Assembly (NCBI RefSeq): GCF_003148665.1 | Contig: NZ_QGGQ01000002.1 | Location: 434,001-498,000 of the forward strand | Length of the DNA: 64,000 nt | Reading direction: 5' to 3' | From: Maribacter polysiphoniae | GTDB lineage: Bacteria > Bacteroidota > Bacteroidia > Flavobacteriales > Flavobacteriaceae | Shown here: in pieces, positions 1 to 64,000 of the stretch | Layout of the letters: the number at the start of each line of letters is the position of its first letter | How positions within the stretch are numbered: position 1 is the first letter of the stretch | Program-made: the position numbers and the translations under genes | The notes under the pieces: model-generated | Told to the model about the DNA's origin: nothing | The model's input: the letters and a program-made list of their open reading frames with translations, nothing else | Database searches by the model: none

Positions 1-69
1 ATGTTGCGTTTTGTGATCGACGGAAAGGACATCAAGGACCTGGAGATTATTGAATTGGGCAAACGGTAA
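1..69 (+). CDS. C-terminal end of an unidentified protein (partial)
   Basis: The first 66 bases read open in frame 1 and end in TAA at 67-69. They encode a 22-residue tail with the pattern FVIDGKDIKDLEIIEL followed by GKR. The gene begins outside the window, so the ATG at position 1 may be internal. The tail resembles a terminal beta-strand region of a secreted enzyme, but no family can be named from so little. It runs the same way as the sialate O-acetylesterase 91 bases downstream, so the two may belong to one carbohydrate-related cluster. That link is inference only. Confidence 0.5.
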   Translation: MLRFVIDGKDIKDLEIIELGKR

Positions 70-160
70 GATTACTTTATTTTTATGGTACAAATCAAGA
101 GATACACCAAAAACACTTAAATAAAAAGGAAGCATAATGCTCCCATTAAAACCTTAAAGA

Positions 161-1612
161 ATGAAAAAAATACCTTTGTACTCCCTAATGCTTTTATTCC
201 TTTTACTTACCACCCCGGGCCAGGCGGAAGTAAAATTGCCCGCCATTGTATCTTCCGATATGGTTTTACAGCGCAATACGACCGTAATACTGTGGGGATG
301 GGCTGATGCCGGTAAAAAAATCACCATCAAGGCCTCATGGCTGAATACCCCCTTACAGATAACAACCGATAAATCGGGAAATTGGAAAACGGGGATACAG
401 ACCACTAATGACAAAAAACCGCAAACGATAAACATAACTGGGGATGGTTCGAATATTTTACTGGAAAATATTCTTTTTGGGGAAGTCTGGCTTTGTTCAG
501 GGCAATCAAACATGCAACAACCGCTGAACGGCTATACCGGGCAACCCGTTTTTGGGTCATTGGAAGCAATTTCCTCTTCTAAAAATCCGAATTTACGATT
601 GTTTACCGTAGACCGAATCGGTTCAAAAACTCCCTTGAAAGATATCGAAAAATATACCGGATGGCAAGCCGCAAGTCCTGAAACCGTTAAGGATTTTAGC
701 GCCATTGCCTATTTTTATGGCCAGCGGTTGCAAGAGATTTTAGACGTTCCCGTGGGTATGATCCATACCTCTTGGGGAGGAAGTAGTGTACAGGCATGGC
801 TAAGTAAGGAAGCCATGGAGAACTATCAAAAGGTGGACCTTGATGGCGTTGACATCACAAAACGCACCAACCATATTCCTACGGCCCTATACAATTCGAT
901 GATCCATCCGTTGATTCCATACACCATTAAAGGAGCGTTGTGGTATCAAGGCGAATCGAACCGCGAAGAACCGGAAAATTACAAAAAACTCTTTCCTGCC
1001 ATGGTAAAAGACTGGAGAACACGATGGGACCTTGGTGATTTCCCTTTTTATTATGTGCAAATTGCCCCATTCATATACGATGGCAATGAGGTTTTCTCCA
1101 CTGCCGGCAATTCCGCTTTTATTCGTGAGACTCAATTACAATGTTTAGATGTAATCCCTAATTCCGGTATGGCCGTCTCCATGGATATCGGTGACGACTA
1201 TTGCATTCATCCTCCAAAAAAGAAAGAAGTTGCCGACCGCTTGCTTTACATTGCCTTGAATAAGACGTACGGATTCAATACCCTGGACTATGCCGGCCCC
1301 ACCTTTGCTTCTTTTGAGTCACAGGAAGGTGGTCTCCTTTTAAAATTTGACAACGCCGATACAGGCCTTTTTGCCTATGAAGGTTTGCAAGGATTTGAGA
1401 TCGCAGGAAAGGACAAAGTCTTTTACCCTGCAAACGCAACCATCGTAGACCGTAAAAATGTATTGGTAAAGAGCGATAAAGTACTGAACCCTGCCGCCGT
1501 AAGGTATGCTTGGCGCAACTGGATCACGGGTACGCTCTACGACACCAATCTCCTACCCGCATCTTCATTTAGAACCGACGATTGGAACGATGCTACGAAA
1601 GCTACCGAATAG
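161..1612 (+). CDS. Sialate O-acetylesterase, SASA/SGNH-type, secreted
   Basis: A 483-residue protein with an N-terminal signal peptide (MKKIPLYSLMLLFLLLTTPGQA), so it is exported. The esterase family signatures are present: GQSNM near residue 116 carrying the nucleophilic serine, ALWYQGESN near residue 263, and a late DIGDDYCIHPPKK block near residue 350 carrying the catalytic Asp/His pair. The N-terminal 90 residues form the beta-domain usual in this family. Enzymes of this family remove O-acetyl groups from sialic acids or other glycans, and in marine Bacteroidota they often sit in polysaccharide utilisation loci. The neighbouring gene is only a stub here, so the real substrate is open. 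The length is normal for the family. The ATG at 161 is chosen because it directly begins a good signal peptide. Confidence 0.88.
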   Translation: MKKIPLYSLMLLFLLLTTPGQAEVKLPAIVSSDMVLQRNTTVILWGWADAGKKITIKASWLNTPLQITTDKSGNWKTGIQTTNDKKPQTINITGDGSNILLENILFGEVWLCSGQSNMQQPLNGYTGQPVFGSLEAISSSKNPNLRLFTVDRIGSKTPLKDIEKYTGWQAASPETVKDFSAIAYFYGQRLQEILDVPVGMIHTSWGGSSVQAWLSKEAMENYQKVDLDGVDITKRTNHIPTALYNSMIHPLIPYTIKGALWYQGESNREEPENYKKLFPAMVKDWRTRWDLGDFPFYYVQIAPFIYDGNEVFSTAGNSAFIRETQLQCLDVIPNSGMAVSMDIGDDYCIHPPKKKEVADRLLYIALNKTYGFNTLDYAGPTFASFESQEGGLLLKFDNADTGLFAYEGLQGFEIAGKDKVFYPANATIVDRKNVLVKSDKVLNPAAVRYAWRNWITGTLYDTNLLPASSFRTDDWNDATKATE

Positions 1613-1644
1613 GCACCTATCTACAATAAGAAACTTTTTAAAAA

Positions 1645-1676
1645 ACAAAAAAAACCCTGATGCTTCCATCAGGGTT
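1645..1676 (-). terminator. Rho-independent terminator of the DUF4293 gene
   Basis: A perfect 10-bp inverted repeat AACCCTGATG / CATCAGGGTT with a CTTC loop spans 1653-1676. On the minus strand it is followed by a long T run (the A run at 1645-1654 on the plus strand). It lies 30 bases past the stop of the minus-strand gene. The plus strand lacks a T run after the stem, so it is probably one-directional. Confidence 0.8.
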
Positions 1677-1705
1677 CACGCACTAATACTACTAAGATGT
1701 TAGGC

Positions 1706-2116
1706 TTAACGCAAACGATCAACAGATTTTACAAGATCCTCATCCTTCTTAATAGCCCTGTTGGCCAGGACCAAAAAAACGATAGAAAATACAGGAATCA
1801 ACATCCCAATACCCTTCTCAGAGACCAAGGTCTCTCCGGATAAGTTTAGCGATCGGTAAACGAAAAATCCTAGTAAAAAAAGATTCAATATCATGTTCAA
1901 CCTGTTCAACACAAATTGATTTTGTCGTTTTTTATACAAGAATACGGCAATCAATGCCAAGGCTCCCGACCCATAAAAGACGGTGGAAACCAAAATATCG
2001 TTTTGGGCAAAAAACTCCATTCCCTTGGCATCCAACCAAAGGTAGGCCACAAATGGCGCTACGCCACCCAATAAGGCGACAATAACAAGATAAATGGTCT
2101 GAATTCTTTGAATCAT
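1706..2116 (-). CDS. DUF4293 family small integral membrane protein
   Basis: I place the start at the ATG at 2116, which gives a 136-residue protein beginning MIQRIQTIYL, the typical start of this Bacteroidota family. An upstream in-frame ATG at 2227 would add 37 residues of AT-rich sequence that look non-coding. Four hydrophobic segments are visible: near residues 6-26, 41-61, 71-90 and 103-122. The protein ends with a charged tail. The function is unknown. In Flavobacteriaceae the family is commonly found next to rho, as here, where the two genes are divergent and share the 2117-2309 interval. The linkage with rho is from general knowledge of the group. Confidence 0.78.
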   Translation of the reverse strand: MIQRIQTIYLVIVALLGGVAPFVAYLWLDAKGMEFFAQNDILVSTVFYGSGALALIAVFLYKKRQNQFVLNRLNMILNLFLLGFFVYRSLNLSGETLVSEKGIGMLIPVFSIVFLVLANRAIKKDEDLVKSVDRLR

Positions 2117-2271
2117 TGCTTTAATAACGATTTTCAATGGCAAAAATACATGTCTTTTAAAAAATATCCCCGAATAATTGAAAATAATTTGTAATATTGT
2201 TGCGTTATTAGTTATATCACTTACCAATACGGGATTCTTCCCTTAGTAAACCCAAGTAATAATACACTTCT

Positions 2272-2279
2272 TAATTTTG
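2272..2279 (+). promoter_or_regulatory. Candidate -7 promoter box for rho
   Basis: TAATTTTG matches the Bacteroidota -7 consensus TAnnTTTG and lies 30 bases before the rho ATG. No clear TTG -33 element was found at the expected spacing, so the call is tentative. Confidence 0.4.
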
Positions 2280-2309
2280 TCTAAAGACGTATAATTTATA
2301 TCACATTTA

Positions 2310-3992
2310 ATGTTTGAGATTTCAGATTTAAAATCAAAAAAGCTTCCTGAACTTCAGGAAATAGCAAAAGGCTTGAAAGTACCTAAATTCAAGTCCATGA
2401 AAAAGTTGGACCTTGTATACCAAATTTTGGACGTACAAGCGGCAAATCCCAAAGCCACCGAAGAAATAGCCTCGGTTTCCATTGAAAAAAAACCTGTGGA
2501 AAAAAAACCAACTGAAAAGAGAGTCGCTGAAAAGAAACCAGCAGCAAAAAAACCAATAGAGCGTCCAAAACGAACACGGGTCGCCAACGATAAGAAAACC
2601 GAGGGTAATACGACCACCGAGGATACAAAAACGGAAGCTCCTAACGCTCCCACTCCCAGTGCCCCAAACACACCCGAAGCCCCTGCAAAGAAACCGCAAG
2701 GCGAAAACAGCAGACCAAATCCTAGGGCCAACAACGGACAGAATGCAAAGAAAGGTCCACAACCCCATAAAAACCAAAATGCAAAAAAACCTACCCATCA
2801 AAAAAGTGGGCAGGATAAACGCAATAGTAATTTCGACAAAGACCTAAAGAACCGTTATAAGGAACCGGAATTCGAATTCGATAGTATCATCGCCAGCGAA
2901 GGTGTTCTTGACATCATGCAGGATGGCTATGGTTTCTTACGTTCTTCGGATTATAATTACCTATCCTCACCGGATGATATTTATGTATCACAATCACAGA
3001 TTCGATTGTTCGGACTTAAAACCGGGGATACCGTACTAGGGAATGTACGTCCACCCAAAGAAGGTGAAAAGTATTTTCCCCTGATCAAAGTGAGCAAAAT
3101 CAATGGCATCGATCCCCAGGTGGTACGCGACCGTGTTTCTTTTGAACACTTGACACCTTTGTTCCCTGAGGAAAAATTCAATCTTGCCGATCGTCAGAGC
3201 AGTATCTCTACCCGTATTATAGATTTGTTCTCTCCCATAGGAAAAGGACAAAGGGGAATGATCGTATCCCAGCCCAAAACCGGTAAGACCATGTTGTTGA
3301 AAGACGTGGCAAATGCCATTGCGGCAAACCACCCAGAGGTATATTTAATCGTCTTGCTTATCGATGAGCGACCAGAAGAGGTCACCGATATGCAACGTAA
3401 TGTACAAGGTGAGGTCATTGCCTCGACCTTTGACAAGGAAGCCACCGAACACGTACGTGTAGCCAATATTGTTTTGGAAAAAGCCAAACGTTTGGTTGAA
3501 TGCGGACATGATGTGGTTATCCTATTGGATTCAATTACCCGATTGGCCCGGGCTTACAATACCGTACAACCGGCCTCAGGTAAAGTATTGAGTGGTGGTG
3601 TTGATGCCAACGCCCTACATAAACCAAAACGATTCTTCGGAGCTGCCCGTAATATTGAAGACGGTGGATCACTATCGATCATCGCCACGGCGTTGACAGA
3701 TACCGGCTCTAAGATGGATGAAGTCATCTTTGAGGAATTCAAGGGAACTGGTAACATGGAACTTCAGTTAGACCGTAAAATCAGTAACCGAAGAATATTC
3801 CCTGCAATCGATCTTACTTCCTCCAGTACACGTAGGGATGACTTACTGCTTGATGAAAGCACCATTCAACGTATGTGGATCTTGCGTAAATACCTTGCTG
3901 ATATGAATCCTATCGAAGCCATGGAATTCATTGAACAACGTATCAAGCAAACCAAGAATAATGAGGAGTTCTTAATGACCATGAATCAGTAG
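2310..3992 (+). CDS. rho: Transcription termination factor Rho
   Basis: A 560-residue hexameric RNA helicase that ends transcription. Residues 1-45 form the Rho N-terminal helical domain ([15 protein letters not shown]). They are followed by about 140 residues of low-complexity Lys/Pro/Asn/Thr-rich sequence, including repeated EKKP units and NQNAKK-type patches. The RNA-binding cold-shock-like domain follows near residues 195-265 ([14 protein letters not shown]). The ATPase core has Walker A (SQPKTGKTM), Walker B ([13 protein letters not shown]), and the [11 protein letters not shown] loop near the end. Enterobacterial Rho is about 420 residues, so the extra length is the insertion, which is known from Bacteroidota. 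A strong intrinsic terminator follows the gene. The ATG at 2310 is supported by the conserved N-terminal domain. Confidence 0.97.
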
Positions 3993-4296
3993 TCATTACA
4001 AAACATATTTTTTTACATCCCTTTGGCCACAAACCAAAGGGATTTTTTTTATACCCGTCCCCTTAGGGAATAGGGGTGCCTCGTTGTTGTTTACAATAGG
4101 TTTTAGGCAATACCAAAAGGAACCTATCCCAAAATTGAGTGATTTTTTCGTTGATTTACCCCTATCATTTAGGACTACCCCTTATAAATTCGAATCCGTT
4201 TTTATGTTACTGCGGTAATTTTAATATCTTTATGTCGCAAAGAATGCTCTCCCCCACTTACTTTGCTTGAACATTTTATAACCTAAATCCTATGTC
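3993..4296. other. Intergenic region between rho and a lipoprotein gene
   Basis: This 304-base gap contains the rho terminator at 4017-4050 and, after it, a small 5-bp hairpin CCCCT/AGGGG near 4057-4075. A weak promoter-like TATCTTTA lies at 4225-4232, about 65 bases before the next start codon. No coding potential was seen on either strand. Confidence 0.5.
4017..4050 (+). terminator. rho: Rho-independent terminator of rho
   Basis: The 10-bp stem ATCCCTTTGG / CCAAAGGGAT has a 7-base loop and is followed directly by eight T residues. It begins 24 bases after the rho stop codon. An intrinsic terminator behind rho would make the end of this transcript independent of Rho itself. Confidence 0.85.
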
Positions 4297-5067
4297 ATGA
4301 TCAATGCAAAAAAGTTTTTGTCCCATTCCCTTATGCTTTTTATTATCCTGTTCAGCTCCATGAGTTGTGAGGAAGAAAAGGAAAAGGAAGTAGCCCCCGA
4401 AGTCTTGGCCCCAGAACAAATTGTACATGTGGAACAAGCCAAGGAAATGTATGATTTCTATACCAAAAGGCGCGTACCTTTGATCCAACGTTACGAAGAT
4501 TCCATAAACCGCAGGAAGTACGGCACCAAAATACAGCAGAAAAAGAAAGCCAAGTCTAATTCGGATGAGGCCAACGCGGAAAAAAAGTTTGATGTGGCCC
4601 GTTATGTCTCCTATGACTACAAAACCCTAAAACAATACTTGGCCTATATTGAACAAGAGGCCAAAAAGGCCAATGTCGAAATCTCAGGTCTGCGTATCTA
4701 TTTCTCAAACTATCCTGACAAAGCATTTTTTGATGGCCAGAATAAGGATTCTATTTTGCATCCGAGACAGAATTCCGTGTTGCTATCCCCAACCTTAACA
4801 AAAGGAAAAAGGGATTATCTTTTTTATATCGGGGAAGACAAAGACCAACAGGAAGCCATATTGCTTTCCGACAGCTTCAAACCCATCAAAGACATCATAG
4901 GAATGGGTCACCTTGGTAATGCAGAATCGAAATCACATGCCTCTTTCATGCCAAGCCTCTCAACATCCACGGCAAATACCACCTTAAACACATCGTTTTA
5001 TGCCGGAACAAGCTTGACCATGAATAAGGGTACCGGAGCACCCCCACCATTCCCTGAAGAGGATTAA
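4297..5067 (+). CDS. Hypothetical lipoprotein
   Basis: A 256-residue protein that I cannot assign to a named family. It has a lipoprotein signal (hydrophobic core LMLFIILFSS, then MSC), and the lipidated cysteine near residue 24 is followed by a run of acidic residues (EEEKEKE). Acidic residues after the cysteine resemble the lipoprotein export signal of Bacteroidota, so surface exposure is possible. The middle is charged and helical (about residues 45-130), and the end is a flexible Ser/Thr/Gly/Pro-rich tail finishing in PPPFPEED. The gene ends 10 bases before the next membrane-protein gene, suggesting an operon of two. The start at 4297 gives a normal-length signal peptide. Confidence 0.7.
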   Translation: MINAKKFLSHSLMLFIILFSSMSCEEEKEKEVAPEVLAPEQIVHVEQAKEMYDFYTKRRVPLIQRYEDSINRRKYGTKIQQKKKAKSNSDEANAEKKFDVARYVSYDYKTLKQYLAYIEQEAKKANVEISGLRIYFSNYPDKAFFDGQNKDSILHPRQNSVLLSPTLTKGKRDYLFYIGEDKDQQEAILLSDSFKPIKDIIGMGHLGNAESKSHASFMPSLSTSTANTTLNTSFYAGTSLTMNKGTGAPPPFPEED

Positions 5068-5077
5068 GCCCGTATTG

Positions 5078-5758
5078 ATGTACGACTTTCTAAAAGATAA
5101 TTATTTCATCCCGCTTTACGGGATCACCCTATTAATTTCCCTACTACGCTATAACCGTTATTATAGTAGTATCCTGAAGTACTTTCCCCTCATCATCATT
5201 TACACCATGGTGTCGGAAATATTGGGATTCTTTATTAGGGACTTTGATGATTTCCAGATTGTGTATATTGAAAAGTACCAGTACGCAAACTATATTATTT
5301 TCAATATATACGACCTGGTATTCTTTTTCTATTTCTATTTTATATTTTGGAAAGTAGTAAAGCTCAAAAAACACAAGGATATCATCAAGTATGGCGCTTT
5401 GGTTTATATTCTGGCGTCGTTGATCAATCCGTTTATCCATAACGTAATGATCTTCCCCCAGTTTTACGCCTCCACTATCGGATCCATCGTATTGATCATC
5501 GCCATTATCCTCTATTTTCTAGAAGGTGGGATTCAAAAAGGGAACAGGCACAATCTACTTACTTGGATAAGTTACGGACTTTTATTATTCAATATTTTCT
5601 TCCCCGTAATCTCACTCCTTTCCTATTACAATTTCCCCGTCTACGACAAATTGCACCTAAGGCAATTCCATTACCTTCTGATCATCGCAACGTATGTCTT
5701 TTTCATCATCGGCTTCGTTGTTATGAAACCCATGCGGGCCTTGGCGGAAGAATCTTAA
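5078..5758 (+). CDS. Hypothetical polytopic membrane protein
   Basis: A protein of about 226 residues, very rich in Phe, Tyr and Ile. Roughly six to seven membrane segments are visible: near residues 10-25, 32-52, 75-95, 107-125, 130-150, 162-180 and 195-215. I do not recognise the family. The ATG at 5078 is preferred over the TTG at 5075, one codon upstream. The gene follows the lipoprotein gene by 10 bases and is probably co-transcribed with it. A hairpin after the stop ends the unit. It may be a membrane partner for the lipoprotein, which is inference from spacing only. Confidence 0.68.
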   Translation: MYDFLKDNYFIPLYGITLLISLLRYNRYYSSILKYFPLIIIYTMVSEILGFFIRDFDDFQIVYIEKYQYANYIIFNIYDLVFFFYFYFIFWKVVKLKKHKDIIKYGALVYILASLINPFIHNVMIFPQFYASTIGSIVLIIAIILYFLEGGIQKGNRHNLLTWISYGLLLFNIFFPVISLLSYYNFPVYDKLHLRQFHYLLIIATYVFFIIGFVVMKPMRALAEES

Positions 5759-5767
5759 AACAAAAAA

Positions 5768-5799
5768 ATGCCCAGACGGAAACCATCTGGGCATTTTTA
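5768..5799. terminator. Bidirectional intrinsic terminator between the membrane protein gene and rpsT
   Basis: The stem ATGCCCAGA / TCTGGGCAT (5768-5794) is flanked by an A run on the left and a T run on the right. It can therefore serve both the plus-strand membrane protein gene and the minus-strand rpsT, which converge here. Confidence 0.78.
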
Positions 5800-5815
5800 T
5801 AAACCGTAGAAAATC

Positions 5816-6067
5816 TTACAATGCTGCAACGTGCTTTGCCAATTTACTCTTTAAGTTGGCCGCTTTATTGGCATGTATAATGTTTCGTTTTGCCAACCTA
5901 TCGATCATACTAACAACCTCAGGCAACAATTTCGCAGCATCGTCCTTATTTTCTTCACCGCGCAACCTCTTAATAGCGTTACGGGTTGTTTTGTGCTGGT
6001 ACCTGTTGCGTAAACGTACAGCTTCGTTTCTTCTAATCCTCTTTAATGCTGACTTGTGATTTGCCAT
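5816..6067 (-). CDS. rpsT: 30S ribosomal protein bS20
   Basis: An 83-residue basic protein beginning MANHKSALKRIRRNE, the hallmark of S20, which binds 16S rRNA early in small-subunit assembly. It is predicted to be almost entirely helical with many Lys and Arg. The conserved C-terminal IIHANKAANLKSKLAKHV block is intact and the length is normal. The gene lies 42 bases downstream of the CCA end of the nearer tRNA-Glu, on the same strand. With no terminator visible in between, it may be read from the strong promoter ahead of the tRNA genes. Confidence 0.96.
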   Translation of the reverse strand: MANHKSALKRIRRNEAVRLRNRYQHKTTRNAIKRLRGEENKDDAAKLLPEVVSMIDRLAKRNIIHANKAANLKSKLAKHVAAL

Positions 6068-6109
6068 CTTTTCTTTAAATTATGTTTTTAAGACATTTGC
6101 CTTTTTACT

Positions 6110-6184
6110 TGGTAGTCCGTAGGGGAATCGAACCCCTGTTACCAGGATGAAAACCTGGCGTCCTAACCCCTAGACGAACGGACC
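6110..6184 (-). tRNA. tRNA-Glu (anticodon TTC), copy with encoded CCA
   Basis: Read on the minus strand, the gene folds into a full cloverleaf. The acceptor stem is GGTCCGT/ACGGACT, the anticodon stem CCAGG/CCTGG encloses the loop TTTTCAT with anticodon TTC, and the T-arm is AGGGG TTCGATT CCCCT. The discriminator A at 6113 is followed by CCA at 6112-6110. The 72-nt body is identical to the second copy. It lies in a minus-strand series of two tRNAs then rpsT. Confidence 0.95.
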
Positions 6185-6243
6185 TTATTTTCGGGACAAA
6201 AACCTACTTGTTGTTCCAATCCCAATCATTCAATATTACCTTG

Positions 6244-6315
6244 TAGTCCGTAGGGGAATCGAACCCCTGTTACCAGGATGAAAACCTGGCGTCCTAACCC
6301 CTAGACGAACGGACC
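6244..6315 (-). tRNA. tRNA-Glu (anticodon TTC), copy without encoded CCA
   Basis: The 72-nt body is identical to the copy 131 bases away, with the same cloverleaf and TTC anticodon. After the discriminator A the next bases are CAA instead of CCA, so the end must be added by the nucleotidyltransferase. A well-formed promoter lies directly upstream at 6340-6369. Confidence 0.95.
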
Positions 6316-6339
6316 ATTACTCTGCACAAAATGCGGATG

Positions 6340-6369
6340 CAAAAATACAATTATTTTTAACTATCGCAA
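6340..6369 (-). promoter_or_regulatory. Promoter of the tRNA-Glu pair (and perhaps rpsT)
   Basis: On the minus strand, TTG (6369-6367) is separated by exactly 19 bases from TATTTTTG (6347-6340). This matches the Bacteroidota consensus TTG-N19-TAnnTTTG. The box lies about 25 bases before the first tRNA. It is the clearest promoter in the window. Confidence 0.7.
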
Positions 6370-6442
6370 CACCTGCTTATTATTTTTTTACTTAATCGCG
6401 AATATAACCATTTTTATTATAGAAAATAAAGCCTTTTCCCAT

Positions 6443-6467
6443 CAAAAAAAACGATACTGCGATCATT
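6443..6467 (-). terminator. proS: Possible weak terminator of proS
   Basis: On the minus strand AATGAT-CGCAGT-ATCGTT forms a six-pair stem with one G-U pair, followed by a run of T. It begins 21 bases after the proS stop. The stem is short, so the call is tentative. Confidence 0.4.
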
Positions 6468-6488
6468 GTAAAAAGATTTTATCGATTA

Positions 6489-7964
6489 TCAATAAGCCTT
6501 GGCAAACAACACCCTACGGGCCGAAGCCTCACCGGTGACCATACAATGCCCAGGTGTGGTATCCCCTTCAATGGGAATACAACGGATGGTAGCCTTTGTT
6601 TCTTCCTTAATTCTATCTTCCGTGGCCACGGTACCATCCCAATGGGCAGAAATAAATCCGCCTTTTTCCTCCAATACCTTTTTAAACTCCTCATAACTAT
6701 CCACCTCGGTAATATGCTCCTTCCGGTAGTCCAAGGCTTTGTTGAATATATTTTTCTGCATATCCTCCATCAGGAACTCGATTTTGGCAATTACCCCATC
6801 CATGGGTACGGTTTCCTTTTCGAGCGTATCACGTCGGGCCACTTCATAGGTGCCATTCTCCATATCGCGTTGACCAATGGCCAAACGTACGGGAACCCCC
6901 TTCAATTCATATTCATTGAATTTAAACCCTGGTTTATAGGTATCCCGATCGTCATATTTAACCGAAATACCCTTGGCCCGTAATTCCTTTACCAAAGGAT
7001 CGACTTTTTCAGAAATGGCATCCAATTGATCAAGTCCTTTATAAATAGGCACGATAACAACTTGTATAGGCGCCAATTTTGGAGGCAACACCAACCCATT
7101 GTCATCACTATGGGTCATGACCAAGGCCCCCATCAATCGGGTAGACACTCCCCAAGAAGTCGCCCAGACGTATTCTTGCTTACCTTCCTTCGATGCGAAT
7201 TTCACATCAAAGGCTTTGGCAAAATTTTGTCCCAGGAAATGGGAGGTTCCGGCCTGTAAGGCTTTTCCATCCTGCATTAAGGCCTCTATACAATAGGTCT
7301 CTACAGCCCCTGCAAAACGCTCACTTTCCGTTTTCACCCCTTTTATCACCGGTACGGCCATATGGTTTTCGGCAAAATCGGCATAAACGTTCATCATTTG
7401 CTCTGCCTCTTCGATAGCTTCTTTTTCCGTGGCATGGGCGGTATGCCCTTCTTGCCATAAAAATTCAGCCGTGCGCAAAAAGAGTCGGGTACGCATTTCC
7501 CAACGCACTACATTGGCCCACTGATTGATCAACAAAGGCAAATCACGATAGGATTGTATCCATTTTCTATAGGTATCCCATATAATGGTTTCGGAAGTTG
7601 GCCTAATAATCAATTCCTCTTCCAGTTTCGCATCCTCATCCACGATGATACCACTTCCGTCCTCGGCATTCTTCAAACGGTAATGGGTTACTACCGCACA
7701 TTCCTTGGCAAAACCTTCAACATGACTTGCTTCCTTACTTAAGTACGATTTCGGGATAAGCAATGGAAAATATGCATTTTCATGCCCGGTTTCCTTGAAC
7801 TTCTTATCCAAAGCCGCCTGCATTTTTTCCCAAATGGCGTAGCCGTACGGTTTGATGACCATACACCCTCTAACCCCTGAGTTTTCGGCTAGATCAGCCT
7901 TTACAACCAGTTCATTATACCATTTGGAATAATCCTCACTTCTCTTTGTCAATTTTTTACCCAT
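6489..7964 (-). CDS. proS: Prolyl-tRNA synthetase, class II, archaeal/eukaryote-like type
   Basis: A 491-residue enzyme that charges tRNA-Pro. The class II motifs are visible: motif 1 near residue 65 ([10 protein letters not shown]), motif 2 with the RPTSE box and [19 protein letters not shown] (residues 117-168), and motif 3 near residue 275 ([24 protein letters not shown]). The anticodon-binding domain follows from about residue 300. The C-terminal extension ends in a conserved tyrosine (LFAKAY). The long editing insertion of the Escherichia coli type is absent, so this is the shorter type 3 enzyme usual in Bacteroidota. The ATG at 7964 ([18 protein letters not shown]) is the conserved start. 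The gene is divergent from the 8060 lipoprotein gene. Confidence 0.97.
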
Positions 7965-8059
7965 TATGCGTAGTTTGGCACAAAACTTGTGTTATTATTA
8001 TGTAAATAGTTCGGTAAAACTAACTATTTTTAATATGTTCAACAATAAAAATTGAAACC

Positions 8060-9385
8060 ATGATACATTCTCTACCCCTCTCAAGATTTCGCACCGCGTC
8101 CCTTCTTGTTCTTGTAGGCATTTTGGCAGTTTCCTGCGGTTCGTACGAGCAAGCCTCATACTACGACAATGATGGGATTTACGCTGACGACAACGTTCGT
8201 GTTGTCGAAAGGGCCCCACAACAAGTAGAGAAGAAAAAAGAACATGATCCTTATCAGGATTATTTTGGACAAAAAGCCAATGAATACGATGAAATACTCG
8301 AAAGTGAAGTATTCACCGATATCGATTCATATTCCAGTGAATCCGAATATGACAGTATTCCCCAAAAAGGTGATTTGACCGATTATTACCAACCCGAAAA
8401 TGACTACGAAGGTTACGGTGCCTGGGGTGACAATACCACTGATATAAGCATCAACATCTATGGTGGCGGTTATAACAACTATGGTTATGGAGGTTATTAC
8501 GGTTGGGGTTGGAACGATCCTTGGTTATGGAACAACTGGGGTTACGGCGGATACTATGGCTCTTATGGATGGGGTGGATATTACAACCCATGGACCTGGA
8601 ACAACTGGGGCTGGGGAGGATATTATGGATACGGTTACGGATATGGATGGGGTAGCTGGTATTCCCCTTACGGTCGTTATGGTTACTATGGCAATAGATA
8701 TTACAACAGACCTTATTCCCGATACGGATACCCACGAAGTTACGCCTATAACAGAAGCAGACGAGGATATTACAACACCAATAACCTAGCCAGCAATGGT
8801 TCGTCCAGGGCGCTTAGAGGAAGATCCAACGCAACAACACGAAGCACTTCCCCTAGATATCGAAGTAACAGCACCACAGCAAGGACCAGTGGGGTGCGAA
8901 GCAATAGCACCGCAAGAAGTTCGAACACTTACAGAAGTGGTTCAACATCACGAAGAACAGTAGGTGTTGACCAAAATAAGGCATACCGCACCAGTAGAAG
9001 TACACGTGCCACCCCTAGATACAATTCATCATCCAGGTCGAGCTCGTACTACAACAGAAGTACTGCACCAAGAAGCAACACTTACCGAAGTGGATCTACA
9101 GGTACCCGAAGTTCATCAAGAGCTACCACACCCAGAACATCAACATATAAAAGTTCTGGAAGCCGTACCGGTACCTCCCGTTCATACCGGAGTTCTGGAA
9201 GCAGCTCAAGAAGTTCACAATCGTACCGAAGTACTGCTCCAAGATCAAGCAGCTATAAATCCTCTGGTAGTTCCGGTAGCCGAAGTAGCAGTAGCTACAG
9301 AAGTTCTGGATCATCCAGATCATCATCGTCTTCTTCGGGACGATCATCTTCAAGCTCATCAAGAAGTGGAGGAAGGGGTCAATAA
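8060..9385 (+). CDS. Low-complexity lipoprotein, Gly/Tyr/Trp-rich then Ser/Arg-rich
   Basis: A 441-residue protein in three parts. It opens with a lipoprotein signal ending in the lipobox LAVSC (cysteine near residue 26) and an acidic linker with many Asp and Tyr (residues 30-130). Residues 135-240 are made almost only of Gly, Tyr, Trp and Asn, with two imperfect copies of a GWGWNDPWLWNNWGYGGYYG-like unit. The rest is Ser/Arg/Thr repeats (RSS, YRSSGS, TYRSGST). No enzyme domain is visible. Such composition suggests a disordered, sticky surface or envelope protein; this is inference. Relatives between proS and the OMPP1 gene occur in other flavobacteria to my knowledge, so it is not an artefact. 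It ends 39 bases before the porin gene, likely one operon. Confidence 0.75.
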   Translation: MIHSLPLSRFRTASLLVLVGILAVSCGSYEQASYYDNDGIYADDNVRVVERAPQQVEKKKEHDPYQDYFGQKANEYDEILESEVFTDIDSYSSESEYDSIPQKGDLTDYYQPENDYEGYGAWGDNTTDISINIYGGGYNNYGYGGYYGWGWNDPWLWNNWGYGGYYGSYGWGGYYNPWTWNNWGWGGYYGYGYGYGWGSWYSPYGRYGYYGNRYYNRPYSRYGYPRSYAYNRSRRGYYNTNNLASNGSSRALRGRSNATTRSTSPRYRSNSTTARTSGVRSNSTARSSNTYRSGSTSRRTVGVDQNKAYRTSRSTRATPRYNSSSRSSSYYNRSTAPRSNTYRSGSTGTRSSSRATTPRTSTYKSSGSRTGTSRSYRSSGSSSRSSQSYRSTAPRSSSYKSSGSSGSRSSSSYRSSGSSRSSSSSSGRSSSSSSRSGGRGQ

Positions 9386-9424
9386 GTCAAATAAAAATCA
9401 ATACCGAGATAAAAATCATTTACA

Positions 9425-10927
9425 ATGAAAAGATATTTAACTTTCATAGTGCTATTGGCTTGCGCGATGGCAAGTGCCCAAAATATGAATGACGTATTGC
9501 GTTACAGTCATGAAAATCTACAAGGAACGGCCCGGTTCCAAGGAATGGGCGGCGCTTTCGGGGCCTTGGGGGGCGACCTCTCTGCCCTGAATATAAATCC
9601 CGCGGGTTCTGCCGTATTCAGTAATAGCCAGTTTACAATATCTGGCTCTAACTATAGTACGGACAATACTTCGACCTATTTTGGCAGCAGCCTTGGTGCC
9701 ACTGACAATGACCTGAATATAAACCAAGTTGGTGGGGTATTCGTTTTTAGAAGCAGAAGTGACTCTGATTGGAAGAAAATGGCCATTGCCGTCAATTACG
9801 ACTTGGTAGAGAGCTACGATGATGAGTTCAGGGTTTCCGGCAATAGTGACCAAGGCCTTGATAATTACTTTTTATCCTATGCAGGCGGTGTTCCCTTTGG
9901 ATCCATCTTATTGCGTAGCAATGAATACATTGAGGATGGCTATTTGGATATCGGTGCCACCCAAGGCTTTCAGGACCAGCAAGCCTTCTTAGGATATTAC
10001 GGAGGTATCATAGACCCTGTAGATATGGATGACGCCACAACCACTTATATTAGCAACGCCCTTTACAATACGGTAAGCCAGGATTACTCTCGATTTACAT
10101 CCGGGTATAACGGAAAATTCAACGTTAATTTTGGTACCCAATATAAAGACAACCTTTACCTAGGGGCTTCCTTGAATTTCCATACGGTTTTTTACGATCA
10201 AATCGATGAACTGCGCGAAACCAATTACGATTCGGATTCACCCATCCAAAGATCGGAATTTTCAAACTTTTTACACACAGAAGGTTCCGGGTTCTCATTT
10301 AATCTAGGGGCTATTGCAAAGTTAAACCAAAATATCAGGGTCGGTGGTAGCTACCAATCCCCAACATGGTATCGATTGACCGATGATTTTTCGCAACGGA
10401 TCAATTCCACGTTGGCTGCTGAGGACATTAACTTCATCAACCATGATATCGTGAATCTTTTTGAGGCCTATACGATTAAGACACCCGCCAAACTGACAGG
10501 AAGTGTAGCCTTGGTTTTCGGTAAGGACGGACTTCTAAGTTTTGACTATAGCTATCAGGATATGTCGCAGGCCGAATTGAGACCAGAGGGTGACTCCAGT
10601 TTTTCACAGGTCAACTCTAATATCGCCAATAGCCTTGATGGGGTTTCTTCCATGAGACTGGGTGGTGAATATCGCATTGACCAAGTGAGCCTTAGGGCTG
10701 GATATCGTTTTGAACAAAGTCCGTATGCCGATGGTAACAACATAGGGGATTTAAACGGCTATTCAGGAGGTATTGGTTATAATTTCGGAGGAAGTCGATT
10801 AGATCTCGCCGTAAACAGAATAGAACAGGACTACAATATGCAATTGTTCGATGCCGGGTTTAGTACACCTGCTTTGATCAACAAGAAAAATACCAATGTA
10901 ACCCTAAGTTACACCATGAATTTTTAA
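9425..10927 (+). CDS. OMPP1/FadL/TodX-family outer membrane transport protein
   Basis: A 500-residue outer membrane beta-barrel with a signal peptide (MKRYLTFIVLLACAMASAQ). The family N-terminal motif is present: GTARFQGMGGAFGALGGDLSALNINPAG, residues about 33-60, which forms the luminal plug in FadL. Alternating amphipathic strands run to a C-terminal YTMNF, whose final aromatic is the usual barrel-assembly signal. FadL relatives move long-chain fatty acids or other hydrophobic compounds across the outer membrane. Flavobacterial members are often labelled hemin receptor without direct support. The substrate cannot be read from sequence. It is probably co-transcribed with the 8060 lipoprotein gene and ends at a strong terminator. 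Confidence 0.88.
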   Translation: MKRYLTFIVLLACAMASAQNMNDVLRYSHENLQGTARFQGMGGAFGALGGDLSALNINPAGSAVFSNSQFTISGSNYSTDNTSTYFGSSLGATDNDLNINQVGGVFVFRSRSDSDWKKMAIAVNYDLVESYDDEFRVSGNSDQGLDNYFLSYAGGVPFGSILLRSNEYIEDGYLDIGATQGFQDQQAFLGYYGGIIDPVDMDDATTTYISNALYNTVSQDYSRFTSGYNGKFNVNFGTQYKDNLYLGASLNFHTVFYDQIDELRETNYDSDSPIQRSEFSNFLHTEGSGFSFNLGAIAKLNQNIRVGGSYQSPTWYRLTDDFSQRINSTLAAEDINFINHDIVNLFEAYTIKTPAKLTGSVALVFGKDGLLSFDYSYQDMSQAELRPEGDSSFSQVNSNIANSLDGVSSMRLGGEYRIDQVSLRAGYRFEQSPYADGNNIGDLNGYSGGIGYNFGGSRLDLAVNRIEQDYNMQLFDAGFSTPALINKKNTNVTLSYTMNF

Positions 10928-10943
10928 CCTAAGGACATCCTAT

Positions 10944-10980
10944 AAAAAAGCCCCGGACATTAGTGTCCGGGGCTTTTTTT
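10944..10980. terminator. Strong bidirectional intrinsic terminator
   Basis: A 16-bp stem (GCCCCGGACA / TGTCCGGGGC extended by A/T pairs) has a 4-base loop, an A run on the left and a T run on the right. It separates the convergent porin gene and the type IX secreted protein gene. Confidence 0.9.
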
Positions 10981-10998
10981 ATTTAAGGCAATCGCTTT

Positions 10999-12432
10999 TT
11001 ATCGCTTCAATGTAAAATGGGTCCGTAATGATCGTGCCACGATCACGCCTTCCTCATCCCGTGAATATTCCATCTTAAACCAATAATCCGACGAGGGCAT
11101 GGGGCGACCATTATAGGTTCCATCCCATCCTATGGTCATGGCGTCCAACTGTTTTATCAATTTACCGTACCGGTCGAAGATATGTACCACAGGATCAATA
11201 AGGGTCTCTATACCCAATATATTCCAGTAATCATTATAACCATCCGTATTCGGTGTAAAGAATTTCGGATAACCCACCACTAAGAAATCAATAGACTCTG
11301 TTGTACCACAACCATTGGTGTCATTGATGATAACGGAATTGATACCTGGAGGCACATCATTGAATATAGGGTCTTCTTGAAAATCACCCCCATTGATAGC
11401 ATACTCATAGTCCCCATTACCATTCACAACAATCTCAATATTATTACTATCGGCCAGGTCGTCAAGAACAATAACCTCGTCCAATACGGGCGCACCATAG
11501 AATGTTATTAGAATATCATCGGTTATCACGGTCGCCAAAGAGGTCTGTATCTCAACAAAATATCGTCCTGAATTTGGACTGGAAACAGTCAACTCGGTTT
11601 CTGAAGGACCATCGGCCAAAGTAGCATCCACAACACCGTCATCCTCATAATCAACAGTCCAGGTCACATTTGCAATATCTGGACCTGCTGGGGAATTCAG
11701 CGCGGTTAACACAATATCGGGATCCCCTTCACAAGCTACGATATCCAATCCTAAAAATTCATCACGTAGCGTACAATCCAAGGCGTTATCCTGATCGGCA
11801 TCAACCGAACTACCGGTAAAGGTCAATGAAAATTGTTCAGGGTCACCGTCAAAATTGGTATTGAAGTTATTAATAAGTATATAGTAGATCTCACCTGGGC
11901 GTACATCCAACCATTCATCATAGGTGTTCTGGCTTCCCTTTACAAAGGGTCCGCCTTCAACCCCATTCTCAGGATTGACACCTATCCCTGTAAAATTGGT
12001 ATCGTTAACCTCGTAGTTACATCGTATGGGATCGTCACCACTACTTATAATAGAACAGAAATTTTGCCCACTGGTCTGATCATAAGGGCCATAAACAGCG
12101 AAATCCCACTCAGCAGTCGGGGTTCCAACACCACCTATCGGCAATGCCTCTATATCAAAACCTACCTGTCCGCCTGTACCGGCCCTAAAAACGAACCAAG
12201 AAGTATTGTTCTCGATATTGGCAGAACTAACACTACCTTTTTCCAAGCAACCACTTTGACGAATTACATCGGGATCAAAATCATCGACATCCCCACTACC
12301 ATCCACAAAGGGCATGATAGGTTGACCATCGGCACAAACGGGAATGGCACTCCTACAATCTGGAGAGTTTTGGGCATTTAACACTGTGGAAAACAGCAAT
12401 AAACAACCAAGAACAAAAATAAGTGTTCGCAT
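10999..12432 (-). CDS. Secreted protein with type IX secretion type-B sorting domain (gliding motility-associated C-terminal domain)
   Basis: About 477 residues from the ATG at 12432, which begins a clean signal peptide (MRTLIFVLGCLLLFSTVLNAQ); an ATG at 12450 would add six residues. Residues 25-200 form a Cys-containing domain with the phrase SWFVFRAGTGGQVGFDI and several acidic calcium-site-like loops. An Ig-like stretch follows near 230-300. The last 90 residues carry the sorting domain: FFTPNTDGYNDYWNI, IFDRYGKLIKQL, GWDGTYNGRPMPSSDYWF, ending HFTLKR. This domain directs export by the gliding/type IX system. The cargo role is unknown. The protein is a paralog of its upstream neighbour. 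Confidence 0.88.
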   Translation of the reverse strand: MRTLIFVLGCLLLFSTVLNAQNSPDCRSAIPVCADGQPIMPFVDGSGDVDDFDPDVIRQSGCLEKGSVSSANIENNTSWFVFRAGTGGQVGFDIEALPIGGVGTPTAEWDFAVYGPYDQTSGQNFCSIISSGDDPIRCNYEVNDTNFTGIGVNPENGVEGGPFVKGSQNTYDEWLDVRPGEIYYILINNFNTNFDGDPEQFSLTFTGSSVDADQDNALDCTLRDEFLGLDIVACEGDPDIVLTALNSPAGPDIANVTWTVDYEDDGVVDATLADGPSETELTVSSPNSGRYFVEIQTSLATVITDDILITFYGAPVLDEVIVLDDLADSNNIEIVVNGNGDYEYAINGGDFQEDPIFNDVPPGINSVIINDTNGCGTTESIDFLVVGYPKFFTPNTDGYNDYWNILGIETLIDPVVHIFDRYGKLIKQLDAMTIGWDGTYNGRPMPSSDYWFKMEYSRDEEGVIVARSLRTHFTLKR

Positions 12433-12559
12433 AGAAAATGGGGCTAACATTATACTTGTAACATTTAGTATAACTCTAACACCCCTATTTTATTATATCT
12501 TGACGGAATTTTATGCAGTTAATCGATAAAATACCCGCTAATTCCCGATTTACGGCAAG

Positions 12560-14392
12560 CTATCTTTTTATGGAGAAGTGGTTGTTAACATACTTCGCGT
12601 TCATCCGTTGTCCGCTGGAATCGATATAACTCAATTCAAACCAATAATCCGATGAGGGCAATGGACGCCCATTATAACGTCCGTCCCACCCCGTATGGGT
12701 TTCATCAAGCTGTTTTACCAACTTACCAAAACGGTCATAGATATTTACAACGGGATTCTCTAGTTCGGAAATACCCACAATTTGCCAATAGTCGTTTCGG
12801 CCATCACCATTGGGTGTAAAGAATTTTGGAAAACCTACGACCGTGATCTGTTCCGTTAGGGTTCCGCAGCCATTCCGATCCGTAACCGTCACCCTATGTA
12901 AACCGGGAAGTACATCCAAAAACACATTCGAGGCCTGAAAATCCCCGTCATCCAACTGAAATTCCACATCCGAAGTGACATTGGTCAATACGGTCACCGT
13001 ATTATTCGTTTGCAAATCATCGATCAACACATCGGTAATAACCGGAGTAATCGACTTGACAACCTCTACGGTCCTAACATCACTACAGGTTAATCCCCCT
13101 ATCGAATTTGTTGCCGTAACCGTATAGGTTCCTTCTTGGGACACTTCAAGACTCAATGTCGTTTCCCCGGAATCCCATAGATAGGTGTAATTGGGATCTG
13201 GCGGCAAGGATTCCCCTATGACCACGCTTAATTGTTGGTCGCAAAGATAAACCTCCGTTTCAAAATCCATTACGGGAGATTCGAGATTGGTCAATTGAAA
13301 ATACTGTGAATCATCATAACATTTGGGATTGTCTATAGAGGTGACCCGTGCATAGATCGTTCGTGAACCACTACCTATTGCAAGGGTTTTAGGCAATACA
13401 TCAATACCATTGGCTGCATCTGCCATGGTATCATGGTAACTCACGATAAATTCTGAAGGATTCTGGGTTCCCAATACCTCGATATCCTTTTGGGAAAGAT
13501 TATAGCTCGTAGCCCCCGAGCATGATGCATCATCAGTTAAAGGAAATGCGACAGGTAGGGTCGAATAAAACACTTGTACATCACTTATGACCGTACTGCC
13601 ATCGGGCATCCCCACATTCGCCCTGTAGGTACCACTAGTAGAAACTTGAAGTACTGCATTATGCTGCCCTACAATAGGTTGAAAACCAAGTCCGTTATCT
13701 TGATACCAGTCATACGTAATGGCGGTACCCAAGGTAGCATCGAGTGTAACAATATCATTTTCACAAGCTGCTATGGGAGGTCCCAATAAATTACTGATAA
13801 TGGAACAATCCAATGCGTCATATGGATTGGTCACAAAAATATTCCCTGAAAATTGAATTGAAAATCCTGAATTACTGTTACTGAAATTATTGATCAACAA
13901 ATAGTAATCCTCTCCCGGTTCAACCTGGAGCCATTCTTCATACTGCACATTGGACAAATCCCCTGTAGGGTCCTCTCCCACCCCAATAAAGGCGTCCTCA
14001 TCCTTATTGTCAAAAAAGTTACAACGTACGGGATCACCCAAGGCATTGCAATCGCTCGTTTTATATAACGCAAAATCCCAATCCTCCGATGTATCAAAAC
14101 CGATATTAAAACCCAATTGTCCTGAGGCCCCGGTCCTGAATCGATACCAGGCCGAATTGGATTCTATGGCCCCTGTGGTCGTTGCCTCCAAACAGCCTGT
14201 CATTTGCGCCCCATAAAAATCATCGACCCCAAAATCCAGGGTACCACCATTCACTGGGGTATTGTTACATATAGGCACGGCATTGACACAGTCAGGGGCA
14301 ACTTGCGAAAATACGCAGGAAACCCCAAACAAGAAGGCTAAATAAAACCAACTACCCTTATGTTTCATTCGTTGTTTGAACTTATAGTCCAT
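12560..14392 (-). CDS. Secreted protein with type IX secretion type-B sorting domain, larger paralog
   Basis: A 610-residue protein with the same plan as the 10999-12432 gene. It has a signal peptide ending VFSQ and a conserved N-terminal domain (CVNAVPICN, then SAWYRFRTGASGQLGFNI and EEWLQVEPGEDYYLLINNFS). Two or three Ig/PKD-like beta repeats follow (residues about 215-500), then the sorting domain FFTPNGDGRNDYWQI ... GWDGRYNGRPLPSSDYWF ... HFSIKR. The start may be the ATG at 14392 or the one at 14368 (MKHKGSWF), which gives the more usual signal length. It lies 127 bases upstream of its paralog on the same strand, pointing to an old tandem duplication. Likely role: a surface or secreted adhesin-like protein, by inference. 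Confidence 0.87.
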   Translation of the reverse strand: MDYKFKQRMKHKGSWFYLAFLFGVSCVFSQVAPDCVNAVPICNNTPVNGGTLDFGVDDFYGAQMTGCLEATTTGAIESNSAWYRFRTGASGQLGFNIGFDTSEDWDFALYKTSDCNALGDPVRCNFFDNKDEDAFIGVGEDPTGDLSNVQYEEWLQVEPGEDYYLLINNFSNSNSGFSIQFSGNIFVTNPYDALDCSIISNLLGPPIAACENDIVTLDATLGTAITYDWYQDNGLGFQPIVGQHNAVLQVSTSGTYRANVGMPDGSTVISDVQVFYSTLPVAFPLTDDASCSGATSYNLSQKDIEVLGTQNPSEFIVSYHDTMADAANGIDVLPKTLAIGSGSRTIYARVTSIDNPKCYDDSQYFQLTNLESPVMDFETEVYLCDQQLSVVIGESLPPDPNYTYLWDSGETTLSLEVSQEGTYTVTATNSIGGLTCSDVRTVEVVKSITPVITDVLIDDLQTNNTVTVLTNVTSDVEFQLDDGDFQASNVFLDVLPGLHRVTVTDRNGCGTLTEQITVVGFPKFFTPNGDGRNDYWQIVGISELENPVVNIYDRFGKLVKQLDETHTGWDGRYNGRPLPSSDYWFELSYIDSSGQRMNAKYVNNHFSIKR

Positions 14393-14431
14393 AAAAATAA
14401 ACGGCCAAATTCCTTAACACTAATTTATGTT

Positions 14432-14460
14432 GTGTAATAGGGCCATTACACTATAAAGTG
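14432..14460. promoter_or_regulatory. Overlapping inverted repeats upstream of folE
   Basis: GTGTAAT-AGGGCC-ATTACAC is a perfect 7-bp inverted repeat (14432-14451). It overlaps a second one, CACT-ATAA-AGTG (14449-14460). Both lie just upstream of the folE -7 box and in the divergent interval with the type IX protein gene, where an operator would be expected. Confidence 0.4.
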
Positions 14461-14472
14461 CCATATAATGTA

Positions 14473-14480
14473 TATCTTTG
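14473..14480 (+). promoter_or_regulatory. Candidate -7 promoter box for folE
   Basis: TATCTTTG matches TAnnTTTG, 23 bases before the folE ATG. No good -33 TTG is seen at standard spacing, which fits a regulated promoter needing an activator. Confidence 0.45.
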
Positions 14481-14502
14481 CCGTTCTCTAAAGTTTTTTT
14501 AA

Positions 14503-15183
14503 ATGAAAATGGATAGCACATTGGAAGAGCAATATGAAGAAATCGGGAATGACCATGTCTCATCTGCCGAAGACACCCCATTACGTGATGATGCGTTCGT
14601 ATTGAGCGATAATGAGAAGATAGAACGAATTAAGACGAACGTACGGGAGATTATGCTCACTTTGGGCCTTGATCTTGATGACGATAGTCTTATGGGTACT
14701 CCAAATAGAGTCGCCAAAATGTTTGTAAAGGAAATTTTTAGCGGCCTGGACCCTAAGAAAATGCCGAATTCCTCTACGTTCGACAATAAATACAAATACG
14801 GTGAAATGTTGGTTGAAAAGAATATCACAGTCTATTCAACCTGTGAGCACCATTTGCTACCCATAGTTGGTAGGGCCCACGTGGCATACATTTCCAACGG
14901 TACCGTTGTTGGACTTTCAAAAATGAATCGCATTGTCGATTATTACGCCAAAAGACCCCAAGTTCAGGAACGTTTGACCATACAGGTCGTTCGTGAACTT
15001 CAAAGGGTATTGAACACTGAGGATGTAGCCTGCGTCATCGACGCCAAGCACCTCTGTGTAAATTCAAGGGGAATAAGGGATATCGAAAGTAGCACCGTTA
15101 CCGCAGAATACGGGGGCAAATTTAAAAACGAGGCCCTCCGAAGTGAATTTTTGGAATATTTGAATCTAGAAACCAAGTTTTAA
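14503..15183 (+). CDS. folE: GTP cyclohydrolase I
   Basis: A 226-residue enzyme that turns GTP into 7,8-dihydroneopterin triphosphate, the first step toward folate and related pterins. The family core is complete: the zinc-binding STCEHHLLPIVGRAHVAY block (residues 112-130), GLSKMNRIVDYYAKRPQVQERLT (residues 139-162), the second zinc cysteine in AKHLCVNSRG, and the final EYGGKF-type segment. About 35 acidic, Ser-rich residues precede the core, as often seen in the family. The ATG at 14503 is followed by a second Met two codons later, and either could be used. The gene is followed after 15 bases by cysS and probably heads a housekeeping operon. Confidence 0.97.
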   Translation: MKMDSTLEEQYEEIGNDHVSSAEDTPLRDDAFVLSDNEKIERIKTNVREIMLTLGLDLDDDSLMGTPNRVAKMFVKEIFSGLDPKKMPNSSTFDNKYKYGEMLVEKNITVYSTCEHHLLPIVGRAHVAYISNGTVVGLSKMNRIVDYYAKRPQVQERLTIQVVRELQRVLNTEDVACVIDAKHLCVNSRGIRDIESSTVTAEYGGKFKNEALRSEFLEYLNLETKF

Positions 15184-15198
15184 CCTTCTTCCTTTATA

Positions 15199-16680
15199 AT
15201 GCAATTGTACCAGGAACAAACCCTCAGGATCTCTAATTCCCTTACCGGTAAAAAGGAAATTTTCAAACCCATCAATGAAGGCCATGTTGGCATGTATGTT
15301 TGCGGACCTACGGTCTATAGCAACGTTCATTTGGGAAACTGTCGGACTTTTATGTCCTTCGATATGATTTTTAGGTATTTGCGCCATTTGGGCTACAAGG
15401 TCCGTTATGTACGTAATATTACCGATGCGGGACATTTGGTCGATGATGCAGATGAGGGCGAGGATAAGATTGCAAAAAAGGCTCGATTGGAAAAAATCGA
15501 ACCCATGGAAGTCGTACAACGGTATACCGTGGACTTTCATTACATTCTGGATCAATTCAACTTCTTACCCCCTAGTATAGAGCCAACAGCTACGGGACAT
15601 ATTATTGAACAATTGGGAATCATCAAGGAAATCCTTGAAAAGGGATATGCCTATGAAGTCAATGGATCGGTATATTTCGATGTGAAGAAATTCAACGAGA
15701 AATATGAATACGGTAAATTGAGTGGCAGGAAATTGGAGGATATGATTGCCAACACTAGGGAATTGGCAGCACAGAGTGAAAAAAAGAATCCGCAGGATTT
15801 TGCCCTTTGGAAAAAAGCCGAACCCCAACACATCATGCGTTGGCCATCACCTTGGGGAGATGGTTTCCCTGGATGGCATTTGGAATGTACCGCCATGAGC
15901 ACTAAGTATCTCGGTGAGACCTTTGATATACATGGTGGCGGAATGGATCTGAAGTTCCCACACCATGAATGTGAGATTGCCCAGGCCGAAGCCAGCAATG
16001 GCCACTCCCCGGTTAATTATTGGATGCATGCCAACATGCTGACCATGAATGGTAAGAAAATGGCAAAATCAACAGGAAACAACATACTTCCTGGCGAAAT
16101 TTTTTCTGGCGAGAACGATATACTCAGCAAACCATTTACGCCTTCCGTAGTACGGTTTTTTATGATGCAGGCCCATTACACCAGTATTTTGGACCTGAGC
16201 AATGATGCCCTTTTGGCTTCTGAAAAAGGATATCATCGATTAATGGATGCGATTGACAACCTCAAGGATCTGCCAACCGCGGAAGTTTCCAATTTCGATA
16301 TTCCCGAGTGGCGGCAAAAATGTTATGACGCCATGAACGATGATTTCAACACGCCTATTCTTATTGCCCATCTGTTTGAAGGTGTTAAGCATATTAATCT
16401 TATCAAGGAAGGGAAAGAAAAAATTACCGATGCAGATAAAGTCCTGCTACAGCAAACCATCAACGATTTCGTATTCGATGTTTTAGGTTTGGAACACAAG
16501 ACAGAAAGCAACCAAGATTCCAATAAACTTCAAGGTGTTGTTGAACTGCTGATCCAATTGCGCAATGAAGCGCGTAGCAATAGGGATTTTGCTACCTCCG
16601 ATAAGATCCGTGACCAATTATCGGCCATGGGCATTCAATTGAAGGACGGCAAGGAAGGCACTACGTTCAGCGTTTCCTGA
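15199..16680 (+). CDS. cysS: Cysteinyl-tRNA synthetase
   Basis: A 493-residue class I synthetase that charges tRNA-Cys. The nucleotide-binding signature appears as VHLGN (residues 35-39, variant of HIGH) after the zinc-ligand-bearing [17 protein letters not shown] and HHECEIAQ carry the remaining zinc ligands. KMAKSTGN (near residue 288) is the KMSKS loop. The C-terminal helical anticodon-binding domain ([17 protein letters not shown]-like) is present. Length and order are normal. It lies between folE and yidD with short gaps (15 and 16 bases). Confidence 0.98.
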
Positions 16681-16696
16681 ATCGGACAAAACCTTA

Positions 16697-16942
16697 ATGG
16701 GTATGGCAACGAAAATCACGATAAAAAAAATACTGATCGCACCCTTTGTGCTATTGGTGCGGTTTTATCAATATGCCATTTCACCCTATACACCTGCAAC
16801 TTGTAGATACAGTCCAACCTGTTCACAATACACCGTGGAAGCTTTGAAGAAGCACGGACTCTTTAAAGGTGGATGGTTGGCATTGAAGCGCATCTTCAGT
16901 TGTCATCCGTGGGGAGGAAAAGGTTATGACCCCGTTCCTTGA
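16697..16942 (+). CDS. yidD: Membrane protein insertion efficiency factor YidD
   Basis: An 81-residue protein with the YidD signature: [31 protein letters not shown], then [23 protein letters not shown]. YidD is a small inner-membrane-associated protein that helps YidC insert membrane proteins. An amphipathic N-terminal helix (residues 8-25) and three cysteines are present. In many bacteria yidD sits by rnpA and yidC, but here it follows cysS by 16 bases. The Met at 16697 is followed by another two codons later; the true start may be the second. Confidence 0.93.
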
Positions 16943-16963
16943 AAACACCTTGGTAAGTAATTA

Positions 16964-17028
16964 ATGCCGAATTGGAAATCCAATCAAATGAACAAATACC
17001 AACATCGGCATAGGAAGTACTTTGTACT
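16964..17028 (+). promoter_or_regulatory. Nested inverted repeats in the lgt leader
   Basis: ATGCCGA (16964-16970) pairs with TCGGCAT (17005-17011) and encloses a perfect hairpin ATTGGA-AA-TCCAAT (16971-16984). A third repeat, AGTAC-TTT-GTACT, follows at 17016-17028. The block sits 33 bases before lgt. It could be an operator or a structured leader; it lacks a T run and so is not an obvious terminator. Confidence 0.35.
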
Positions 17029-17060
17029 AAATACTTATCTTAGCGATTCAAATTTTACAT

Positions 17061-18023
17061 ATGCACTTTTTAGGCCTTATTTGGAATCCGAATGAAACAC
17101 TGTTCAAAATTGGTTTCCTTCAGATAAAATATTACAACTTATTATGGATCACTGCTTTCGCCCTTGGTTGGTTCATCATGAAACGTATTTTTACGAGTGA
17201 GAAAAAATCCATTGAGCAACTGGACTCCCTCTTCATTTACACCGTACTTGCCACCATGCTTGGTGCCCGCCTAGGCCATGTTTTCTTTTATGACTGGCCC
17301 TATTACCAAAACCATATTGCCGAGATTCTCTTACCCATACGCGAAAGTGCGGGCAGTACCCTTTTCGGCTTTATCAACGGATATGAATTTACCGGATTTA
17401 CCGGACTGGCCAGCCATGGTGCGGCTATAGGGGTAATCATTGGGATGTACCTATACACCAGGAAATTCCCGGAATTTAAACTCCTTTGGATTTTGGACCG
17501 AATCGTTATTCCCGTCTCCATCGGTGCCTTCTGTGTTCGTTTGGGCAACTTTTTCAATTCGGAGATCAACGGTAAGATAACCGATGGATCCTTTATTTTC
17601 GCCACCAAGTTCATTCGCGATTCAGATGACATGCATCCTTCAAAGGCCTTGGCCATTACCAAGGAAAAAACAGTGAACGCCGCCTATAATGCCATAGAGC
17701 ACAAAGCCCAATTTTCGGAATACCTCAATCAGATTCCGTATCGCCATCCGGCCCAATTATATGAAGGGGTGTGCTATATCTTCCTTTTTATACTCTTGTA
17801 TTACCTGTATTGGAAAACCGACAAAAAGGACAAACTGGGATATCTATTTGGCCTATTCCTAGTAGTGCTATGGACCATTCGATTCTTTGTTGAATTCGTC
17901 AAGAAAAGCCAAGGGGGCTTTGAGGAAACCCTAGGGCTTTTATCAACAGGACAATGGTTGAGTATTCCTTTCATTATCATAGGTCTTTATTTTATGCTAA
18001 GACCAAGCACCCAAAAATCCTAA
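17061..18023 (+). CDS. lgt: Prolipoprotein diacylglyceryl transferase
   Basis: A 320-residue integral membrane enzyme. It moves diacylglycerol from phosphatidylglycerol to the lipobox cysteine of prolipoproteins, the first step of lipoprotein maturation. Family marks are present: GARLGHVFFYD (residues 74-84), SHGAAIGVIIGM (residues 119-130) with the essential histidine, RLGNFFNSEINGK (the Lgt signature with essential Arg/Asn/Glu), and RHPAQLYE near residue 231. About seven membrane segments are visible. An extra 40-residue insert before RHPAQLYE is common in Bacteroidota. The next gene also encodes a lipoprotein. This window has at least ten likely lipoprotein substrates. Confidence 0.96.
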   Translation: MHFLGLIWNPNETLFKIGFLQIKYYNLLWITAFALGWFIMKRIFTSEKKSIEQLDSLFIYTVLATMLGARLGHVFFYDWPYYQNHIAEILLPIRESAGSTLFGFINGYEFTGFTGLASHGAAIGVIIGMYLYTRKFPEFKLLWILDRIVIPVSIGAFCVRLGNFFNSEINGKITDGSFIFATKFIRDSDDMHPSKALAITKEKTVNAAYNAIEHKAQFSEYLNQIPYRHPAQLYEGVCYIFLFILLYYLYWKTDKKDKLGYLFGLFLVVLWTIRFFVEFVKKSQGGFEETLGLLSTGQWLSIPFIIIGLYFMLRPSTQKS

Positions 18024-18057
18024 TTTGAATATAACTTGGTCATTTCATCTAGACATC

Positions 18058-18549
18058 ATGAAAAAACAAAGCCAGCTATCACTTCTTTTTTTGATCATGC
18101 TTATAGGGTTTGTTTCCTGTAAGGATGATACCAAGAAAGTCATCAAAACGGAAGCTGTGACCTTTACCAAAGAAGGCACCCTGACCATATATAAATCACA
18201 GACCGATTCTATCCTGACCTCCTTGGATATTGAGATAGCGGAGTCGGATTACGAAACCGAAACCGGACTTATGTATCGCAAGGGAATGGGTGAAAACCAA
18301 GGAATGCTGTTCATCTTCCCCGATGTAAGGCAGCATTATTTTCATATGAAGAACACCGAATTTGGTTTGGATATCATCTTTATGGATGAGAACCAAAACA
18401 TCGTCAGCTTTCAGGAAAATGCCCTCCCTTTCGATGAAACGTTGTTACCCTCACAGGTACCGGCAAAATACGCTTTGGAAGTAAATGCAGGCCTTGCGGA
18501 AAAATGGCTCCTTGAAGTTGGCGACAGGATGGAATTCAAAAAAGACTAG
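18058..18549 (+). CDS. DUF192 family lipoprotein
   Basis: The ATG at 18058 gives a 163-residue protein beginning MKKQSQLSLLFLIMLIGFVSC, a clear lipoprotein signal with the cysteine at residue 21 and acidic residues after it (KDD). An upstream TTG at 18025 would spoil the signal and is rejected. The rest is the DUF192 fold: ETGLMYRKGMGENQGMLFIF (residues 70-90), FHMKNTEFGLDIIFMDE, and ALEVNAGLAEKWLL. The function of DUF192 is unknown; it is a small beta-barrel-like domain in envelope proteins. The gene follows lgt by 34 bases and precedes the acetyltransferase by four. Confidence 0.88.
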   Translation: MKKQSQLSLLFLIMLIGFVSCKDDTKKVIKTEAVTFTKEGTLTIYKSQTDSILTSLDIEIAESDYETETGLMYRKGMGENQGMLFIFPDVRQHYFHMKNTEFGLDIIFMDENQNIVSFQENALPFDETLLPSQVPAKYALEVNAGLAEKWLLEVGDRMEFKKD

Positions 18550-18553
18550 GGAA

Positions 18554-19075
18554 GTGGATTGTCTTTTACTCGGAGAGACCTCTGAAAGATTGATTTATAG
18601 AAAGCTAGAACCATCCGATTTCCAGGATTGGCTCCCTTTTTTCTCCGATCCAACAAGTTCCGAATATTGGTCGGAAGAAACGTTACACCCCGAAGAAGCC
18701 TGTCAAAAATGGTTTGATAAGGCTTTTTTTCGTTACCGGTACAATTTAGGCGGCATGAATGCCCTTATACATAAAGAAACTGGGGTTTTTATAGGGCAAT
18801 GCGGATTACTGAAACAAACCGTGGACGGTATTGACGAGCTCGAAATAGGATACTCTTTACTCCCTGAACACAGAAAGAAAGGGTATGCCTCGGAAGCGGC
18901 AAAAAAATGTAAATCCTTTGCCTTTGAACACAAATTGTCCAATTCCCTGATTTCCCTAATCCATGTAGATAATAAACCCTCACAACGGGTAGCCCTAAAC
19001 AACGGAATGGCATGGGATAAGACCACTACCTATAAAAACAACCCGGTCCATATTTATCGCGTCATCAACAAATAG
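18554..19075 (+). CDS. GNAT-family N-acetyltransferase (RimJ/RimL-like)
   Basis: About 173 residues from a GTG at 18554, four bases after the DUF192 stop. An in-frame ATG at 18485 lies within the DUF192 gene in another frame and would add 23 unlike residues, so the GTG is favoured. The GNAT core is readable: RLIYRKLEPSDFQDW at the start, FIGQCGLLKQ, ELEIGYSLLPEHRKKGYASEAAK (the acetyl-CoA pyrophosphate-binding loop), and VDNKPSQRVALNNGM. Relatives acetylate ribosomal proteins, small amines or antibiotics; the substrate is not predictable. It looks like the last gene of the lgt group. Confidence 0.85.
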   Translation: MDCLLLGETSERLIYRKLEPSDFQDWLPFFSDPTSSEYWSEETLHPEEACQKWFDKAFFRYRYNLGGMNALIHKETGVFIGQCGLLKQTVDGIDELEIGYSLLPEHRKKGYASEAAKKCKSFAFEHKLSNSLISLIHVDNKPSQRVALNNGMAWDKTTTYKNNPVHIYRVINK

Positions 19076-19108
19076 GGCATACTCGATTTTTTTAATTCCG
19101 CCCACTTA

Positions 19109-21910
19109 TCAACCCGTATTACGATTGGCACCTGCTATGGCATTGATCGTCAACATAAGTTCTATTTGGGTTGTTTGGGCAGCCTCGGGATTATTGATTT
19201 TCTCCGTTCTCCACCTATCCAACAACGCCACTTGCTTCGCATGCAAACTATCCATCAAGGGCGCCCTTAAGTGATTGGAATAGTAAAGATCCTTCCGTCT
19301 TTCCTCTATGGGTTTACCCGTTAGGTCATCCATATGATGGTGCATCAACTTCAATTCATCCAAAAATTTTGAAAGGAACCTATGCTTTAATTCCGCATCC
19401 GGCACCAGTTCCGAATACAGTCGCATAGTCTTCTCGTCGGTGGCAACAAGACTGCTATCCACATTCGTAAATACATATTTCAAAAAGGCATCTGTCTCTA
19501 TCGCCTGTTTAAGCTCTTGATACTGATTTGGTCGTTCGGTCTTCAATTTTTTCAAGGCAGAACCCAATCCGTACCAACTGGTCATATGATAGCTGGCCTG
19601 ACTCCAAGAAAAGACCCAAGGTATCGCCCGTAAATCCGCCAAGGTATTCGCCCCGGTCCTTTTAGAGGGCCTAGATCCAATCTTACTGGTTTCAATGGCA
19701 TCTATAGGTGTTGCCGCCCTGAAGTAGGCTATAAAACCATCGGATTTTATTAGGCTGGTATACTGGTTTTTGCTCTCTTCAGCCAACCATTCAATAATCC
19801 CAGCCTTATCATGGTAGCTGCGATCATTGTTTTTATCCATTAATGTTTTGCTTAGGGTATTGGCCACCAATAATTCCAGATTAAAAGCCGCATTCACTTT
19901 GTGCGCATATTTCTGGGCAATGGTCTCCCCTTGTTCGGTCAACCGGACATTTCCATTGGGGGAATTATACGGCAGTGCCTTAATAAAATAATGTGTGGGA
20001 CCAGACCCCCTACTAATAGAGCCACCCTTACCGTGGAAGAAACGTATGTCGATATTATATTCCTCACCCAACTGCGCCAATTTGTATTGGGCCTTGTACA
20101 AATGCCAGTTACTGGACATGATACCTCCGTCCTTATTACTATCACTATAACCAATCATGATCTGTTGCATAGGTCGTTTTAGACCTTGCTGCTCCTGATG
20201 GTATTTTAATGATCGTTGCACAATTGGATTGGAGAAGTAAGCTTCCAGGATAGCAGGACCATTTTCCAAATCCTCAATGGTCTCCAACAGCGGCACCACA
20301 TGGATTTTTGAAACCAAACCTTCCTCAACCATAAATGTAAGTCCGGCCTCTTTGGCCAAAAGATAAACGGTCATAAGGTCTGAGAACGAACGGGTCATAC
20401 TCACAATGAACGATCCAATACAATTAAAACCATAGGTGGCAGTATGTTCCTCAATTGTTCGATAACAATCCATTACCGCCTTCGCTTCCTTGTCCAATGG
20501 CGTTTTCACATGCACAAATGGCCTGGCATGTTCCAATTCCTTCAATAAAAAGGCAATTCTTTTTTCTTCATCCCAGTCGATATAGGAACTTTCATCCCAG
20601 TGTGCCGCCTTTAAAAGCTGCCCAATGGCCTTATCATGAAAATCACTGTTCTGTCGTATATCCAACGCTGCAAGATGAAAACCGAAAACCTCCACAATAC
20701 GTAGGGCCGAAGTCACTTCCTCATAGGCTGTGGACTTTGCCCCATATCCCAATAATTCTTTTTGCAACAATCGAAGATCCGATCGCAACTGGGAGGAATG
20801 TATATACGCCCCTTGGGTTTTCGACAATTTTGTAGCATGCCCGCGTTCTGTATCCACCGGTAATTTCGCAATCATCAAAGAGATCATTTGCCGAAAGGCC
20901 TCCCCTACATTACGGTGCAATACCTTATCCCCACGTTCACCCAATTCGGCAACCATTTCGTTGGTGCGTTCTTGATAGGCTTTGGAACATTTCTCCAAGG
21001 GAATGCTAAAACTAAGGCGACGAACCAATTCATTCAATTTTCGACCGATGACCACAAAGGCATTAAGCCTAAGATGCAACAATGTATTTTGTGTAACATC
21101 GGCAGTCACCAAAGGGTGACCGTCACGGTCTCCCCCAACCCAGTTTCCAAACGTGATTTTGGGATAGGCATGATTTCCTTGGATAGCACTCTTATTCAAG
21201 TCCAATACATCCACAGCCTGTTCCAACCGCTGATCTACGATTGGGATGACCTCTGGAAAAACATTCACCAAATAATGCACAATGTTTCGCAATTCGGATT
21301 CCACATCGGGTTTTTCCAAATAGATCTCACCAGTTTTCCAAAGACGGTACAAGCTAAGTTTTATGGTATTCCTGATATGGGCCTTTTCATGTTTTGAATA
21401 CATGGTGTTCTCCAATTTCACCAACAACAAGTACAGTTCACGATGGTGTTCCAAAACCGTGGCCCTTTTTGCCTCTGTGGGATGTGCCGTAAGGACTGGC
21501 TCTATGGATATTTCCTTTAGCAAGGGTATGATTTCCTTCTCACCCATTCCCCTTTCCTTCAAAAATTTAAGGTTAGAAGCCCAAAGACCATTTACCCCTG
21601 CAAGGTCGGCTTCTTCCAAAGACCTCCGGTTCTGGACTGCATTATTTATTTCTACCATATTCACCAATTGAAACACGAGCGAATACAATTGGATGGTTTT
21701 GGGAGTGATCGGGAGTTCATGCAGTTGACCCGTATTGATCCAGGGGATAAACTTTGCTATATCGGCCTCACCATTTTCAATCAAAACCTCATATAGGGCC
21801 TCAAGCAAAAACCGAAGCCCTTTATAGGCTTTTCCCATTTCTTTCTCAACAGTATCAAGTGTCATACCTTTTTCCATTTCTATGTCATTTTTATCGGCTA
21901 AACCGAACAT
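19109..21910 (-). CDS. ppc: Phosphoenolpyruvate carboxylase
   Basis: An enzyme of about 930 residues that adds bicarbonate to phosphoenolpyruvate to give oxaloacetate and so refills the citric acid cycle. The catalytic landmarks are present: VLTAHPTEAKRATVLEHH, GNWVGGDRDGHP, GYSDSNKDGG, FHGKGGSISRGSGPTHYF and RPSKRTGANTLADLRAIPWVFSWSQ. The C-terminus ends IAGANRNTG, the normal PEPC tail. The frame is open to an ATG at 22009, but the added 33 residues (IPTLLCVLCGK) do not look like PEPC. The ATG at 21910 or that at 21877 fits better, and I use 21910. The gene is divergent from the ABC protein gene. Confidence 0.95.
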   Translation of the reverse strand: MFGLADKNDIEMEKGMTLDTVEKEMGKAYKGLRFLLEALYEVLIENGEADIAKFIPWINTGQLHELPITPKTIQLYSLVFQLVNMVEINNAVQNRRSLEEADLAGVNGLWASNLKFLKERGMGEKEIIPLLKEISIEPVLTAHPTEAKRATVLEHHRELYLLLVKLENTMYSKHEKAHIRNTIKLSLYRLWKTGEIYLEKPDVESELRNIVHYLVNVFPEVIPIVDQRLEQAVDVLDLNKSAIQGNHAYPKITFGNWVGGDRDGHPLVTADVTQNTLLHLRLNAFVVIGRKLNELVRRLSFSIPLEKCSKAYQERTNEMVAELGERGDKVLHRNVGEAFRQMISLMIAKLPVDTERGHATKLSKTQGAYIHSSQLRSDLRLLQKELLGYGAKSTAYEEVTSALRIVEVFGFHLAALDIRQNSDFHDKAIGQLLKAAHWDESSYIDWDEEKRIAFLLKELEHARPFVHVKTPLDKEAKAVMDCYRTIEEHTATYGFNCIGSFIVSMTRSFSDLMTVYLLAKEAGLTFMVEEGLVSKIHVVPLLETIEDLENGPAILEAYFSNPIVQRSLKYHQEQQGLKRPMQQIMIGYSDSNKDGGIMSSNWHLYKAQYKLAQLGEEYNIDIRFFHGKGGSISRGSGPTHYFIKALPYNSPNGNVRLTEQGETIAQKYAHKVNAAFNLELLVANTLSKTLMDKNNDRSYHDKAGIIEWLAEESKNQYTSLIKSDGFIAYFRAATPIDAIETSKIGSRPSKRTGANTLADLRAIPWVFSWSQASYHMTSWYGLGSALKKLKTERPNQYQELKQAIETDAFLKYVFTNVDSSLVATDEKTMRLYSELVPDAELKHRFLSKFLDELKLMHHHMDDLTGKPIEERRKDLYYSNHLRAPLMDSLHAKQVALLDRWRTEKINNPEAAQTTQIELMLTINAIAGANRNTG

Positions 21911-22057
21911 GGAAAATACCTTATTATTTTCAAAAAACAAAGGTGCCTTACCACATAAAACACATAATAATGTTGGAATAACATTATGCAATCGATTTAT
22001 TGAAAACAATAGTAAAAGCTAATGAATCAAACACTTTAATATACTTCCATTACCGCG

Positions 22058-22065
22058 TATATTTG
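22058..22065 (+). promoter_or_regulatory. Candidate -7 promoter box for the ABC protein gene
   Basis: TATATTTG matches TAnnTTTG and lies 20 bases before the ATG at 22086. The -33 region has no clear TTG. Confidence 0.45.
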
Positions 22066-22085
22066 ACGAAAAATTGTTTCACGGC

Positions 22086-23330
22086 ATGAAGAAAGAGAAA
22101 CATTGGGCTATTTTCATCGACAACACCTCCAACATTGACAATTTCACGGAGGCACTTTTCAGTAGCGCCCCCCCTAACCCTTTTGAACCACTTTCAAATC
22201 TAAGAGGATCCTTATTCTCCAAATTGACCTTACTTAAATTTATCGATGAGGAAAGCAGACATGGCGATAGTGGTATATCGCATGGAAGCCATCAAAGTTT
22301 GCACTCCATGTCGAGCGGGGAACAAAAGAGGGTACTCCTAAGCCATCTATTGGAATCAAAACCTGATTATTTGGTTCTTGACAATCCTTTTGACAATCTC
22401 GACAAGCAGTTTCAAGAAGCGCTACAAAAACAGCTTAATGACATTGCGAAGCATACAACCATTATTCAAATCATAAGCCGGAGGCAGGATCTTTTACCCT
22501 TTATTACCAACTATGCCAAACTTGAGGGGAATACCCTAATTGAACCAACAACTTTGGAATCCTTGACCAACGCAGGGAATAACCAGGTATTCATGGGTAG
22601 CATACCCCAACCTTTAAAACCCATGCACTTCGTAGACGACCTGTTGATCCAACTCAACAATGTAAATGTCAGTTATAGCGAAAGACCCATATTAAAGAAC
22701 ATAACCTGGCACATAGGAAAGGGTGAATTTTGGGAGCTTAGCGGGCCTAATGGAAGCGGTAAGACCACCATTCTTTCCATGATTACCGGAGAGAACCCTA
22801 AAGGTTATGGACAGGAACTCTACCTTTTTGGCCACAAAAAAGGAAGTGGGGAAAGCATTTGGGACATAAAAAAGAACATTGGTTATTTTACCCCATCTAT
22901 GACGGACAAGTTTACCGGCTACCACACTTTGGAGCACATGTTGATTTCAGGCATCCTCGATTCGATCGGACTATATGTGCAACCAACGGAAGCCCAATTA
23001 CGATTGGCCAAAGAATGGTTACAACTTATTGACATGTGGCATTTGAAAGACACCCTTTTCCACGATTTGACCATGGGTCAAAAACGTTTGGTGATGACGA
23101 CAAGGGCCATGGTAAAACACCCTTTACTACTGATCCTGGATGAGCCTACGGCCGGACTTGATGATGAATCCGCAGCATTATTGGTTTCGTTGGTCAACAA
23201 AATCGCAAAAGAGAGTCAGTCTACAATCATTTTTGTCTCCCACAGGACAGAACCCAACCTGCAACCCCAATTCAAATTTGTACTACAAAAAACCCAAAAC
23301 GGTTCCAAAGGGCTAATTACCAAATCTTAA
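22086..23330 (+). CDS. Double ATP-binding cassette protein with degenerate first domain (ModF-like)
   Basis: About 414 residues from the ATG at 22086 (MKKEKHWAIFID); a TTG at 22074 is less likely. Two ABC ATPase halves are visible. The first (residues 1-165) keeps the signature SMSSGEQKRVLLS and Walker B YLVLDNPFDNLD but shows no Walker A glycine loop. The second (residues 185-410) has Walker A GPNGSGKTT and Walker B LLLILDEPTAGLDDES, but its signature reads LTMGQKRLV. No membrane segments occur, and no permease gene is adjacent. The layout resembles ModF/PhrA-type proteins of unclear function, linked to molybdate loci in Escherichia coli. The split of motifs suggests one composite ATP site. 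Confidence 0.85.
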   Translation: MKKEKHWAIFIDNTSNIDNFTEALFSSAPPNPFEPLSNLRGSLFSKLTLLKFIDEESRHGDSGISHGSHQSLHSMSSGEQKRVLLSHLLESKPDYLVLDNPFDNLDKQFQEALQKQLNDIAKHTTIIQIISRRQDLLPFITNYAKLEGNTLIEPTTLESLTNAGNNQVFMGSIPQPLKPMHFVDDLLIQLNNVNVSYSERPILKNITWHIGKGEFWELSGPNGSGKTTILSMITGENPKGYGQELYLFGHKKGSGESIWDIKKNIGYFTPSMTDKFTGYHTLEHMLISGILDSIGLYVQPTEAQLRLAKEWLQLIDMWHLKDTLFHDLTMGQKRLVMTTRAMVKHPLLLILDEPTAGLDDESAALLVSLVNKIAKESQSTIIFVSHRTEPNLQPQFKFVLQKTQNGSKGLITKS

Positions 23331-23768
23331 AGTTGTATTTTCACTACTGATGGATATCATTTGGCATTTCAGCCCAAAGGGCTATATTCATTTGATTTTC
23401 CAGTACAGCAACCTTACCGAATTAAAATGGCAGTAAAGCTTACCCATCAGATTGAAAATCATATTCAAAAATTGAATTGACCGGCCAAAGATCCGTAGGA
23501 AATGAAGCACAGGAAGGTGTAGGTATTTGAAAAAAAATGACCGTTCTTTGCGAATTATCAAAATTGAACCGAATACTGGTTCATTCTAAAATAGAAGGTC
23601 GATTACAACCGACATATTTGAAATAGCTGAGGCCATAGATAAGTTTTCTTGGGGGAAGAAATCTAATATTAAGAGAAAATTGCAGGACCTTATTGAATTT
23701 CACGATAAAAATATTTACGCTGGAAGCAGAAGCCTTACAACGGCTACTAAAATAAAAACCAAACGATT
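23331..23768. other. 438-base gap with possible gene remnant
   Basis: No complete gene is seen. From about 23589 to the TGA at 23787-23789, one plus-strand frame is open but has no start codon. It encodes a plausible peptide (DIFEIAEAIDKFSWGKKSN, then IKRKLQDLIEFHDKN). It runs into the start of the next gene in another frame. It may be the eroded tail of a lost gene. The first part, 23350-23440, holds only a 28-codon ORF of no recognisable family. Confidence 0.3.
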
Positions 23769-24149
23769 ATGCCTATCTCTCTTAAACTGACCGTACATGA
23801 TGATTATCTGGAAGCCGAATTTGACGGGAGTCGTGATACTGTTGATGAATTGGGTGAAACCCTCGAAATATGGTCTGAAATACCCCTTGTCTGCGAAAAA
23901 CATGGTCTGACCAAAATACTGGCCATATCCAAATTGGACAGAAGGCTCAAACTGGACAATACTTTTGTACTTACCGATAAAATGAATGACATCGGCTTTA
24001 AACCCCATTACAAACTCTCAGGGGTCATCCACGATGAAAAGCTTCACTTGGAATATGAGGTCATGGCCACCTTCATTCGCAATTTCGGTTTCCAGTGTGA
24101 AATATTCACCACGGAGAAAGAAGCCAAAAAATGGTTGTTGGATTCTTAA
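23769..24149 (+). CDS. STAS/SEC14-like domain protein, small cytoplasmic
   Basis: A 126-residue soluble protein with no signal peptide or membrane segment. The pattern is alternating strands and helices: LKLTVHDDYLEAEFDG, then a helix DTVDELGETLEIWSEI, then KILAISKLD, a loop, and a C-terminal FGFQCEIFTTEKEAKKWLL. The last element closely resembles the end of STAS/SEC14-like (SpoIIAA-like) proteins, which often finish with a strand then a helix ending in WLL. Function unknown; related domains bind nucleotides or small ligands or act in regulation. It stands alone, followed by a strong terminator. Confidence 0.6.
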   Translation: MPISLKLTVHDDYLEAEFDGSRDTVDELGETLEIWSEIPLVCEKHGLTKILAISKLDRRLKLDNTFVLTDKMNDIGFKPHYKLSGVIHDEKLHLEYEVMATFIRNFGFQCEIFTTEKEAKKWLLDS

Positions 24150-24158
24150 TCAAACAAA

Positions 24159-24188
24159 AAAAGACCGCTTAAAAGCGGTCTTTTTTTT
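24159..24188. terminator. Bidirectional intrinsic terminator
   Basis: The stem AAAAGACCGCTT / AAGCGGTCTTTT has a tight AA loop, A residues on the left and eight T on the right. It serves both the STAS-like gene and the convergent secDF. Confidence 0.9.
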
Positions 24189-24205
24189 ATTGTAACGATT
24201 TTTGA

Positions 24206-27181
24206 TTATTCTTCTATTTCCTCTCCTGAGGCAATCTTCCTTTTCAATGTATCGAACATGACAGGAGTCGCAATGAATACAGATGAATAAGTACCTACAA
24301 CAACACCAACGATCATAGCGAACATAAACCCTCGCAGCGATTCACCACCAAAAACAAATATCGCCAATAATACGACCATTGTAGTTAATGAGGTGTTCAA
24401 CGTACGACCTAGGGTACTGTTCACAGCAGAGTTAACATTGTCCCCACCGCGCCATCCGCGCTCACCGATGATTTCACGTATACGGTCAAATACCACCACG
24501 GTATCATTCAGCGAATATCCGATTACGGTCAATATAGCCGCAATAAAGGCTTGGTCAATCTCCATATTAAATGGCATTATCTTACCCGTTAAGGAGAAAA
24601 TACCCAATACGATCAGCACATCATGGAATACAGCCACAACCGCACCCAATGAAAATTGCCATTTTCTAAAACGTAAAAGGATGTATAGGAACACTACCGC
24701 CAAAGAACCTAAGATGGCCAAAAAGGCATTCTTCTTAATATCATCCGCAATGGTAGGCCCTACTTTAATGGACTGCATGATACCTACAGTTTTATCCGCA
24801 CTACCAACAATGAAATCGGATTTTGTAGTTCCGTCGGGAAGGTATTTTTGTAGGGATGTATATAGTTTATCCTGAATCTCATTATCAACCTCTACCCCTT
24901 CCGCTTCCACTTTATATGGAGTGGTTATTTTAATCTGATTAGCCTCACCATAGGTTTTCACATTGGTACCACTACCAAAAACCGTATTCAACTCAGAAGC
25001 AATCTCTGAAGCACTCACCTCATGTTCAAAACGAACTTGGTATGAGCGTCCTCCTATAAAATCGACCCCTTGTTGCAAACCAGGTCCAAAGAACAAAGAG
25101 AACAATCCTATCCCAACCATAACCGTTGAAATCACATAAGCGATTTTTCGCTTGGCCAAGAAATCGATATTCAAGTTTGTGAATAGATTCTTCGTTAAGG
25201 AAGTTGAGAAATCCAACTTTCTTTCCTTACCGCTCAAATACCAATCTACCAATAACCTTGTAATGAATATTGCAGTGAACAAGGAAGTAATGATACCTAT
25301 CAATAAGGTAGTCGCAAATCCTTTAATAGGTCCTGAACCAAAAAGGAACAAGATCAATGCCGTTAAACCAGTAGTGATGTTGGCATCCAGAATCGATGAA
25401 AGGGCATTGCCAAAACCATCGGCAACCGCTTGGGACTTTCCTTTTCCCCTAGCGACCTCTTCCTTGATCCGTTCAAAGATAAGTACGTTGGCATCAACCG
25501 CCATACCTATGGTCAAAACAATACCGGCTATACCAGGTAATGTTAGTACCGCACTTAAGCTGGTTAGCACCCCAAAAATCAAAAGAATGTTCAACAACAA
25601 GGCAACATCAGCAAAGAGTCCGGCCTTACCGTAATAGAACACCATCCAGATCAACACAATGGCCATGGCAATCAAGAACGAAGAAAAACCGCTATCAATA
25701 GCCTCTTGGCCCAAAGAAGGCCCTACAACATTCGATTGTATAATTTCCGCTTTCGCTGGAAGTTTACCGGCGCGTAATACGTTGGCAATATCCTTGGTTT
25801 CCTCAACGGTGAATGAACCTGTGATCTCAGTACCACCACCGGAAATACCACCTACAACGGAACAACCGGGAGCCGTATATACTTTATTGTCCAGAACAAC
25901 CGCAATACCTGTATTATTGACATTCGCATCGCTGGTTAATTTCTGCCATTCCTTGGCACCCCTTGAGTTCATACTCATTGATACCGCAGGCTTGTTGTAT
26001 TCGTCATAAGTATCACGTGCATCACTAACGACGTCCCCACTTATTCTTGGGGTATTCGATCTATTTGATTTTAAGGCATATAGATCAAGTATTTCCACAT
26101 CACTGGTGGAAGGTCGTTCCCACAAGAACTTTGTATACTGTATATCCGCAGGCAATAACCTTCTAATTTCTGGCATCCTAAGGTATTCCCCTACTTTGGC
26201 GGTATCCTTAACCGCTGCCCTAAACATGGCGTGGGTACCTGGATTTGCAGGCAATAGGATATCATATAAAGGATTTACTTGACTTGCAAGATCCAAGGAA
26301 TCGGTAACATCGGATAATAAGGAATCCAATTCAGACTCTTCTTTTACCGGCTCTTCGACTTTTTCCGTTTTAACAAGTGACTTTAGTTTTTCATTGGCAG
26401 CAACAATAAAGTTTCCAAAACTAGGATTGTTCTGCTCATAGGTTTCCCAAAATTCCAATTGGGCGGTACTTGATAAAAGCTCTTGGGCCCTTGCAATATC
26501 CCTTGCCCCTGGCAATTCGACCAAAATACGACCGGAATTTCCTTCCCTTTGGATATTAGGTTGTGTAACCCCAAATCCATCGATACGTTCCCGTAATACC
26601 TCAAAAGCGGAAACAATGGACTCATCGATCTTTCTTCGTATGATGGGCTTAACCTCATCATCGGTCATTTGAAAGTTCACCTCATCACTTAAACCTTTAT
26701 TCGCGAAAATATCAGGTGAGGCCAATTTGGTATCTCCCTTAATATTATCGAATGCCTCAAAAAATAGATCGACATACGTATCATCACTACTCTTGGATGC
26801 GGCATCGGCATCGGCCAAGGCTTTATTGAAGATAGGACTGTTTGTATTATCAGCGAGACCTTTCAAGATATCCTTTACAGATATCTGCAGTGTCACGTTT
26901 ATTCCACCTTTAAGGTCAAGACCTTTATTCAGCTCTTTCTTTTTAGCTTCATTATACGTGGTATATCCTAATATTGAATTGCCTCCAATGGAATCGAGAT
27001 AACTGAGTTCAACCTCTTCCCTTTTCGAAAGATAATCCTCCTCGGAATTCGATATTTTATTGATTGCATATTCTTCAGCATCGTTTTCAATTTTAGCCGT
27101 AATAAACGTGTATGATAATTGATAGATACTAACGAGCCCGAATAAGAAGGCAAAAAGCTTTATAAGTCCTTTATTTTGCAT
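24206..27181 (-). CDS. secDF: Fused protein translocase subunits SecD-SecF
   Basis: About 991 residues from the ATG at 27181 (MQNKGLIKLFAFLFGL). An upstream ATG at 27214 would add eleven residues and is less likely. SecD and SecF use the proton gradient to help pull proteins through SecYEG. The SecD half has DLKGGINVTLQISV near residue 90, a long periplasmic domain, and the membrane block ending VDANVLIFERIKEE. The SecF half has QQGVDFIGGRSYQVRF near residue 710 and GYSLNDTVVVFDRIRE. About twelve membrane segments are predicted. Fusion of SecD and SecF is usual in Bacteroidota. Export through Sec feeds both the lipoprotein and type IX routes encoded elsewhere in the window. Confidence 0.97.
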   Translation of the reverse strand: MQNKGLIKLFAFLFGLVSIYQLSYTFITAKIENDAEEYAINKISNSEEDYLSKREEVELSYLDSIGGNSILGYTTYNEAKKKELNKGLDLKGGINVTLQISVKDILKGLADNTNSPIFNKALADADAASKSSDDTYVDLFFEAFDNIKGDTKLASPDIFANKGLSDEVNFQMTDDEVKPIIRRKIDESIVSAFEVLRERIDGFGVTQPNIQREGNSGRILVELPGARDIARAQELLSSTAQLEFWETYEQNNPSFGNFIVAANEKLKSLVKTEKVEEPVKEESELDSLLSDVTDSLDLASQVNPLYDILLPANPGTHAMFRAAVKDTAKVGEYLRMPEIRRLLPADIQYTKFLWERPSTSDVEILDLYALKSNRSNTPRISGDVVSDARDTYDEYNKPAVSMSMNSRGAKEWQKLTSDANVNNTGIAVVLDNKVYTAPGCSVVGGISGGGTEITGSFTVEETKDIANVLRAGKLPAKAEIIQSNVVGPSLGQEAIDSGFSSFLIAMAIVLIWMVFYYGKAGLFADVALLLNILLIFGVLTSLSAVLTLPGIAGIVLTIGMAVDANVLIFERIKEEVARGKGKSQAVADGFGNALSSILDANITTGLTALILFLFGSGPIKGFATTLLIGIITSLFTAIFITRLLVDWYLSGKERKLDFSTSLTKNLFTNLNIDFLAKRKIAYVISTVMVGIGLFSLFFGPGLQQGVDFIGGRSYQVRFEHEVSASEIASELNTVFGSGTNVKTYGEANQIKITTPYKVEAEGVEVDNEIQDKLYTSLQKYLPDGTTKSDFIVGSADKTVGIMQSIKVGPTIADDIKKNAFLAILGSLAVVFLYILLRFRKWQFSLGAVVAVFHDVLIVLGIFSLTGKIMPFNMEIDQAFIAAILTVIGYSLNDTVVVFDRIREIIGERGWRGGDNVNSAVNSTLGRTLNTSLTTMVVLLAIFVFGGESLRGFMFAMIVGVVVGTYSSVFIATPVMFDTLKRKIASGEEIEE

Positions 27182-27221
27182 TGGTAATGAATATTTTAAG
27201 TGAGCTTTTCTCAACAGCCTG

Positions 27222-27252
27222 CAAATATATGATTTACCCTAAGAATTGGCAA
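27222..27252 (-). promoter_or_regulatory. Promoter of secDF
   Basis: On the minus strand TTG (27252-27250) and TATATTTG (27229-27222) are separated by 20 bases, close to the Bacteroidota consensus. The box lies 41 bases before the secDF ATG and behind the mdh terminator, so secDF has its own promoter. Confidence 0.6.
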
Positions 27253-27271
27253 TATATTTATGAGTTATTGT

Positions 27272-27312
27272 AAAAAACAAAGGCACCCCGATTTTTTTTA
27301 TCAGGATGCCTT
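27272..27312 (-). terminator. mdh: Intrinsic terminator of mdh
   Basis: A 13-pair stem (with G-U pairs) forms between 27280-27292 and 27300-27312, with an A-rich loop and a TTTTTTAC run after it on the minus strand. It lies 26 bases past the mdh stop. Confidence 0.75.
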
Positions 27313-27337
27313 GGATAACATTTTGTATTACTTTGTC

Positions 27338-28264
27338 TTAAACGTCCAAAAGTCCGTTCGTTTTCGAAACACCTTCGGCACTCTCTTTCATTTTTGCTTT
27401 TTCGGCATCGGACAATGGAATATCAACGATTTTCTCTATACCGTTTTTACCCAATATAACAGGAACACCGATACATATATCATTAAGACCGTATTCACCT
27501 TCCAAGAAGGTAGAACATGGGAACATTTTCTTCTGATCGCAAGCAATGGCCTGAACCAAGGCTGAAACCGCAGCACCTGGAGCATACCATGCGCTGGTAC
27601 CCAATAGTTTGGTCAAAGTGGCCCCACCAACTTTCGTATCCTCAACGACTTGTTGTAGACGATCCTCTTTTATAAATTCGGATACCTTAATACTATTACG
27701 CGTAGCGTGTGATGCCAATGGTACCATTCCTGTATCACTATGACCTCCTATTACCATACCATCAATATCGGATATTGGGGCTTCCAAGGCTTCTGCCAAA
27801 CGATATTTGAAACGGGCACTATCCAAAGCGCCACCCATACCAATAATCCTATTTTTTGGTAATCCTGTTACTTTATGTGCCAAGTAGGTCATGGTATCCA
27901 TAGGGTTACTTACGACGATCAAAATTACATTTGGTGAATGCTCAATAAGACTCATAGCCACCGTTTTGACTATACCGGCATTAATACCGATCAGTTCTTC
28001 CCTGGTCATTCCCGGTTTTCTTGGAATACCGGATGTGATCACAGCGATATCACTACCAGCTGTTTTGGCGTAATCACTTGTGCTTCCTGTAATTTTTGTG
28101 TCGAACCCATTTAAAGAGGCTGTTTGCATCAAGTCCATGGCCTTACCTTCGGCATACCCTTCCTTAATATCCAATATCACCACTTCAGAGGCGAAATCCT
28201 TAATAGCAATATACTCGGCACAACTTGCGCCAACAGCACCTGCACCTACTACGGTAACTTTCAT
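27338..28264 (-). CDS. mdh: Malate dehydrogenase (NAD-dependent, LDH-like type)
   Basis: A 308-residue citric acid cycle enzyme that interconverts malate and oxaloacetate. The Rossmann motif VVGAGAVGASCAEY opens the protein. GIPRKPGMTREELIGINAGI follows near residue 80, VSNPMDTMTYLAHK near residue 118, and IGGHSDTGMVPLA near residue 171 holds the catalytic histidine. The arginine in RKPGMTR marks malate rather than lactate specificity. Length is normal and the ATG at 28264 directly begins the Rossmann strand. The gene has its own terminator and promoter-like box. It stands upstream of secDF on the same strand. Confidence 0.97.
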   Translation of the reverse strand: MKVTVVGAGAVGASCAEYIAIKDFASEVVILDIKEGYAEGKAMDLMQTASLNGFDTKITGSTSDYAKTAGSDIAVITSGIPRKPGMTREELIGINAGIVKTVAMSLIEHSPNVILIVVSNPMDTMTYLAHKVTGLPKNRIIGMGGALDSARFKYRLAEALEAPISDIDGMVIGGHSDTGMVPLASHATRNSIKVSEFIKEDRLQQVVEDTKVGGATLTKLLGTSAWYAPGAAVSALVQAIACDQKKMFPCSTFLEGEYGLNDICIGVPVILGKNGIEKIVDIPLSDAEKAKMKESAEGVSKTNGLLDV

Positions 28265-28298
28265 ATGATTTTGTTTTTAGTTGTTAATTTTAACGGTA

Positions 28299-28306
28299 CA
28301 AAAGTA
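28299..28306 (-). promoter_or_regulatory. Candidate -7 promoter box for mdh
   Basis: TACTTTTG on the minus strand matches TAnnTTTG and lies 35 bases before the mdh ATG. A TTTTTTTG lies only 12 bases further upstream, closer than the usual spacing. Confidence 0.45.
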
Positions 28307-28515
28307 CTGAAACGTACGCAAAAAAATATGACAAAAATCAGTTTATATTATTCTTCCCTACCATTACAAGCACCTTTAAAATACGGCTTTTGTTAAAGAA
28401 AAGTACTGTTCAACGAAGATTTGGTAAAATTAGTGTCATACATCGAATTTTAGCAATACCCGAACAGCCTTTGTCGTTATATTTTTATTGACCCCGAATC
28501 TATAACAACCTACTG

Positions 28516-28890
28516 ATGAAAAAACTATTTTCATTCCTTGCAATTGTCGGCATCATATTAGCCAGTAATTGCTCCAGAATACCAGAGAACAATGATCCCG
28601 TAATTGGAATATGGACAAGTTTATCCACACTTACCGCAAGTGATACCGGAAAAGTATCAACGCGTTTTGAATGGATATTCAATGACGCCTATCTTGGTCG
28701 ATACCACATCAAGGAGAATGGCGTTGTTGTTGCCAAAACCGATTTTAGTTGGAAAGAAGTAGACGGTGTATACACCATCTGTTATCCCGGATTGGAAGAC
28801 AAGCCAGACGATAAGGTTACCATGAAGGATACACCGGAACAAGCTTCACTTATCGATGAAAAAGGAAACATCATTGCGGTAAGGGAATAA
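28516..28890 (+). CDS. Small lipocalin-like lipoprotein
   Basis: A 124-residue protein with a lipoprotein signal (MKKLFSFLAIVGIILASNC, cysteine at residue 19) not followed by acidic residues, so it may remain on the inner face of the outer membrane. The mature part has the pattern of small Bacteroidota lipocalin-like domains: GIWTSL, FEWIFNDAYLGRYHI and FSWKEVDGVYTICYPG strands. No enzyme motif is present and its ligand is unknown. It stands alone with a terminator-like hairpin downstream. A perfect DnaA-box-like TTATCCACA inside the gene at 28621 is probably chance. Confidence 0.65.
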   Translation: MKKLFSFLAIVGIILASNCSRIPENNDPVIGIWTSLSTLTASDTGKVSTRFEWIFNDAYLGRYHIKENGVVVAKTDFSWKEVDGVYTICYPGLEDKPDDKVTMKDTPEQASLIDEKGNIIAVRE

Positions 28891-28954
28891 TAGATTACAT
28901 CCTTAATACGATTAAGGACTCTTGGACTGAACACAATCCATCTTACTCAATTAA

Positions 28955-28989
28955 AAAAGCCACGATCCCCAAAATCGAGGCTTTTCTTT
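28955..28989 (+). terminator. Intrinsic terminator after the small lipoprotein gene
   Basis: AAAAGCC-A-CGAT pairs with ATCG-A-GGCTTTT around an 8-base loop, with a single A-A mismatch, and is followed by TTTTCTTTATTT. It lies 65 bases after the stop. Confidence 0.6.
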
Positions 28990-29547
28990 ATTTCAATAAT
29001 CAAATAAACCTACTTAATCAAAAGCCCTTCATACCTCCTATTTAGGTTTATCTTATTTACAACGATCAAAATCCTTACCCCAATACAGAACCTTGTAGAA
29101 ACTCTTTATACAAAGACATACAGTATTTCAAAATAACACACTAAACAGAATCAAGAGAACGATGTAACACAATTCCCAATAAATTTAGTTTCCAAATTTT
29201 CAGCATCCAAGATCATTAGGTCCCCTTCTCCTTGTTTTGTAGCACATGCCGAATGTTTACCGAACAACCTTAAGACGTGATATTCATACCATTAGTATGA
29301 AGATTCGATAAACGGTTCAATTTATCGGTTGAAATGCACTTAAAAGGCAATGTGTTTTCGGATTAACAGCAAATATATCAGATAAACCGTAATTAACTTT
29401 TACACAATCCCCAATACAAACCCCACTTACAAGTACTTTAACCTGTATAAAACAAGATTAAATATCAATGCTACTTTTGAATTTTTGAGTAAAGATTTAA
29501 TCTGCAAGCCTATGAAAAAATATTGATTACCATAACAGGAGGCTAAT
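28990..29547. other. AT-rich non-coding region with two perfect inverted repeats
   Basis: About 560 bases with no ORF worth naming. It contains TTCATAC-CATTA-GTATGAA (29283-29301) and CGATAAA-CGGTTCAA-TTTATCG (29306-29327), five bases apart. The length is unusual for this compact region. A small RNA or a lost gene is possible, but no promoter and terminator pair frames it clearly. Confidence 0.35.
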
Positions 29548-29586
29548 AAAAAAGCCTCGATCGTCTGTTAGGACAACCAAGGCTTT
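29548..29586 (-). terminator. Intrinsic terminator of the beta-barrel protein gene
   Basis: A 15-pair stem forms between 29551-29565 and 29572-29586, helped by four G-U pairs, with a 6-base loop. On the minus strand T residues follow. It lies 25 bases after the stop at 29611. Confidence 0.75.
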
Positions 29587-29610
29587 AAAACATAGTTCTG
29601 TTACCTAACA

Positions 29611-30615
29611 CTACCTAAAACCGAAATTCATACCTACTGATAAGGTATTGAATTCCGCAATGGCATAATCGGCATGCAACCTAAAGAATCCCAATTTTAA
29701 TTTCGCACCAAGGTTGGCGGTCATACCGCTAGCTTTCCTTTTAATGGAGAAGGGATCGACATATGTTTGTTGAAAAGGCCCTGACTGCACCCGATAGGTA
29801 CCCAGTACATCGGTAGTCGACGACCCGGATAGATACCCTAAGCCTCCATAAAAATTAATGATGGGAAGCTTTGTAGAGACCACCGCCTGAAAAACCCAGG
29901 TATTAACATCAACCTCCAATTTCTGATCCTCACCATCTACGATACTTGAATTGGTAAAATCATAAGACCCATCCAAATGGGTGTATCCAATTACCGCTGA
30001 TATGGCCACAGGTAAAATCTTATCCGCGGGAAGGTGCTTGGTAAATTCATGTTGTATACCTACACCATACATCCCTATTTTATATTCATCAGTACTGACT
30101 TTAGGCAAGAACCTTGCCTTCAACTCGGTCCCTTTTATCAATCCAACACTCGCTTGTATAAAAGCGGAAGGCACAAAATTGATACTTTCAGAGGCCAAAC
30201 CGGTAGGCAATTCAATATCTTGCCTCAACAAGCCATTCTCATCCTCGATATACACATTGACCCCTTCAATATCACCCAAAGCACTGGATACTAATTTTGA
30301 GGTACTACCATCTGAAAACTTTAGGTTCTCATAATCGGCCGTATTCAATTCAAAGGCTTTTTTATCATCCTTGTTCTTGTAGTTGGCCATGTTTCCGATT
30401 ATTGATACCTCAAAACCCCCTAAAGGTTTGGCATCTGCCGTATTGTACCAACCACTGGAAAGACTATACATAAATCCTTCTGAGGCCGGAGCAAGATAAT
30501 CGGTGGTGAATCTTTCGGCATCATTGAGTCCTGCCGCCAATATTTCATTGATATTGGATTGTGCCGAGGCTTGTAAACCAAAGGCCACTGCTACTAGGGA
30601 TACTATTCGTTTCAT
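29611..30615 (-). CDS. Outer-membrane beta-barrel-like protein (possibly DUF6588)
   Basis: A 334-residue exported protein with a signal peptide (MKRIVSLVAVAFGLQASAQ). The mature part starts with a helix NINEILAAGLNDAERFTTDYLAPASEGFMYSLSSGWYNTA and continues as amphipathic beta strands with Gly/Tyr/Phe pairs. It ends SVGMNFGFR, consistent with a small barrel. I believe it belongs to DUF6588, a Bacteroidota family of unknown function, but I cannot confirm this here. It follows gyrB on the same strand with a terminator hairpin in the 72-base gap. It therefore either depends on read-through or has a promoter inside the gyrB end. Confidence 0.7.
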   Translation of the reverse strand: MKRIVSLVAVAFGLQASAQSNINEILAAGLNDAERFTTDYLAPASEGFMYSLSSGWYNTADAKPLGGFEVSIIGNMANYKNKDDKKAFELNTADYENLKFSDGSTSKLVSSALGDIEGVNVYIEDENGLLRQDIELPTGLASESINFVPSAFIQASVGLIKGTELKARFLPKVSTDEYKIGMYGVGIQHEFTKHLPADKILPVAISAVIGYTHLDGSYDFTNSSIVDGEDQKLEVDVNTWVFQAVVSTKLPIINFYGGLGYLSGSSTTDVLGTYRVQSGPFQQTYVDPFSIKRKASGMTANLGAKLKLGFFRLHADYAIAEFNTLSVGMNFGFR

Positions 30616-30638
30616 TTGTCTGAATTTTCCCTAAAACT

Positions 30639-30668
30639 AAAAATCCCGACGGTATCGTCAGGATTTTT
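30639..30668 (-). terminator. gyrB: Intrinsic terminator of gyrB
   Basis: The stem AAAAATCCTGACG / CGTCGGGATTTTT on the minus strand (one G-T pair) has a 4-base loop and ends in a T run. It begins 20 bases after the gyrB stop and ends only 24 bases before the ATG of the next gene. Confidence 0.8.
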
Positions 30669-30687
30669 GTTGTGTAACTACTGTTTT

Positions 30688-32631
<1,944 letters not shown>

Positions 32632-32668
32632 TTAAGTTGTTGTAATCATTATAATTTTTGCAATCTTA

Positions 32669-32676
32669 CAAATATA
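32669..32676 (-). promoter_or_regulatory. Candidate -7 promoter box for gyrB
   Basis: TATATTTG on the minus strand matches TAnnTTTG and lies 41 bases before the gyrB ATG. Confidence 0.45.
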
Positions 32677-32772
32677 ACCAATACCCTATGGAATATAGGC
32701 CTTTGGCTTTTATTTAACCTTGAAGTTATCAACAATAATTGTGGAAAATATAAGCATCCTTTTTACAGCCTT

Positions 32773-32844
32773 AGGGAAAACCCTGAGTTATAAAACCACA
32801 TAGTTTACCTGATGTATGCGGGGTTTATTGTTAGCAACTTGCAT
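32773..32844 (+). promoter_or_regulatory. Shared upstream element, copy A
   Basis: A 72-base segment that aligns without gaps to 40515-40586. It starts with the inverted repeat AGGG-AAAA-CCCT, then CCCTGA, a TAAAA tract, CACA, TTTACCTGATGTAT (14 identical bases) and AGCAACTT. It ends 24 bases before the lipocalin-like gene. It is probably a promoter with an activator site, common to the lipoprotein cassette. Confidence 0.65.
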
Positions 32845-32868
32845 ATATAATATTAACACCCGAATACG

Positions 32869-33345
32869 ATGAAAAAATTTGATTGTATATGCCTCATGGT
32901 TGTCATGCTCATTGCTGTTTCTTGCACAAATGATGATGCTGATAATTTGACCCAAGATGTCATTATTGGCACCTGGAAACCAATTAAAGAAGCAGTTTTT
33001 GCAGACGACGGAACGCCAGAGGTATTTGATAAGACTCCCTGCGAGCAAACCAGCAGATTTATCTTTGAAACAAATGGCAACTTTACCTATACGGAGTTTG
33101 AAGATGAAGAAGGTGGAGGTTGCGTACCCGATGAAAGTTTTATTCTGGATGGTACTTGGGTAAAACTCGGGACGGGCCGCTATGAATTTAGTTTCACCTA
33201 TTTTAATTCGAGTACCCAACTGGGTGAAAGCGATTCACAAATACCTGATAAAGTAGTGTTCTCCAATGCCAATAGTACCATGCGCATTATTGAGCTAGTC
33301 GATGAAGGCGAGAAATACATTGAATTGGTACGGGTAAATCAATAA
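32869..33345 (+). CDS. Lipocalin-like lipoprotein
   Basis: A 158-residue lipoprotein with the lipobox cysteine at residue 19 followed by TNDDAD, the acidic type of signal linked to surface export in Bacteroidota. The mature protein resembles small lipocalin-like domains: IIGTWKPIKEAVF, FIFETNGNFTYTEFED, GTWVKLGTGRYEFSFTYF, then MRIIELVDEGEKYIELVRV. A cysteine pair (CEQ and GCV) may form a disulfide. It is the first gene after shared element copy A and begins a run of plus-strand genes that includes the two LRR lipoproteins and the two-component system. Confidence 0.75.
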   Translation: MKKFDCICLMVVMLIAVSCTNDDADNLTQDVIIGTWKPIKEAVFADDGTPEVFDKTPCEQTSRFIFETNGNFTYTEFEDEEGGGCVPDESFILDGTWVKLGTGRYEFSFTYFNSSTQLGESDSQIPDKVVFSNANSTMRIIELVDEGEKYIELVRVNQ

Positions 33346-33373
33346 TTGAACTCCACACGTTAAAATAATAATC

Positions 33374-33730
33374 ATGAAAAAGCAACATATTTATTTATTG
33401 ATTACCGTATTGGTAATGACCATGACTTCTTGTAGTAAAGATGATGGTGAGGTGGTGAAAGAACCTGTTAAAAGTAGTGCCAAACAAATTACCGGTTTTG
33501 TGTTTAAAGCAGTTGATAATGATGCGATTACCGAAGATGTGACTGCAATACTAAACGAAACCAACAAAACCATTAGCGCAACGGTTGCCAATGGTACTGA
33601 TGTCACATCGTTAACCCCCACCATTATAGTTTCTGACAAAGCTGTTGTTGACCAAAGTGGAGCAAAAGATTTTTCTTCACCCGTTGACTATGCTGTAACA
33701 GCAGAGGATGGTACAAAAGCCACTTATACC
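33374..33730 (+). repeat. Tandem duplication, first copy (5' part of an LRR lipoprotein gene)
   Basis: The first 357 bases of this gene are closely similar to 35330-35686. They cover the signal peptide and first beta domain. Long stretches differ by single bases only, for example in the first 50 bases after the start codon. This shows a duplication more recent than the divergence of the LRR parts, or gene conversion. Confidence 0.75.
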
Positions 33731-35302
33731 ACATCGGTTACAATTACTCCTAATGACGCCAAACAAATTTTAAGCTTTGTTTTTAGAGTTGAAGATAATG
33801 CTGCTTTAAATGAAGATATTGAAGCTACTATTAATGAAGATACAAAGCTCATTAATGCTACAGTACCTTACGGTACTAATATCAACGAATTGACACCCTT
33901 TATAACCATATCTGAATCAGCCATTATAACACCAACCGGTATACAGAATTTCACTTCAGTAATTAAATATGAGGTAAGTGCCCAAGATGCATCTGTTGTA
34001 ACCTATGATGCAAAAGTAAATGTAACACCAAATAGCGAAAAACAAATTTTGAGTTTTGGTTTTTCATTTACAGAAAACCCCATTTCAACTAATATTATTG
34101 GCACTATTGATGAAGGAGATAAAACAATAACCTTTGATGTCCCATACGGAACCGTTGTCAGTGCTTTACTGCCCAATTTAACTATAAGTAATGGTGCTAC
34201 TGTATCTCCAGAAGGGCTACAAGATTTTAGTAACCCTATTGAATATGTAGTCACAGCAGAAGATGGGTCTACAGAAACCTATAAAGCGACAAGGGTTGTT
34301 TCACAAAGAAATATTTTACTCGCCATTCTTAGTGCAAACCCACGTAATACAATTGATTGGGACTTAAACGATCAAGATATTAGCCATTGGGAAGGAGTTA
34401 CTCTGGATGCAAATAATAACATAATAGAATTAAGATTATCAAACAAATCCATAGATAAACTACCCTTTGCAATAAGCCAACTAAAAAAATTGCAGAATCT
34501 GACATTAGTTTCAAATGATATAGTGACAATTCCTGAATCAATATCCGAATTACAAGATCTTAGGATATTGAATTTACGCGATAATAAATTAAATTTATTG
34601 CCAAAAGAAATTGGCAGTTTAACTAATTTAAGATCATTAATACTAGAAAAAAATGGTTTTCATGCTCTTTCTCTTCCTCGAGAAATAAGTCAATTAACTA
34701 ATCTCAGAAATTTAGATCTTTCTCATAATAACTTTTCCTCTATCCCTGATTTTATATTTGACATGACTTCATTATTAGATTTAGATTTTAATACAAATCA
34801 TTTTTTAACTACCATACCCCCAGAAATTAATCAACTAACAAATCTTATACATCTTAACTTAGCTAAGACCAACTTAAGCTCTTTACCAACAGAATTTGGT
34901 CATCTAACAAATCTTACTGACTTATCGCTTTATGACAATAATTTTACGCACATACCTCAATCCATATCAAGCTTAAACCAATTAAAAACATTAGATTTTA
35001 GATATAATGCTTTGACCTTTATCCCGATAGGAATTAAACAACTCTCTAATTTAACTTCCCTCTCATTAAGTGGGAACCAAATTAGCTACATCCCTTTTGA
35101 AATGGGACAAATGATTAATCTATCGTTTTTGAATTTACAATTCAACGAGCTAAATGATATTCCTATTGAAATTGGACAGCTTGTAAATCTTAGATCTCTT
35201 ATCCTAAGCGGAAACAATCTAACAACATTACCACAAGCAGTTTGCAATTTAGAAAATACAGGTACAAATGTTCAAGTTGATGATGGCGTTATCTGCCAGT
35301 GA
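33374..35302 (+). CDS. Leucine-rich-repeat lipoprotein with three DUF5018-like beta domains
   Basis: A 642-residue protein. The lipoprotein signal ends at Cys20, followed by SKDDGE, fitting surface export. Three related domains of about 90 residues follow (near 35-127, 128-220 and 221-308). Each begins KQI(T/L)xFxF, and each has a YEV-type strand near its end. They resemble DUF5018-like or cadherin-like beta-sandwiches. An LRR cap (AILSANPRNTIDWDL, residues 313-345) leads into about twelve LRRs of the type LxxLxLxxNxLxxIP, each near 23 residues. The gene is AT-rich compared with its surroundings. Likely role: binding protein or glycan partners at the surface, by inference. A close paralog follows 27 bases after. 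Confidence 0.82.
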   Translation: MKKQHIYLLITVLVMTMTSCSKDDGEVVKEPVKSSAKQITGFVFKAVDNDAITEDVTAILNETNKTISATVANGTDVTSLTPTIIVSDKAVVDQSGAKDFSSPVDYAVTAEDGTKATYTTSVTITPNDAKQILSFVFRVEDNAALNEDIEATINEDTKLINATVPYGTNINELTPFITISESAIITPTGIQNFTSVIKYEVSAQDASVVTYDAKVNVTPNSEKQILSFGFSFTENPISTNIIGTIDEGDKTITFDVPYGTVVSALLPNLTISNGATVSPEGLQDFSNPIEYVVTAEDGSTETYKATRVVSQRNILLAILSANPRNTIDWDLNDQDISHWEGVTLDANNNIIELRLSNKSIDKLPFAISQLKKLQNLTLVSNDIVTIPESISELQDLRILNLRDNKLNLLPKEIGSLTNLRSLILEKNGFHALSLPREISQLTNLRNLDLSHNNFSSIPDFIFDMTSLLDLDFNTNHFLTTIPPEINQLTNLIHLNLAKTNLSSLPTEFGHLTNLTDLSLYDNNFTHIPQSISSLNQLKTLDFRYNALTFIPIGIKQLSNLTSLSLSGNQISYIPFEMGQMINLSFLNLQFNELNDIPIEIGQLVNLRSLILSGNNLTTLPQAVCNLENTGTNVQVDDGVICQ

Positions 35303-35329
35303 AAATTAAATTTTAAAAAATATAAAATC

Positions 35330-35686
35330 ATGCAAAAACAACATATTTATTTATTGATTACCATATTGGTAATGACCATGGCTTCCTGCAGTAAAGAGGA
35401 TAGCGAAACCATTCAAGAACCAGTAAAAAGCAGTGCCAAACAAATTACCGGTTTTGTTTTGAGAGCTGAAGATAATGCTGCAATTACTGAAGATGTTACT
35501 GCAGTTATAAACGAAACCAATAAAACAATTAGTGCTACTGTTGCCAATGGTACTGATATTAAAGCGTTAACACCTATGATACTAATTTCCGACAAAGCTG
35601 CTGTTAATGAATCTGGAGCAAAAGATTTTTCATCTCCAGTAGACTATGTCGTTACTGCTGAGGATGGGACGAGTGCTACCTATACA
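35330..35686 (+). repeat. Tandem duplication, second copy (5' part of an LRR lipoprotein gene)
   Basis: The counterpart of 33374-33730. The encoded first 119 residues are mostly identical to those of the upstream gene, including KSSAKQITGFV and ISATVANGTD. Confidence 0.75.
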
Positions 35687-36916
35687 GTAACAGTTGGCAT
35701 CGCGCTTAATAGTACAAAAGAAATCTTAAGTTTTGCGTTTAGAAAGGAAGACAATCAACTGTATGGTGATGAGACCATTACGACAATCATTGATGATGCA
35801 AACAAAACCATCACCGCTACAGTTTCCTATAGTGCCAATGCAGCATTATTAGTACCAAGTATTGAAGTGTCTCCAAATGCATCTGTTAGTCCAGATGTAG
35901 CTCAAGATTTTAGCACCCCTGTTGCTTATACCGTTACAGCTGAAGATGGCACTACAACAGAATATCAAGTGACATTAGAAATTACATTTACCGACAGGGA
36001 TGCTTTAATCGCTATTTACAATGCCAATCCGAATAATACACTTGGTTGGGATTTGAATGACCCAGAAATTGAGAATTGGGTTGGAGTTGATTTAAATAAT
36101 GAAGGTAGAGTGACTGTTTTAGGAATTTCCTCAAGGCTTCTTATTACCATCCCCCCAGAAATTGGAAAACTAGCGCATTTAGAAACTTTATTTGCAAACA
36201 ATAATAACTTTACTGATGTACCACAAGAGTTTCAAGAACTATCAAATATAGTGGTCCTATATTTAAACAACAATGATTTTACATCAGTTCCAGAGGAAGT
36301 TTGTCAACTTTCAAACCTAAAGATTTTAGCGCTAAGTAGTTTAAACCTTTCATCATTGCCTCCAGAAATCGGAAACCTTTCCCAGTTAACTACATTATAT
36401 TTAAATGATAACCGATTAACAGCTTTGCCAGATGAGTTAAAACAAGTTTCAGTTTTAAAAATACTAGACCTATCTTATAATAATTTCACTAGTTTTCCTA
36501 CTATTCTTTTTCAAATTCCAAGTCTCACCAATTTACGCTTAGACAATAACCAACTAACGGCAATATCAAGCCAAATTGAATTATTAACTAATCTTAAAGA
36601 TTTACGTTTAAATGATAATTCCATAAGATTCGTACCCTCCAATATTTCAAAATTGACCGCATTAAAAAAGCTATATCTTGAGAATAACGATATAGCTTCA
36701 ATCAGCAGTAGTATAGGATTACTTTCCAATTTAGAAGAATTAACTTTTAAAAATAATGATTTAGGATCTATCCCTCTCGAAATTAAAAACCTGACAAACC
36801 TAAAAACACTAGACCTAACTATAAATCCAGAATTATTTGCCATTTCTCAAGCAATATGTGATTTGGTCAATACGGGTACGGATGTTAGATTGGACAATCA
36901 GACCACATGCCAATAA
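35330..36916 (+). CDS. Leucine-rich-repeat lipoprotein with two DUF5018-like beta domains
   Basis: A 528-residue paralog of the previous gene. The lipidated Cys20 is followed by SKEDSE. There are two beta domains of about 90 residues (near 35-127 and 128-218) instead of three. The cap is IAIYNANPNNTLGWDLNDPEIENWVGVDL. About eleven LRRs follow, with more sequence change than in the N-terminal part. Both paralogs end in a matching tail (AxCxLxNTGTxVxxDxxxxCQ) with two cysteines that may cap the LRR. The loss or gain of one beta unit suggests domain-level recombination. It is probably co-transcribed with its neighbours, as the next start is 8 bases after the stop. Confidence 0.82.
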   Translation: MQKQHIYLLITILVMTMASCSKEDSETIQEPVKSSAKQITGFVLRAEDNAAITEDVTAVINETNKTISATVANGTDIKALTPMILISDKAAVNESGAKDFSSPVDYVVTAEDGTSATYTVTVGIALNSTKEILSFAFRKEDNQLYGDETITTIIDDANKTITATVSYSANAALLVPSIEVSPNASVSPDVAQDFSTPVAYTVTAEDGTTTEYQVTLEITFTDRDALIAIYNANPNNTLGWDLNDPEIENWVGVDLNNEGRVTVLGISSRLLITIPPEIGKLAHLETLFANNNNFTDVPQEFQELSNIVVLYLNNNDFTSVPEEVCQLSNLKILALSSLNLSSLPPEIGNLSQLTTLYLNDNRLTALPDELKQVSVLKILDLSYNNFTSFPTILFQIPSLTNLRLDNNQLTAISSQIELLTNLKDLRLNDNSIRFVPSNISKLTALKKLYLENNDIASISSSIGLLSNLEELTFKNNDLGSIPLEIKNLTNLKTLDLTINPELFAISQAICDLVNTGTDVRLDNQTTCQ

Positions 36917-36923
36917 GAGCCTA

Positions 36924-37841
36924 ATGAAAAAAATCATACCCATACACCATCTGATTATTACCCTATTGACATTATTCTGCGCACAAAATTTGCGCTCACA
37001 AGAAACAGGCCAAATAAACTACCCAGAGCTAGGCATCTCATTTCACGTACCCGAAGGTTGGGTTGGAAATAAAGTAGCATCGGGCTTTGCCATCACCTCC
37101 TCAAAAACCAAAGGGGTACTATTGATCATCACCCATGATGTACAAAGCATCCAAGAAATGGAAATAGAAGCCAAAAACGGATTTAAAATCGGCAAAAACA
37201 CGCTTCTTAAGCCTATAAATGGTGTGGAGAAAATTTCCGATAATACGATTGCCGGCATATACGAAGGTGTCATAGACACAAAACCTTCCAAGGCCTTGAT
37301 TGTAGGCATAACAAACCCGTATGGCTACGGATTGACGCTATTATGCGCTGCTGGTTCAAGCGCCTATTCCGATGATCTTCAAAACGCCGGACTTTGGGTA
37401 ACGGCATCCGTGAATTTTTATGAACCACAAACGCAAACCACTGCTATGACAGCACACGAAAATCCTTCTACATGGGGCGAATTGTTAAAAAACTGCCGCT
37501 TAACCTATATGGAATCTTACAACACCTCAGGGGGTGGCTATGGCAAAAAAATCAAAATAGATTTATGTGGCCAAGGGTATTTCAACCACTCCACCTATAA
37601 TAGCATGGGAATGGACACGGGTGGTGCCAGTGCCGGGTATGGGAGCAATAACAAGGGTACCGGACAATGGAAAACATATCTGAACGCACACGGACAGGAT
37701 GTATTGCAACTGAACTTTTATAATGGGGAGGTTTATGAGTATATTGTAACCACAGATGAAGAAGACAAGACCTTTTTAAATGGCGACCGCTATTTTAGAA
37801 CCTATAAAGATTCTGGCAAATACAGCCCTTTATGTGACTGA
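36924..37841 (+). CDS. Secreted protein of unknown function
   Basis: About 305 residues from the ATG at 36924 (MKKIIPIHHLIITLLTLFCAQNLRSQ), which makes a good signal peptide. An in-frame ATG at 36837 lies inside the preceding LRR gene and is rejected. The mature protein has two parts. Residues 30-175 read as a PsbP-like or DUF-type alpha/beta domain (YPELGISFHVPEGWVGNKV, then GLTLLCAAGSSAYSDDL). A second, Gly/Tyr-rich part (about 190-305) holds GGGYGKKIKIDLCGQGYFNHSTYNSMGMD and GSNNKGTGQWKTYLNAHGQDVLQLNFYNGEVYEY. I do not recognise the family. Codon use looks more GC-rich than the flanking LRR genes. Confidence 0.68.
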   Translation: MKKIIPIHHLIITLLTLFCAQNLRSQETGQINYPELGISFHVPEGWVGNKVASGFAITSSKTKGVLLIITHDVQSIQEMEIEAKNGFKIGKNTLLKPINGVEKISDNTIAGIYEGVIDTKPSKALIVGITNPYGYGLTLLCAAGSSAYSDDLQNAGLWVTASVNFYEPQTQTTAMTAHENPSTWGELLKNCRLTYMESYNTSGGGYGKKIKIDLCGQGYFNHSTYNSMGMDTGGASAGYGSNNKGTGQWKTYLNAHGQDVLQLNFYNGEVYEYIVTTDEEDKTFLNGDRYFRTYKDSGKYSPLCD

Positions 37842-37893
37842 TCGAAACAAATGAATATATATGTGATATGTAGTGTATCTGAACCAAACCAAT

Positions 37894-39843
37894 ATGAAAC
37901 TTTATCTTAGAATCTTTATTCTTTTATTTTATACGGTAAATTCTTATTCTCAAAGTAGAATAATTGACAGTCTTAAGATTGAGTTGAATAAAGAAGAAAA
38001 GGATTCACTCAAAGCAAAAATTTTATATGATTTATCTTACGAATATCTTTATCAGTCTATTGATACAATGATTCTCTTTTCAAAAAATTTAGAGAAGCTT
38101 GCCATAAGAATGAATTCAGATAAATACAAATCTCTTGCAAATAAAAGTCTGGGTGATGCTTTTTTATATTCTAACATGTATGATTCTGCTAATACACATT
38201 TCAAAAAAGCATTGCATTTTGATATAAGGGCTAACAAATCATCTGTTTATTCCTCTATGGGAATTTTATATAAAAGACAAGGAAAGTACGAAGAAGCCCT
38301 AACTATATATCTCAAAGGCCTTAAAGAGGATGAAGTCAATGGAAATGATTATGGGAGATATATAAAATTAGCTAACATAGGAAACCTCTACATGGAATTA
38401 AAAGATTATAAAAACAGTATTGTATACTCGAAAAAAGCACTGGAATTAGCACAATCAACAAAGAATGAATCAATGCTTTCCTCAATGGGGACTTTATTAA
38501 ATAACATAGGCGGTAATTATTCATTTCTTAACGAATATGATACGGCTATCCATTATTTACATGAATCTTTGAATGTTAATATGGAAAATAACAATAAAAG
38601 AGAATTAGCAAGGACATACACAACTTTAGGCTCGGTTTATTCCTCAATAAATCAAGATAGGAAATCATTGGAATATCTTAAAATGGCCCTTAAATTTCGA
38701 GAGGAATTAGGAGATAAAATAGAGCTAGTGGAAACAAAAATAGCCTTGGGTTTTACCTATGGCAAAACAAACCAAATCAACAAATCCAATTACTACTTTG
38801 ATGAAGCCTTAACAATGGCAATGGAAATTGAAAATATGGATTTGATCTCTCAGACATATTTAGCAATTAGTGATTATTATTCTTTGGTAAACAAGTATGA
38901 AAAAGCGCTATTAAATTATAGGTTATTCATAAAATTCAAGGACAGTATTCTTAAAATAAATAACTTTAAAAACATTCAAGAACTTCAAACAAAATACGAA
39001 ACCGAAAAAAAAGACAACGAGATCGCCTCACAAAAGCTTCAATTACAAGAAAAAGAAAATGACATCCTTAAAAAGAAAAATCAATACAACATGGCCTTAG
39101 GTGGAGGTGGTTTTTTATTGTTGGGTAGTTTAGGACTGTGGTTATTTTATAGACAACGACAAAAAATAAAGAACAATGAAATATTGGCACTTGAAAGCCA
39201 ACAGGAAGTTGTAAAACTAGAAGCATTGATAGATGGCGAAGAAAAAGAACGCAATAGACTGGCACAAGACCTTCATGACGGTATTAATGGAGATCTCGCA
39301 GTTATTAAGTATAAGATAAGCTCCATCGAACCCGATAATTTTTCGAAAAAGGAAAAGGTTTTTTATGATGAAGCCATAAGTATGTTAGACAATGCCGTAG
39401 AACAAGTACGAAGAATTTCGCATAACCTTGCCCCTCCTTCCTTACATAATTTTGATTTGATAGAGGCCATTCAACAATTCTGTTCAAAACAGAATGCTTC
39501 CAATCCCTTAAATATCAGTTTTCAATATTTTGGCAATAGATTGATATTGAAAAAAGAAAATGAAACCGCTATTTATCGCATCATTCAAGAGCTGATCAAT
39601 AATATAATCAAACATGCGAATGCTACTGAAGCCCTAGTGCAATTAAACAATCATGGTAACAAACTCATTATTACCGTAGAAGATAATGGCCAAGGATTTG
39701 ACACGAATTCTTCTGAGAATGGAATAGGTTTACAAAATATCAAATCGCGGGTTAATTTTCTAAAAGCGAATCTAGATATCAATTCCAATACCAAGGGCAC
39801 AACTTTTTGTATTGAAATTGATCTAAAAAAGAATAAACTATGA
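37894..39843 (+). CDS. TPR-containing sensor histidine kinase (HisKA_3 type)
   Basis: About 649 residues from the ATG at 37894 (MKLYLRIFILLFYTVNSYSQ); a GTG at 37873 is less likely. After the signal peptide come about six to seven TPR units (residues 65-340), probably periplasmic. A coiled segment and one membrane helix follow (ALGGGGFLLLGSLGLWLFY). The kinase core has ERNRLAQDLHDGINGDLAVIKY with the phospho-accepting His, then the ATP-binding IIQELINNIIKHANATEA, VEDNGQGFD and NGIGLQNIKSRV motifs. The stop overlaps the regulator start (ATGA), so the pair is translationally coupled. The signal it senses is unknown. Its position between surface lipoprotein genes suggests it controls them. Confidence 0.88.
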   Translation: MKLYLRIFILLFYTVNSYSQSRIIDSLKIELNKEEKDSLKAKILYDLSYEYLYQSIDTMILFSKNLEKLAIRMNSDKYKSLANKSLGDAFLYSNMYDSANTHFKKALHFDIRANKSSVYSSMGILYKRQGKYEEALTIYLKGLKEDEVNGNDYGRYIKLANIGNLYMELKDYKNSIVYSKKALELAQSTKNESMLSSMGTLLNNIGGNYSFLNEYDTAIHYLHESLNVNMENNNKRELARTYTTLGSVYSSINQDRKSLEYLKMALKFREELGDKIELVETKIALGFTYGKTNQINKSNYYFDEALTMAMEIENMDLISQTYLAISDYYSLVNKYEKALLNYRLFIKFKDSILKINNFKNIQELQTKYETEKKDNEIASQKLQLQEKENDILKKKNQYNMALGGGGFLLLGSLGLWLFYRQRQKIKNNEILALESQQEVVKLEALIDGEEKERNRLAQDLHDGINGDLAVIKYKISSIEPDNFSKKEKVFYDEAISMLDNAVEQVRRISHNLAPPSLHNFDLIEAIQQFCSKQNASNPLNISFQYFGNRLILKKENETAIYRIIQELINNIIKHANATEALVQLNNHGNKLIITVEDNGQGFDTNSSENGIGLQNIKSRVNFLKANLDINSNTKGTTFCIEIDLKKNKL

Positions 39844-40475
39844 TTAAAGTAGCGATTTGTGATGATCACACCATGGTGCTAAGAGGCATAGAAACAATGT
39901 TGGAAGATTCTGATATAATCACAATTTGTGCAACCTATAATTTTGGAAAACAACTCATTGCGGAAATTGACAAGAACCTTCCAAATGTGCTCTTATTAGA
40001 CATTAATTTGCCCGATGGCAATGGCATTGAATTATGCAAAGAACTTACTAAAAAGCATCCCGAATTAGCAATTATTGGATTGTCTAACTATAGTGAAACC
40101 GGATTTATTAAAAATATGCTTCGAAATGGTGCAAAAGGATATTTACTCAAAAACACGGATAAGCAAGAGTTAATACTGGCCATTACCACAGTACATAAAG
40201 GAGAAACCTACCTTCCAAGAAATATTCAGGATATTTTGTTGAATGAAAGCATTGGAAACCCTTCTCAAATAACCTTTATACCCAAACTTACGCGAAGGGA
40301 AACCGAAGTACTTCATTTGGTTGCAAAAGAGCATACGAATCTAGAAATTGCAGATTTACTTTTTATCAGTACCAAAACCGTAGAAAGTCACCGTAACAAC
40401 CTCATTCAGAAATTGGGCGTTCGGAATACAGCCGGACTTATAAGAGTAGCTCTTGAAAAAGGATTGCTTGGCTAG
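39840..40475 (+). CDS. NarL/LuxR-family response regulator
   Basis: A 211-residue regulator. The receiver domain has the acidic pocket ICDDH (residues 6-10), the phospho-acceptor Asp in VLLLDINLPDGNGIEL near residue 57, and the conserved Lys in GYLLKNTD near residue 104. The C-terminal HTH (LTRRETEVLHLVAKEHTNLEIADLLFISTKTVESHRNNLIQKLGV) binds DNA. The start overlaps the kinase stop by four bases. Shared element copy B begins 40 bases after the stop codon, which makes autoregulatory or neighbour control likely, by inference. Confidence 0.92.
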   Translation: MIKVAICDDHTMVLRGIETMLEDSDIITICATYNFGKQLIAEIDKNLPNVLLLDINLPDGNGIELCKELTKKHPELAIIGLSNYSETGFIKNMLRNGAKGYLLKNTDKQELILAITTVHKGETYLPRNIQDILLNESIGNPSQITFIPKLTRRETEVLHLVAKEHTNLEIADLLFISTKTVESHRNNLIQKLGVRNTAGLIRVALEKGLLG

Positions 40476-40514
40476 TATAAAATAGCTCCCCAGCGAATTG
40501 ACTAACACCATACT

Positions 40515-40586
40515 AGGGTTTACCCTGACTTTTAAAAACACAGATTTTACCTGATGTATTTCTCGGGTATTAACAGCAACTTACAA
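40515..40586 (+). promoter_or_regulatory. Shared upstream element, copy B
   Basis: Aligned without gaps to 32773-32844. It opens with the inverted repeat AGGGT-TT-ACCCT, continues with the CCCTGA, TAAAA and CACA blocks, and shares TTTACCTGATGTAT and AGCAACTT with copy A. It ends 26 bases before the IPT/NHL lipoprotein gene. In both copies the conserved blocks keep the same spacing, as expected of a promoter plus operator. Confidence 0.65.
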
Positions 40587-40612
40587 CTGTTAATTATTAA
40601 ATAAAAAATCTG

Positions 40613-42649
40613 ATGAAAACAATTTCCAAAATTATCCTTTTATCTGTTTTAACCGCTTTTTTATTCTTTGCATGTTCCAAAGATGAAGATGAACAGGAAC
40701 CGCAGCCCATTCCAAAAACCACACTTAGTTCCATTAGTCCCAATCAGGGAATCAAGGAAACAGCGGTCACCATAAGTGGAATCAATTTTGGAACGGATAA
40801 AACAAAGGTGAAGGTGCTTTTTAATACTACGGAAGCCGTCATACAGTCAGTAACCAATACACAAATCAAAGTACTGACCCCAATCAATGGTAGTACGGGT
40901 GCAATAAAGGTTTCTGTTGATGGTGTTTCTGTTTCAGGACCAATATTCACGTATCTGCAACCTACTTTAAGTAGTGTTGATCCTGAAAGTGGTCCAAAAG
41001 CGACTCAAGTGACCTTCACAGGAAGTACTTTTGGAACAGACGCCAGTAAGGTGCAGGTATTTTTTAATGATATTGAGGCAGTAGTCGAATCTGTTACAGA
41101 TACTCAAGTAGTTGCGTTAGCACCGGATAATGCAACATCGGGTGTTGTTAAGTTAATTGTGGATGGAACCGAATTAACAGGCCCTGAATTTACATTTTTG
41201 ACCCCCACTTTAGTAGGTTTCACTCCCGAAAGCGGACCCGTTGGAACTGAAGTAACTATTACTGGAAGTTTATTTGGAACCGATACCACTAAAGTACAGG
41301 TGTTTTTGGATGAAGAACTTGAGCTTGAGATAAAATCTATAAGTGACACCGAAATAAAAGTAGATATTCCCAATGAATCAATCTCAGGAATAATATCAAT
41401 AATCGTTGATGGTACCGAGCTTATTGGAAATGAATTTGTACTGGAAGCCGCCATTACCGGTATTGAGCCGGAAAGTGGTATTAAAGGAACGGAAGTTACC
41501 ATAAACGGAAGTTCATTTATAACGTTAGCAGGTATGGATCGCATTGCTGTTTTTATTAATGATAAAGAAGCTCAAATAACCAGTGTACTTGATGACGAAA
41601 TCAAAGTAATAGTGCCCGCTAAAGCCTTTTCTGGAAATGTAAAAGTGATTATTAAGGACGATGAATATGTAGGGCCCGTTTTTAATTATATCGTATCAGA
41701 AATTGAAGTTTCTACTTTTGCAGGAAGCGGCAGTATCGGATTTTCGGATGGATTAGGTACCGCTGCTCAATTTCGATCACCCATAGCGATTGCCATAGAT
41801 GACCTTAGTAATATTTATGTAGCAGATAGAGATAATTATGTTTTGCGAAAAATTACTCCAGTTGGAGAAGTTTCAACTTTGGCCGGAGTGGGTAGACAAT
41901 TCGGAGATATAGATGGAACAGGTGCAGAGGCGAGATTCAATGCAGTTAACGCCATAGCCTTTACCAAAAGCGGTGATATGCTAGTGTGCGATGCAAACAA
42001 TCATAAAATAAAAAAGGTAACCACGGGCGGCGTTGTCACCACTTTTGCAGGTACTGGTATAAATGGTTCTAGCAACGGCCCTGCCTTAAGTGCAACATTT
42101 AAGGGCATTTCGGGTATCGCAATAGACAGCAAAGGCAATGCATATATTGTAGAAAGAAACGCACACGCCATACGTAAAATAAGTACCAGCGGAGAGGTAA
42201 GTCTTTATGCGGGAGACTCCCAGCCTGGTACTACTAACGGTAATGGTACAGCTGCTAGATTCAACTTTCCACAAGGAATTGCAGTTGATGCAGCCGATAA
42301 TTTGTATGTAACGGATGGTGGAACTCATTTAATACGCAAAATAACACCCAATGCTGATGTGAGTACTATTGCAGGAAGCATAAAAGGTTTTACTGATGGG
42401 CAAAGTACAACCGCACAATTCAATTTTCCTACTGGAATTGTAGTTGATAAACAAGGTGATATCTATATCGTTGATAAAAATAATCATAGCATACGTAAAT
42501 TATCATCCGATGGTAATGTAACTACAATAGCTGGAGATGGAACCACCACAGATTTTAATTTCCCAAACGGTATTACCATTGATGCTTTGGGGGATTTATA
42601 TGTAACAGATCAACTAAAACATAGAATACGTAAGATAACGCAAGAGTAG
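40613..42649 (+). CDS. IPT/TIG and NHL-repeat lipoprotein
   Basis: A 678-residue lipoprotein. Cys21 is followed by SKDEDEQEPQP, an acidic surface-export-like signal. Four IPT/TIG immunoglobulin-like domains follow (near 38-115, 116-195, 196-275 and 276-360), each starting with a phrase like SPNQGIKETAVTISG. The C-terminal part (365-678) holds six NHL repeats, with phrases such as GIAVDAADNLYVTDGGTHLIRKI, forming a beta-propeller. The plan resembles SusE/F-like or surface glycan-binding and adhesion proteins of Bacteroidota, but no exact role can be given. It has its own upstream element (copy B), directly behind the two-component system. Confidence 0.85.
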   Translation: MKTISKIILLSVLTAFLFFACSKDEDEQEPQPIPKTTLSSISPNQGIKETAVTISGINFGTDKTKVKVLFNTTEAVIQSVTNTQIKVLTPINGSTGAIKVSVDGVSVSGPIFTYLQPTLSSVDPESGPKATQVTFTGSTFGTDASKVQVFFNDIEAVVESVTDTQVVALAPDNATSGVVKLIVDGTELTGPEFTFLTPTLVGFTPESGPVGTEVTITGSLFGTDTTKVQVFLDEELELEIKSISDTEIKVDIPNESISGIISIIVDGTELIGNEFVLEAAITGIEPESGIKGTEVTINGSSFITLAGMDRIAVFINDKEAQITSVLDDEIKVIVPAKAFSGNVKVIIKDDEYVGPVFNYIVSEIEVSTFAGSGSIGFSDGLGTAAQFRSPIAIAIDDLSNIYVADRDNYVLRKITPVGEVSTLAGVGRQFGDIDGTGAEARFNAVNAIAFTKSGDMLVCDANNHKIKKVTTGGVVTTFAGTGINGSSNGPALSATFKGISGIAIDSKGNAYIVERNAHAIRKISTSGEVSLYAGDSQPGTTNGNGTAARFNFPQGIAVDAADNLYVTDGGTHLIRKITPNADVSTIAGSIKGFTDGQSTTAQFNFPTGIVVDKQGDIYIVDKNNHSIRKLSSDGNVTTIAGDGTTTDFNFPNGITIDALGDLYVTDQLKHRIRKITQE

Positions 42650-42683
42650 TAAATCACTTTTAAATAGTATAAAAAAATATAAA

Positions 42684-42947
42684 ATGAAAACAAATATTAA
42701 AACTATAACAAGAACAGCTGTTTTTTGTTTGCATCAAGATATTACGTAATGTAAAAGCGGTAGTAAAGGAATTGATGCCGATAGTGGTAATGAAGGAGGA
42801 AATAACAGTGGGGCACAAACTTAGAACCGATTACCTGCTGTTGTTGAAATTCTTGGAAAGCATCAAGAATAGGAAATTGAACAACTTGATAATGGAAAGG
42901 TTGTCTTGGATAACAACAAAGGATTGGGCGATCAATGGTTTTTATGA
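42684..42947 (+). pseudogene. Decayed small lipoprotein gene
   Basis: From the ATG at 42684 one frame reads MKTNIKTITRTAVFC, which looks like a signal peptide, then a TAA at 42747. The codon directly after the stop is a Cys, followed by KSGSKGIDADSGNEGG, like a lipoprotein start. The same frame goes on with sensible sequence (PAVVEILGKHQE, then EIEQLDNGKVVLDNNKGLGDQW) interrupted by TAG at 42822, TAG at 42870 and TGA at 42945. No frame change is needed. This is best read as a gene broken by point mutations. A 66-codon ORF in another frame overlaps it and looks spurious. It follows the NHL gene by 34 bases. Confidence 0.45.
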
Positions 42948-43147
42948 AAATCAAACATTCAAATCAAACTAATTAAACCTTGGTTTACACACCTGAAGTT
43001 CCCCCTTAAAAAAACGAGTGACCACAAATTAGAGCACTGTATCACTATGGTTGGTAGAGGTTCTGAATTAAAACCCAGGAACCTTCCTTTATGACGTTAA
43101 CAGTGGCTTAAATTCTAAGTATCTATATAAAAACAAATCCCACATCC

Positions 43148-43171
43148 GACGGAAAACCAGGGTTTTCCGTC
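43148..43171. repeat. Perfect inverted repeat of unknown role
   Basis: GACGGAAAAC-CAGG-GTTTTCCGTC, a 10-bp perfect stem with a 4-base loop, in the intergenic space after the decayed gene. No T run follows on the plus strand. On the minus strand GGGATTTG follows, so it is a poor terminator either way. Confidence 0.6.
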
Positions 43172-43180
43172 CATAGTCCA

Positions 43181-43219
43181 TAAAAAGAAAAGAAGCATCA
43201 AATGAATGACACTTCTTTT
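43181..43219 (-). terminator. asnB: Second terminator downstream of asnB
   Basis: A 13-pair stem with two G-U pairs forms between 43188-43200 and 43207-43219, with a six-base loop. CTTTTTA follows on the minus strand. It probably backs up the nearer asnB hairpin. Confidence 0.6.
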
Positions 43220-43234
43220 TTGACTAATTCAACT

Positions 43235-43279
43235 AAAATCCGAAACTATTCACCTCCCTAGGAAGGCTATCGGATTTTT
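43235..43279. terminator. asnB: First terminator downstream of asnB
   Basis: AAAATCCGA (43235-43243) pairs with TCGGATTTT (43270-43278) around an inner near-palindrome CCTCCCTAGGAAGG. The stem is A/T-flanked on both sides, and lies 26 bases after the asnB stop. Confidence 0.6.
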
Positions 43280-43304
43280 CTATTTGCTTTAAAATCGCTT
43301 ACTT

Positions 43305-44969
43305 TTAATAGGCATCATCATGAACATTGGCAACCGCCCTTCCTGATGGATCGTTCATGTTCTTGAATGCTTCATCCCACTCCAAGGCTATCTTTGTACT
43401 ACAAGCCACGGAAGGTTCTTGGGGGACACATAATGCAGCGGCATCGGATGGGAAATGTGATTCGAAAATAGTTCGATAATAGAACTCCTCTTTCGTTGTA
43501 GGTGTTTGCAATGGAAAACGGAATTTAGCATTCGCCAATTGCTCATCGGTAACTTCCGTTGCCACAACTTCTTTCAAAGTATCGATCCAACTATAGCCAA
43601 CACCGTCAGAGAATTGCTCTTTCTGTCTCCATGCCACACTTTCCGGCAACATTTCCTCAAAAGCCTTACGAACCACCCATTTTTCCATACGTTCCCCGTT
43701 GATCATCTTATCCTGTGGGTTGATGCGCATGGCCACATCCATGAATTCCTTATCCAAAAAGGGAACACGCCCTTCAATTCCCCAAGCAGCCAAACTTTTG
43801 TTCGCACGAAGGCAGTCATACATATGTAGTTTGCTCAACTTACGTACGGTTTCTTCATGAAATTCCTGAGCGTTCGGTGCTTTGTGGAAATACAGATAGC
43901 CTCCGAACAATTCATCGGCTCCTTCTCCTGAAAGCACCATTTTTATTCCCATTGATTTAATAACACGTGCCATCAAATACATTGGGGTGGAAGCCCTAAT
44001 GGTGGTGATGTCATAGGTTTCTAGGTTGTACACCACATCCTTGATGGCATCAAGACCTTCTTGGATGGTAAATTTTATTTCGTGGTGCACCGTTCCTATA
44101 TGATCGGCAACTTTCCGGGCTGCGGCTAAATCCGGCGAACCCTCCAAACCTACTGAAAAGGAATGCAGTTGCGGCCACCAGGCATCGGCAGTATCACCGG
44201 ACTCAATACGTTTCTGTGCGTATTTTTTCGCTACGGCTGAAGTTACCGACGAATCAAGTCCTCCAGAAAGCAACACACCATAGGGCACATCAGACATTAA
44301 CTGTCTATGAACCGCTGCTTCCAATGCTTCTTTTATCTCTTGAATACTGGTTTCATTATCTTTAACGGCATCGTACTCCATCCAATCACGGGTATACCAT
44401 TGCTTCAATTCCCCATCACTACTATGTAAGTAATGACCGGGAGGGAACAATTCAATTTTGGTACAGGTACCTTCCAAAGCCTTTAGCTCAGAAGCCACAT
44501 AAAAAGTACCATTTTGGTCCCACCCCATATACAAAGGAATAATCCCCATATGGTCACGGGCTACAAAATATTCGTCTTTTTCAGCATCATAAATGGCAAA
44601 ACCGAATATCCCGTTCATCTCATCGATAAAATCAACTCCCTTCGCTTGGTACAAAGCCAGAATCACTTCACAATCGGATTCTGTCTGAAAATCATATTTA
44701 CCTTCAAACTGCTTTCGTAGCTCCCTATGGTTATATATTTCCCCATTGGCGGCAAGCACCAACTTCTTATCAGGACTGAACAACGGTTGTTTTCCAGAGG
44801 CTGGATCGACAATAGACAACCTTTCATGAGCCAAAATAGCTTTCTCATCCGCATAAATACCGCTCCAATCTGGTCCCCTATGCCTGATTTTCTTGGACAT
44901 TTCCAACAATTGAGGCCTTAAAACTTCTGTACTTTCCTTTACGTCAAAGGCACAAACAATTCCACACAT
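43305..44969 (-). CDS. asnB: Asparagine synthetase B (glutamine-hydrolysing)
   Basis: A 554-residue enzyme that makes asparagine from aspartate, ATP and glutamine. It starts MCGIVCAFD, with Cys2 the N-terminal glutaminase nucleophile; this fixes the start at 44969. The class II amidotransferase motifs RHRGPDWSG and ANGEIYNHRELR follow. The synthetase half has the ATP pyrophosphatase loop LLSGGLDSSVTSAV near residue 240, LSGEGADELFGGYLYF near residue 350, and GIEGRVPFLDKEFMD. Length is normal for the bacterial asnB type. It is a single gene facing the DUF2911 gene across a 272-base AT-rich divergent interval. Confidence 0.97.
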   Translation of the reverse strand: MCGIVCAFDVKESTEVLRPQLLEMSKKIRHRGPDWSGIYADEKAILAHERLSIVDPASGKQPLFSPDKKLVLAANGEIYNHRELRKQFEGKYDFQTESDCEVILALYQAKGVDFIDEMNGIFGFAIYDAEKDEYFVARDHMGIIPLYMGWDQNGTFYVASELKALEGTCTKIELFPPGHYLHSSDGELKQWYTRDWMEYDAVKDNETSIQEIKEALEAAVHRQLMSDVPYGVLLSGGLDSSVTSAVAKKYAQKRIESGDTADAWWPQLHSFSVGLEGSPDLAAARKVADHIGTVHHEIKFTIQEGLDAIKDVVYNLETYDITTIRASTPMYLMARVIKSMGIKMVLSGEGADELFGGYLYFHKAPNAQEFHEETVRKLSKLHMYDCLRANKSLAAWGIEGRVPFLDKEFMDVAMRINPQDKMINGERMEKWVVRKAFEEMLPESVAWRQKEQFSDGVGYSWIDTLKEVVATEVTDEQLANAKFRFPLQTPTTKEEFYYRTIFESHFPSDAAALCVPQEPSVACSTKIALEWDEAFKNMNDPSGRAVANVHDDAY

Positions 44970-45180
44970 ATTTTAATATTTATATCAATTTATAGGCAAA
45001 TATCGATTTAAACTTTCATTTAAAAAACTTAACATCACATAATGATTACATTTTATTGCCTTAAACACAAATAAAACTACATATTGATACCATTTATTCG
45101 GAAAAATAAAAATAACCGCCCATTATGTAAGTTGGGATAATTTTAACGACTTTTTATATTCCATTAAATAGAGAACTATT

Positions 45181-45188
45181 TAGTTTTG
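45181..45188 (+). promoter_or_regulatory. Candidate -7 promoter box for the DUF2911 gene
   Basis: TAGTTTTG matches TAnnTTTG, 53 bases before the ATG. The leader then contains a perfect hairpin CCTGAA-ACGAA-TTCAGG at 45200-45216. Confidence 0.4.
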
Positions 45189-45241
45189 GAAAAACTAAAC
45201 CTGAAACGAATTCAGGACAAAAAACAAAGACTAATATAATT

Positions 45242-45781
45242 ATGAAAAAACTAGCAACACTATCACTTATTATGCTTGCCTTGGTATGCACGAACAATTT
45301 ATCAGCCCAGAAATTCAGTGGATTGGATAAAAGTCCCATGGACATGACATCATTCCCTTCCAGTTACAAAGTAGCCGACAAAGCTGTTCGGGTTACCTAT
45401 AGCAGACCCCAATTAAAAGGTCGTTCTGTTTCTGAACTTGCCCCTGCCGGTGAAGTGTGGAGAACCGGTGCCAACGAAGCTGTTGAAATTACTTTTTACA
45501 AAGATGCCAATGTAGGCGGTACCGATGTAAAAGCAGGTACCTATTCCTTATTCACTATTCCTGGTAAAGGGGAATGGACAGTTATCCTAAACAGCAACCT
45601 CAACCAATGGGGTGCGTATTCTTATGACAAAAAAGCGGATGTTGCAAGGGTAAAGGCTGCGACCAGTACGGACAGTGAGTCTTTGGACGCATTCTCAATG
45701 GTCTTCAAGGAAGTAGAAGGTGGTACACATTTGGTAATGGGATGGGGAACCGTTAGGGTTAACCTACCTATCATGTTCTAG
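45242..45781 (+). CDS. DUF2911 family exported protein
   Basis: A 179-residue protein with a signal peptide (MKKLATLSLIMLALVCTNNLSAQ). The mature domain has the DUF2911 phrases VTYSRPQLKGRSVSELAPAGEVWRTGANEAVEITFYKDANVGGTDVKAGTYSLFTIPG and a final GTVRVNLPI strand set. The family is widespread in Bacteroidota and its function is unknown. The beta-rich fold suggests a small periplasmic or secreted binding protein. The gene stands alone, ends in a strong terminator, and has a hairpin in its leader. Confidence 0.9.
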   Translation: MKKLATLSLIMLALVCTNNLSAQKFSGLDKSPMDMTSFPSSYKVADKAVRVTYSRPQLKGRSVSELAPAGEVWRTGANEAVEITFYKDANVGGTDVKAGTYSLFTIPGKGEWTVILNSNLNQWGAYSYDKKADVARVKAATSTDSESLDAFSMVFKEVEGGTHLVMGWGTVRVNLPIMF

Positions 45782-45810
45782 GACGGTCGATCCAAATGAT
45801 CAAGAATATC

Positions 45811-45839
45811 AAACCGAAGCAATTTGCTTCGGTTTTTTT
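45811..45839. terminator. Bidirectional intrinsic terminator
   Basis: The stem AAACCGAAGCA / TGCTTCGGTTT has a 3-base loop and seven T on the right. It sits between the convergent DUF2911 and amidohydrolase genes. Confidence 0.88.
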
Positions 45840-45843
45840 ATAC

Positions 45844-47463
45844 TTAATGAACCCGTTTCCCAGCAATATAAGTCTGTTCAGCCTCTATTTTCGGTACATT
45901 TTCCATAGGGGTTTCCATTAAATCATCGCTATACACCGTAAAATCGGCAAATTTCCCCACTTCTATACTACCCTTCTCCTCTTCCTCAAAATTGGAATAT
46001 GCCGCCCATATGGTCATCCCCCTCAACGCTTCCTCACTTGTCAGGGCATCCTTCATACCATAGCCCCCTTCGGGATAATTATCCAAATCCTTCCTGGCCA
46101 CAGCGGCGTAGAATGTTAGGAACGGACTCACCTTTTCTACAGGAAAATCAGTCCCCAAGGCAATGGTACCCGATTTCTCCAATAAAGCTTTATAGGCATA
46201 GGCCCCTTTTTCCCGTTCTTTCCCAATCCTATCCCCTGCCCAATACATATCACTGGTCGCATGGGTTGGTTGTACGGAAGGGATAATCCCATTCTTGAAA
46301 TAATCAAAATACGCTGGAGAAATGATCTGTGCGTGCTCAACTTTCCAACGTCTATCTTTTTTACCTTCCAAAGCTCTTTTATAAGCCCTTAAAACAACAG
46401 CATTGGCAGAATCGCCTATGGCATGTGTATTCATCTGGTATTCAGTTGCTGCAATGCTATCCGCCAAACGCTCTATTTGGGCTATAGGGGTAACCATGGC
46501 CCCATAATGTCCCGGTTTGTCAGAATAAGGTTCGCGCATGGCCGCCCCTCTTGAACCCAAGGCCCCATCGGCATAAACCTTGACGGAACGCACATTCAGG
46601 TGTTCGGTTTTAAAGGGTTTGCGTTTCAAATAATAATCCAAATTACTTTGAGAAGCGCTTATCATCGCATATATCCGAATGGATAGATCCCCAGTTTGGT
46701 GAAGGCTATCGATCAACGCTATGGTTGAACGACCAAGCCCCGCATCGTTGACCGTTGTAAGTCCATAATCCAAACAAATGCTTTCGGCATCCTTTAAAGC
46801 TTGGATTTGGGCCTCCCTATCCATGGGAGGAATTACCGCATAGACCATATCCATGGGATTATCGATCAAAACACCGGTTAACTTTCCCTCTTTCTTAACG
46901 ATTTCACCACCATCGACCTTGGTATCCATATCAATACCAGCTATATCCAACGCCTTTTGATTGACCAAGAGCGCGTGCCCATCGATTCGGCTTAAAGCTA
47001 CCGGTGTATCTGGAAACAAGACATCCAATTTATCTTTGGTGGGAAATTCCTTTACCTCCCAATCATTTTGATCCCATCCATCCCCTAGAATAAAGTCCTT
47101 CGGATGACGTTCCTGAAACGCCTTGACTTTTTCAAGTACCTCATCAAAACTCTTGGTACCCATCAAATCGACTACTTGTTGTTTTTGACCCAATCCGTAA
47201 AAATGGCAATGGGCATCGATTAGTCCGGGAGTTATGGTTTTACCTTGGGCGTCCACGATAGTATCGGAAATATATTTTGCTTGGATTTCATCCGATGTAC
47301 CTATGGCTACAAACTTACCATCATTCACGGCAAAAGCCTCGACCTTGGAAAAATCCCCATCTACGGTATAGGTATTTGAATTGATTACAATCAATTCAAC
47401 ATTTTCCTTTTTTTGGCCACAAGCCACCAATAAAATCGAAAAGAGCAGCAAAAAATATTTCAT
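45844..47463 (-). CDS. Amidohydrolase lipoprotein, YtcJ-like (amidohydrolase family 3)
   Basis: About 539 residues from the ATG at 47463 (MKYFLLLFSILLVAC); a TTG two codons earlier is the other option. The lipobox cysteine is at residue 15. The metal-dependent hydrolase marks are seen: PGLIDAHCHFYGLG (first metal histidines, residues 80-93), GDGWDQNDW, HALLVNQKALDIAGI, NTHAIGDSANAVVLRAY, VEHAQIISP, and ALGTDFPVE with the late Asp. Members of this group act on amides or N-substituted compounds, and most have unknown substrates. As a lipoprotein it acts in the envelope, which is common for Bacteroidota members. It is a single gene with its own promoter-like box. Confidence 0.9.
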   Translation of the reverse strand: MKYFLLLFSILLVACGQKKENVELIVINSNTYTVDGDFSKVEAFAVNDGKFVAIGTSDEIQAKYISDTIVDAQGKTITPGLIDAHCHFYGLGQKQQVVDLMGTKSFDEVLEKVKAFQERHPKDFILGDGWDQNDWEVKEFPTKDKLDVLFPDTPVALSRIDGHALLVNQKALDIAGIDMDTKVDGGEIVKKEGKLTGVLIDNPMDMVYAVIPPMDREAQIQALKDAESICLDYGLTTVNDAGLGRSTIALIDSLHQTGDLSIRIYAMISASQSNLDYYLKRKPFKTEHLNVRSVKVYADGALGSRGAAMREPYSDKPGHYGAMVTPIAQIERLADSIAATEYQMNTHAIGDSANAVVLRAYKRALEGKKDRRWKVEHAQIISPAYFDYFKNGIIPSVQPTHATSDMYWAGDRIGKEREKGAYAYKALLEKSGTIALGTDFPVEKVSPFLTFYAAVARKDLDNYPEGGYGMKDALTSEEALRGMTIWAAYSNFEEEEKGSIEVGKFADFTVYSDDLMETPMENVPKIEAEQTYIAGKRVH

Positions 47464-47508
47464 AAGCAAAAAGATTGGTTTGTAAAGTCGTGTGAATTAC
47501 GTGATTGC

Positions 47509-47516
47509 CAAATGTA
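47509..47516 (-). promoter_or_regulatory. Candidate -7 promoter box for the amidohydrolase gene
   Basis: TACATTTG on the minus strand matches TAnnTTTG and lies 46 bases before the ATG. No clear -33 element. Confidence 0.4.
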
Positions 47517-47555
47517 CATAATCTTGAATAAATCTTTTCCTTGCAGGAATAGGCA

Positions 47556-47599
47556 AAGAAAAACCCAAAAAAGACGACTTTACATCCTTTTTGGGTTTT
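47556..47599 (-). terminator. Intrinsic terminator of the NYN gene and its operon
   Basis: AAAACCCAAAAA on the left pairs with TTTTTGGGTTTT at 47588-47599 around a 16-base loop. On the minus strand the stem ends in a T-rich stretch. It lies 54 bases after the NYN stop. Confidence 0.55.
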
Positions 47600-47653
47600 C
47601 TAGGTACAGCTATCCAAGCTCCCTTTCTTTTTATGGTCGGGTGCCCTATACCT

Positions 47654-48415
47654 CTATTTTTTTCGGGAGTGTGATGATTTTTTTTCTTTCACCTTTACAT
47701 ACACCAACTTATTACGACCACGGGAATCCTCTCGACGGTCCAATTCAAAATTCTTAATAGCCGACATTAAAGGCGTCAACTTCTGAAAACCATAATTACG
47801 GGAGTCGAAATTCGGATGTCTTTTTTGAAGCAAGCTACCTACATCGCCCAAGAAGGCCCAGCCATCATCATCGGCCACATCATCGATAGTCGAAGCTATA
47901 AGTCGAATATCCTTTGGAGTGATCTTATCTACATTACTTTCCGGGACATTCTCACTTTGGTTCGTTCCCAACGCTTCCTCTGATTGGGCTTTAAGAATCT
48001 CGATATAGATAAACCGGTCACATGCCACAATAAATGGTTTGGGGGTTTTCTTCTCGCCCATTCCAATCACTTGCATACCTGCTTCCCGCAATCTTGTGGC
48101 CAGACGCGTAAAATCGCTATCACTACTTACGATACAGAACCCATTGACCTTGCCGGAATATAATATATCCATAGCATCGATGATCATTGCTGAATCCGTA
48201 GCATTCTTACCCGAGGTATACCCGTATTGTTGTATTGGGGTAATGGCATTTTCCAAGAGAACGTTCTTCCATTTACCCAAACGCGGATTGGTCCAATCCC
48301 CATAAATACGTTTGATCGTCGGGTTTCCGTATTTGGCTATTTCCGCCATCATCTCCTTGACGTAAGCTGAGGGAATATTATCCCCATCTATAAGTACTGC
48401 TATATTTAAATCCAT
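47654..48415 (-). CDS. NYN-domain protein with C-terminal LOTUS/OST-HTH domain
   Basis: A 253-residue cytoplasmic protein. The NYN nuclease fold (residues 1-145) shows the PIN-like acidic positions: AVLIDGDNIP at the start, YGYTSGKNATDSAMIIDAMD in the middle, and GFCIVSSDSDFTRLATRLREAG. After a linker, residues 165-245 form a LOTUS/OST-HTH domain (ITPKDIRLIASTIDDVADDDGWAFLGDVGSLLQKRHPNFDSRNYGFQKLTPLMSAI). The protein ends in a basic tail. Such LabA/DUF88-type proteins are thought to act on RNA. It starts 13 bases after the Tricorn-type protease gene and is the last gene of that operon. Confidence 0.9.
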   Translation of the reverse strand: MDLNIAVLIDGDNIPSAYVKEMMAEIAKYGNPTIKRIYGDWTNPRLGKWKNVLLENAITPIQQYGYTSGKNATDSAMIIDAMDILYSGKVNGFCIVSSDSDFTRLATRLREAGMQVIGMGEKKTPKPFIVACDRFIYIEILKAQSEEALGTNQSENVPESNVDKITPKDIRLIASTIDDVADDDGWAFLGDVGSLLQKRHPNFDSRNYGFQKLTPLMSAIKNFELDRREDSRGRNKLVYVKVKEKKSSHSRKK

Positions 48416-48428
48416 TTTGTATTTTGTT

Positions 48429-51400
48429 TTATTCTTTATTATTGAACGATTTATCTGGATATGCGGGTGGTTGTGGCACTTCCCTCGGGTCTTCCTTTAT
48501 TAATTTTTCAAGATGTGCAATAGCCGCCTTCAATTGTGCATCTTCCCCTTTGAAGGTTGCATGCGGCAGGTTATCGACAACAATATCGGGTTCAAAACCA
48601 TGACCTTCGATAAGCCATTCCCCATTTTCGCCATAAACCCCCATCATCGGTGCTCTTGCCAGTCCGCCATCGCTCAACCGATTCTCACCGCTCAACCAAA
48701 TTTCGCCACCCCAGGTACGTGTGCCTATGGCCGTACCTAATCCCAATTTTTTAAAACCATCCGCAAATGCCTCACCATCGGAGGCCGTATTACCATCGAC
48801 AAGGATAACGATATGCCCCCGAAAGGCGTACTGCATATTCCAATACGGCTTTCCTGATCTTGATTTCCAATACATCCAAGCTTTACGAATCAATTTTTCG
48901 AGAATAAAACTTTCAATATTGCCACCTCTGTTGTGCCGTACATCAATGATCAGTCCCGGTCTATTAAAAATAGGATAAAACTCCCTATACCATTGGTTTA
49001 AATCGCGGCTGCCCATGGCCTGTAAGTGTAGGTATCCCACTTTTCCCTCAGTGGCCTCCTCCACGGCCAAACGTCTGGAATACTCCCAATCACGATATCG
49101 TAAATTGTAGATATTCCCCTTGGGTTTTACAATGATATCCTTTTTAATGGCTCCCCGTTTTACCGTCAACCTTACCTGTTTGTCTTCCTGGTTCCGAATC
49201 AATTCACCCATATCCAAAGCGGATAAGGCCGGCCTACCATTGACATTGGTTATGACGTCACCTGGCTTGACATCCAGGTATGGGTCATCCAGGGGTGATT
49301 TTTCATCGGGGTAATCCGGGTCCGCTTTATAAATATAATCAATACGGAAACCACCTTGGTCTTCATCCCTAACCAATCTTGCCCCTAGGTCGGCAACAGG
49401 AATATTCGTGTCATCATCCCTAATATCACCTCCCCTTACACTTGTATGCAAAGCGGATAACTCACCCACAAACCGCCCTATGAGGTCGGACAATTCACTT
49501 CTTGTGGTTATACGATCGGTTAAAGGATAATATTTATCATACATGGCCTTCCAGTTTACCCCATGCATATTCTTATCATAAAAATAATCGCGTTCCATAC
49601 GCCAAGCATCGGTAAATATCTGCTTCCAATCCTCTTGGGGGGTTATTGCAAATTTCCATCCGGAAAGATCTATTTTATGATCACTTAAACCGCTGACCTT
49701 ATCGGTACCCGCATCGACCATAAAAAAATTGTTCTTTTGCCGAACCAATAATTTCTTGCCATCAGCGGTTAAATTAAAACTACGGACATCCTCAACCATG
49801 GTTTTCAGTTTCACCTCCTCATTATCGATTTTCAAAACCCCTAAATGCGTCTTCGCATCAACACCGGTTTCGCTGGCCAAGGTGTAGATGGCCTCTTTGG
49901 TCACGGCCAATCCACTATAATTACCGGGCTTCAACGGCACTTCCTGAATTCGCGCTACAATTCCTTCCTGATCAACAATCACATTGACTTTTTCCTTCCC
50001 ATTCTCCTTCCCTTTCTCCTTTTCATCATCCTTTTTGGACTTGGGTGCCAATTCATCATCAGGTCGAAAAGGAGATCTTGTTCCTTTTTGTAAGGCAATA
50101 TGATACAGTTTCTCACTGGCATCAAAATATGGTTCCGGTTGTCTTGGTCCCCACGGACTTCCCACTAGGGTCGTAAAACTTCTATCGGAAAGAAAATAGA
50201 TAAACTTGCCATCGGGACTCCATGCCGGATAATTACTATTCGCCCTATCGGTGGTTATCGGAAAGGAGTTGCCAGATACCACACCGTATACATGTACCCG
50301 TACCATGGTATTATCCGCTGCTTGTGTAAAGGCAATCCATTTACTGTCCGGTGACCATGAGAAAGCGTAAATACCTTCTTCATTGGTCGATATTTTTTTA
50401 CTTACGCCCGTGGCAATATCGAGTAGGTACAGATGCCCTCCTAAATCATCATAAGCCAGCCATTTACCATCTGGCGAGGGTTTTCCGGCATATCGTAGGA
50501 TTTCCCCATTCTTGGTGATTGGTTTTTGCGCCCCCACACCATCACTGGGCATACTTACAAATTCGAATTCACCACTTTCATCGGAAAGCACATAAATCCT
50601 TTTCCCATCCGGGGAGAAAACAGCATCCCTTAGCCTCACATTCTTCTTATCGGTAAATGCGACCCATCGACCAGACTTCACGGGCACTACAAAAGCCCTA
50701 CCCCTGGCCGTAATCACTATCCGTTCCCCTTGGGCATCCGGGGTGACTGCTGTAATATATTCCGATGGATCCTCCACCCATTTTTCACGTAATTGATCTA
50801 AGTCCGATGCCAAGCGAATGTCTATTTTTTTCTTGGTCCCATCCGTTATGGAATAATGCCAGATGTCCGCTCCGATTTGGTAAACAATATTCCCTTCAGA
50901 AAGGTTGGCATATCGTACATCAAAACCGGTATGATCGGTGTGCTGTTTTAAATCATTGCCATCCCGGTCCATAGACCAAATATTCATGATCCCATCGCGA
51001 TCGGTGATGAAATAGACCCTTCCGTTATACCACATGGGATGATGGCTTTCACCTGCATATCCTTTGGTCAACTGAATGGCCTCTGGACTACCTTGGGTAA
51101 ATTTCCAGATTTGTCTGGCCGTACCCCCTTTGTATCGTTTGGTCACATTGCCATGATAGGATGGTCTCACAAAAAAAACAGTGTTTCCAGAAGCATCAAA
51201 GGAAGCCTCACTGGCTTGACTCAAGGGAATTCGTTCCTTGATTTTGGTATCCAAATCTATGGTCACCAATTGACGATCTGGCAACGTGGCATAGGCACGG
51301 GTATCATATACGATCTTCCCGTCTGGAGTCCAACCATTGGTTATCGAAAAATCACTTTCATACGTCCAACGAACCGGAAGCCCTCCGGTTATTGGCATGG

Positions 51401-51692
51401 TGTATATTTCGGTAGGGCCTTCGTAACTTGCTGAGAAGGCAATGGTCTTTCCGTCGGGGGATATTGCAGGATATTGTTCCTCCTCGGCATGGGTCGTCAA
51501 CTTACGGGCCAACCCTCCGGTTAAAGGAACCGTCCAAATATCACCCTCCGCAGAAAACACCACGGTGTTCCCATGTACATCGGGAAATTGGTAATACCCT
51601 TCGAAACCTTGGGCGTAAATAGTTTGACTGACCATGCACCACAACACTGCAAAGATGCTTAATGGCCCAAGAATTCCATATTTAGATATCAT
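48429..51692 (-). CDS. Tricorn-type S41 serine protease, exported
   Basis: A 1087-residue protein with a signal peptide (residues 1-27). Residues 30-330 and 340-560 hold two beta-propeller sets built from WD40/PD40-like repeats (SPDGKxIAF, SPDSKWIAF). A Lys/Glu-rich linker follows (560-585). A helical core domain comes next (about 700-760), then a PDZ domain (PGDVITNVNGRPAL near residue 845). The C-terminal S41 peptidase domain has IDVRHNRGGNIESF and VDGNTASDGEAFADGF with the nucleophilic serine near residue 985. Tricorn proteases cut peptides into short pieces. This form is exported, so it acts in the periplasm or at the surface. It lies 20 bases after the GyrI-like gene. Confidence 0.93.
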   Translation of the reverse strand: MISKYGILGPLSIFAVLWCMVSQTIYAQGFEGYYQFPDVHGNTVVFSAEGDIWTVPLTGGLARKLTTHAEEEQYPAISPDGKTIAFSASYEGPTEIYTMPITGGLPVRWTYESDFSITNGWTPDGKIVYDTRAYATLPDRQLVTIDLDTKIKERIPLSQASEASFDASGNTVFFVRPSYHGNVTKRYKGGTARQIWKFTQGSPEAIQLTKGYAGESHHPMWYNGRVYFITDRDGIMNIWSMDRDGNDLKQHTDHTGFDVRYANLSEGNIVYQIGADIWHYSITDGTKKKIDIRLASDLDQLREKWVEDPSEYITAVTPDAQGERIVITARGRAFVVPVKSGRWVAFTDKKNVRLRDAVFSPDGKRIYVLSDESGEFEFVSMPSDGVGAQKPITKNGEILRYAGKPSPDGKWLAYDDLGGHLYLLDIATGVSKKISTNEEGIYAFSWSPDSKWIAFTQAADNTMVRVHVYGVVSGNSFPITTDRANSNYPAWSPDGKFIYFLSDRSFTTLVGSPWGPRQPEPYFDASEKLYHIALQKGTRSPFRPDDELAPKSKKDDEKEKGKENGKEKVNVIVDQEGIVARIQEVPLKPGNYSGLAVTKEAIYTLASETGVDAKTHLGVLKIDNEEVKLKTMVEDVRSFNLTADGKKLLVRQKNNFFMVDAGTDKVSGLSDHKIDLSGWKFAITPQEDWKQIFTDAWRMERDYFYDKNMHGVNWKAMYDKYYPLTDRITTRSELSDLIGRFVGELSALHTSVRGGDIRDDDTNIPVADLGARLVRDEDQGGFRIDYIYKADPDYPDEKSPLDDPYLDVKPGDVITNVNGRPALSALDMGELIRNQEDKQVRLTVKRGAIKKDIIVKPKGNIYNLRYRDWEYSRRLAVEEATEGKVGYLHLQAMGSRDLNQWYREFYPIFNRPGLIIDVRHNRGGNIESFILEKLIRKAWMYWKSRSGKPYWNMQYAFRGHIVILVDGNTASDGEAFADGFKKLGLGTAIGTRTWGGEIWLSGENRLSDGGLARAPMMGVYGENGEWLIEGHGFEPDIVVDNLPHATFKGEDAQLKAAIAHLEKLIKEDPREVPQPPAYPDKSFNNKE

Positions 51693-51712
51693 ATACCTTG
51701 TTTTTAATCTTT

Positions 51713-52204
51713 TTATTTATGTTGTATCGGAATCCAAATCTGCTCTTCGGATTCCGGGTGGTTGTTCTTGTACTTTTTCCCCAACACCTCAAAATGAGGA
51801 CGATTATCCAGAATATAGTCCGAGCTGGGCAACCAAGCGGAAAAGATATACTCAAATATCCGACTATCGGTACTCGAACCTTTGTAGTCAAAAACAGCAT
51901 ATAAGCCTGCCTGTAAGACAAAAGTACCACATTGATCGGGAACGTCAATGAAATCAGCCACCTCAACCATGGCCCACTTCTCGAATTCGATGGTGGGATC
52001 AAAATTATCAAAATAGTCTTTTGGATATACCTGTAGTGAAAATTTATTATCTGAAATGGTGTTGGAAATCGCTTTGATCATTGGCGCGAATGAACCCCAT
52101 AGTTCCCCTGTCCTGTTTTGGGCCAACGACATTCCAAGGTGTTTACCTACCAATCTTTTTTCTTGCAAAGCTTCAATCCTTGGTTTCAACATAGGCTCAC
52201 TCAT
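51713..52204 (-). CDS. GyrI-like small-molecule-binding domain protein (AraC effector-binding type)
   Basis: A 163-residue protein without a DNA-binding domain, signal peptide or membrane segment. It has the two-fold GyrI-like pattern: IEALQEKRLVGKHLGMSL, ELWGSFAPMI, KWAMVEVADFIDVPDQCGTFVLQAGLYAVFDYKGS, IFEYIFSAWLPSSDY, HFEVLGKKYKNNHPESEEQIWIPI. Stand-alone GyrI-like proteins bind hydrophobic ligands, and some hydrolyse them. The start overlaps the metallo-beta-lactamase stop by the ATGA pattern (52201-52204), so the two are translationally coupled. An ATG four codons later is possible. A link to drug or metabolite handling is inference. Confidence 0.85.
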   Translation of the reverse strand: MSEPMLKPRIEALQEKRLVGKHLGMSLAQNRTGELWGSFAPMIKAISNTISDNKFSLQVYPKDYFDNFDPTIEFEKWAMVEVADFIDVPDQCGTFVLQAGLYAVFDYKGSSTDSRIFEYIFSAWLPSSDYILDNRPHFEVLGKKYKNNHPESEEQIWIPIQHK

Positions 52205-52938
52205 TCTTTGAACATTTGGATGGTATAGTCCAACAACCCCATTCCCCCTGTATTTCCGTGACCGGGTATCACCACTTCCACATCGGGATATTTATGTTTT
52301 AAGCTTTCTACGGTATTTGACCACTCATGCAGGTTGGCATCACCAAGATATCCTTTACCGGCACCTTCGGACTTAATCAAACATCCCCCGAACAGGACTT
52401 TCTCATTGGGGTAATAGCACACAATATTATCCTTTGTATGCCCCTCCCCAATAAATCCGCATTTCAATTCCTTCTGCCCCACTGTTAGGGCAACATCCGA
52501 ATCAAATGCGTTTTGGGGCACTGCAAGATCCGCTTGTTTTGCCAAATCGATGGTCTTCTGGTATGCGTAGGAAGGAATGCCGCGTTTATGGAATACATGC
52601 AACCCGCCCAAGCAATCATCATGAAAATGCGTAGCGACAACCGCTTTGACGGCAACTCCTTTCTGATTCCCAAGCCAATTGATCAATTCAGCCGATGCAA
52701 CATCATTCGTCGGGGTATCAACGACCAAAGCTTGCCCACCGTCGATTACGATCATACCGTTACAAGGTACCTTACCGTAATCCTGGGTTTCCAAATAAGA
52801 AATATGCACATAGGTATGCCCTGTCAATTTTTGGATTTTGAGATGCTCTGATTCGTAATTGGTATGGGTGCTGTTTTGGGACCTGGCCCCAATAAAAAAA
52901 ATGAGGAATATCGGGAAAAGAATTTCTTTGACTTTCAT
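52201..52938 (-). CDS. Subclass B1 metallo-beta-lactamase
   Basis: A 245-residue exported protein (signal peptide to about residue 20). The zinc ligands of subclass B1 are all visible: THFHDD (H116, H118, D120), EGHTKDN (H196), FGGCLIKS (C221 with the conserved Lys224), and VIPGHGNTG (H263), by the standard numbering. Chromosomal B1 enzymes of this type occur in several flavobacterial genera and hydrolyse beta-lactams, often including carbapenems. Activity here cannot be shown from sequence. It heads a four-gene operon, overlapping a GyrI-like gene, with no AmpR-type regulator next to it. An ancestral, non-mobile origin is likely, since no mobile element is near. Confidence 0.88.
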   Translation of the reverse strand: MKVKEILFPIFLIFFIGARSQNSTHTNYESEHLKIQKLTGHTYVHISYLETQDYGKVPCNGMIVIDGGQALVVDTPTNDVASAELINWLGNQKGVAVKAVVATHFHDDCLGGLHVFHKRGIPSYAYQKTIDLAKQADLAVPQNAFDSDVALTVGQKELKCGFIGEGHTKDNIVCYYPNEKVLFGGCLIKSEGAGKGYLGDANLHEWSNTVESLKHKYPDVEVVIPGHGNTGGMGLLDYTIQMFKE

Positions 52939-53010
52939 ATACGACGCAATGGCAATTTTAAAACAAAACCCACGTAAAGCAATTTAGAGAATTATTTAAA
53001 AAAAGCCTAC

Positions 53011-53038
53011 AAAAAAAGCCTATCAATATTGATAGGCT
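53011..53038 (-). terminator. Intrinsic terminator of the cold-shock gene
   Basis: The 22-base perfect palindrome AGCCTATCAATATTGATAGGCT (8-bp stem AGCCTATC/GATAGGCT around AATATT) spans 53017-53038 and is followed by seven T on the minus strand. It lies 28 bases after the csp stop. Confidence 0.85.
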
Positions 53039-53066
53039 CCTGTCTTAAAAAATTAAATAGTATATA

Positions 53067-53258
53067 TTAAACTACTTTTACGTTTACCGCATTTAATCCT
53101 TTATTACCTTCTTGTAGATCAAATTCAACTTCATCGCCTTCACGAATTTCGTCTACTAATCCAGATACGTGTACAAAATGATCTTTGTCAACGCCTTCTT
53201 CAGTTATAAAACCAAATCCTTTGGCATTATTGAAGAACTTTACTGTTCCTTTACCCAT
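53067..53258 (-). CDS. Cold-shock domain protein (CspA family)
   Basis: A 63-residue single-domain protein, MGKGTVKFFNNAKGFGFITEEGVDKDHFVHVSGL. The RNP1-like KGFGFI and RNP2-like HFVHV are both present. Such proteins bind single-stranded nucleic acid and keep RNA unfolded. The length is slightly shorter than Escherichia coli CspA (70). It has a candidate promoter close upstream and a strong terminator, so it is a single-gene unit. It lies between the MFS gene and the beta-lactamase operon. Confidence 0.95.
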   Translation of the reverse strand: MGKGTVKFFNNAKGFGFITEEGVDKDHFVHVSGLVDEIREGDEVEFDLQEGNKGLNAVNVKVV

Positions 53259-53291
53259 TGTTAAAATTTTAATTAATTACTTTTCTTAAGA

Positions 53292-53299
53292 CAAAGATA
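53292..53299 (-). promoter_or_regulatory. Candidate -7 promoter box for the cold-shock gene
   Basis: TATCTTTG on the minus strand matches TAnnTTTG, 34 bases before the ATG. Just upstream is an inverted repeat CCCAAT...ATTGGG (53300-53318). Confidence 0.5.
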
Positions 53300-53402
53300 G
53301 CCCCAATAAATGTAATTGGGCACTTTTTTAACCGTAAAGCGCTATAAATAAATAATTTATACTGATTTTATTGACCTAAGGGCGAAAGATTTTTTTTGAA
53401 AA

Positions 53403-54707
53403 TTATTGTGGATTATCTGCTTTTATAGAACCCACGACCAAAAAAAGCAAGAAAGCAAGAGCCAAATACCCCAATAACCCATACGAATCAAAGGTTGAAA
53501 AGCACAAACTAAAGACAGAGGGAGCCAAAGCACTGGCGAATACAATCAACCCCATGATCTTCCCGGTTATGGACCCTAAATGATCCCGCCCATAAAACCG
53601 GGGCCAAGCGATGGCATTCAACACTGCAAAAAAACCACCCAAGATCCCAATTCCGGCAATCAAGAAATATATACCTACAGGGGAAGACAACAACAACAAT
53701 CCCAAGGAAGCCATTATACCCCCAAAAAGCATTAAATACAAATACAGTTTTAACGAAAGGTAATCGCTTAGGTAATTGAATATGCTCGAAATAGTAACCG
53801 CCACCACCGACGCAGGTAAGAAAATCGAAATAGCTTCTGATTTAGGATACCCTTCGTTCGCGAAAATCGAGACCACATGAAAGGTTAGTCCGGTGATAAA
53901 AAAACTATTGAAGGCCAACATTAACCCATACATCCAAAAAGCACGTGTAGCTTTTGCTTGCTGCAAGGTATATTGTTTCCTTACTTCCTTAACCTCGGTT
54001 TGTGTATTGTCCGGAGCATCCGCCCCATCGGGCAAAAGACCATGTTCTTCCGGTCTGTTCTTATAAAACTGCAGAATGAGGATACTAAAAACCAAAAGTG
54101 CCAGGGCCAATATACGCCACGCCCCATCCCAACGATATTCCTCGATCAGAAAATTGACCCATAGGGGTGAGGACGAAAAACCAAAGGAAATGGCAATACC
54201 ACTAAAAGCATTTACCTTACCCCTGTTTTTATCGAACCAGATCATGATCATATTCCTGGAGGCCATTGTCAAAACCCCTTGACCTGAAAAACGGATCAAA
54301 AAAAACAACAAGGTCATTACGGTAAAAGGAACCATCCAAGAATCGATATCGAATGCATGTTTTACCAGATTACTCATCGTAAGGGACCAAGAAGACAACA
54401 ATAAGGCAACAGCCAATGTCAGTGCGGCAAAAAAGGCCGTATAACGTGCCCCATACCGATCAAACCATATACCGGCCCGTCCGATACACAATGAACTTAA
54501 TACGGTACCGATCATATAGGCATTGCTGAATTGGTTTCTCGAGAGCCCCAAGGCATCTTTTACGGGATCGGTAAAAATAGAAACCCCAATAGTCTGTCCG
54601 GGTATACTGAAGTATATTCCCAATGAGCCTACAATGAGGATAATATAACCGTAAAAAATTGGACTTTTGGCAGGATTTATAAGTGAAAAACGATTGACTC
54701 TATCCAT
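53403..54707 (-). CDS. Major facilitator superfamily transporter
   Basis: A 434-residue membrane protein with about twelve membrane segments. A central cytoplasmic loop (residues 215-240, RPEEHGLLPDGADAPDNTQTEVKEV) separates the two six-helix halves, as expected for MFS. The loop between helices 2 and 3 reads GRAGIWFDRYGAR, a version of the G-x-x-x-D-R-x-G-R signature. The FYKNRPEEHGLLPDG phrase resembles oxalate/formate-antiporter-like MFS proteins (MCT group). The substrate is unknown, probably an organic anion by resemblance only. It is a single gene. Confidence 0.88.
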   Translation of the reverse strand: MDRVNRFSLINPAKSPIFYGYIILIVGSLGIYFSIPGQTIGVSIFTDPVKDALGLSRNQFSNAYMIGTVLSSLCIGRAGIWFDRYGARYTAFFAALTLAVALLLSSWSLTMSNLVKHAFDIDSWMVPFTVMTLLFFLIRFSGQGVLTMASRNMIMIWFDKNRGKVNAFSGIAISFGFSSSPLWVNFLIEEYRWDGAWRILALALLVFSILILQFYKNRPEEHGLLPDGADAPDNTQTEVKEVRKQYTLQQAKATRAFWMYGLMLAFNSFFITGLTFHVVSIFANEGYPKSEAISIFLPASVVAVTISSIFNYLSDYLSLKLYLYLMLFGGIMASLGLLLLSSPVGIYFLIAGIGILGGFFAVLNAIAWPRFYGRDHLGSITGKIMGLIVFASALAPSVFSLCFSTFDSYGLLGYLALAFLLFLVVGSIKADNPQ

Positions 54708-54865
54708 AGCGAAATTTCAAAGGGCGAAATTACGTGTTTTGTATTAAACAACAGGATTGAAACTGTTTTAAATAACCGCTACCGACACCTGATAACGAAC
54801 GGAAAGTTATTCTTTTCAAATGCATCATTTTGATCGTCCTTATCAACCCACCTTAGTTCAACACT

Positions 54866-54894
54866 AAAAAAAACCTGGCGAAATCGCCAGGTTT
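54866..54894 (-). terminator. Intrinsic terminator of the OmpA-like operon
   Basis: AAACCTGGCGA / TCGCCAGGTTT, an 11-bp perfect stem, is followed by a T run on the minus strand. It lies 38 bases after the stop of the last operon gene. Confidence 0.85.
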
Positions 54895-54931
54895 CCTATC
54901 ATACTTAAACCCCTAAGACCGGTTTCCCAAA

Positions 54932-55813
54932 CTATTGCCCCATTCGTATCACCTTTTGCATCATATCATAGGTTTGTCTCAACTCTTCCTCGCTCATCTC
55001 CTGCATCTCTGGATCATTGGCTGTTGCCATTTTTTTCCAATCGTCATAAGACATGTTCTTCATGCGATCCATATCCGCTTTCATTTCATCCATATCAACG
55101 TCAAAAGATTCATTGTCGATAAAACTTTCCTCTTCGATAACGGGGAAGTCGGGCAACTCAAAATCAGCGTCGGGAAGACTCTGATTGAACTTTGCATTTA
55201 CAGCTTCTTTCATGGTAGTGATTCCCATCAAGGTTCCTTCGGATTTCAACAAAACCCCTTTGTACAACCATTGTTTTATCCCCATAAGATCCCATATTTC
55301 GCATTCATAGCCTAAAACGACTTCAGTCCCGATCAGTTTACCTCCCATACTTTCAAAAAGCTCTTTACCCACTTTGCCGGCATCTGCGTCTTTTTGGAAC
55401 ATTTTGGTCATTCCCATGGCCATATCGTCCCTTTGGCGAATTTCTTTACGTTTAAAATCGACCGCATAACTTTTGCCATTATCCAATTTGTACATCGTAT
55501 GGGATTCGGAAACCTCTGTCGATTTGTGACCAAAGACAGATGCCGTGGTTGTTTGCGAAGTCTCTTCCTCCTTCAATTCCACTGCCCCCCAATCCTTAAA
55601 AAAAAGGCTTTCAGAACCTGTGCCCGAAATTGTGGCACCCATCACATTTCCCGATATGACGGACTTATACTGTATACTACCCGATTCTATTTCATATCGT
55701 TTTAATTGTTTATCCTGGATGCCATTCAATGTACTATCTAAAGTAGCTTCATCCTTTCCTTTACAGCTTATCGTAACCAAGCATAACAAAAAAAGTGTTG
55801 TTAATTTTCCCAT
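54932..55813 (-). CDS. DUF4412-like lipoprotein
   Basis: A 293-residue lipoprotein with the signal MGKLTTLFLLCLVTISC (Cys17). The main domain (30-215) has the phrases YEIESGSIQYKSVISG, MYKLDNGKSYAVDF, GTEVVLGYECEIWDLMGIKQWLYKGVLLKSEG, typical of periplasmic domains such as DUF4412 that fold like a lipoprotein carrier. The last 70 residues are very acidic, Met-rich and helical (SFDVDMDEMKADMDRMKNM, then EMQEMSEEELRQTYDMMQK). Function unknown. It is the third gene of the OmpA-like operon, 16 bases after the previous stop. Confidence 0.72.
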   Translation of the reverse strand: MGKLTTLFLLCLVTISCKGKDEATLDSTLNGIQDKQLKRYEIESGSIQYKSVISGNVMGATISGTGSESLFFKDWGAVELKEEETSQTTTASVFGHKSTEVSESHTMYKLDNGKSYAVDFKRKEIRQRDDMAMGMTKMFQKDADAGKVGKELFESMGGKLIGTEVVLGYECEIWDLMGIKQWLYKGVLLKSEGTLMGITTMKEAVNAKFNQSLPDADFELPDFPVIEEESFIDNESFDVDMDEMKADMDRMKNMSYDDWKKMATANDPEMQEMSEEELRQTYDMMQKVIRMGQ

Positions 55814-55829
55814 CGTTTCTATTTTTGGA

Positions 55830-57044
55830 TTATTTTATTTCTTGTAATTCGTATACGTGATAATAAGAATACTCAGAGGTATTCTCATCTATAATTTTTG
55901 CGTAAATACCCACTTTATCATTGATCATCCATAGCTTTTTTTTCATGTCATAGCCATTTGAAAGTTCAATTACCGTACAATCAAAAATGCCGGCCGGGGT
56001 TGTGATCTGTTCGCTTCCGGCTAGTCTAAAAACATTGTCTTCCAAAGGATATAAGGGCATATAATAATCCGTGTTGGATCTGGGCTCTCCATTTCCCGTG
56101 GTGTCGTAGCCAGTAAAAATATTCTCAATCGTGAAGCCTTCATATTCTATATTTGCAGTTACATTGGCTATCAATATTTCATGTTTAAAAGCTTCTTCCC
56201 CATCATTCTTGAAGTCATAACGATATACCAATTGTTTTACGTTTAATAAATCCTTCTTCATCGCCTCCCAATTATTCCATGGCAATTTCTCTTTGTCCGC
56301 TCCGTAGATATACTCCCAATCCTCGTTAAAAAAATCTTCGAAATAGAAGGTGAGGTGTTCCACTTCATGGATACGTTCTTCCTCAGCGGTGCTTTCTACT
56401 TTTCTAGTCGCTTTAAAAAGTTCATGATTATTTTCCAACTCCAATGTTTCTTCATTAAGGTAGAGCACTTTATTCTCACCCTTAAAAGTGTCTTCCCCAC
56501 GTAGCCCTATCATTAAAAGGGTCATATTGTCCTTGTCAAAAACCCATGTCCCTCCCATCCTCGCCATCATACCTTCTTGCTTTTGAATCATGGTAAACCC
56601 ATCCGGTTCTTTAAAATCGATACTATTTTGGATTGAAGCATTTGCCGTTTTTTCGAATTGCCATGACCCCAAAAGACCCGAGTCCTTATTGGCTTTTGCG
56701 ATTTTATCAAGATCCAGTTTTTTATAAAAAACCTTTATCCCGTCTTTTAGAACCACCAATTCCTTATCGGTCAATTTTAGAATCTTACCTTCCCCATTAA
56801 AATCCTTATCAAAATCGGACTTCATTACAATGCTCTTACTTTTTTTATTGTAATTCCATGCACCTACATCGATTCCCATCATCACCATTCTTCCATCTTC
56901 ATTATAATCGGTCACCTTATAAGGATTTTCAACTTCCCCTTTAACTTCAACCTTGGTCACTAACCAACTTCCAACGATTTTCCCTTTTTGGGAATAAGCC
57001 GCAGTGGTACATACCATCACTAGTATTATCAAATATTTTTTCAT
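55830..57044 (-). CDS. Exported protein with two lipocalin-like repeats
   Basis: A 404-residue protein with a signal peptide (MKKYLIILVMVCTTAAYSQ). Two similar domains of about 100 residues follow. Each begins GSW(L/Q) and shows a run of short beta strands (GSWLVTKVEVKGEV and GSWQFEKTANASI), then a line like KEL(V)V or EETLELENN. The C-terminal part (about 235-404) is a separate domain with TPAGIFDCTVIELSNGYDMKKKLWMINDKVGIYAKIID, resembling a DUF3108-like or carrier domain. Function unknown. It starts 4 bases after the OmpA gene stop and is clearly co-transcribed. It is likely an envelope protein that works with the OmpA protein. Confidence 0.72.
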   Translation of the reverse strand: MKKYLIILVMVCTTAAYSQKGKIVGSWLVTKVEVKGEVENPYKVTDYNEDGRMVMMGIDVGAWNYNKKSKSIVMKSDFDKDFNGEGKILKLTDKELVVLKDGIKVFYKKLDLDKIAKANKDSGLLGSWQFEKTANASIQNSIDFKEPDGFTMIQKQEGMMARMGGTWVFDKDNMTLLMIGLRGEDTFKGENKVLYLNEETLELENNHELFKATRKVESTAEEERIHEVEHLTFYFEDFFNEDWEYIYGADKEKLPWNNWEAMKKDLLNVKQLVYRYDFKNDGEEAFKHEILIANVTANIEYEGFTIENIFTGYDTTGNGEPRSNTDYYMPLYPLEDNVFRLAGSEQITTPAGIFDCTVIELSNGYDMKKKLWMINDKVGIYAKIIDENTSEYSYYHVYELQEIK

Positions 57045-57048
57045 GCTA

Positions 57049-58734
57049 TTATTTTAAAACTTTTAAAATTGTGGTTTCATACGGGTAAAGAATCTCGCCA
57101 CCATTTCTAAAATCCGCTTTGTCGCGTTCTACACCCTCATTTCCCGAGTCTAAATCACAAGTAAAAGTTCCTCGGATTTCCAAATTATCGGATTGACTGT
57201 GAACGGATCCATTGTAGTTGTAGGTAACATATTTAATGATAAGCTTATTATTGTCGTTTTTATCAATATCCAAAATCTGCATTTTACCCATATTGCCATC
57301 TGTAGTTGCATAAATGATAACAGTACCTGGCCCATTTACAATTCCGGAATTATTTGACATAGGAATATTGAAACTATCCGGTAGTGATTCCAACTTTGCT
57401 CCAATTGTTTTTTTATCTAGCTGATCAAATGTTGAATTATTGCTACTGTTACTGGTGTTATTTGAGTTTCCAGAAAATTTTACAAACTCTACACGTCTAT
57501 TATTTGCTTTTCCTTCAGGTGTACTGTTATTATCAATGGGTTTAGACTCGCCAAAACCAGTAGATTTCAATCTGTTTGAAGCAATTCCCATGGCGACTAG
57601 TTTATTCATCACCGTTTTACCTCTTGCTTTAGATAATGCCATATTGGTATCGTCTCCTCCATCACTATCCGTATGGCCTTCAACACTAAAATTAATTGTA
57701 GGATTGTCAACCAATAATTGATAAATTTCATTAATAGGTCCCATACTTTCAGGTTTTAGGGTTGCTTTATTGGTATCGAACTTGATTCCGTTTACTACAA
57801 TTTTTCCATCTGAAAGAACCCGATCATAATATTTTACACCACCTTTGGCAATGCGTACGTTTTTGATATACATATTGTCATTACCTGCTTCAATAGTAAT
57901 TCCAGAAGGATTAATTTCTAAATGGGGAACATTTATTAAACGTGTATCATTAAAATAGGCTTTGAATTTTCCTTTGGTATAAGCAATAGAAATGTGTTTC
58001 CACGACCCTCTCTTTTCATTTGACCATCCTATATTTTCAGTTCCTGGATAAGACTTTTCTGAATCCATAAACGATAAAGCGTGAGGCATTACAACCAATC
58101 GTTCTGTCTTTTGTCTATTGTTTTTTTGGTCAGATAAATAAATCCATAATCTATTAGCAGTGGTATATCCTTTTGCAAACCATACATCTAATTCTACAGT
58201 AAAAACATCGGGTAAATAATCTTCATTAGAATTTTTAAGGTAGGGTATAATGTAAGATTGGTGACTAAGAAACATAATCACATTTTCGCCATCAACATTC
58301 CCAATTTCAGCATTACCTTTATATAAATCCCAACGGCTTGGAAACTCACCATTTTCTTCGTCGGTACTTGGACCGTCTTCAAAAAGTACCGTATCTCCTG
58401 GTACATAATCGAACTTATTCCAAACCACGTTAGGACCTTTAGATTCTTGAAGACCTACATCTTCTGCATCATTTTCCGAGGAACCTGACTGCGTCCCATT
58501 TTGTTTAGTAGTCCCCGTCGTGTTTTCTTCTTCTTTTCCATCGATGGCATCCTCGGCCTTATCGAATTCCTCATCGATTTTTTTATTGACCCGTCTTTCT
58601 GAACGGTTTTCAGCCTCACGCTCTATTTTTGCCTTGGCCTTGTTCGTTAGTTTTTTTAAAAATTGACCATGGGTAACTTGCGGTGCAAACAAGAAAAGGG
58701 TCAATAGGACAGATAATCTCAAGAGTAATTTCAT
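57049..58734 (-). CDS. OmpA-family protein with central peptidoglycan-binding domain
   Basis: A 561-residue exported protein (signal MKLLLRLSVLLTLFLFAPQVTHGQ). A charged, Lys/Glu-rich coiled region (25-95) precedes a concanavalin-like domain (about 105-290, with FTVELDVWF and RGSWKHISIAYTKGKFKAYFN). The OmpA C-like domain comes next (about 293-410): FDTNKATLKP, VEGHTDSDGGDDTNMALSKARG, STGFGESKP and NNRRVEFVKF, the peptidoglycan-binding motifs. A further 150-residue beta-rich domain follows. OmpA domains at the very end are more usual, so the extra tail is noteworthy. It is the first gene of a three-gene operon behind the TPR-LuxR regulator. Confidence 0.88.
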   Translation of the reverse strand: MKLLLRLSVLLTLFLFAPQVTHGQFLKKLTNKAKAKIEREAENRSERRVNKKIDEEFDKAEDAIDGKEEENTTGTTKQNGTQSGSSENDAEDVGLQESKGPNVVWNKFDYVPGDTVLFEDGPSTDEENGEFPSRWDLYKGNAEIGNVDGENVIMFLSHQSYIIPYLKNSNEDYLPDVFTVELDVWFAKGYTTANRLWIYLSDQKNNRQKTERLVVMPHALSFMDSEKSYPGTENIGWSNEKRGSWKHISIAYTKGKFKAYFNDTRLINVPHLEINPSGITIEAGNDNMYIKNVRIAKGGVKYYDRVLSDGKIVVNGIKFDTNKATLKPESMGPINEIYQLLVDNPTINFSVEGHTDSDGGDDTNMALSKARGKTVMNKLVAMGIASNRLKSTGFGESKPIDNNSTPEGKANNRRVEFVKFSGNSNNTSNSSNNSTFDQLDKKTIGAKLESLPDSFNIPMSNNSGIVNGPGTVIIYATTDGNMGKMQILDIDKNDNNKLIIKYVTYNYNGSVHSQSDNLEIRGTFTCDLDSGNEGVERDKADFRNGGEILYPYETTILKVLK

Positions 58735-58761
58735 AGTTTAGGTTTTCTATTTGTTCAAGGT

Positions 58762-58769
58762 CAAAACTA
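58762..58769 (-). promoter_or_regulatory. Candidate -7 promoter box for the OmpA operon
   Basis: TAGTTTTG on the minus strand matches TAnnTTTG, 28 bases before the OmpA ATG. No TTG lies at normal spacing, which fits an activator-dependent promoter. Confidence 0.5.
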
Positions 58770-58812
58770 CCTTACCCTATACTATGGATTGTCATCAAAA
58801 AGTGTGATTCAT

Positions 58813-58830
58813 ATCACCCGAAGGGGTGAT
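58813..58830. promoter_or_regulatory. Perfect inverted repeat between the TPR-LuxR regulator and the OmpA operon
   Basis: ATCACCC-GAAG-GGGTGAT, a perfect 7-bp inverted repeat. It lies 44 bases upstream of the OmpA -7 box and 45 bases after the regulator stop. A LuxR-type dimer could bind it. It has no T run, which argues against an intrinsic terminator. Confidence 0.5.
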
Positions 58831-58874
58831 TTAAGGATGTAAACATCAAGAAAATAAGGGCCTACAGAAAATAA

Positions 58875-60482
58875 TTACACAATAGCGACCTTTTTCATGG
58901 CCTGAACCCTGTTTTTTACATCCAACTTGGAATAGATATGTTGAATATGTGTTTTAACCGTATTTTTGGATACAAATAATTGCTCCGCTATTTCATCATT
59001 ATTAAAACCATCTGAAATCAATTGAAGTACGTCTATCTCTCTTTTGGAAAGATCGAATTGGTCCAAGTTGGATATCCATTCATTTTCATCCTCGGCACTT
59101 TTAGATTGCATTTCCGCACGTAGATCGTTTATTTGCCCCATATATTTCTTGAGCTCAATATTCTTCCTTTCTAAATCCAAAGCACGATTTTTATGCAATA
59201 AATTAATGAACACCAATAAGAGTGATATAATCAAGACACTGACGATAGCACCTATCCATAATGAAAGTGATCTTTTCCTGGTCTTTTCTAAACTCAATAT
59301 ATTCGCTTCTGCCAAATTTTTGATTTGAGCATCCTTCTTTGCGCTTTCATATTGTATTTGCGCAGCGATCATATTCTTTTTTGATATAACATTGACAATG
59401 CTATCATGGTATTTGGTGGCTTTTTTATAAGCCTGCAAAGCCTCTTTGTAATTATTGGTTTTCGTATGGTAAGTCGCCAACGCGTCATAACCCAACTCAA
59501 TATTCTGCCGCGATTGTATTTTTAAGGCATTTTGTAATCCGGCATTAATAGAAGCCAATGCTTCCGGATATTCCCCTGTGTACGTTTTATTTATACCGAT
59601 ATTGATCTGGGTGTTACTTAAATATCGTGTGTTATTGAATTCCATCAATAACGGAATCGCCTTCTCATAAGTTCTAGTGGATTCCTTAAAGTTTCCTTCC
59701 CTTTGGGATAACAGACCCAGAAAATTGTAAATCAATGCCACTCCTTCCTTCCTCGGGTGGTCAACAGCAAGCTTCATGGCCCTATTGAAATAAACCTGGG
59801 CAGAATCGAATTTCTTGGTATTAAGATACACCTCCCCTATATTGGCATACGCATACTCCTGCCCCCTAAGATTCTTGTTTTCCCTTTCAATGACCAAGGC
59901 CCTTCTAAAAATAGGTAGCGCTTGGTCGTATTCTTCGGTATCCAAAAAAACATTGCCTATGCCACTAAGTGCTATTGCAATACTTTTATTATCATTTGTT
60001 GCCTCGGAAAGCCGTAAAGCGTTTATATAATTGTTGTATGCCTCACTCTCCAGATTCAACTTTCGATAAGACACCCCAATACTGTTCAGACATTTTATTT
60101 TTGACAAGGTATCCGTGCTCTTCTCAAAATAGCTCAATGCCCGTTTGTGATACGTTACCGACTGAATGTAATCGTGCTCATACCGTGCGGTGATCCCCAT
60201 TCTATTGTAACATTTACCTATTCCATTTATGTAAAAAATGGATTCGGATATGAGTAGGGCTTCGTCCAATATATCTTTTCGGATAGGGCCTTGATAGATG
60301 GAAGTTCTATATAGATCGATTAATTTCTCGACCTTCAAGGTGTCATTGACCTGACTTTTCAAATTACTGAATTCGCTAGAAATATCAACAAGGGATTTGC
60401 TATTCTGGCTGTATGATTTACCTAAAAGCAAAACCAAGAACACTAAAAAAGAAAGCCGATATTTAAAACGAATCAACAACAA
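58875..60482 (-). CDS. TPR-containing LuxR-type transcriptional regulator
   Basis: A 535-residue protein in the Bacteroidota type of one-component regulators. A signal peptide or anchor (residues 1-25) is followed by about seven TPR units (75-380, for example [21 protein letters not shown] and [21 protein letters not shown]). Then come a charged coiled segment and one membrane helix ([23 protein letters not shown]). The C-terminal LuxR HTH reads [45 protein letters not shown]. TPRs would lie in the periplasm and the DNA-binding part in the cytoplasm. There is no kinase or receiver domain. Its position directly upstream of the OmpA operon suggests it controls it. Confidence 0.9.
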
Positions 60483-60591
60483 AGGGAAACTACATTTTAT
60501 GCTTTACCAAAGCTAATGAATTAACCGTTGTTTCTTTAAGATTTCTTTAACGATTTCACAGAAATAAAACCGATTTCCAAACACTGCCTTT

Positions 60592-61719
60592 TCACTTACT
60601 TTCGGTAATTATGAACTCTACCCTTCTATTCTGTTTTCTACCGTCTTCAGAGGCATTACTGACAATAGGTTTGGCTCCTCCATGGCCCTGCCAAAAAATC
60701 CGCTCCTTAGATAGGCCCAGAGCCATAAAATATTCCGCAACCGCCTTTGCCCGCGATTCTGACAACTGTCGATTATAGGCCTCGGACCCTATGGAATCGG
60801 TATGGCCGTGAATCTCGATTTTCAAGGCAGTGTCTTTTTTCAACACCTTAAAAATACTTTGTATCTCCTCCTGGGATTCCTGCAACACCTCGGATTGGTC
60901 AAAATCAAAAAACACATTTTTAAAAATATGTTTTTTATCCAAAGCAATATCACCACCTGCCAAATCACTGGAAACAACCTTGGGTTCTTCCACAAAATCA
61001 TTGGGTTCAGCCGACTCCAACAACATCATATCCAAATAATAATACGCCCCTTGTTTCGCATTTCGTTTGGTCTTGAACAGCCGAGTCCTTTTATTATTCT
61101 TAAAGTTACCGAAGGTTAGGAACCGTTCCGTACCCTTTGCCTCAAATTGTGTATGCACTAAAATCCAATCCTTGGTGTCATCAAAAAAATTGGAATACCC
61201 GATTTCCATATGGTGGTATTCATTTTCAGTGTCTTTGTACAAATGCATTTTGGAAAGCTCTTTCCGGATGGAAAAATCCAACTTATTCTTTGAAAACAGC
61301 AGCCCAAATTCCTTAATGGCAAAATCCGATCGCTCAGCAAGGCTAACATAAAACGAGATCTTATACTTCTTCCCTTTCTTCAGGGGTTCCAATAATTCAG
61401 CTTGAATATATTCCCGATAATCCCCGGGGGCATAGAGATATAATCCGGCATACCCCACACCAAAATCCGCAGGCTGGGACCCGTTGAAATTTTCCGGGGT
61501 TCCCATGGCCGTACTACAACCATTGAAATAATCCGTAGAACCAATTGTTGGTGTAGACCAGCTTTCAACATCTTCATTAAAACTGCCCAAGGTATTCGGG
61601 CAAGCATTGTATATCTCGAAACTCGGATTTACAATGAGGTTTTGTGACACACCTAGGGCCATGCTAAAGATGAGCACAACCAAACTGATATGTTTTTGAA
61701 GGGAATTCAATAGAACCAA
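60592..61719 (-). CDS. OmpA-family outer membrane protein
   Basis: A 375-residue exported protein (signal peptide to about residue 26, ALGVSQ). The N-terminal 230 residues form a beta-rich domain starting NLIVNPSFEIYNACPNTLGSF, of the sort found in Bacteroidota surface proteins and resembling carbohydrate-binding jelly-rolls. The OmpA domain covers about 255-372: FFDFDQSEVLQESQEEIQSIF, IEIHGHTDSIGSEAYNRQLSESRAKAV, GHGGAKPI and KQNRRVEFIITE. It ties the outer membrane to peptidoglycan. It ends 109 bases before the regulator start on the same strand, so it may belong to the same regulated group. Confidence 0.9.
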   Translation of the reverse strand: MVLLNSLQKHISLVVLIFSMALGVSQNLIVNPSFEIYNACPNTLGSFNEDVESWSTPTIGSTDYFNGCSTAMGTPENFNGSQPADFGVGYAGLYLYAPGDYREYIQAELLEPLKKGKKYKISFYVSLAERSDFAIKEFGLLFSKNKLDFSIRKELSKMHLYKDTENEYHHMEIGYSNFFDDTKDWILVHTQFEAKGTERFLTFGNFKNNKRTRLFKTKRNAKQGAYYYLDMMLLESAEPNDFVEEPKVVSSDLAGGDIALDKKHIFKNVFFDFDQSEVLQESQEEIQSIFKVLKKDTALKIEIHGHTDSIGSEAYNRQLSESRAKAVAEYFMALGLSKERIFWQGHGGAKPIVSNASEDGRKQNRRVEFIITESK

Positions 61720-61909
61720 GGCTACTTACGACTACCCTAAAGTAATCATTTCCTATTTATTATCACCCTTTGACCAACGGCTTTATCGGGTATTTCCGAT
61801 TAAACCCGAGCGAGCAAGTATACTGTACGGTTTATAAAAAAAGGTGTCACCACCCCGGAATCCGACAGAAACCTTTGAAGGCCAAGTCCCAAATTGCTTT
61901 TCCCTATCC

Positions 61910-63658
61910 TTAAAAATCAAATTTATAAGTGGCCCCACCCAATATCTGAAAGCCTTGAACCGGGAAGTTCGCCCATTTCTGATAATCGTTATTGGATAAA
62001 TTCGCCCCTTTAACAAAAAAGGACAGCTGATCGTTTACACGATAGCCCACATGGGCATTGGCATCAAAATAGCTATCGAGGGTCAACAAGGTTGCATTGG
62101 CTATGCCAGGTGTCGGGGTTTCAACAACAGTCGCTGAAAAATCCTCCCGCTCACCCACAAAAAATAGATTTACCCCCATGTACCATTGTTCATCAATCTG
62201 ATAATCCATAAACAAAGACCCTTTAATATCGGGTAGATTCCAAGCCGGGTTGTCGGTTTCGGTATCATAGTCATACACTTCGGCATTAATGCCCAAGGTA
62301 AAATTGCGATTTACATCCACATTCAACTCTGCGAACAATCCCAATGTTTTTATATCATCATAGAACACCTGAAAGGAGTTCCCATAATAATATCCCTTAT
62401 CATCGTCCCTAAAACTGTTTTCTGGATTTAGGTGGAACAATGGTCTACGGTTTTCGGCAGTATACGATCCTTTAATATTGTAACTTAAATTCGGCAGCAA
62501 CTGGCCTTTAAATCCGATATAGGCATCATACTGTGCATCTGTAGGCTGAATGGCCAAGGTAGGTGACACATAGGGATTTTCCTCCACAAAACCGTAATAC
62601 GAATTCTGTCTCAACTCCCCCTTTACCCCGCCATAGGCAATTACGTTCTCGTCCAACAAACGATAAGAAGCCGCAATAGCCGGATAAATATAAAAATTAC
62701 TTTCACTTTCTTCCATATCCATACCGTAGACAAGGTTCAGGCCTAGGTCTACCGTAAGATCATCCCTCAACATGCGCAAATTCGGGTTTATCCCTACCTG
62801 AAAATTACTATAGTCGATACCCTGGTCATTGGTCGGACTATTTACATCGGCATTGGCAAAACTACCCCCAACATAATCGAGCTTTACATTGACACCTAAA
62901 GACTCATCCCCAACGGGCAATTCCAATCCGGCACCCAAAACGACCCTATTCTCCCCAGACTCAACAGCATCCCAAAACCGTCGGTATTGAATATTGGCAT
63001 TCTTAAAATAAGCATCCTCAACATTGACATAGGCACCCACCTCACCCATAAAGTAATTTTGTTTTGCATCGATACCGTTAATGGTTTCCGCATCATAAGT
63101 ATCCTCGGGCAGTCCGTACCAATTGTACAATTGATGTTGTAAACCAACATCAGCCCCCCAGTTTATATCGCGGTCCCTTTTGGAGTAAGAGGCGTCAATT
63201 TCGGTATTGGCATACTTGCTATCCAAGGCAACGCCATCGATATTGGCCAATGATGAATAATGATCAAAACCAAGATCCAAGCGTTCATCCCTGTTGATCA
63301 CCCTGCTGGTATAAAACTTCGCCATTAGATTACCCGGGTTTCCCAATCCGGCAGAAGCATAGGAATTATACAACTCCGGTGGCGGTAATTTCTTCACTGC
63401 AGAAGCCTTGCCCTTAGCCGGTGTAAAGGTGGAAGCCACAGGGACTGAAAAAATATTGTATTCAATCTGTTTTTTCTGCAAAACAATCGAATCGTTCAGG
63501 TTGGGAATCGATTTAAGCTTGAAGGCATCGGAAATCGTAGGCGAATAGGCCTTGGTAACCGTTACCGTTTCCGTACCAATGGAATCTTCCTCTTCCTGGG
63601 CCTGTACCAGTTGGGAAATTCCTAAAATTGCAATAAGAAGATATAGATGCTTCAACAT
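61910..63658 (-). CDS. Outer-membrane beta-barrel protein, TonB-dependent-receptor-like without plug
   Basis: A 582-residue protein with a signal peptide (MLKHLYLLIAILGISQLVQAQ). A short acidic region (EEEDSIGTETVTVTKAYSPTISDAF, about 22-48) resembles a TonB box or linker. About twenty amphipathic strands then run to the C-terminal ILGGATYKFDF, ending in Phe as barrel proteins do. The strand pattern (FVKGANLSNNDYQKWANFPVQG near the end) resembles the C-terminal barrel of TonB-dependent receptors, but no plug domain is seen. It starts 21 bases after the TPR protein gene, so both are probably co-transcribed. Substrate unknown. Confidence 0.82.
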   Translation of the reverse strand: MLKHLYLLIAILGISQLVQAQEEEDSIGTETVTVTKAYSPTISDAFKLKSIPNLNDSIVLQKKQIEYNIFSVPVASTFTPAKGKASAVKKLPPPELYNSYASAGLGNPGNLMAKFYTSRVINRDERLDLGFDHYSSLANIDGVALDSKYANTEIDASYSKRDRDINWGADVGLQHQLYNWYGLPEDTYDAETINGIDAKQNYFMGEVGAYVNVEDAYFKNANIQYRRFWDAVESGENRVVLGAGLELPVGDESLGVNVKLDYVGGSFANADVNSPTNDQGIDYSNFQVGINPNLRMLRDDLTVDLGLNLVYGMDMEESESNFYIYPAIAASYRLLDENVIAYGGVKGELRQNSYYGFVEENPYVSPTLAIQPTDAQYDAYIGFKGQLLPNLSYNIKGSYTAENRRPLFHLNPENSFRDDDKGYYYGNSFQVFYDDIKTLGLFAELNVDVNRNFTLGINAEVYDYDTETDNPAWNLPDIKGSLFMDYQIDEQWYMGVNLFFVGEREDFSATVVETPTPGIANATLLTLDSYFDANAHVGYRVNDQLSFFVKGANLSNNDYQKWANFPVQGFQILGGATYKFDF

Positions 63659-63679
63659 AATGTGTTCTTTATAGGGATA

Positions 63680-64000
63680 TTAATTTCCGTTGGGATCAAC
63701 CGATGAGTTACGCTGGGCCTCCTTGGACTTGATGATGGCCAATTCACCCTTCGCCTCAGCCACGATTTCAGGATATTGACTGAAATTGGTACTGATACTT
63801 TCCAATATATACGTCGCTTGATAGGCATCATCCAGGGCGTAAAAGTTCTTTGCCATAAGCACCAAGCCTTTACCACCCCATTCCTTATAACTCGAATAGT
63901 CCTTGGCCAATTTTTGTACCGACGTATTTGATGCCTCGTATTGCCCTGATTGGTTTTTAAAATAAGCATCGTAATACAGTGCCTCTGCCGCGGTTTCCCC
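63680..64000 (-). CDS. C-terminal part of a TPR (YbgF/BamD-like) protein, partial
   Basis: The minus-strand frame is open from the window edge to the TAA at 63680-63682 and encodes 106 residues. TPR-like helices read ETAAEALYYDAYFKNQSGQ, ASNTSVQKLAKDYSSYKEWG, GLVLMAKNFYALDDAYQATYILESISTNFSQYPEIVAEAKGELAIIKSKEAQRN. The pattern (one TPR unit followed by a helix ending in a polar SSVDPNGN tail) suits proteins that assemble or gate envelope complexes. The true start lies outside the window. It precedes the plug-less barrel gene by 21 bases. Confidence 0.8.
   Translation of the reverse strand, partial: GETAAEALYYDAYFKNQSGQYEASNTSVQKLAKDYSSYKEWGGKGLVLMAKNFYALDDAYQATYILESISTNFSQYPEIVAEAKGELAIIKSKEAQRNSSVDPNGN

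Follow-up and report, generated by a model that had tools for sequence, protein, structure and literature searches.

Two segments of 72 nt, at positions 32773-32844 and 40515-40586, lie 7.7 kb apart in the window (the whole stretch of 64,000 nucleotides analysed in this study), each ahead of a lipoprotein gene, and the question raised by this locus is what joins them. When re-aligned from the sequence, the segments matched without gaps at 52 of 72 positions, in agreement with the first-pass annotation that had paired them; the best match of any other 72-mer of the window, on both strands, to either copy was 38, and across 100 sequences of 64 kb generated with a first-order Markov model (one strand) matches to copy 2 peaked at 41. 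The features listed earlier as common to both segments (AGGGnnnnCCCT, CCCTGA, TAAAA, CACA, an identical 14-mer TTTACCTGATGTAT, and AGCAACTT) are all present, and the distances to the start codons are as reported: copy 1 ends 24 nt before the ATG at 32869 and copy 2 ends 26 nt before the ATG at 40613. On comparative sequence grounds, the element is a real, conserved and regulator-linked promoter element.

The two copies and the genes of the locus

Copy 1 heads a run of genes and copy 2 follows the response-regulator gene, and the genes directly behind them are unrelated (they share no Pfam family; one encodes a Lipocalin_4 protein, the other a TIG/NHL protein); both points had been described correctly in the first-pass annotation. 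The genes, all on the forward strand, are:

32869..33345, +, Lipocalin_4-like lipoprotein, first gene behind copy 1 (Pfam)
33374..35302, +, lipoprotein with DUF5018 and leucine-rich repeats (Pfam)
35330..36916, +, lipoprotein with DUF5018 and leucine-rich repeats, paralogue of the 33374..35302 gene (Pfam)
36924..37841, +, exported-looking protein without a Pfam family, recurring in loci of the regulator clade
37873..39843, +, TPR sensor histidine kinase (Pfam TPR_12, HisKA_3 and HATPase_c above cut-off)
39840..40475, +, response regulator with receiver and GerE domains (NarL/LuxR type, Pfam), proposed activator of both copies
40613..42649, +, IPT/TIG and NHL-repeat lipoprotein, gene behind copy 2 (Pfam)

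The run 32869-40475 is tightly packed (gaps of 28, 27, 7, 31 and -4 nt), so copy 1 plausibly drives all of it, from the lipocalin-like lipoprotein through the kinase and regulator, as one operon. Copy 2 sits in a 137-nt gap ahead of the IPT/NHL lipoprotein gene. With its TPR repeats, HisKA_3 and HATPase_c domains, the kinase, which probably starts at the ATG at 37894, belongs to the TPR-type HisKA_3 sensor kinases. The response regulator (Response_reg 83.3 bits, GerE 65.9 bits, both above the Pfam cut-off) has a receiver followed by GerE, the domain order of the NarL/FixJ (LuxR-type) group. A modest, medium-confidence structure model of the 36924-37841 protein (pLDDT 71) gave weak PsbP-like matches, which suggests that its first half may be PsbP/Mog1-like. 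Behind the IPT/NHL gene, 42671-42960 has a signal-peptide-like start soon followed by stop codons and, judged by eye, looks like a gene remnant. Elsewhere in the window, two near-identical tandem tRNA-Glu (ttc) genes are located on the minus strand (6110-6184 and 6243-6315).

The genome-wide search proposed in the first-pass annotation, for which many copies ahead of housekeeping genes had been named as the outcome speaking against a regulon, revealed only two convincing copies, those of the window, and such a spread was not seen. In the 5.13-Mb genome, AGGGNNNACCCTGANNTNTAAAA with up to 2 mismatches detected both copies at 0 mismatches and two further sites at 2 mismatches, compared with 1 match for its reversed control. 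The 14-mer by itself is unspecific (84 places at up to 2 mismatches vs 64 for the reversed control), and at its third exact site in this genome (C22) the flanks are without similarity to the segments. Two sequence profiles described below, R1 and R2, each found the two copies and one weak partial match (E 0.007 and 0.008, at different places).

Anatomy and age of the element

A pattern scan of 397 genomes of the family detected the element in four of them: the genome of the window, Kriegella aquimaris DSM 19886 (G129; two matches), Yeosuana marina JLT21 (G322; two matches) and G184 (one matching place). Nine copies from these four genomes align gap-free over 79 columns. The anatomy of the element was recognised from the copies of G184, in which the dyad AGGGnnnnCCCTGA is complete in the second box as well, 26 nt downstream of box 1. 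The layout derived from the relatives consists of (i) the dyad AGGGnnnnCCCTGA (box 1), (ii) a second box 26-27 nt on, (iii) a -7-like box, nAnnTTGC, 25-27 nt further, and (iv) the start codon about 30 nt later. Both window copies fit this frame, with only the promoter-proximal half of box 2 kept (4 of 8 dyad letters conserved):

32773..32786, +, copy 1 box 1, dyad AGGG-AAAA-CCCT plus GA, aligned with relatives
32799..32812, +, copy 1 box 2, 26 nt after box 1; CATA replaces AGGG in the degenerate distal half, ACCTGA is retained in the proximal half
32835..32842, +, copy 1 proposed -7 box CAACTTGC; transcript start predicted near 32847
40515..40528, +, copy 2 box 1, dyad AGGG-TTTA-CCCT plus GA
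40541..40554, +, copy 2 box 2, ACCTGA retained in the proximal half; distal half degenerate
40577..40584, +, copy 2 proposed -7 box CAACTTAC; transcript start predicted near 40589

The first-pass annotation overlooked that the segments are built as a tandem operator plus a promoter box. The spacing between boxes 1 and 2, taken to the best second box within 24-29 nt, is 26-27 nt in all 38 copies measured, and the best -7 match lies 25-27 nt after box 2 in 34 of them. Alignment A3, which has few gaps, comprises these 34 copies and omits the other four (L047, L050, L052, L118), whose best match falls at 19 nt. At the -7 place nAnnTTGC occurs in 28 of these 34 copies and TAnnTTGY in 20, each being found elsewhere only once in 2634 positions of the same copies; as the box taken for each copy is the one that matched best over a range of distances, the finding lies in the fixed distance and not in the match itself. 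An ATG follows 29-37 nt behind the reference C of the -7 box in 30 of 34 copies.

The -7 box resembles the SM5 promoter class of Flavobacterium psychrophilum, defined by TAnnTTGY at -12 to -5, with a reported median leader of 24 (PMC9723704). The likeness lies in the 20 copies with TAnnTTGY and in predicted leaders of about 22-24 nt; the boxes of the window copies, CAACTTGC and CAACTTAC, deviate from TAnnTTGY by one and two letters, respectively. In the accessible part of that report, alternative sigma factors are considered the most likely basis of SM4-6, and an operator upstream of SM5 is not mentioned (PMC9723704). If the -7 box is an SM5 box, transcripts would start near 32847 and 40589 with leaders of 22-24 nt, and the centres of boxes 2 and 1 would fall at about -42 and -68.

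The same gene order (kinase, regulator, IPT/NHL gene) was found in K. aquimaris, whose regulator is 92% identical to that of the window, and in Y. marina, in both cases with one copy ahead of the run and one behind the regulator; clear full LRR genes are absent from the K. aquimaris locus. A further locus, L200, identified by protein search alone, carries both copies at the same places. Copy 1 is identical to the first copy of K. aquimaris at 68 of 79 positions and copy 2 to the second at 76 of 79, compared with 55 of 79 between the copies of the window. Each window copy is therefore closer to its counterpart than to the other, which indicates that both positions are old and predate the split.

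Linkage of the element to one regulator clade

The distribution of the element and that of the regulator were determined separately in 299 genomes of the family (by size, tallies and handles the same set), using profile R1, built solely from the sequences of the nine copies of four genomes, and the regulator protein, respectively. The protein search yielded 67 genomes with E ≤ 1e-40; up to 20 kb were fetched around matches 3 to 42, matches 1 and 2 being the window and K. aquimaris. In a tree of 43 regulators (without L119, which overlaps L057, and L120, with an interrupted regulator), 28 form one clade (support 97/93), 14 form a sister clade (100/99), and L084 is a long branch outside both.

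R1 matches at E ≤ 1e-4 were present in 21 of the 299 genomes, namely in 19 of 24 with a regulator of the clade and in 2 of 275 others (Fisher p 2e-23); with the three training genomes removed, the counts were 16 of 21 vs 2 of 275 (p 3e-20). These figures follow a stricter count in which G150 is kept outside the clade; only the best regulator matches went into the definition of the clade, and the genomes are related, so the p values overstate independence. In all 16 non-training clade genomes with an R1 match, a copy lies within 9 kb of the clade regulator gene. At the level of loci, R1 matched at E ≤ 0.0025 in 22 of 28 clade loci (the window, L042 and L043 being training copies), the remainder being L045, L046, L047, L048, L050 and L051. 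The best R1 match among the 14 sister-clade loci had E 0.08 (L082), and the outlier L084 gave a partial match (E 4e-4) about 9 kb from its regulator.

The 43 loci contain 38 dyads of the type AGGGnnnnCCCT, compared with 2 to 12 for seven control dyads, and AGGG....CCCT occurs in 18 of 25 fetched clade loci vs 3 of 14 sister-clade loci; enumeration of other dyads revealed no counterpart in the 14 sister-clade loci. The GerE domains of the two groups also differ, with HR followed by M, N, K, S or T in the clade rows and HRRN in the 14 sister rows.

A second, descriptive profile (R2), built from 34 copies and searched in 40 genomes, matched at E ≤ 1e-3 in 23 of 25 clade-regulator genomes (not G215 and G083) and in G118 and G150. 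Among the 13 sister-clade genomes, one matched at this threshold and three at E ≤ 0.01. At E ≤ 1e-9 R2 found 35 copies in 23 genomes, most of these copies having been used to build it; 32 of them lie on the same contig as the regulator, 31 at a distance of no more than 9 kb, and all 32 are on the regulator's strand.

Behind each of 28 copies examined there is an ATG frame of at least 60 codons, starting 9-48 nt from the cut end in 25 cases and at 71, 112 and 141 nt in L115, L117 and the first copy of L056; the 81-codon frame of L059 is doubtful. With a crude pattern, a lipobox is indicated in 13 of the 28 downstream proteins, and 11 more have a signal-peptide-like start, as judged by eye. Pfam analysis of 10 identified a collagen-like lipoprotein, two T9SS galactose-binding-like proteins, two LRR proteins and an FG-GAP protein, and left four without a family. 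The downstream genes thus differ, although from their sequences most look exported, so that the promoter goes with the regulator and not with its target.

The pairing has exceptions. Among nine Flavobacteriaceae-type loci with regulators 68-92% identical to that of the window (L198-L206), six have R1 matches at E ≤ 1e-3 (two of them in training genomes), and L201, L202 and L205 (74, 72 and 74% identity) have none at E ≤ 0.1. L045 and L046 (74 and 73% identity), L047, L048 and L051 gave weak or no matches, the best of these six clade loci being L050 (R2 E 2e-4). Close relatives can therefore lack a clear copy, and its presence is not simply set by closeness to the window's regulator. The 13 more distant loci searched (L207-L219) contained no R1 match. 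Whole-genome R2 searches of the clade genomes G215 and G083 detected nothing at E ≤ 0.01, and G158 gave weak matches only. The clade members without a clear copy count against a simple regulator-element pairing and need explaining.

Two genomes of the same genus, G032 and G258, are without the clade regulator (best identity 30 and 44%) and had no R2 match better than E 0.007; G258 has a partial R1 match (E 7e-4) despite this absence. G118 carries a good copy, yet its best regulator homologue is only 36% identical and far away. In G150, one copy lies 1.3 Mb from the regulator, whose reading frame is interrupted. The interrupted clade-regulator gene (L120, 4060-4685) is itself about 2.5 kb from another copy of the element.

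Proposed circuit, alternatives and wider occurrence

We consider it likely that both segments are promoters activated by the TPR kinase/LuxR-type regulator encoded between them, in a circuit that would amplify itself through the run behind copy 1; the close relatives lacking a copy keep our confidence at this level. Through its TPR part the kinase (37873-39843) would sense a signal and bring about phosphorylation of the regulator (39840-40475), for which the full dyad of box 1 and box 2, 26 nt downstream, may be the sites of two dimers. Bound at about -68 and -42, the regulator would recruit RNA polymerase to the -7 box, 26 nt beyond box 2. Copy 1 would then drive the genes of 32869-40475, those for the kinase and regulator included, making the circuit self-amplifying, and copy 2 would drive the IPT/NHL lipoprotein. 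Activation rather than repression is proposed from position only, as the boxes lie upstream of the -7 box; activators that touch the polymerase, with an upstream partner dimer, usually sit at such positions. The spacing of 26-27 nt corresponds to about 2.5 helical turns. A regulon shared with the embedded TPR kinase/LuxR regulator had been proposed in the first-pass annotation, and this proposal gains comparative support from the tracking of the clade (19 of 24 vs 2 of 275 genomes), the common strand and the varied targets; what it overlooked is that the regulator itself lies within the copy 1 run and that the layout recurs in the family.

The segments could instead be operators of a different, unlinked regulator, with the kinase/regulator pair as just one of its targets. 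The copy of G118 and one of those of G150, which are not beside a clade regulator, and the close regulator relatives without a clear copy, are in keeping with this, as are AGGG-type dyads beside more distant LuxR-type regulators, since another paralogue could read them. However, the presence of the element follows the clade of the clustered regulator, and the linkage and co-orientation of the copies would be needless for an unlinked one, so we regard this explanation as unlikely. Still less probable is that the same regulator acts mainly as a repressor, or that a separate repressor site covers the -7 box of copy 2. This box does lie under a perfect 8-bp inverted repeat, with similar repeats of 9 and 7 bp in the second copies of K. 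aquimaris and Y. marina, but such a third repeat is not a general feature (mean stem 4.6 in 34 copies vs 3.8 in shuffles), and boxes 1 and 2 precede the -7 box by fixed distances, as activator sites usually do.

The occurrence of two copies in one locus, 7.7 kb from each other, might also be the trace, devoid of regulatory meaning, of one promoter having recently been duplicated or copied by gene conversion; this is very improbable given the greater identity of each copy to its K. aquimaris counterpart, by which both positions predate the split, and given that copies in other genomes precede different genes. Most improbable of all is a transcribed RNA element (a leader or riboswitch), to which the short inverted repeats of the segment might point: the dyads precede the conserved -7-like box, and the region 28000-46000 contains no Rfam match at gathering scores.

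By layout, the system closest to the proposed kinase-regulator circuit among those studied is FimS/FimR of Porphyromonas gingivalis, with which it shares a periplasmic TPR sensor kinase and a response regulator. FimR activates genes for surface structures and binds promoter regions (pg2130, mfa1); its targets are fimbriae, and the accessible portions of these reports give no operator sequence (PMC11053733, PMC1974823). The window kinase scores 59.7 bits against the NCBIfam FimS model, for which the cut-off is 600, and so falls outside the FimS equivalogue. Regulators of the NarL/FixJ type combine a receiver with GerE and, as dimers and upon phosphorylation, bind inverted-repeat sites, dyad operators upstream of the promoter; what was observed here of such binding is the inverted repeats and their linkage to the regulator. 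The sequence AGGGnnnnCCCTGA, the fixed tandem spacing of 26-27 nt and the Bacteroidota-type -7 box, on the other hand, belong to the element described here. In the literature on the motif strings and the regulator type, judged by titles, we found no description of this operator. One regulator clade gains, from sequence, a predicted operator, promoter frame and target list. Such a constant regulator-operator pair with changing surface proteins behind it suggests that display at the cell surface works as a plug-in system. Regulators of this type are numerous in flavobacterial genomes; as a rough measure, the 67 matching genomes contain 16 to 80 first-look candidates for P0006.

Within the family, a dyad beside a LuxR-type regulator was also found in G320; L188, a family locus retrieved with the exact tandem-dyad pattern, has its dyad beside such a regulator. 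Beyond the family, AGGG-type dyads occur beside LuxR-type regulators in G420, G649 and G683 (loci L153, L156, L159 and L173); we treat these as a lead towards a wider DNA code and not as a result. In 395 genomes of the class, R2 matched at E ≤ 1e-3 in 18, mostly as weak or partial matches. The exact tandem-dyad pattern was discarded as support, with 15 of 390 class genomes matched vs 8 for the reversed control. We put forward only tentatively, as a somewhat doubtful idea, that AGGGnnnnCCCTGA may be an old DNA code shared by TPR-kinase/LuxR-type regulators across Bacteroidia, with each clade running private, self-amplifying local regulons of fast-changing surface proteins in the same promoter frame, and that TAnnTTGY boxes read as an alternative-sigma class may partly be -7 boxes of such activator-dependent promoters; the reversed-control matches hold this idea at that level.

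Many of the exact-pattern matches are GC-rich repeat arrays (G455, G577, G702, G609, G412). Loci L191, L193 and L195-L197, from other families, are such GC-rich AGGGnnnnCCCT repeat arrays and are unrelated to the element. In one genome, G706, TAGGG(A/T)4CCCTA-like dyads spaced by 22 to 36 nt form several groups (L179, L181-L183), possibly a separate regulon or a repeat family.
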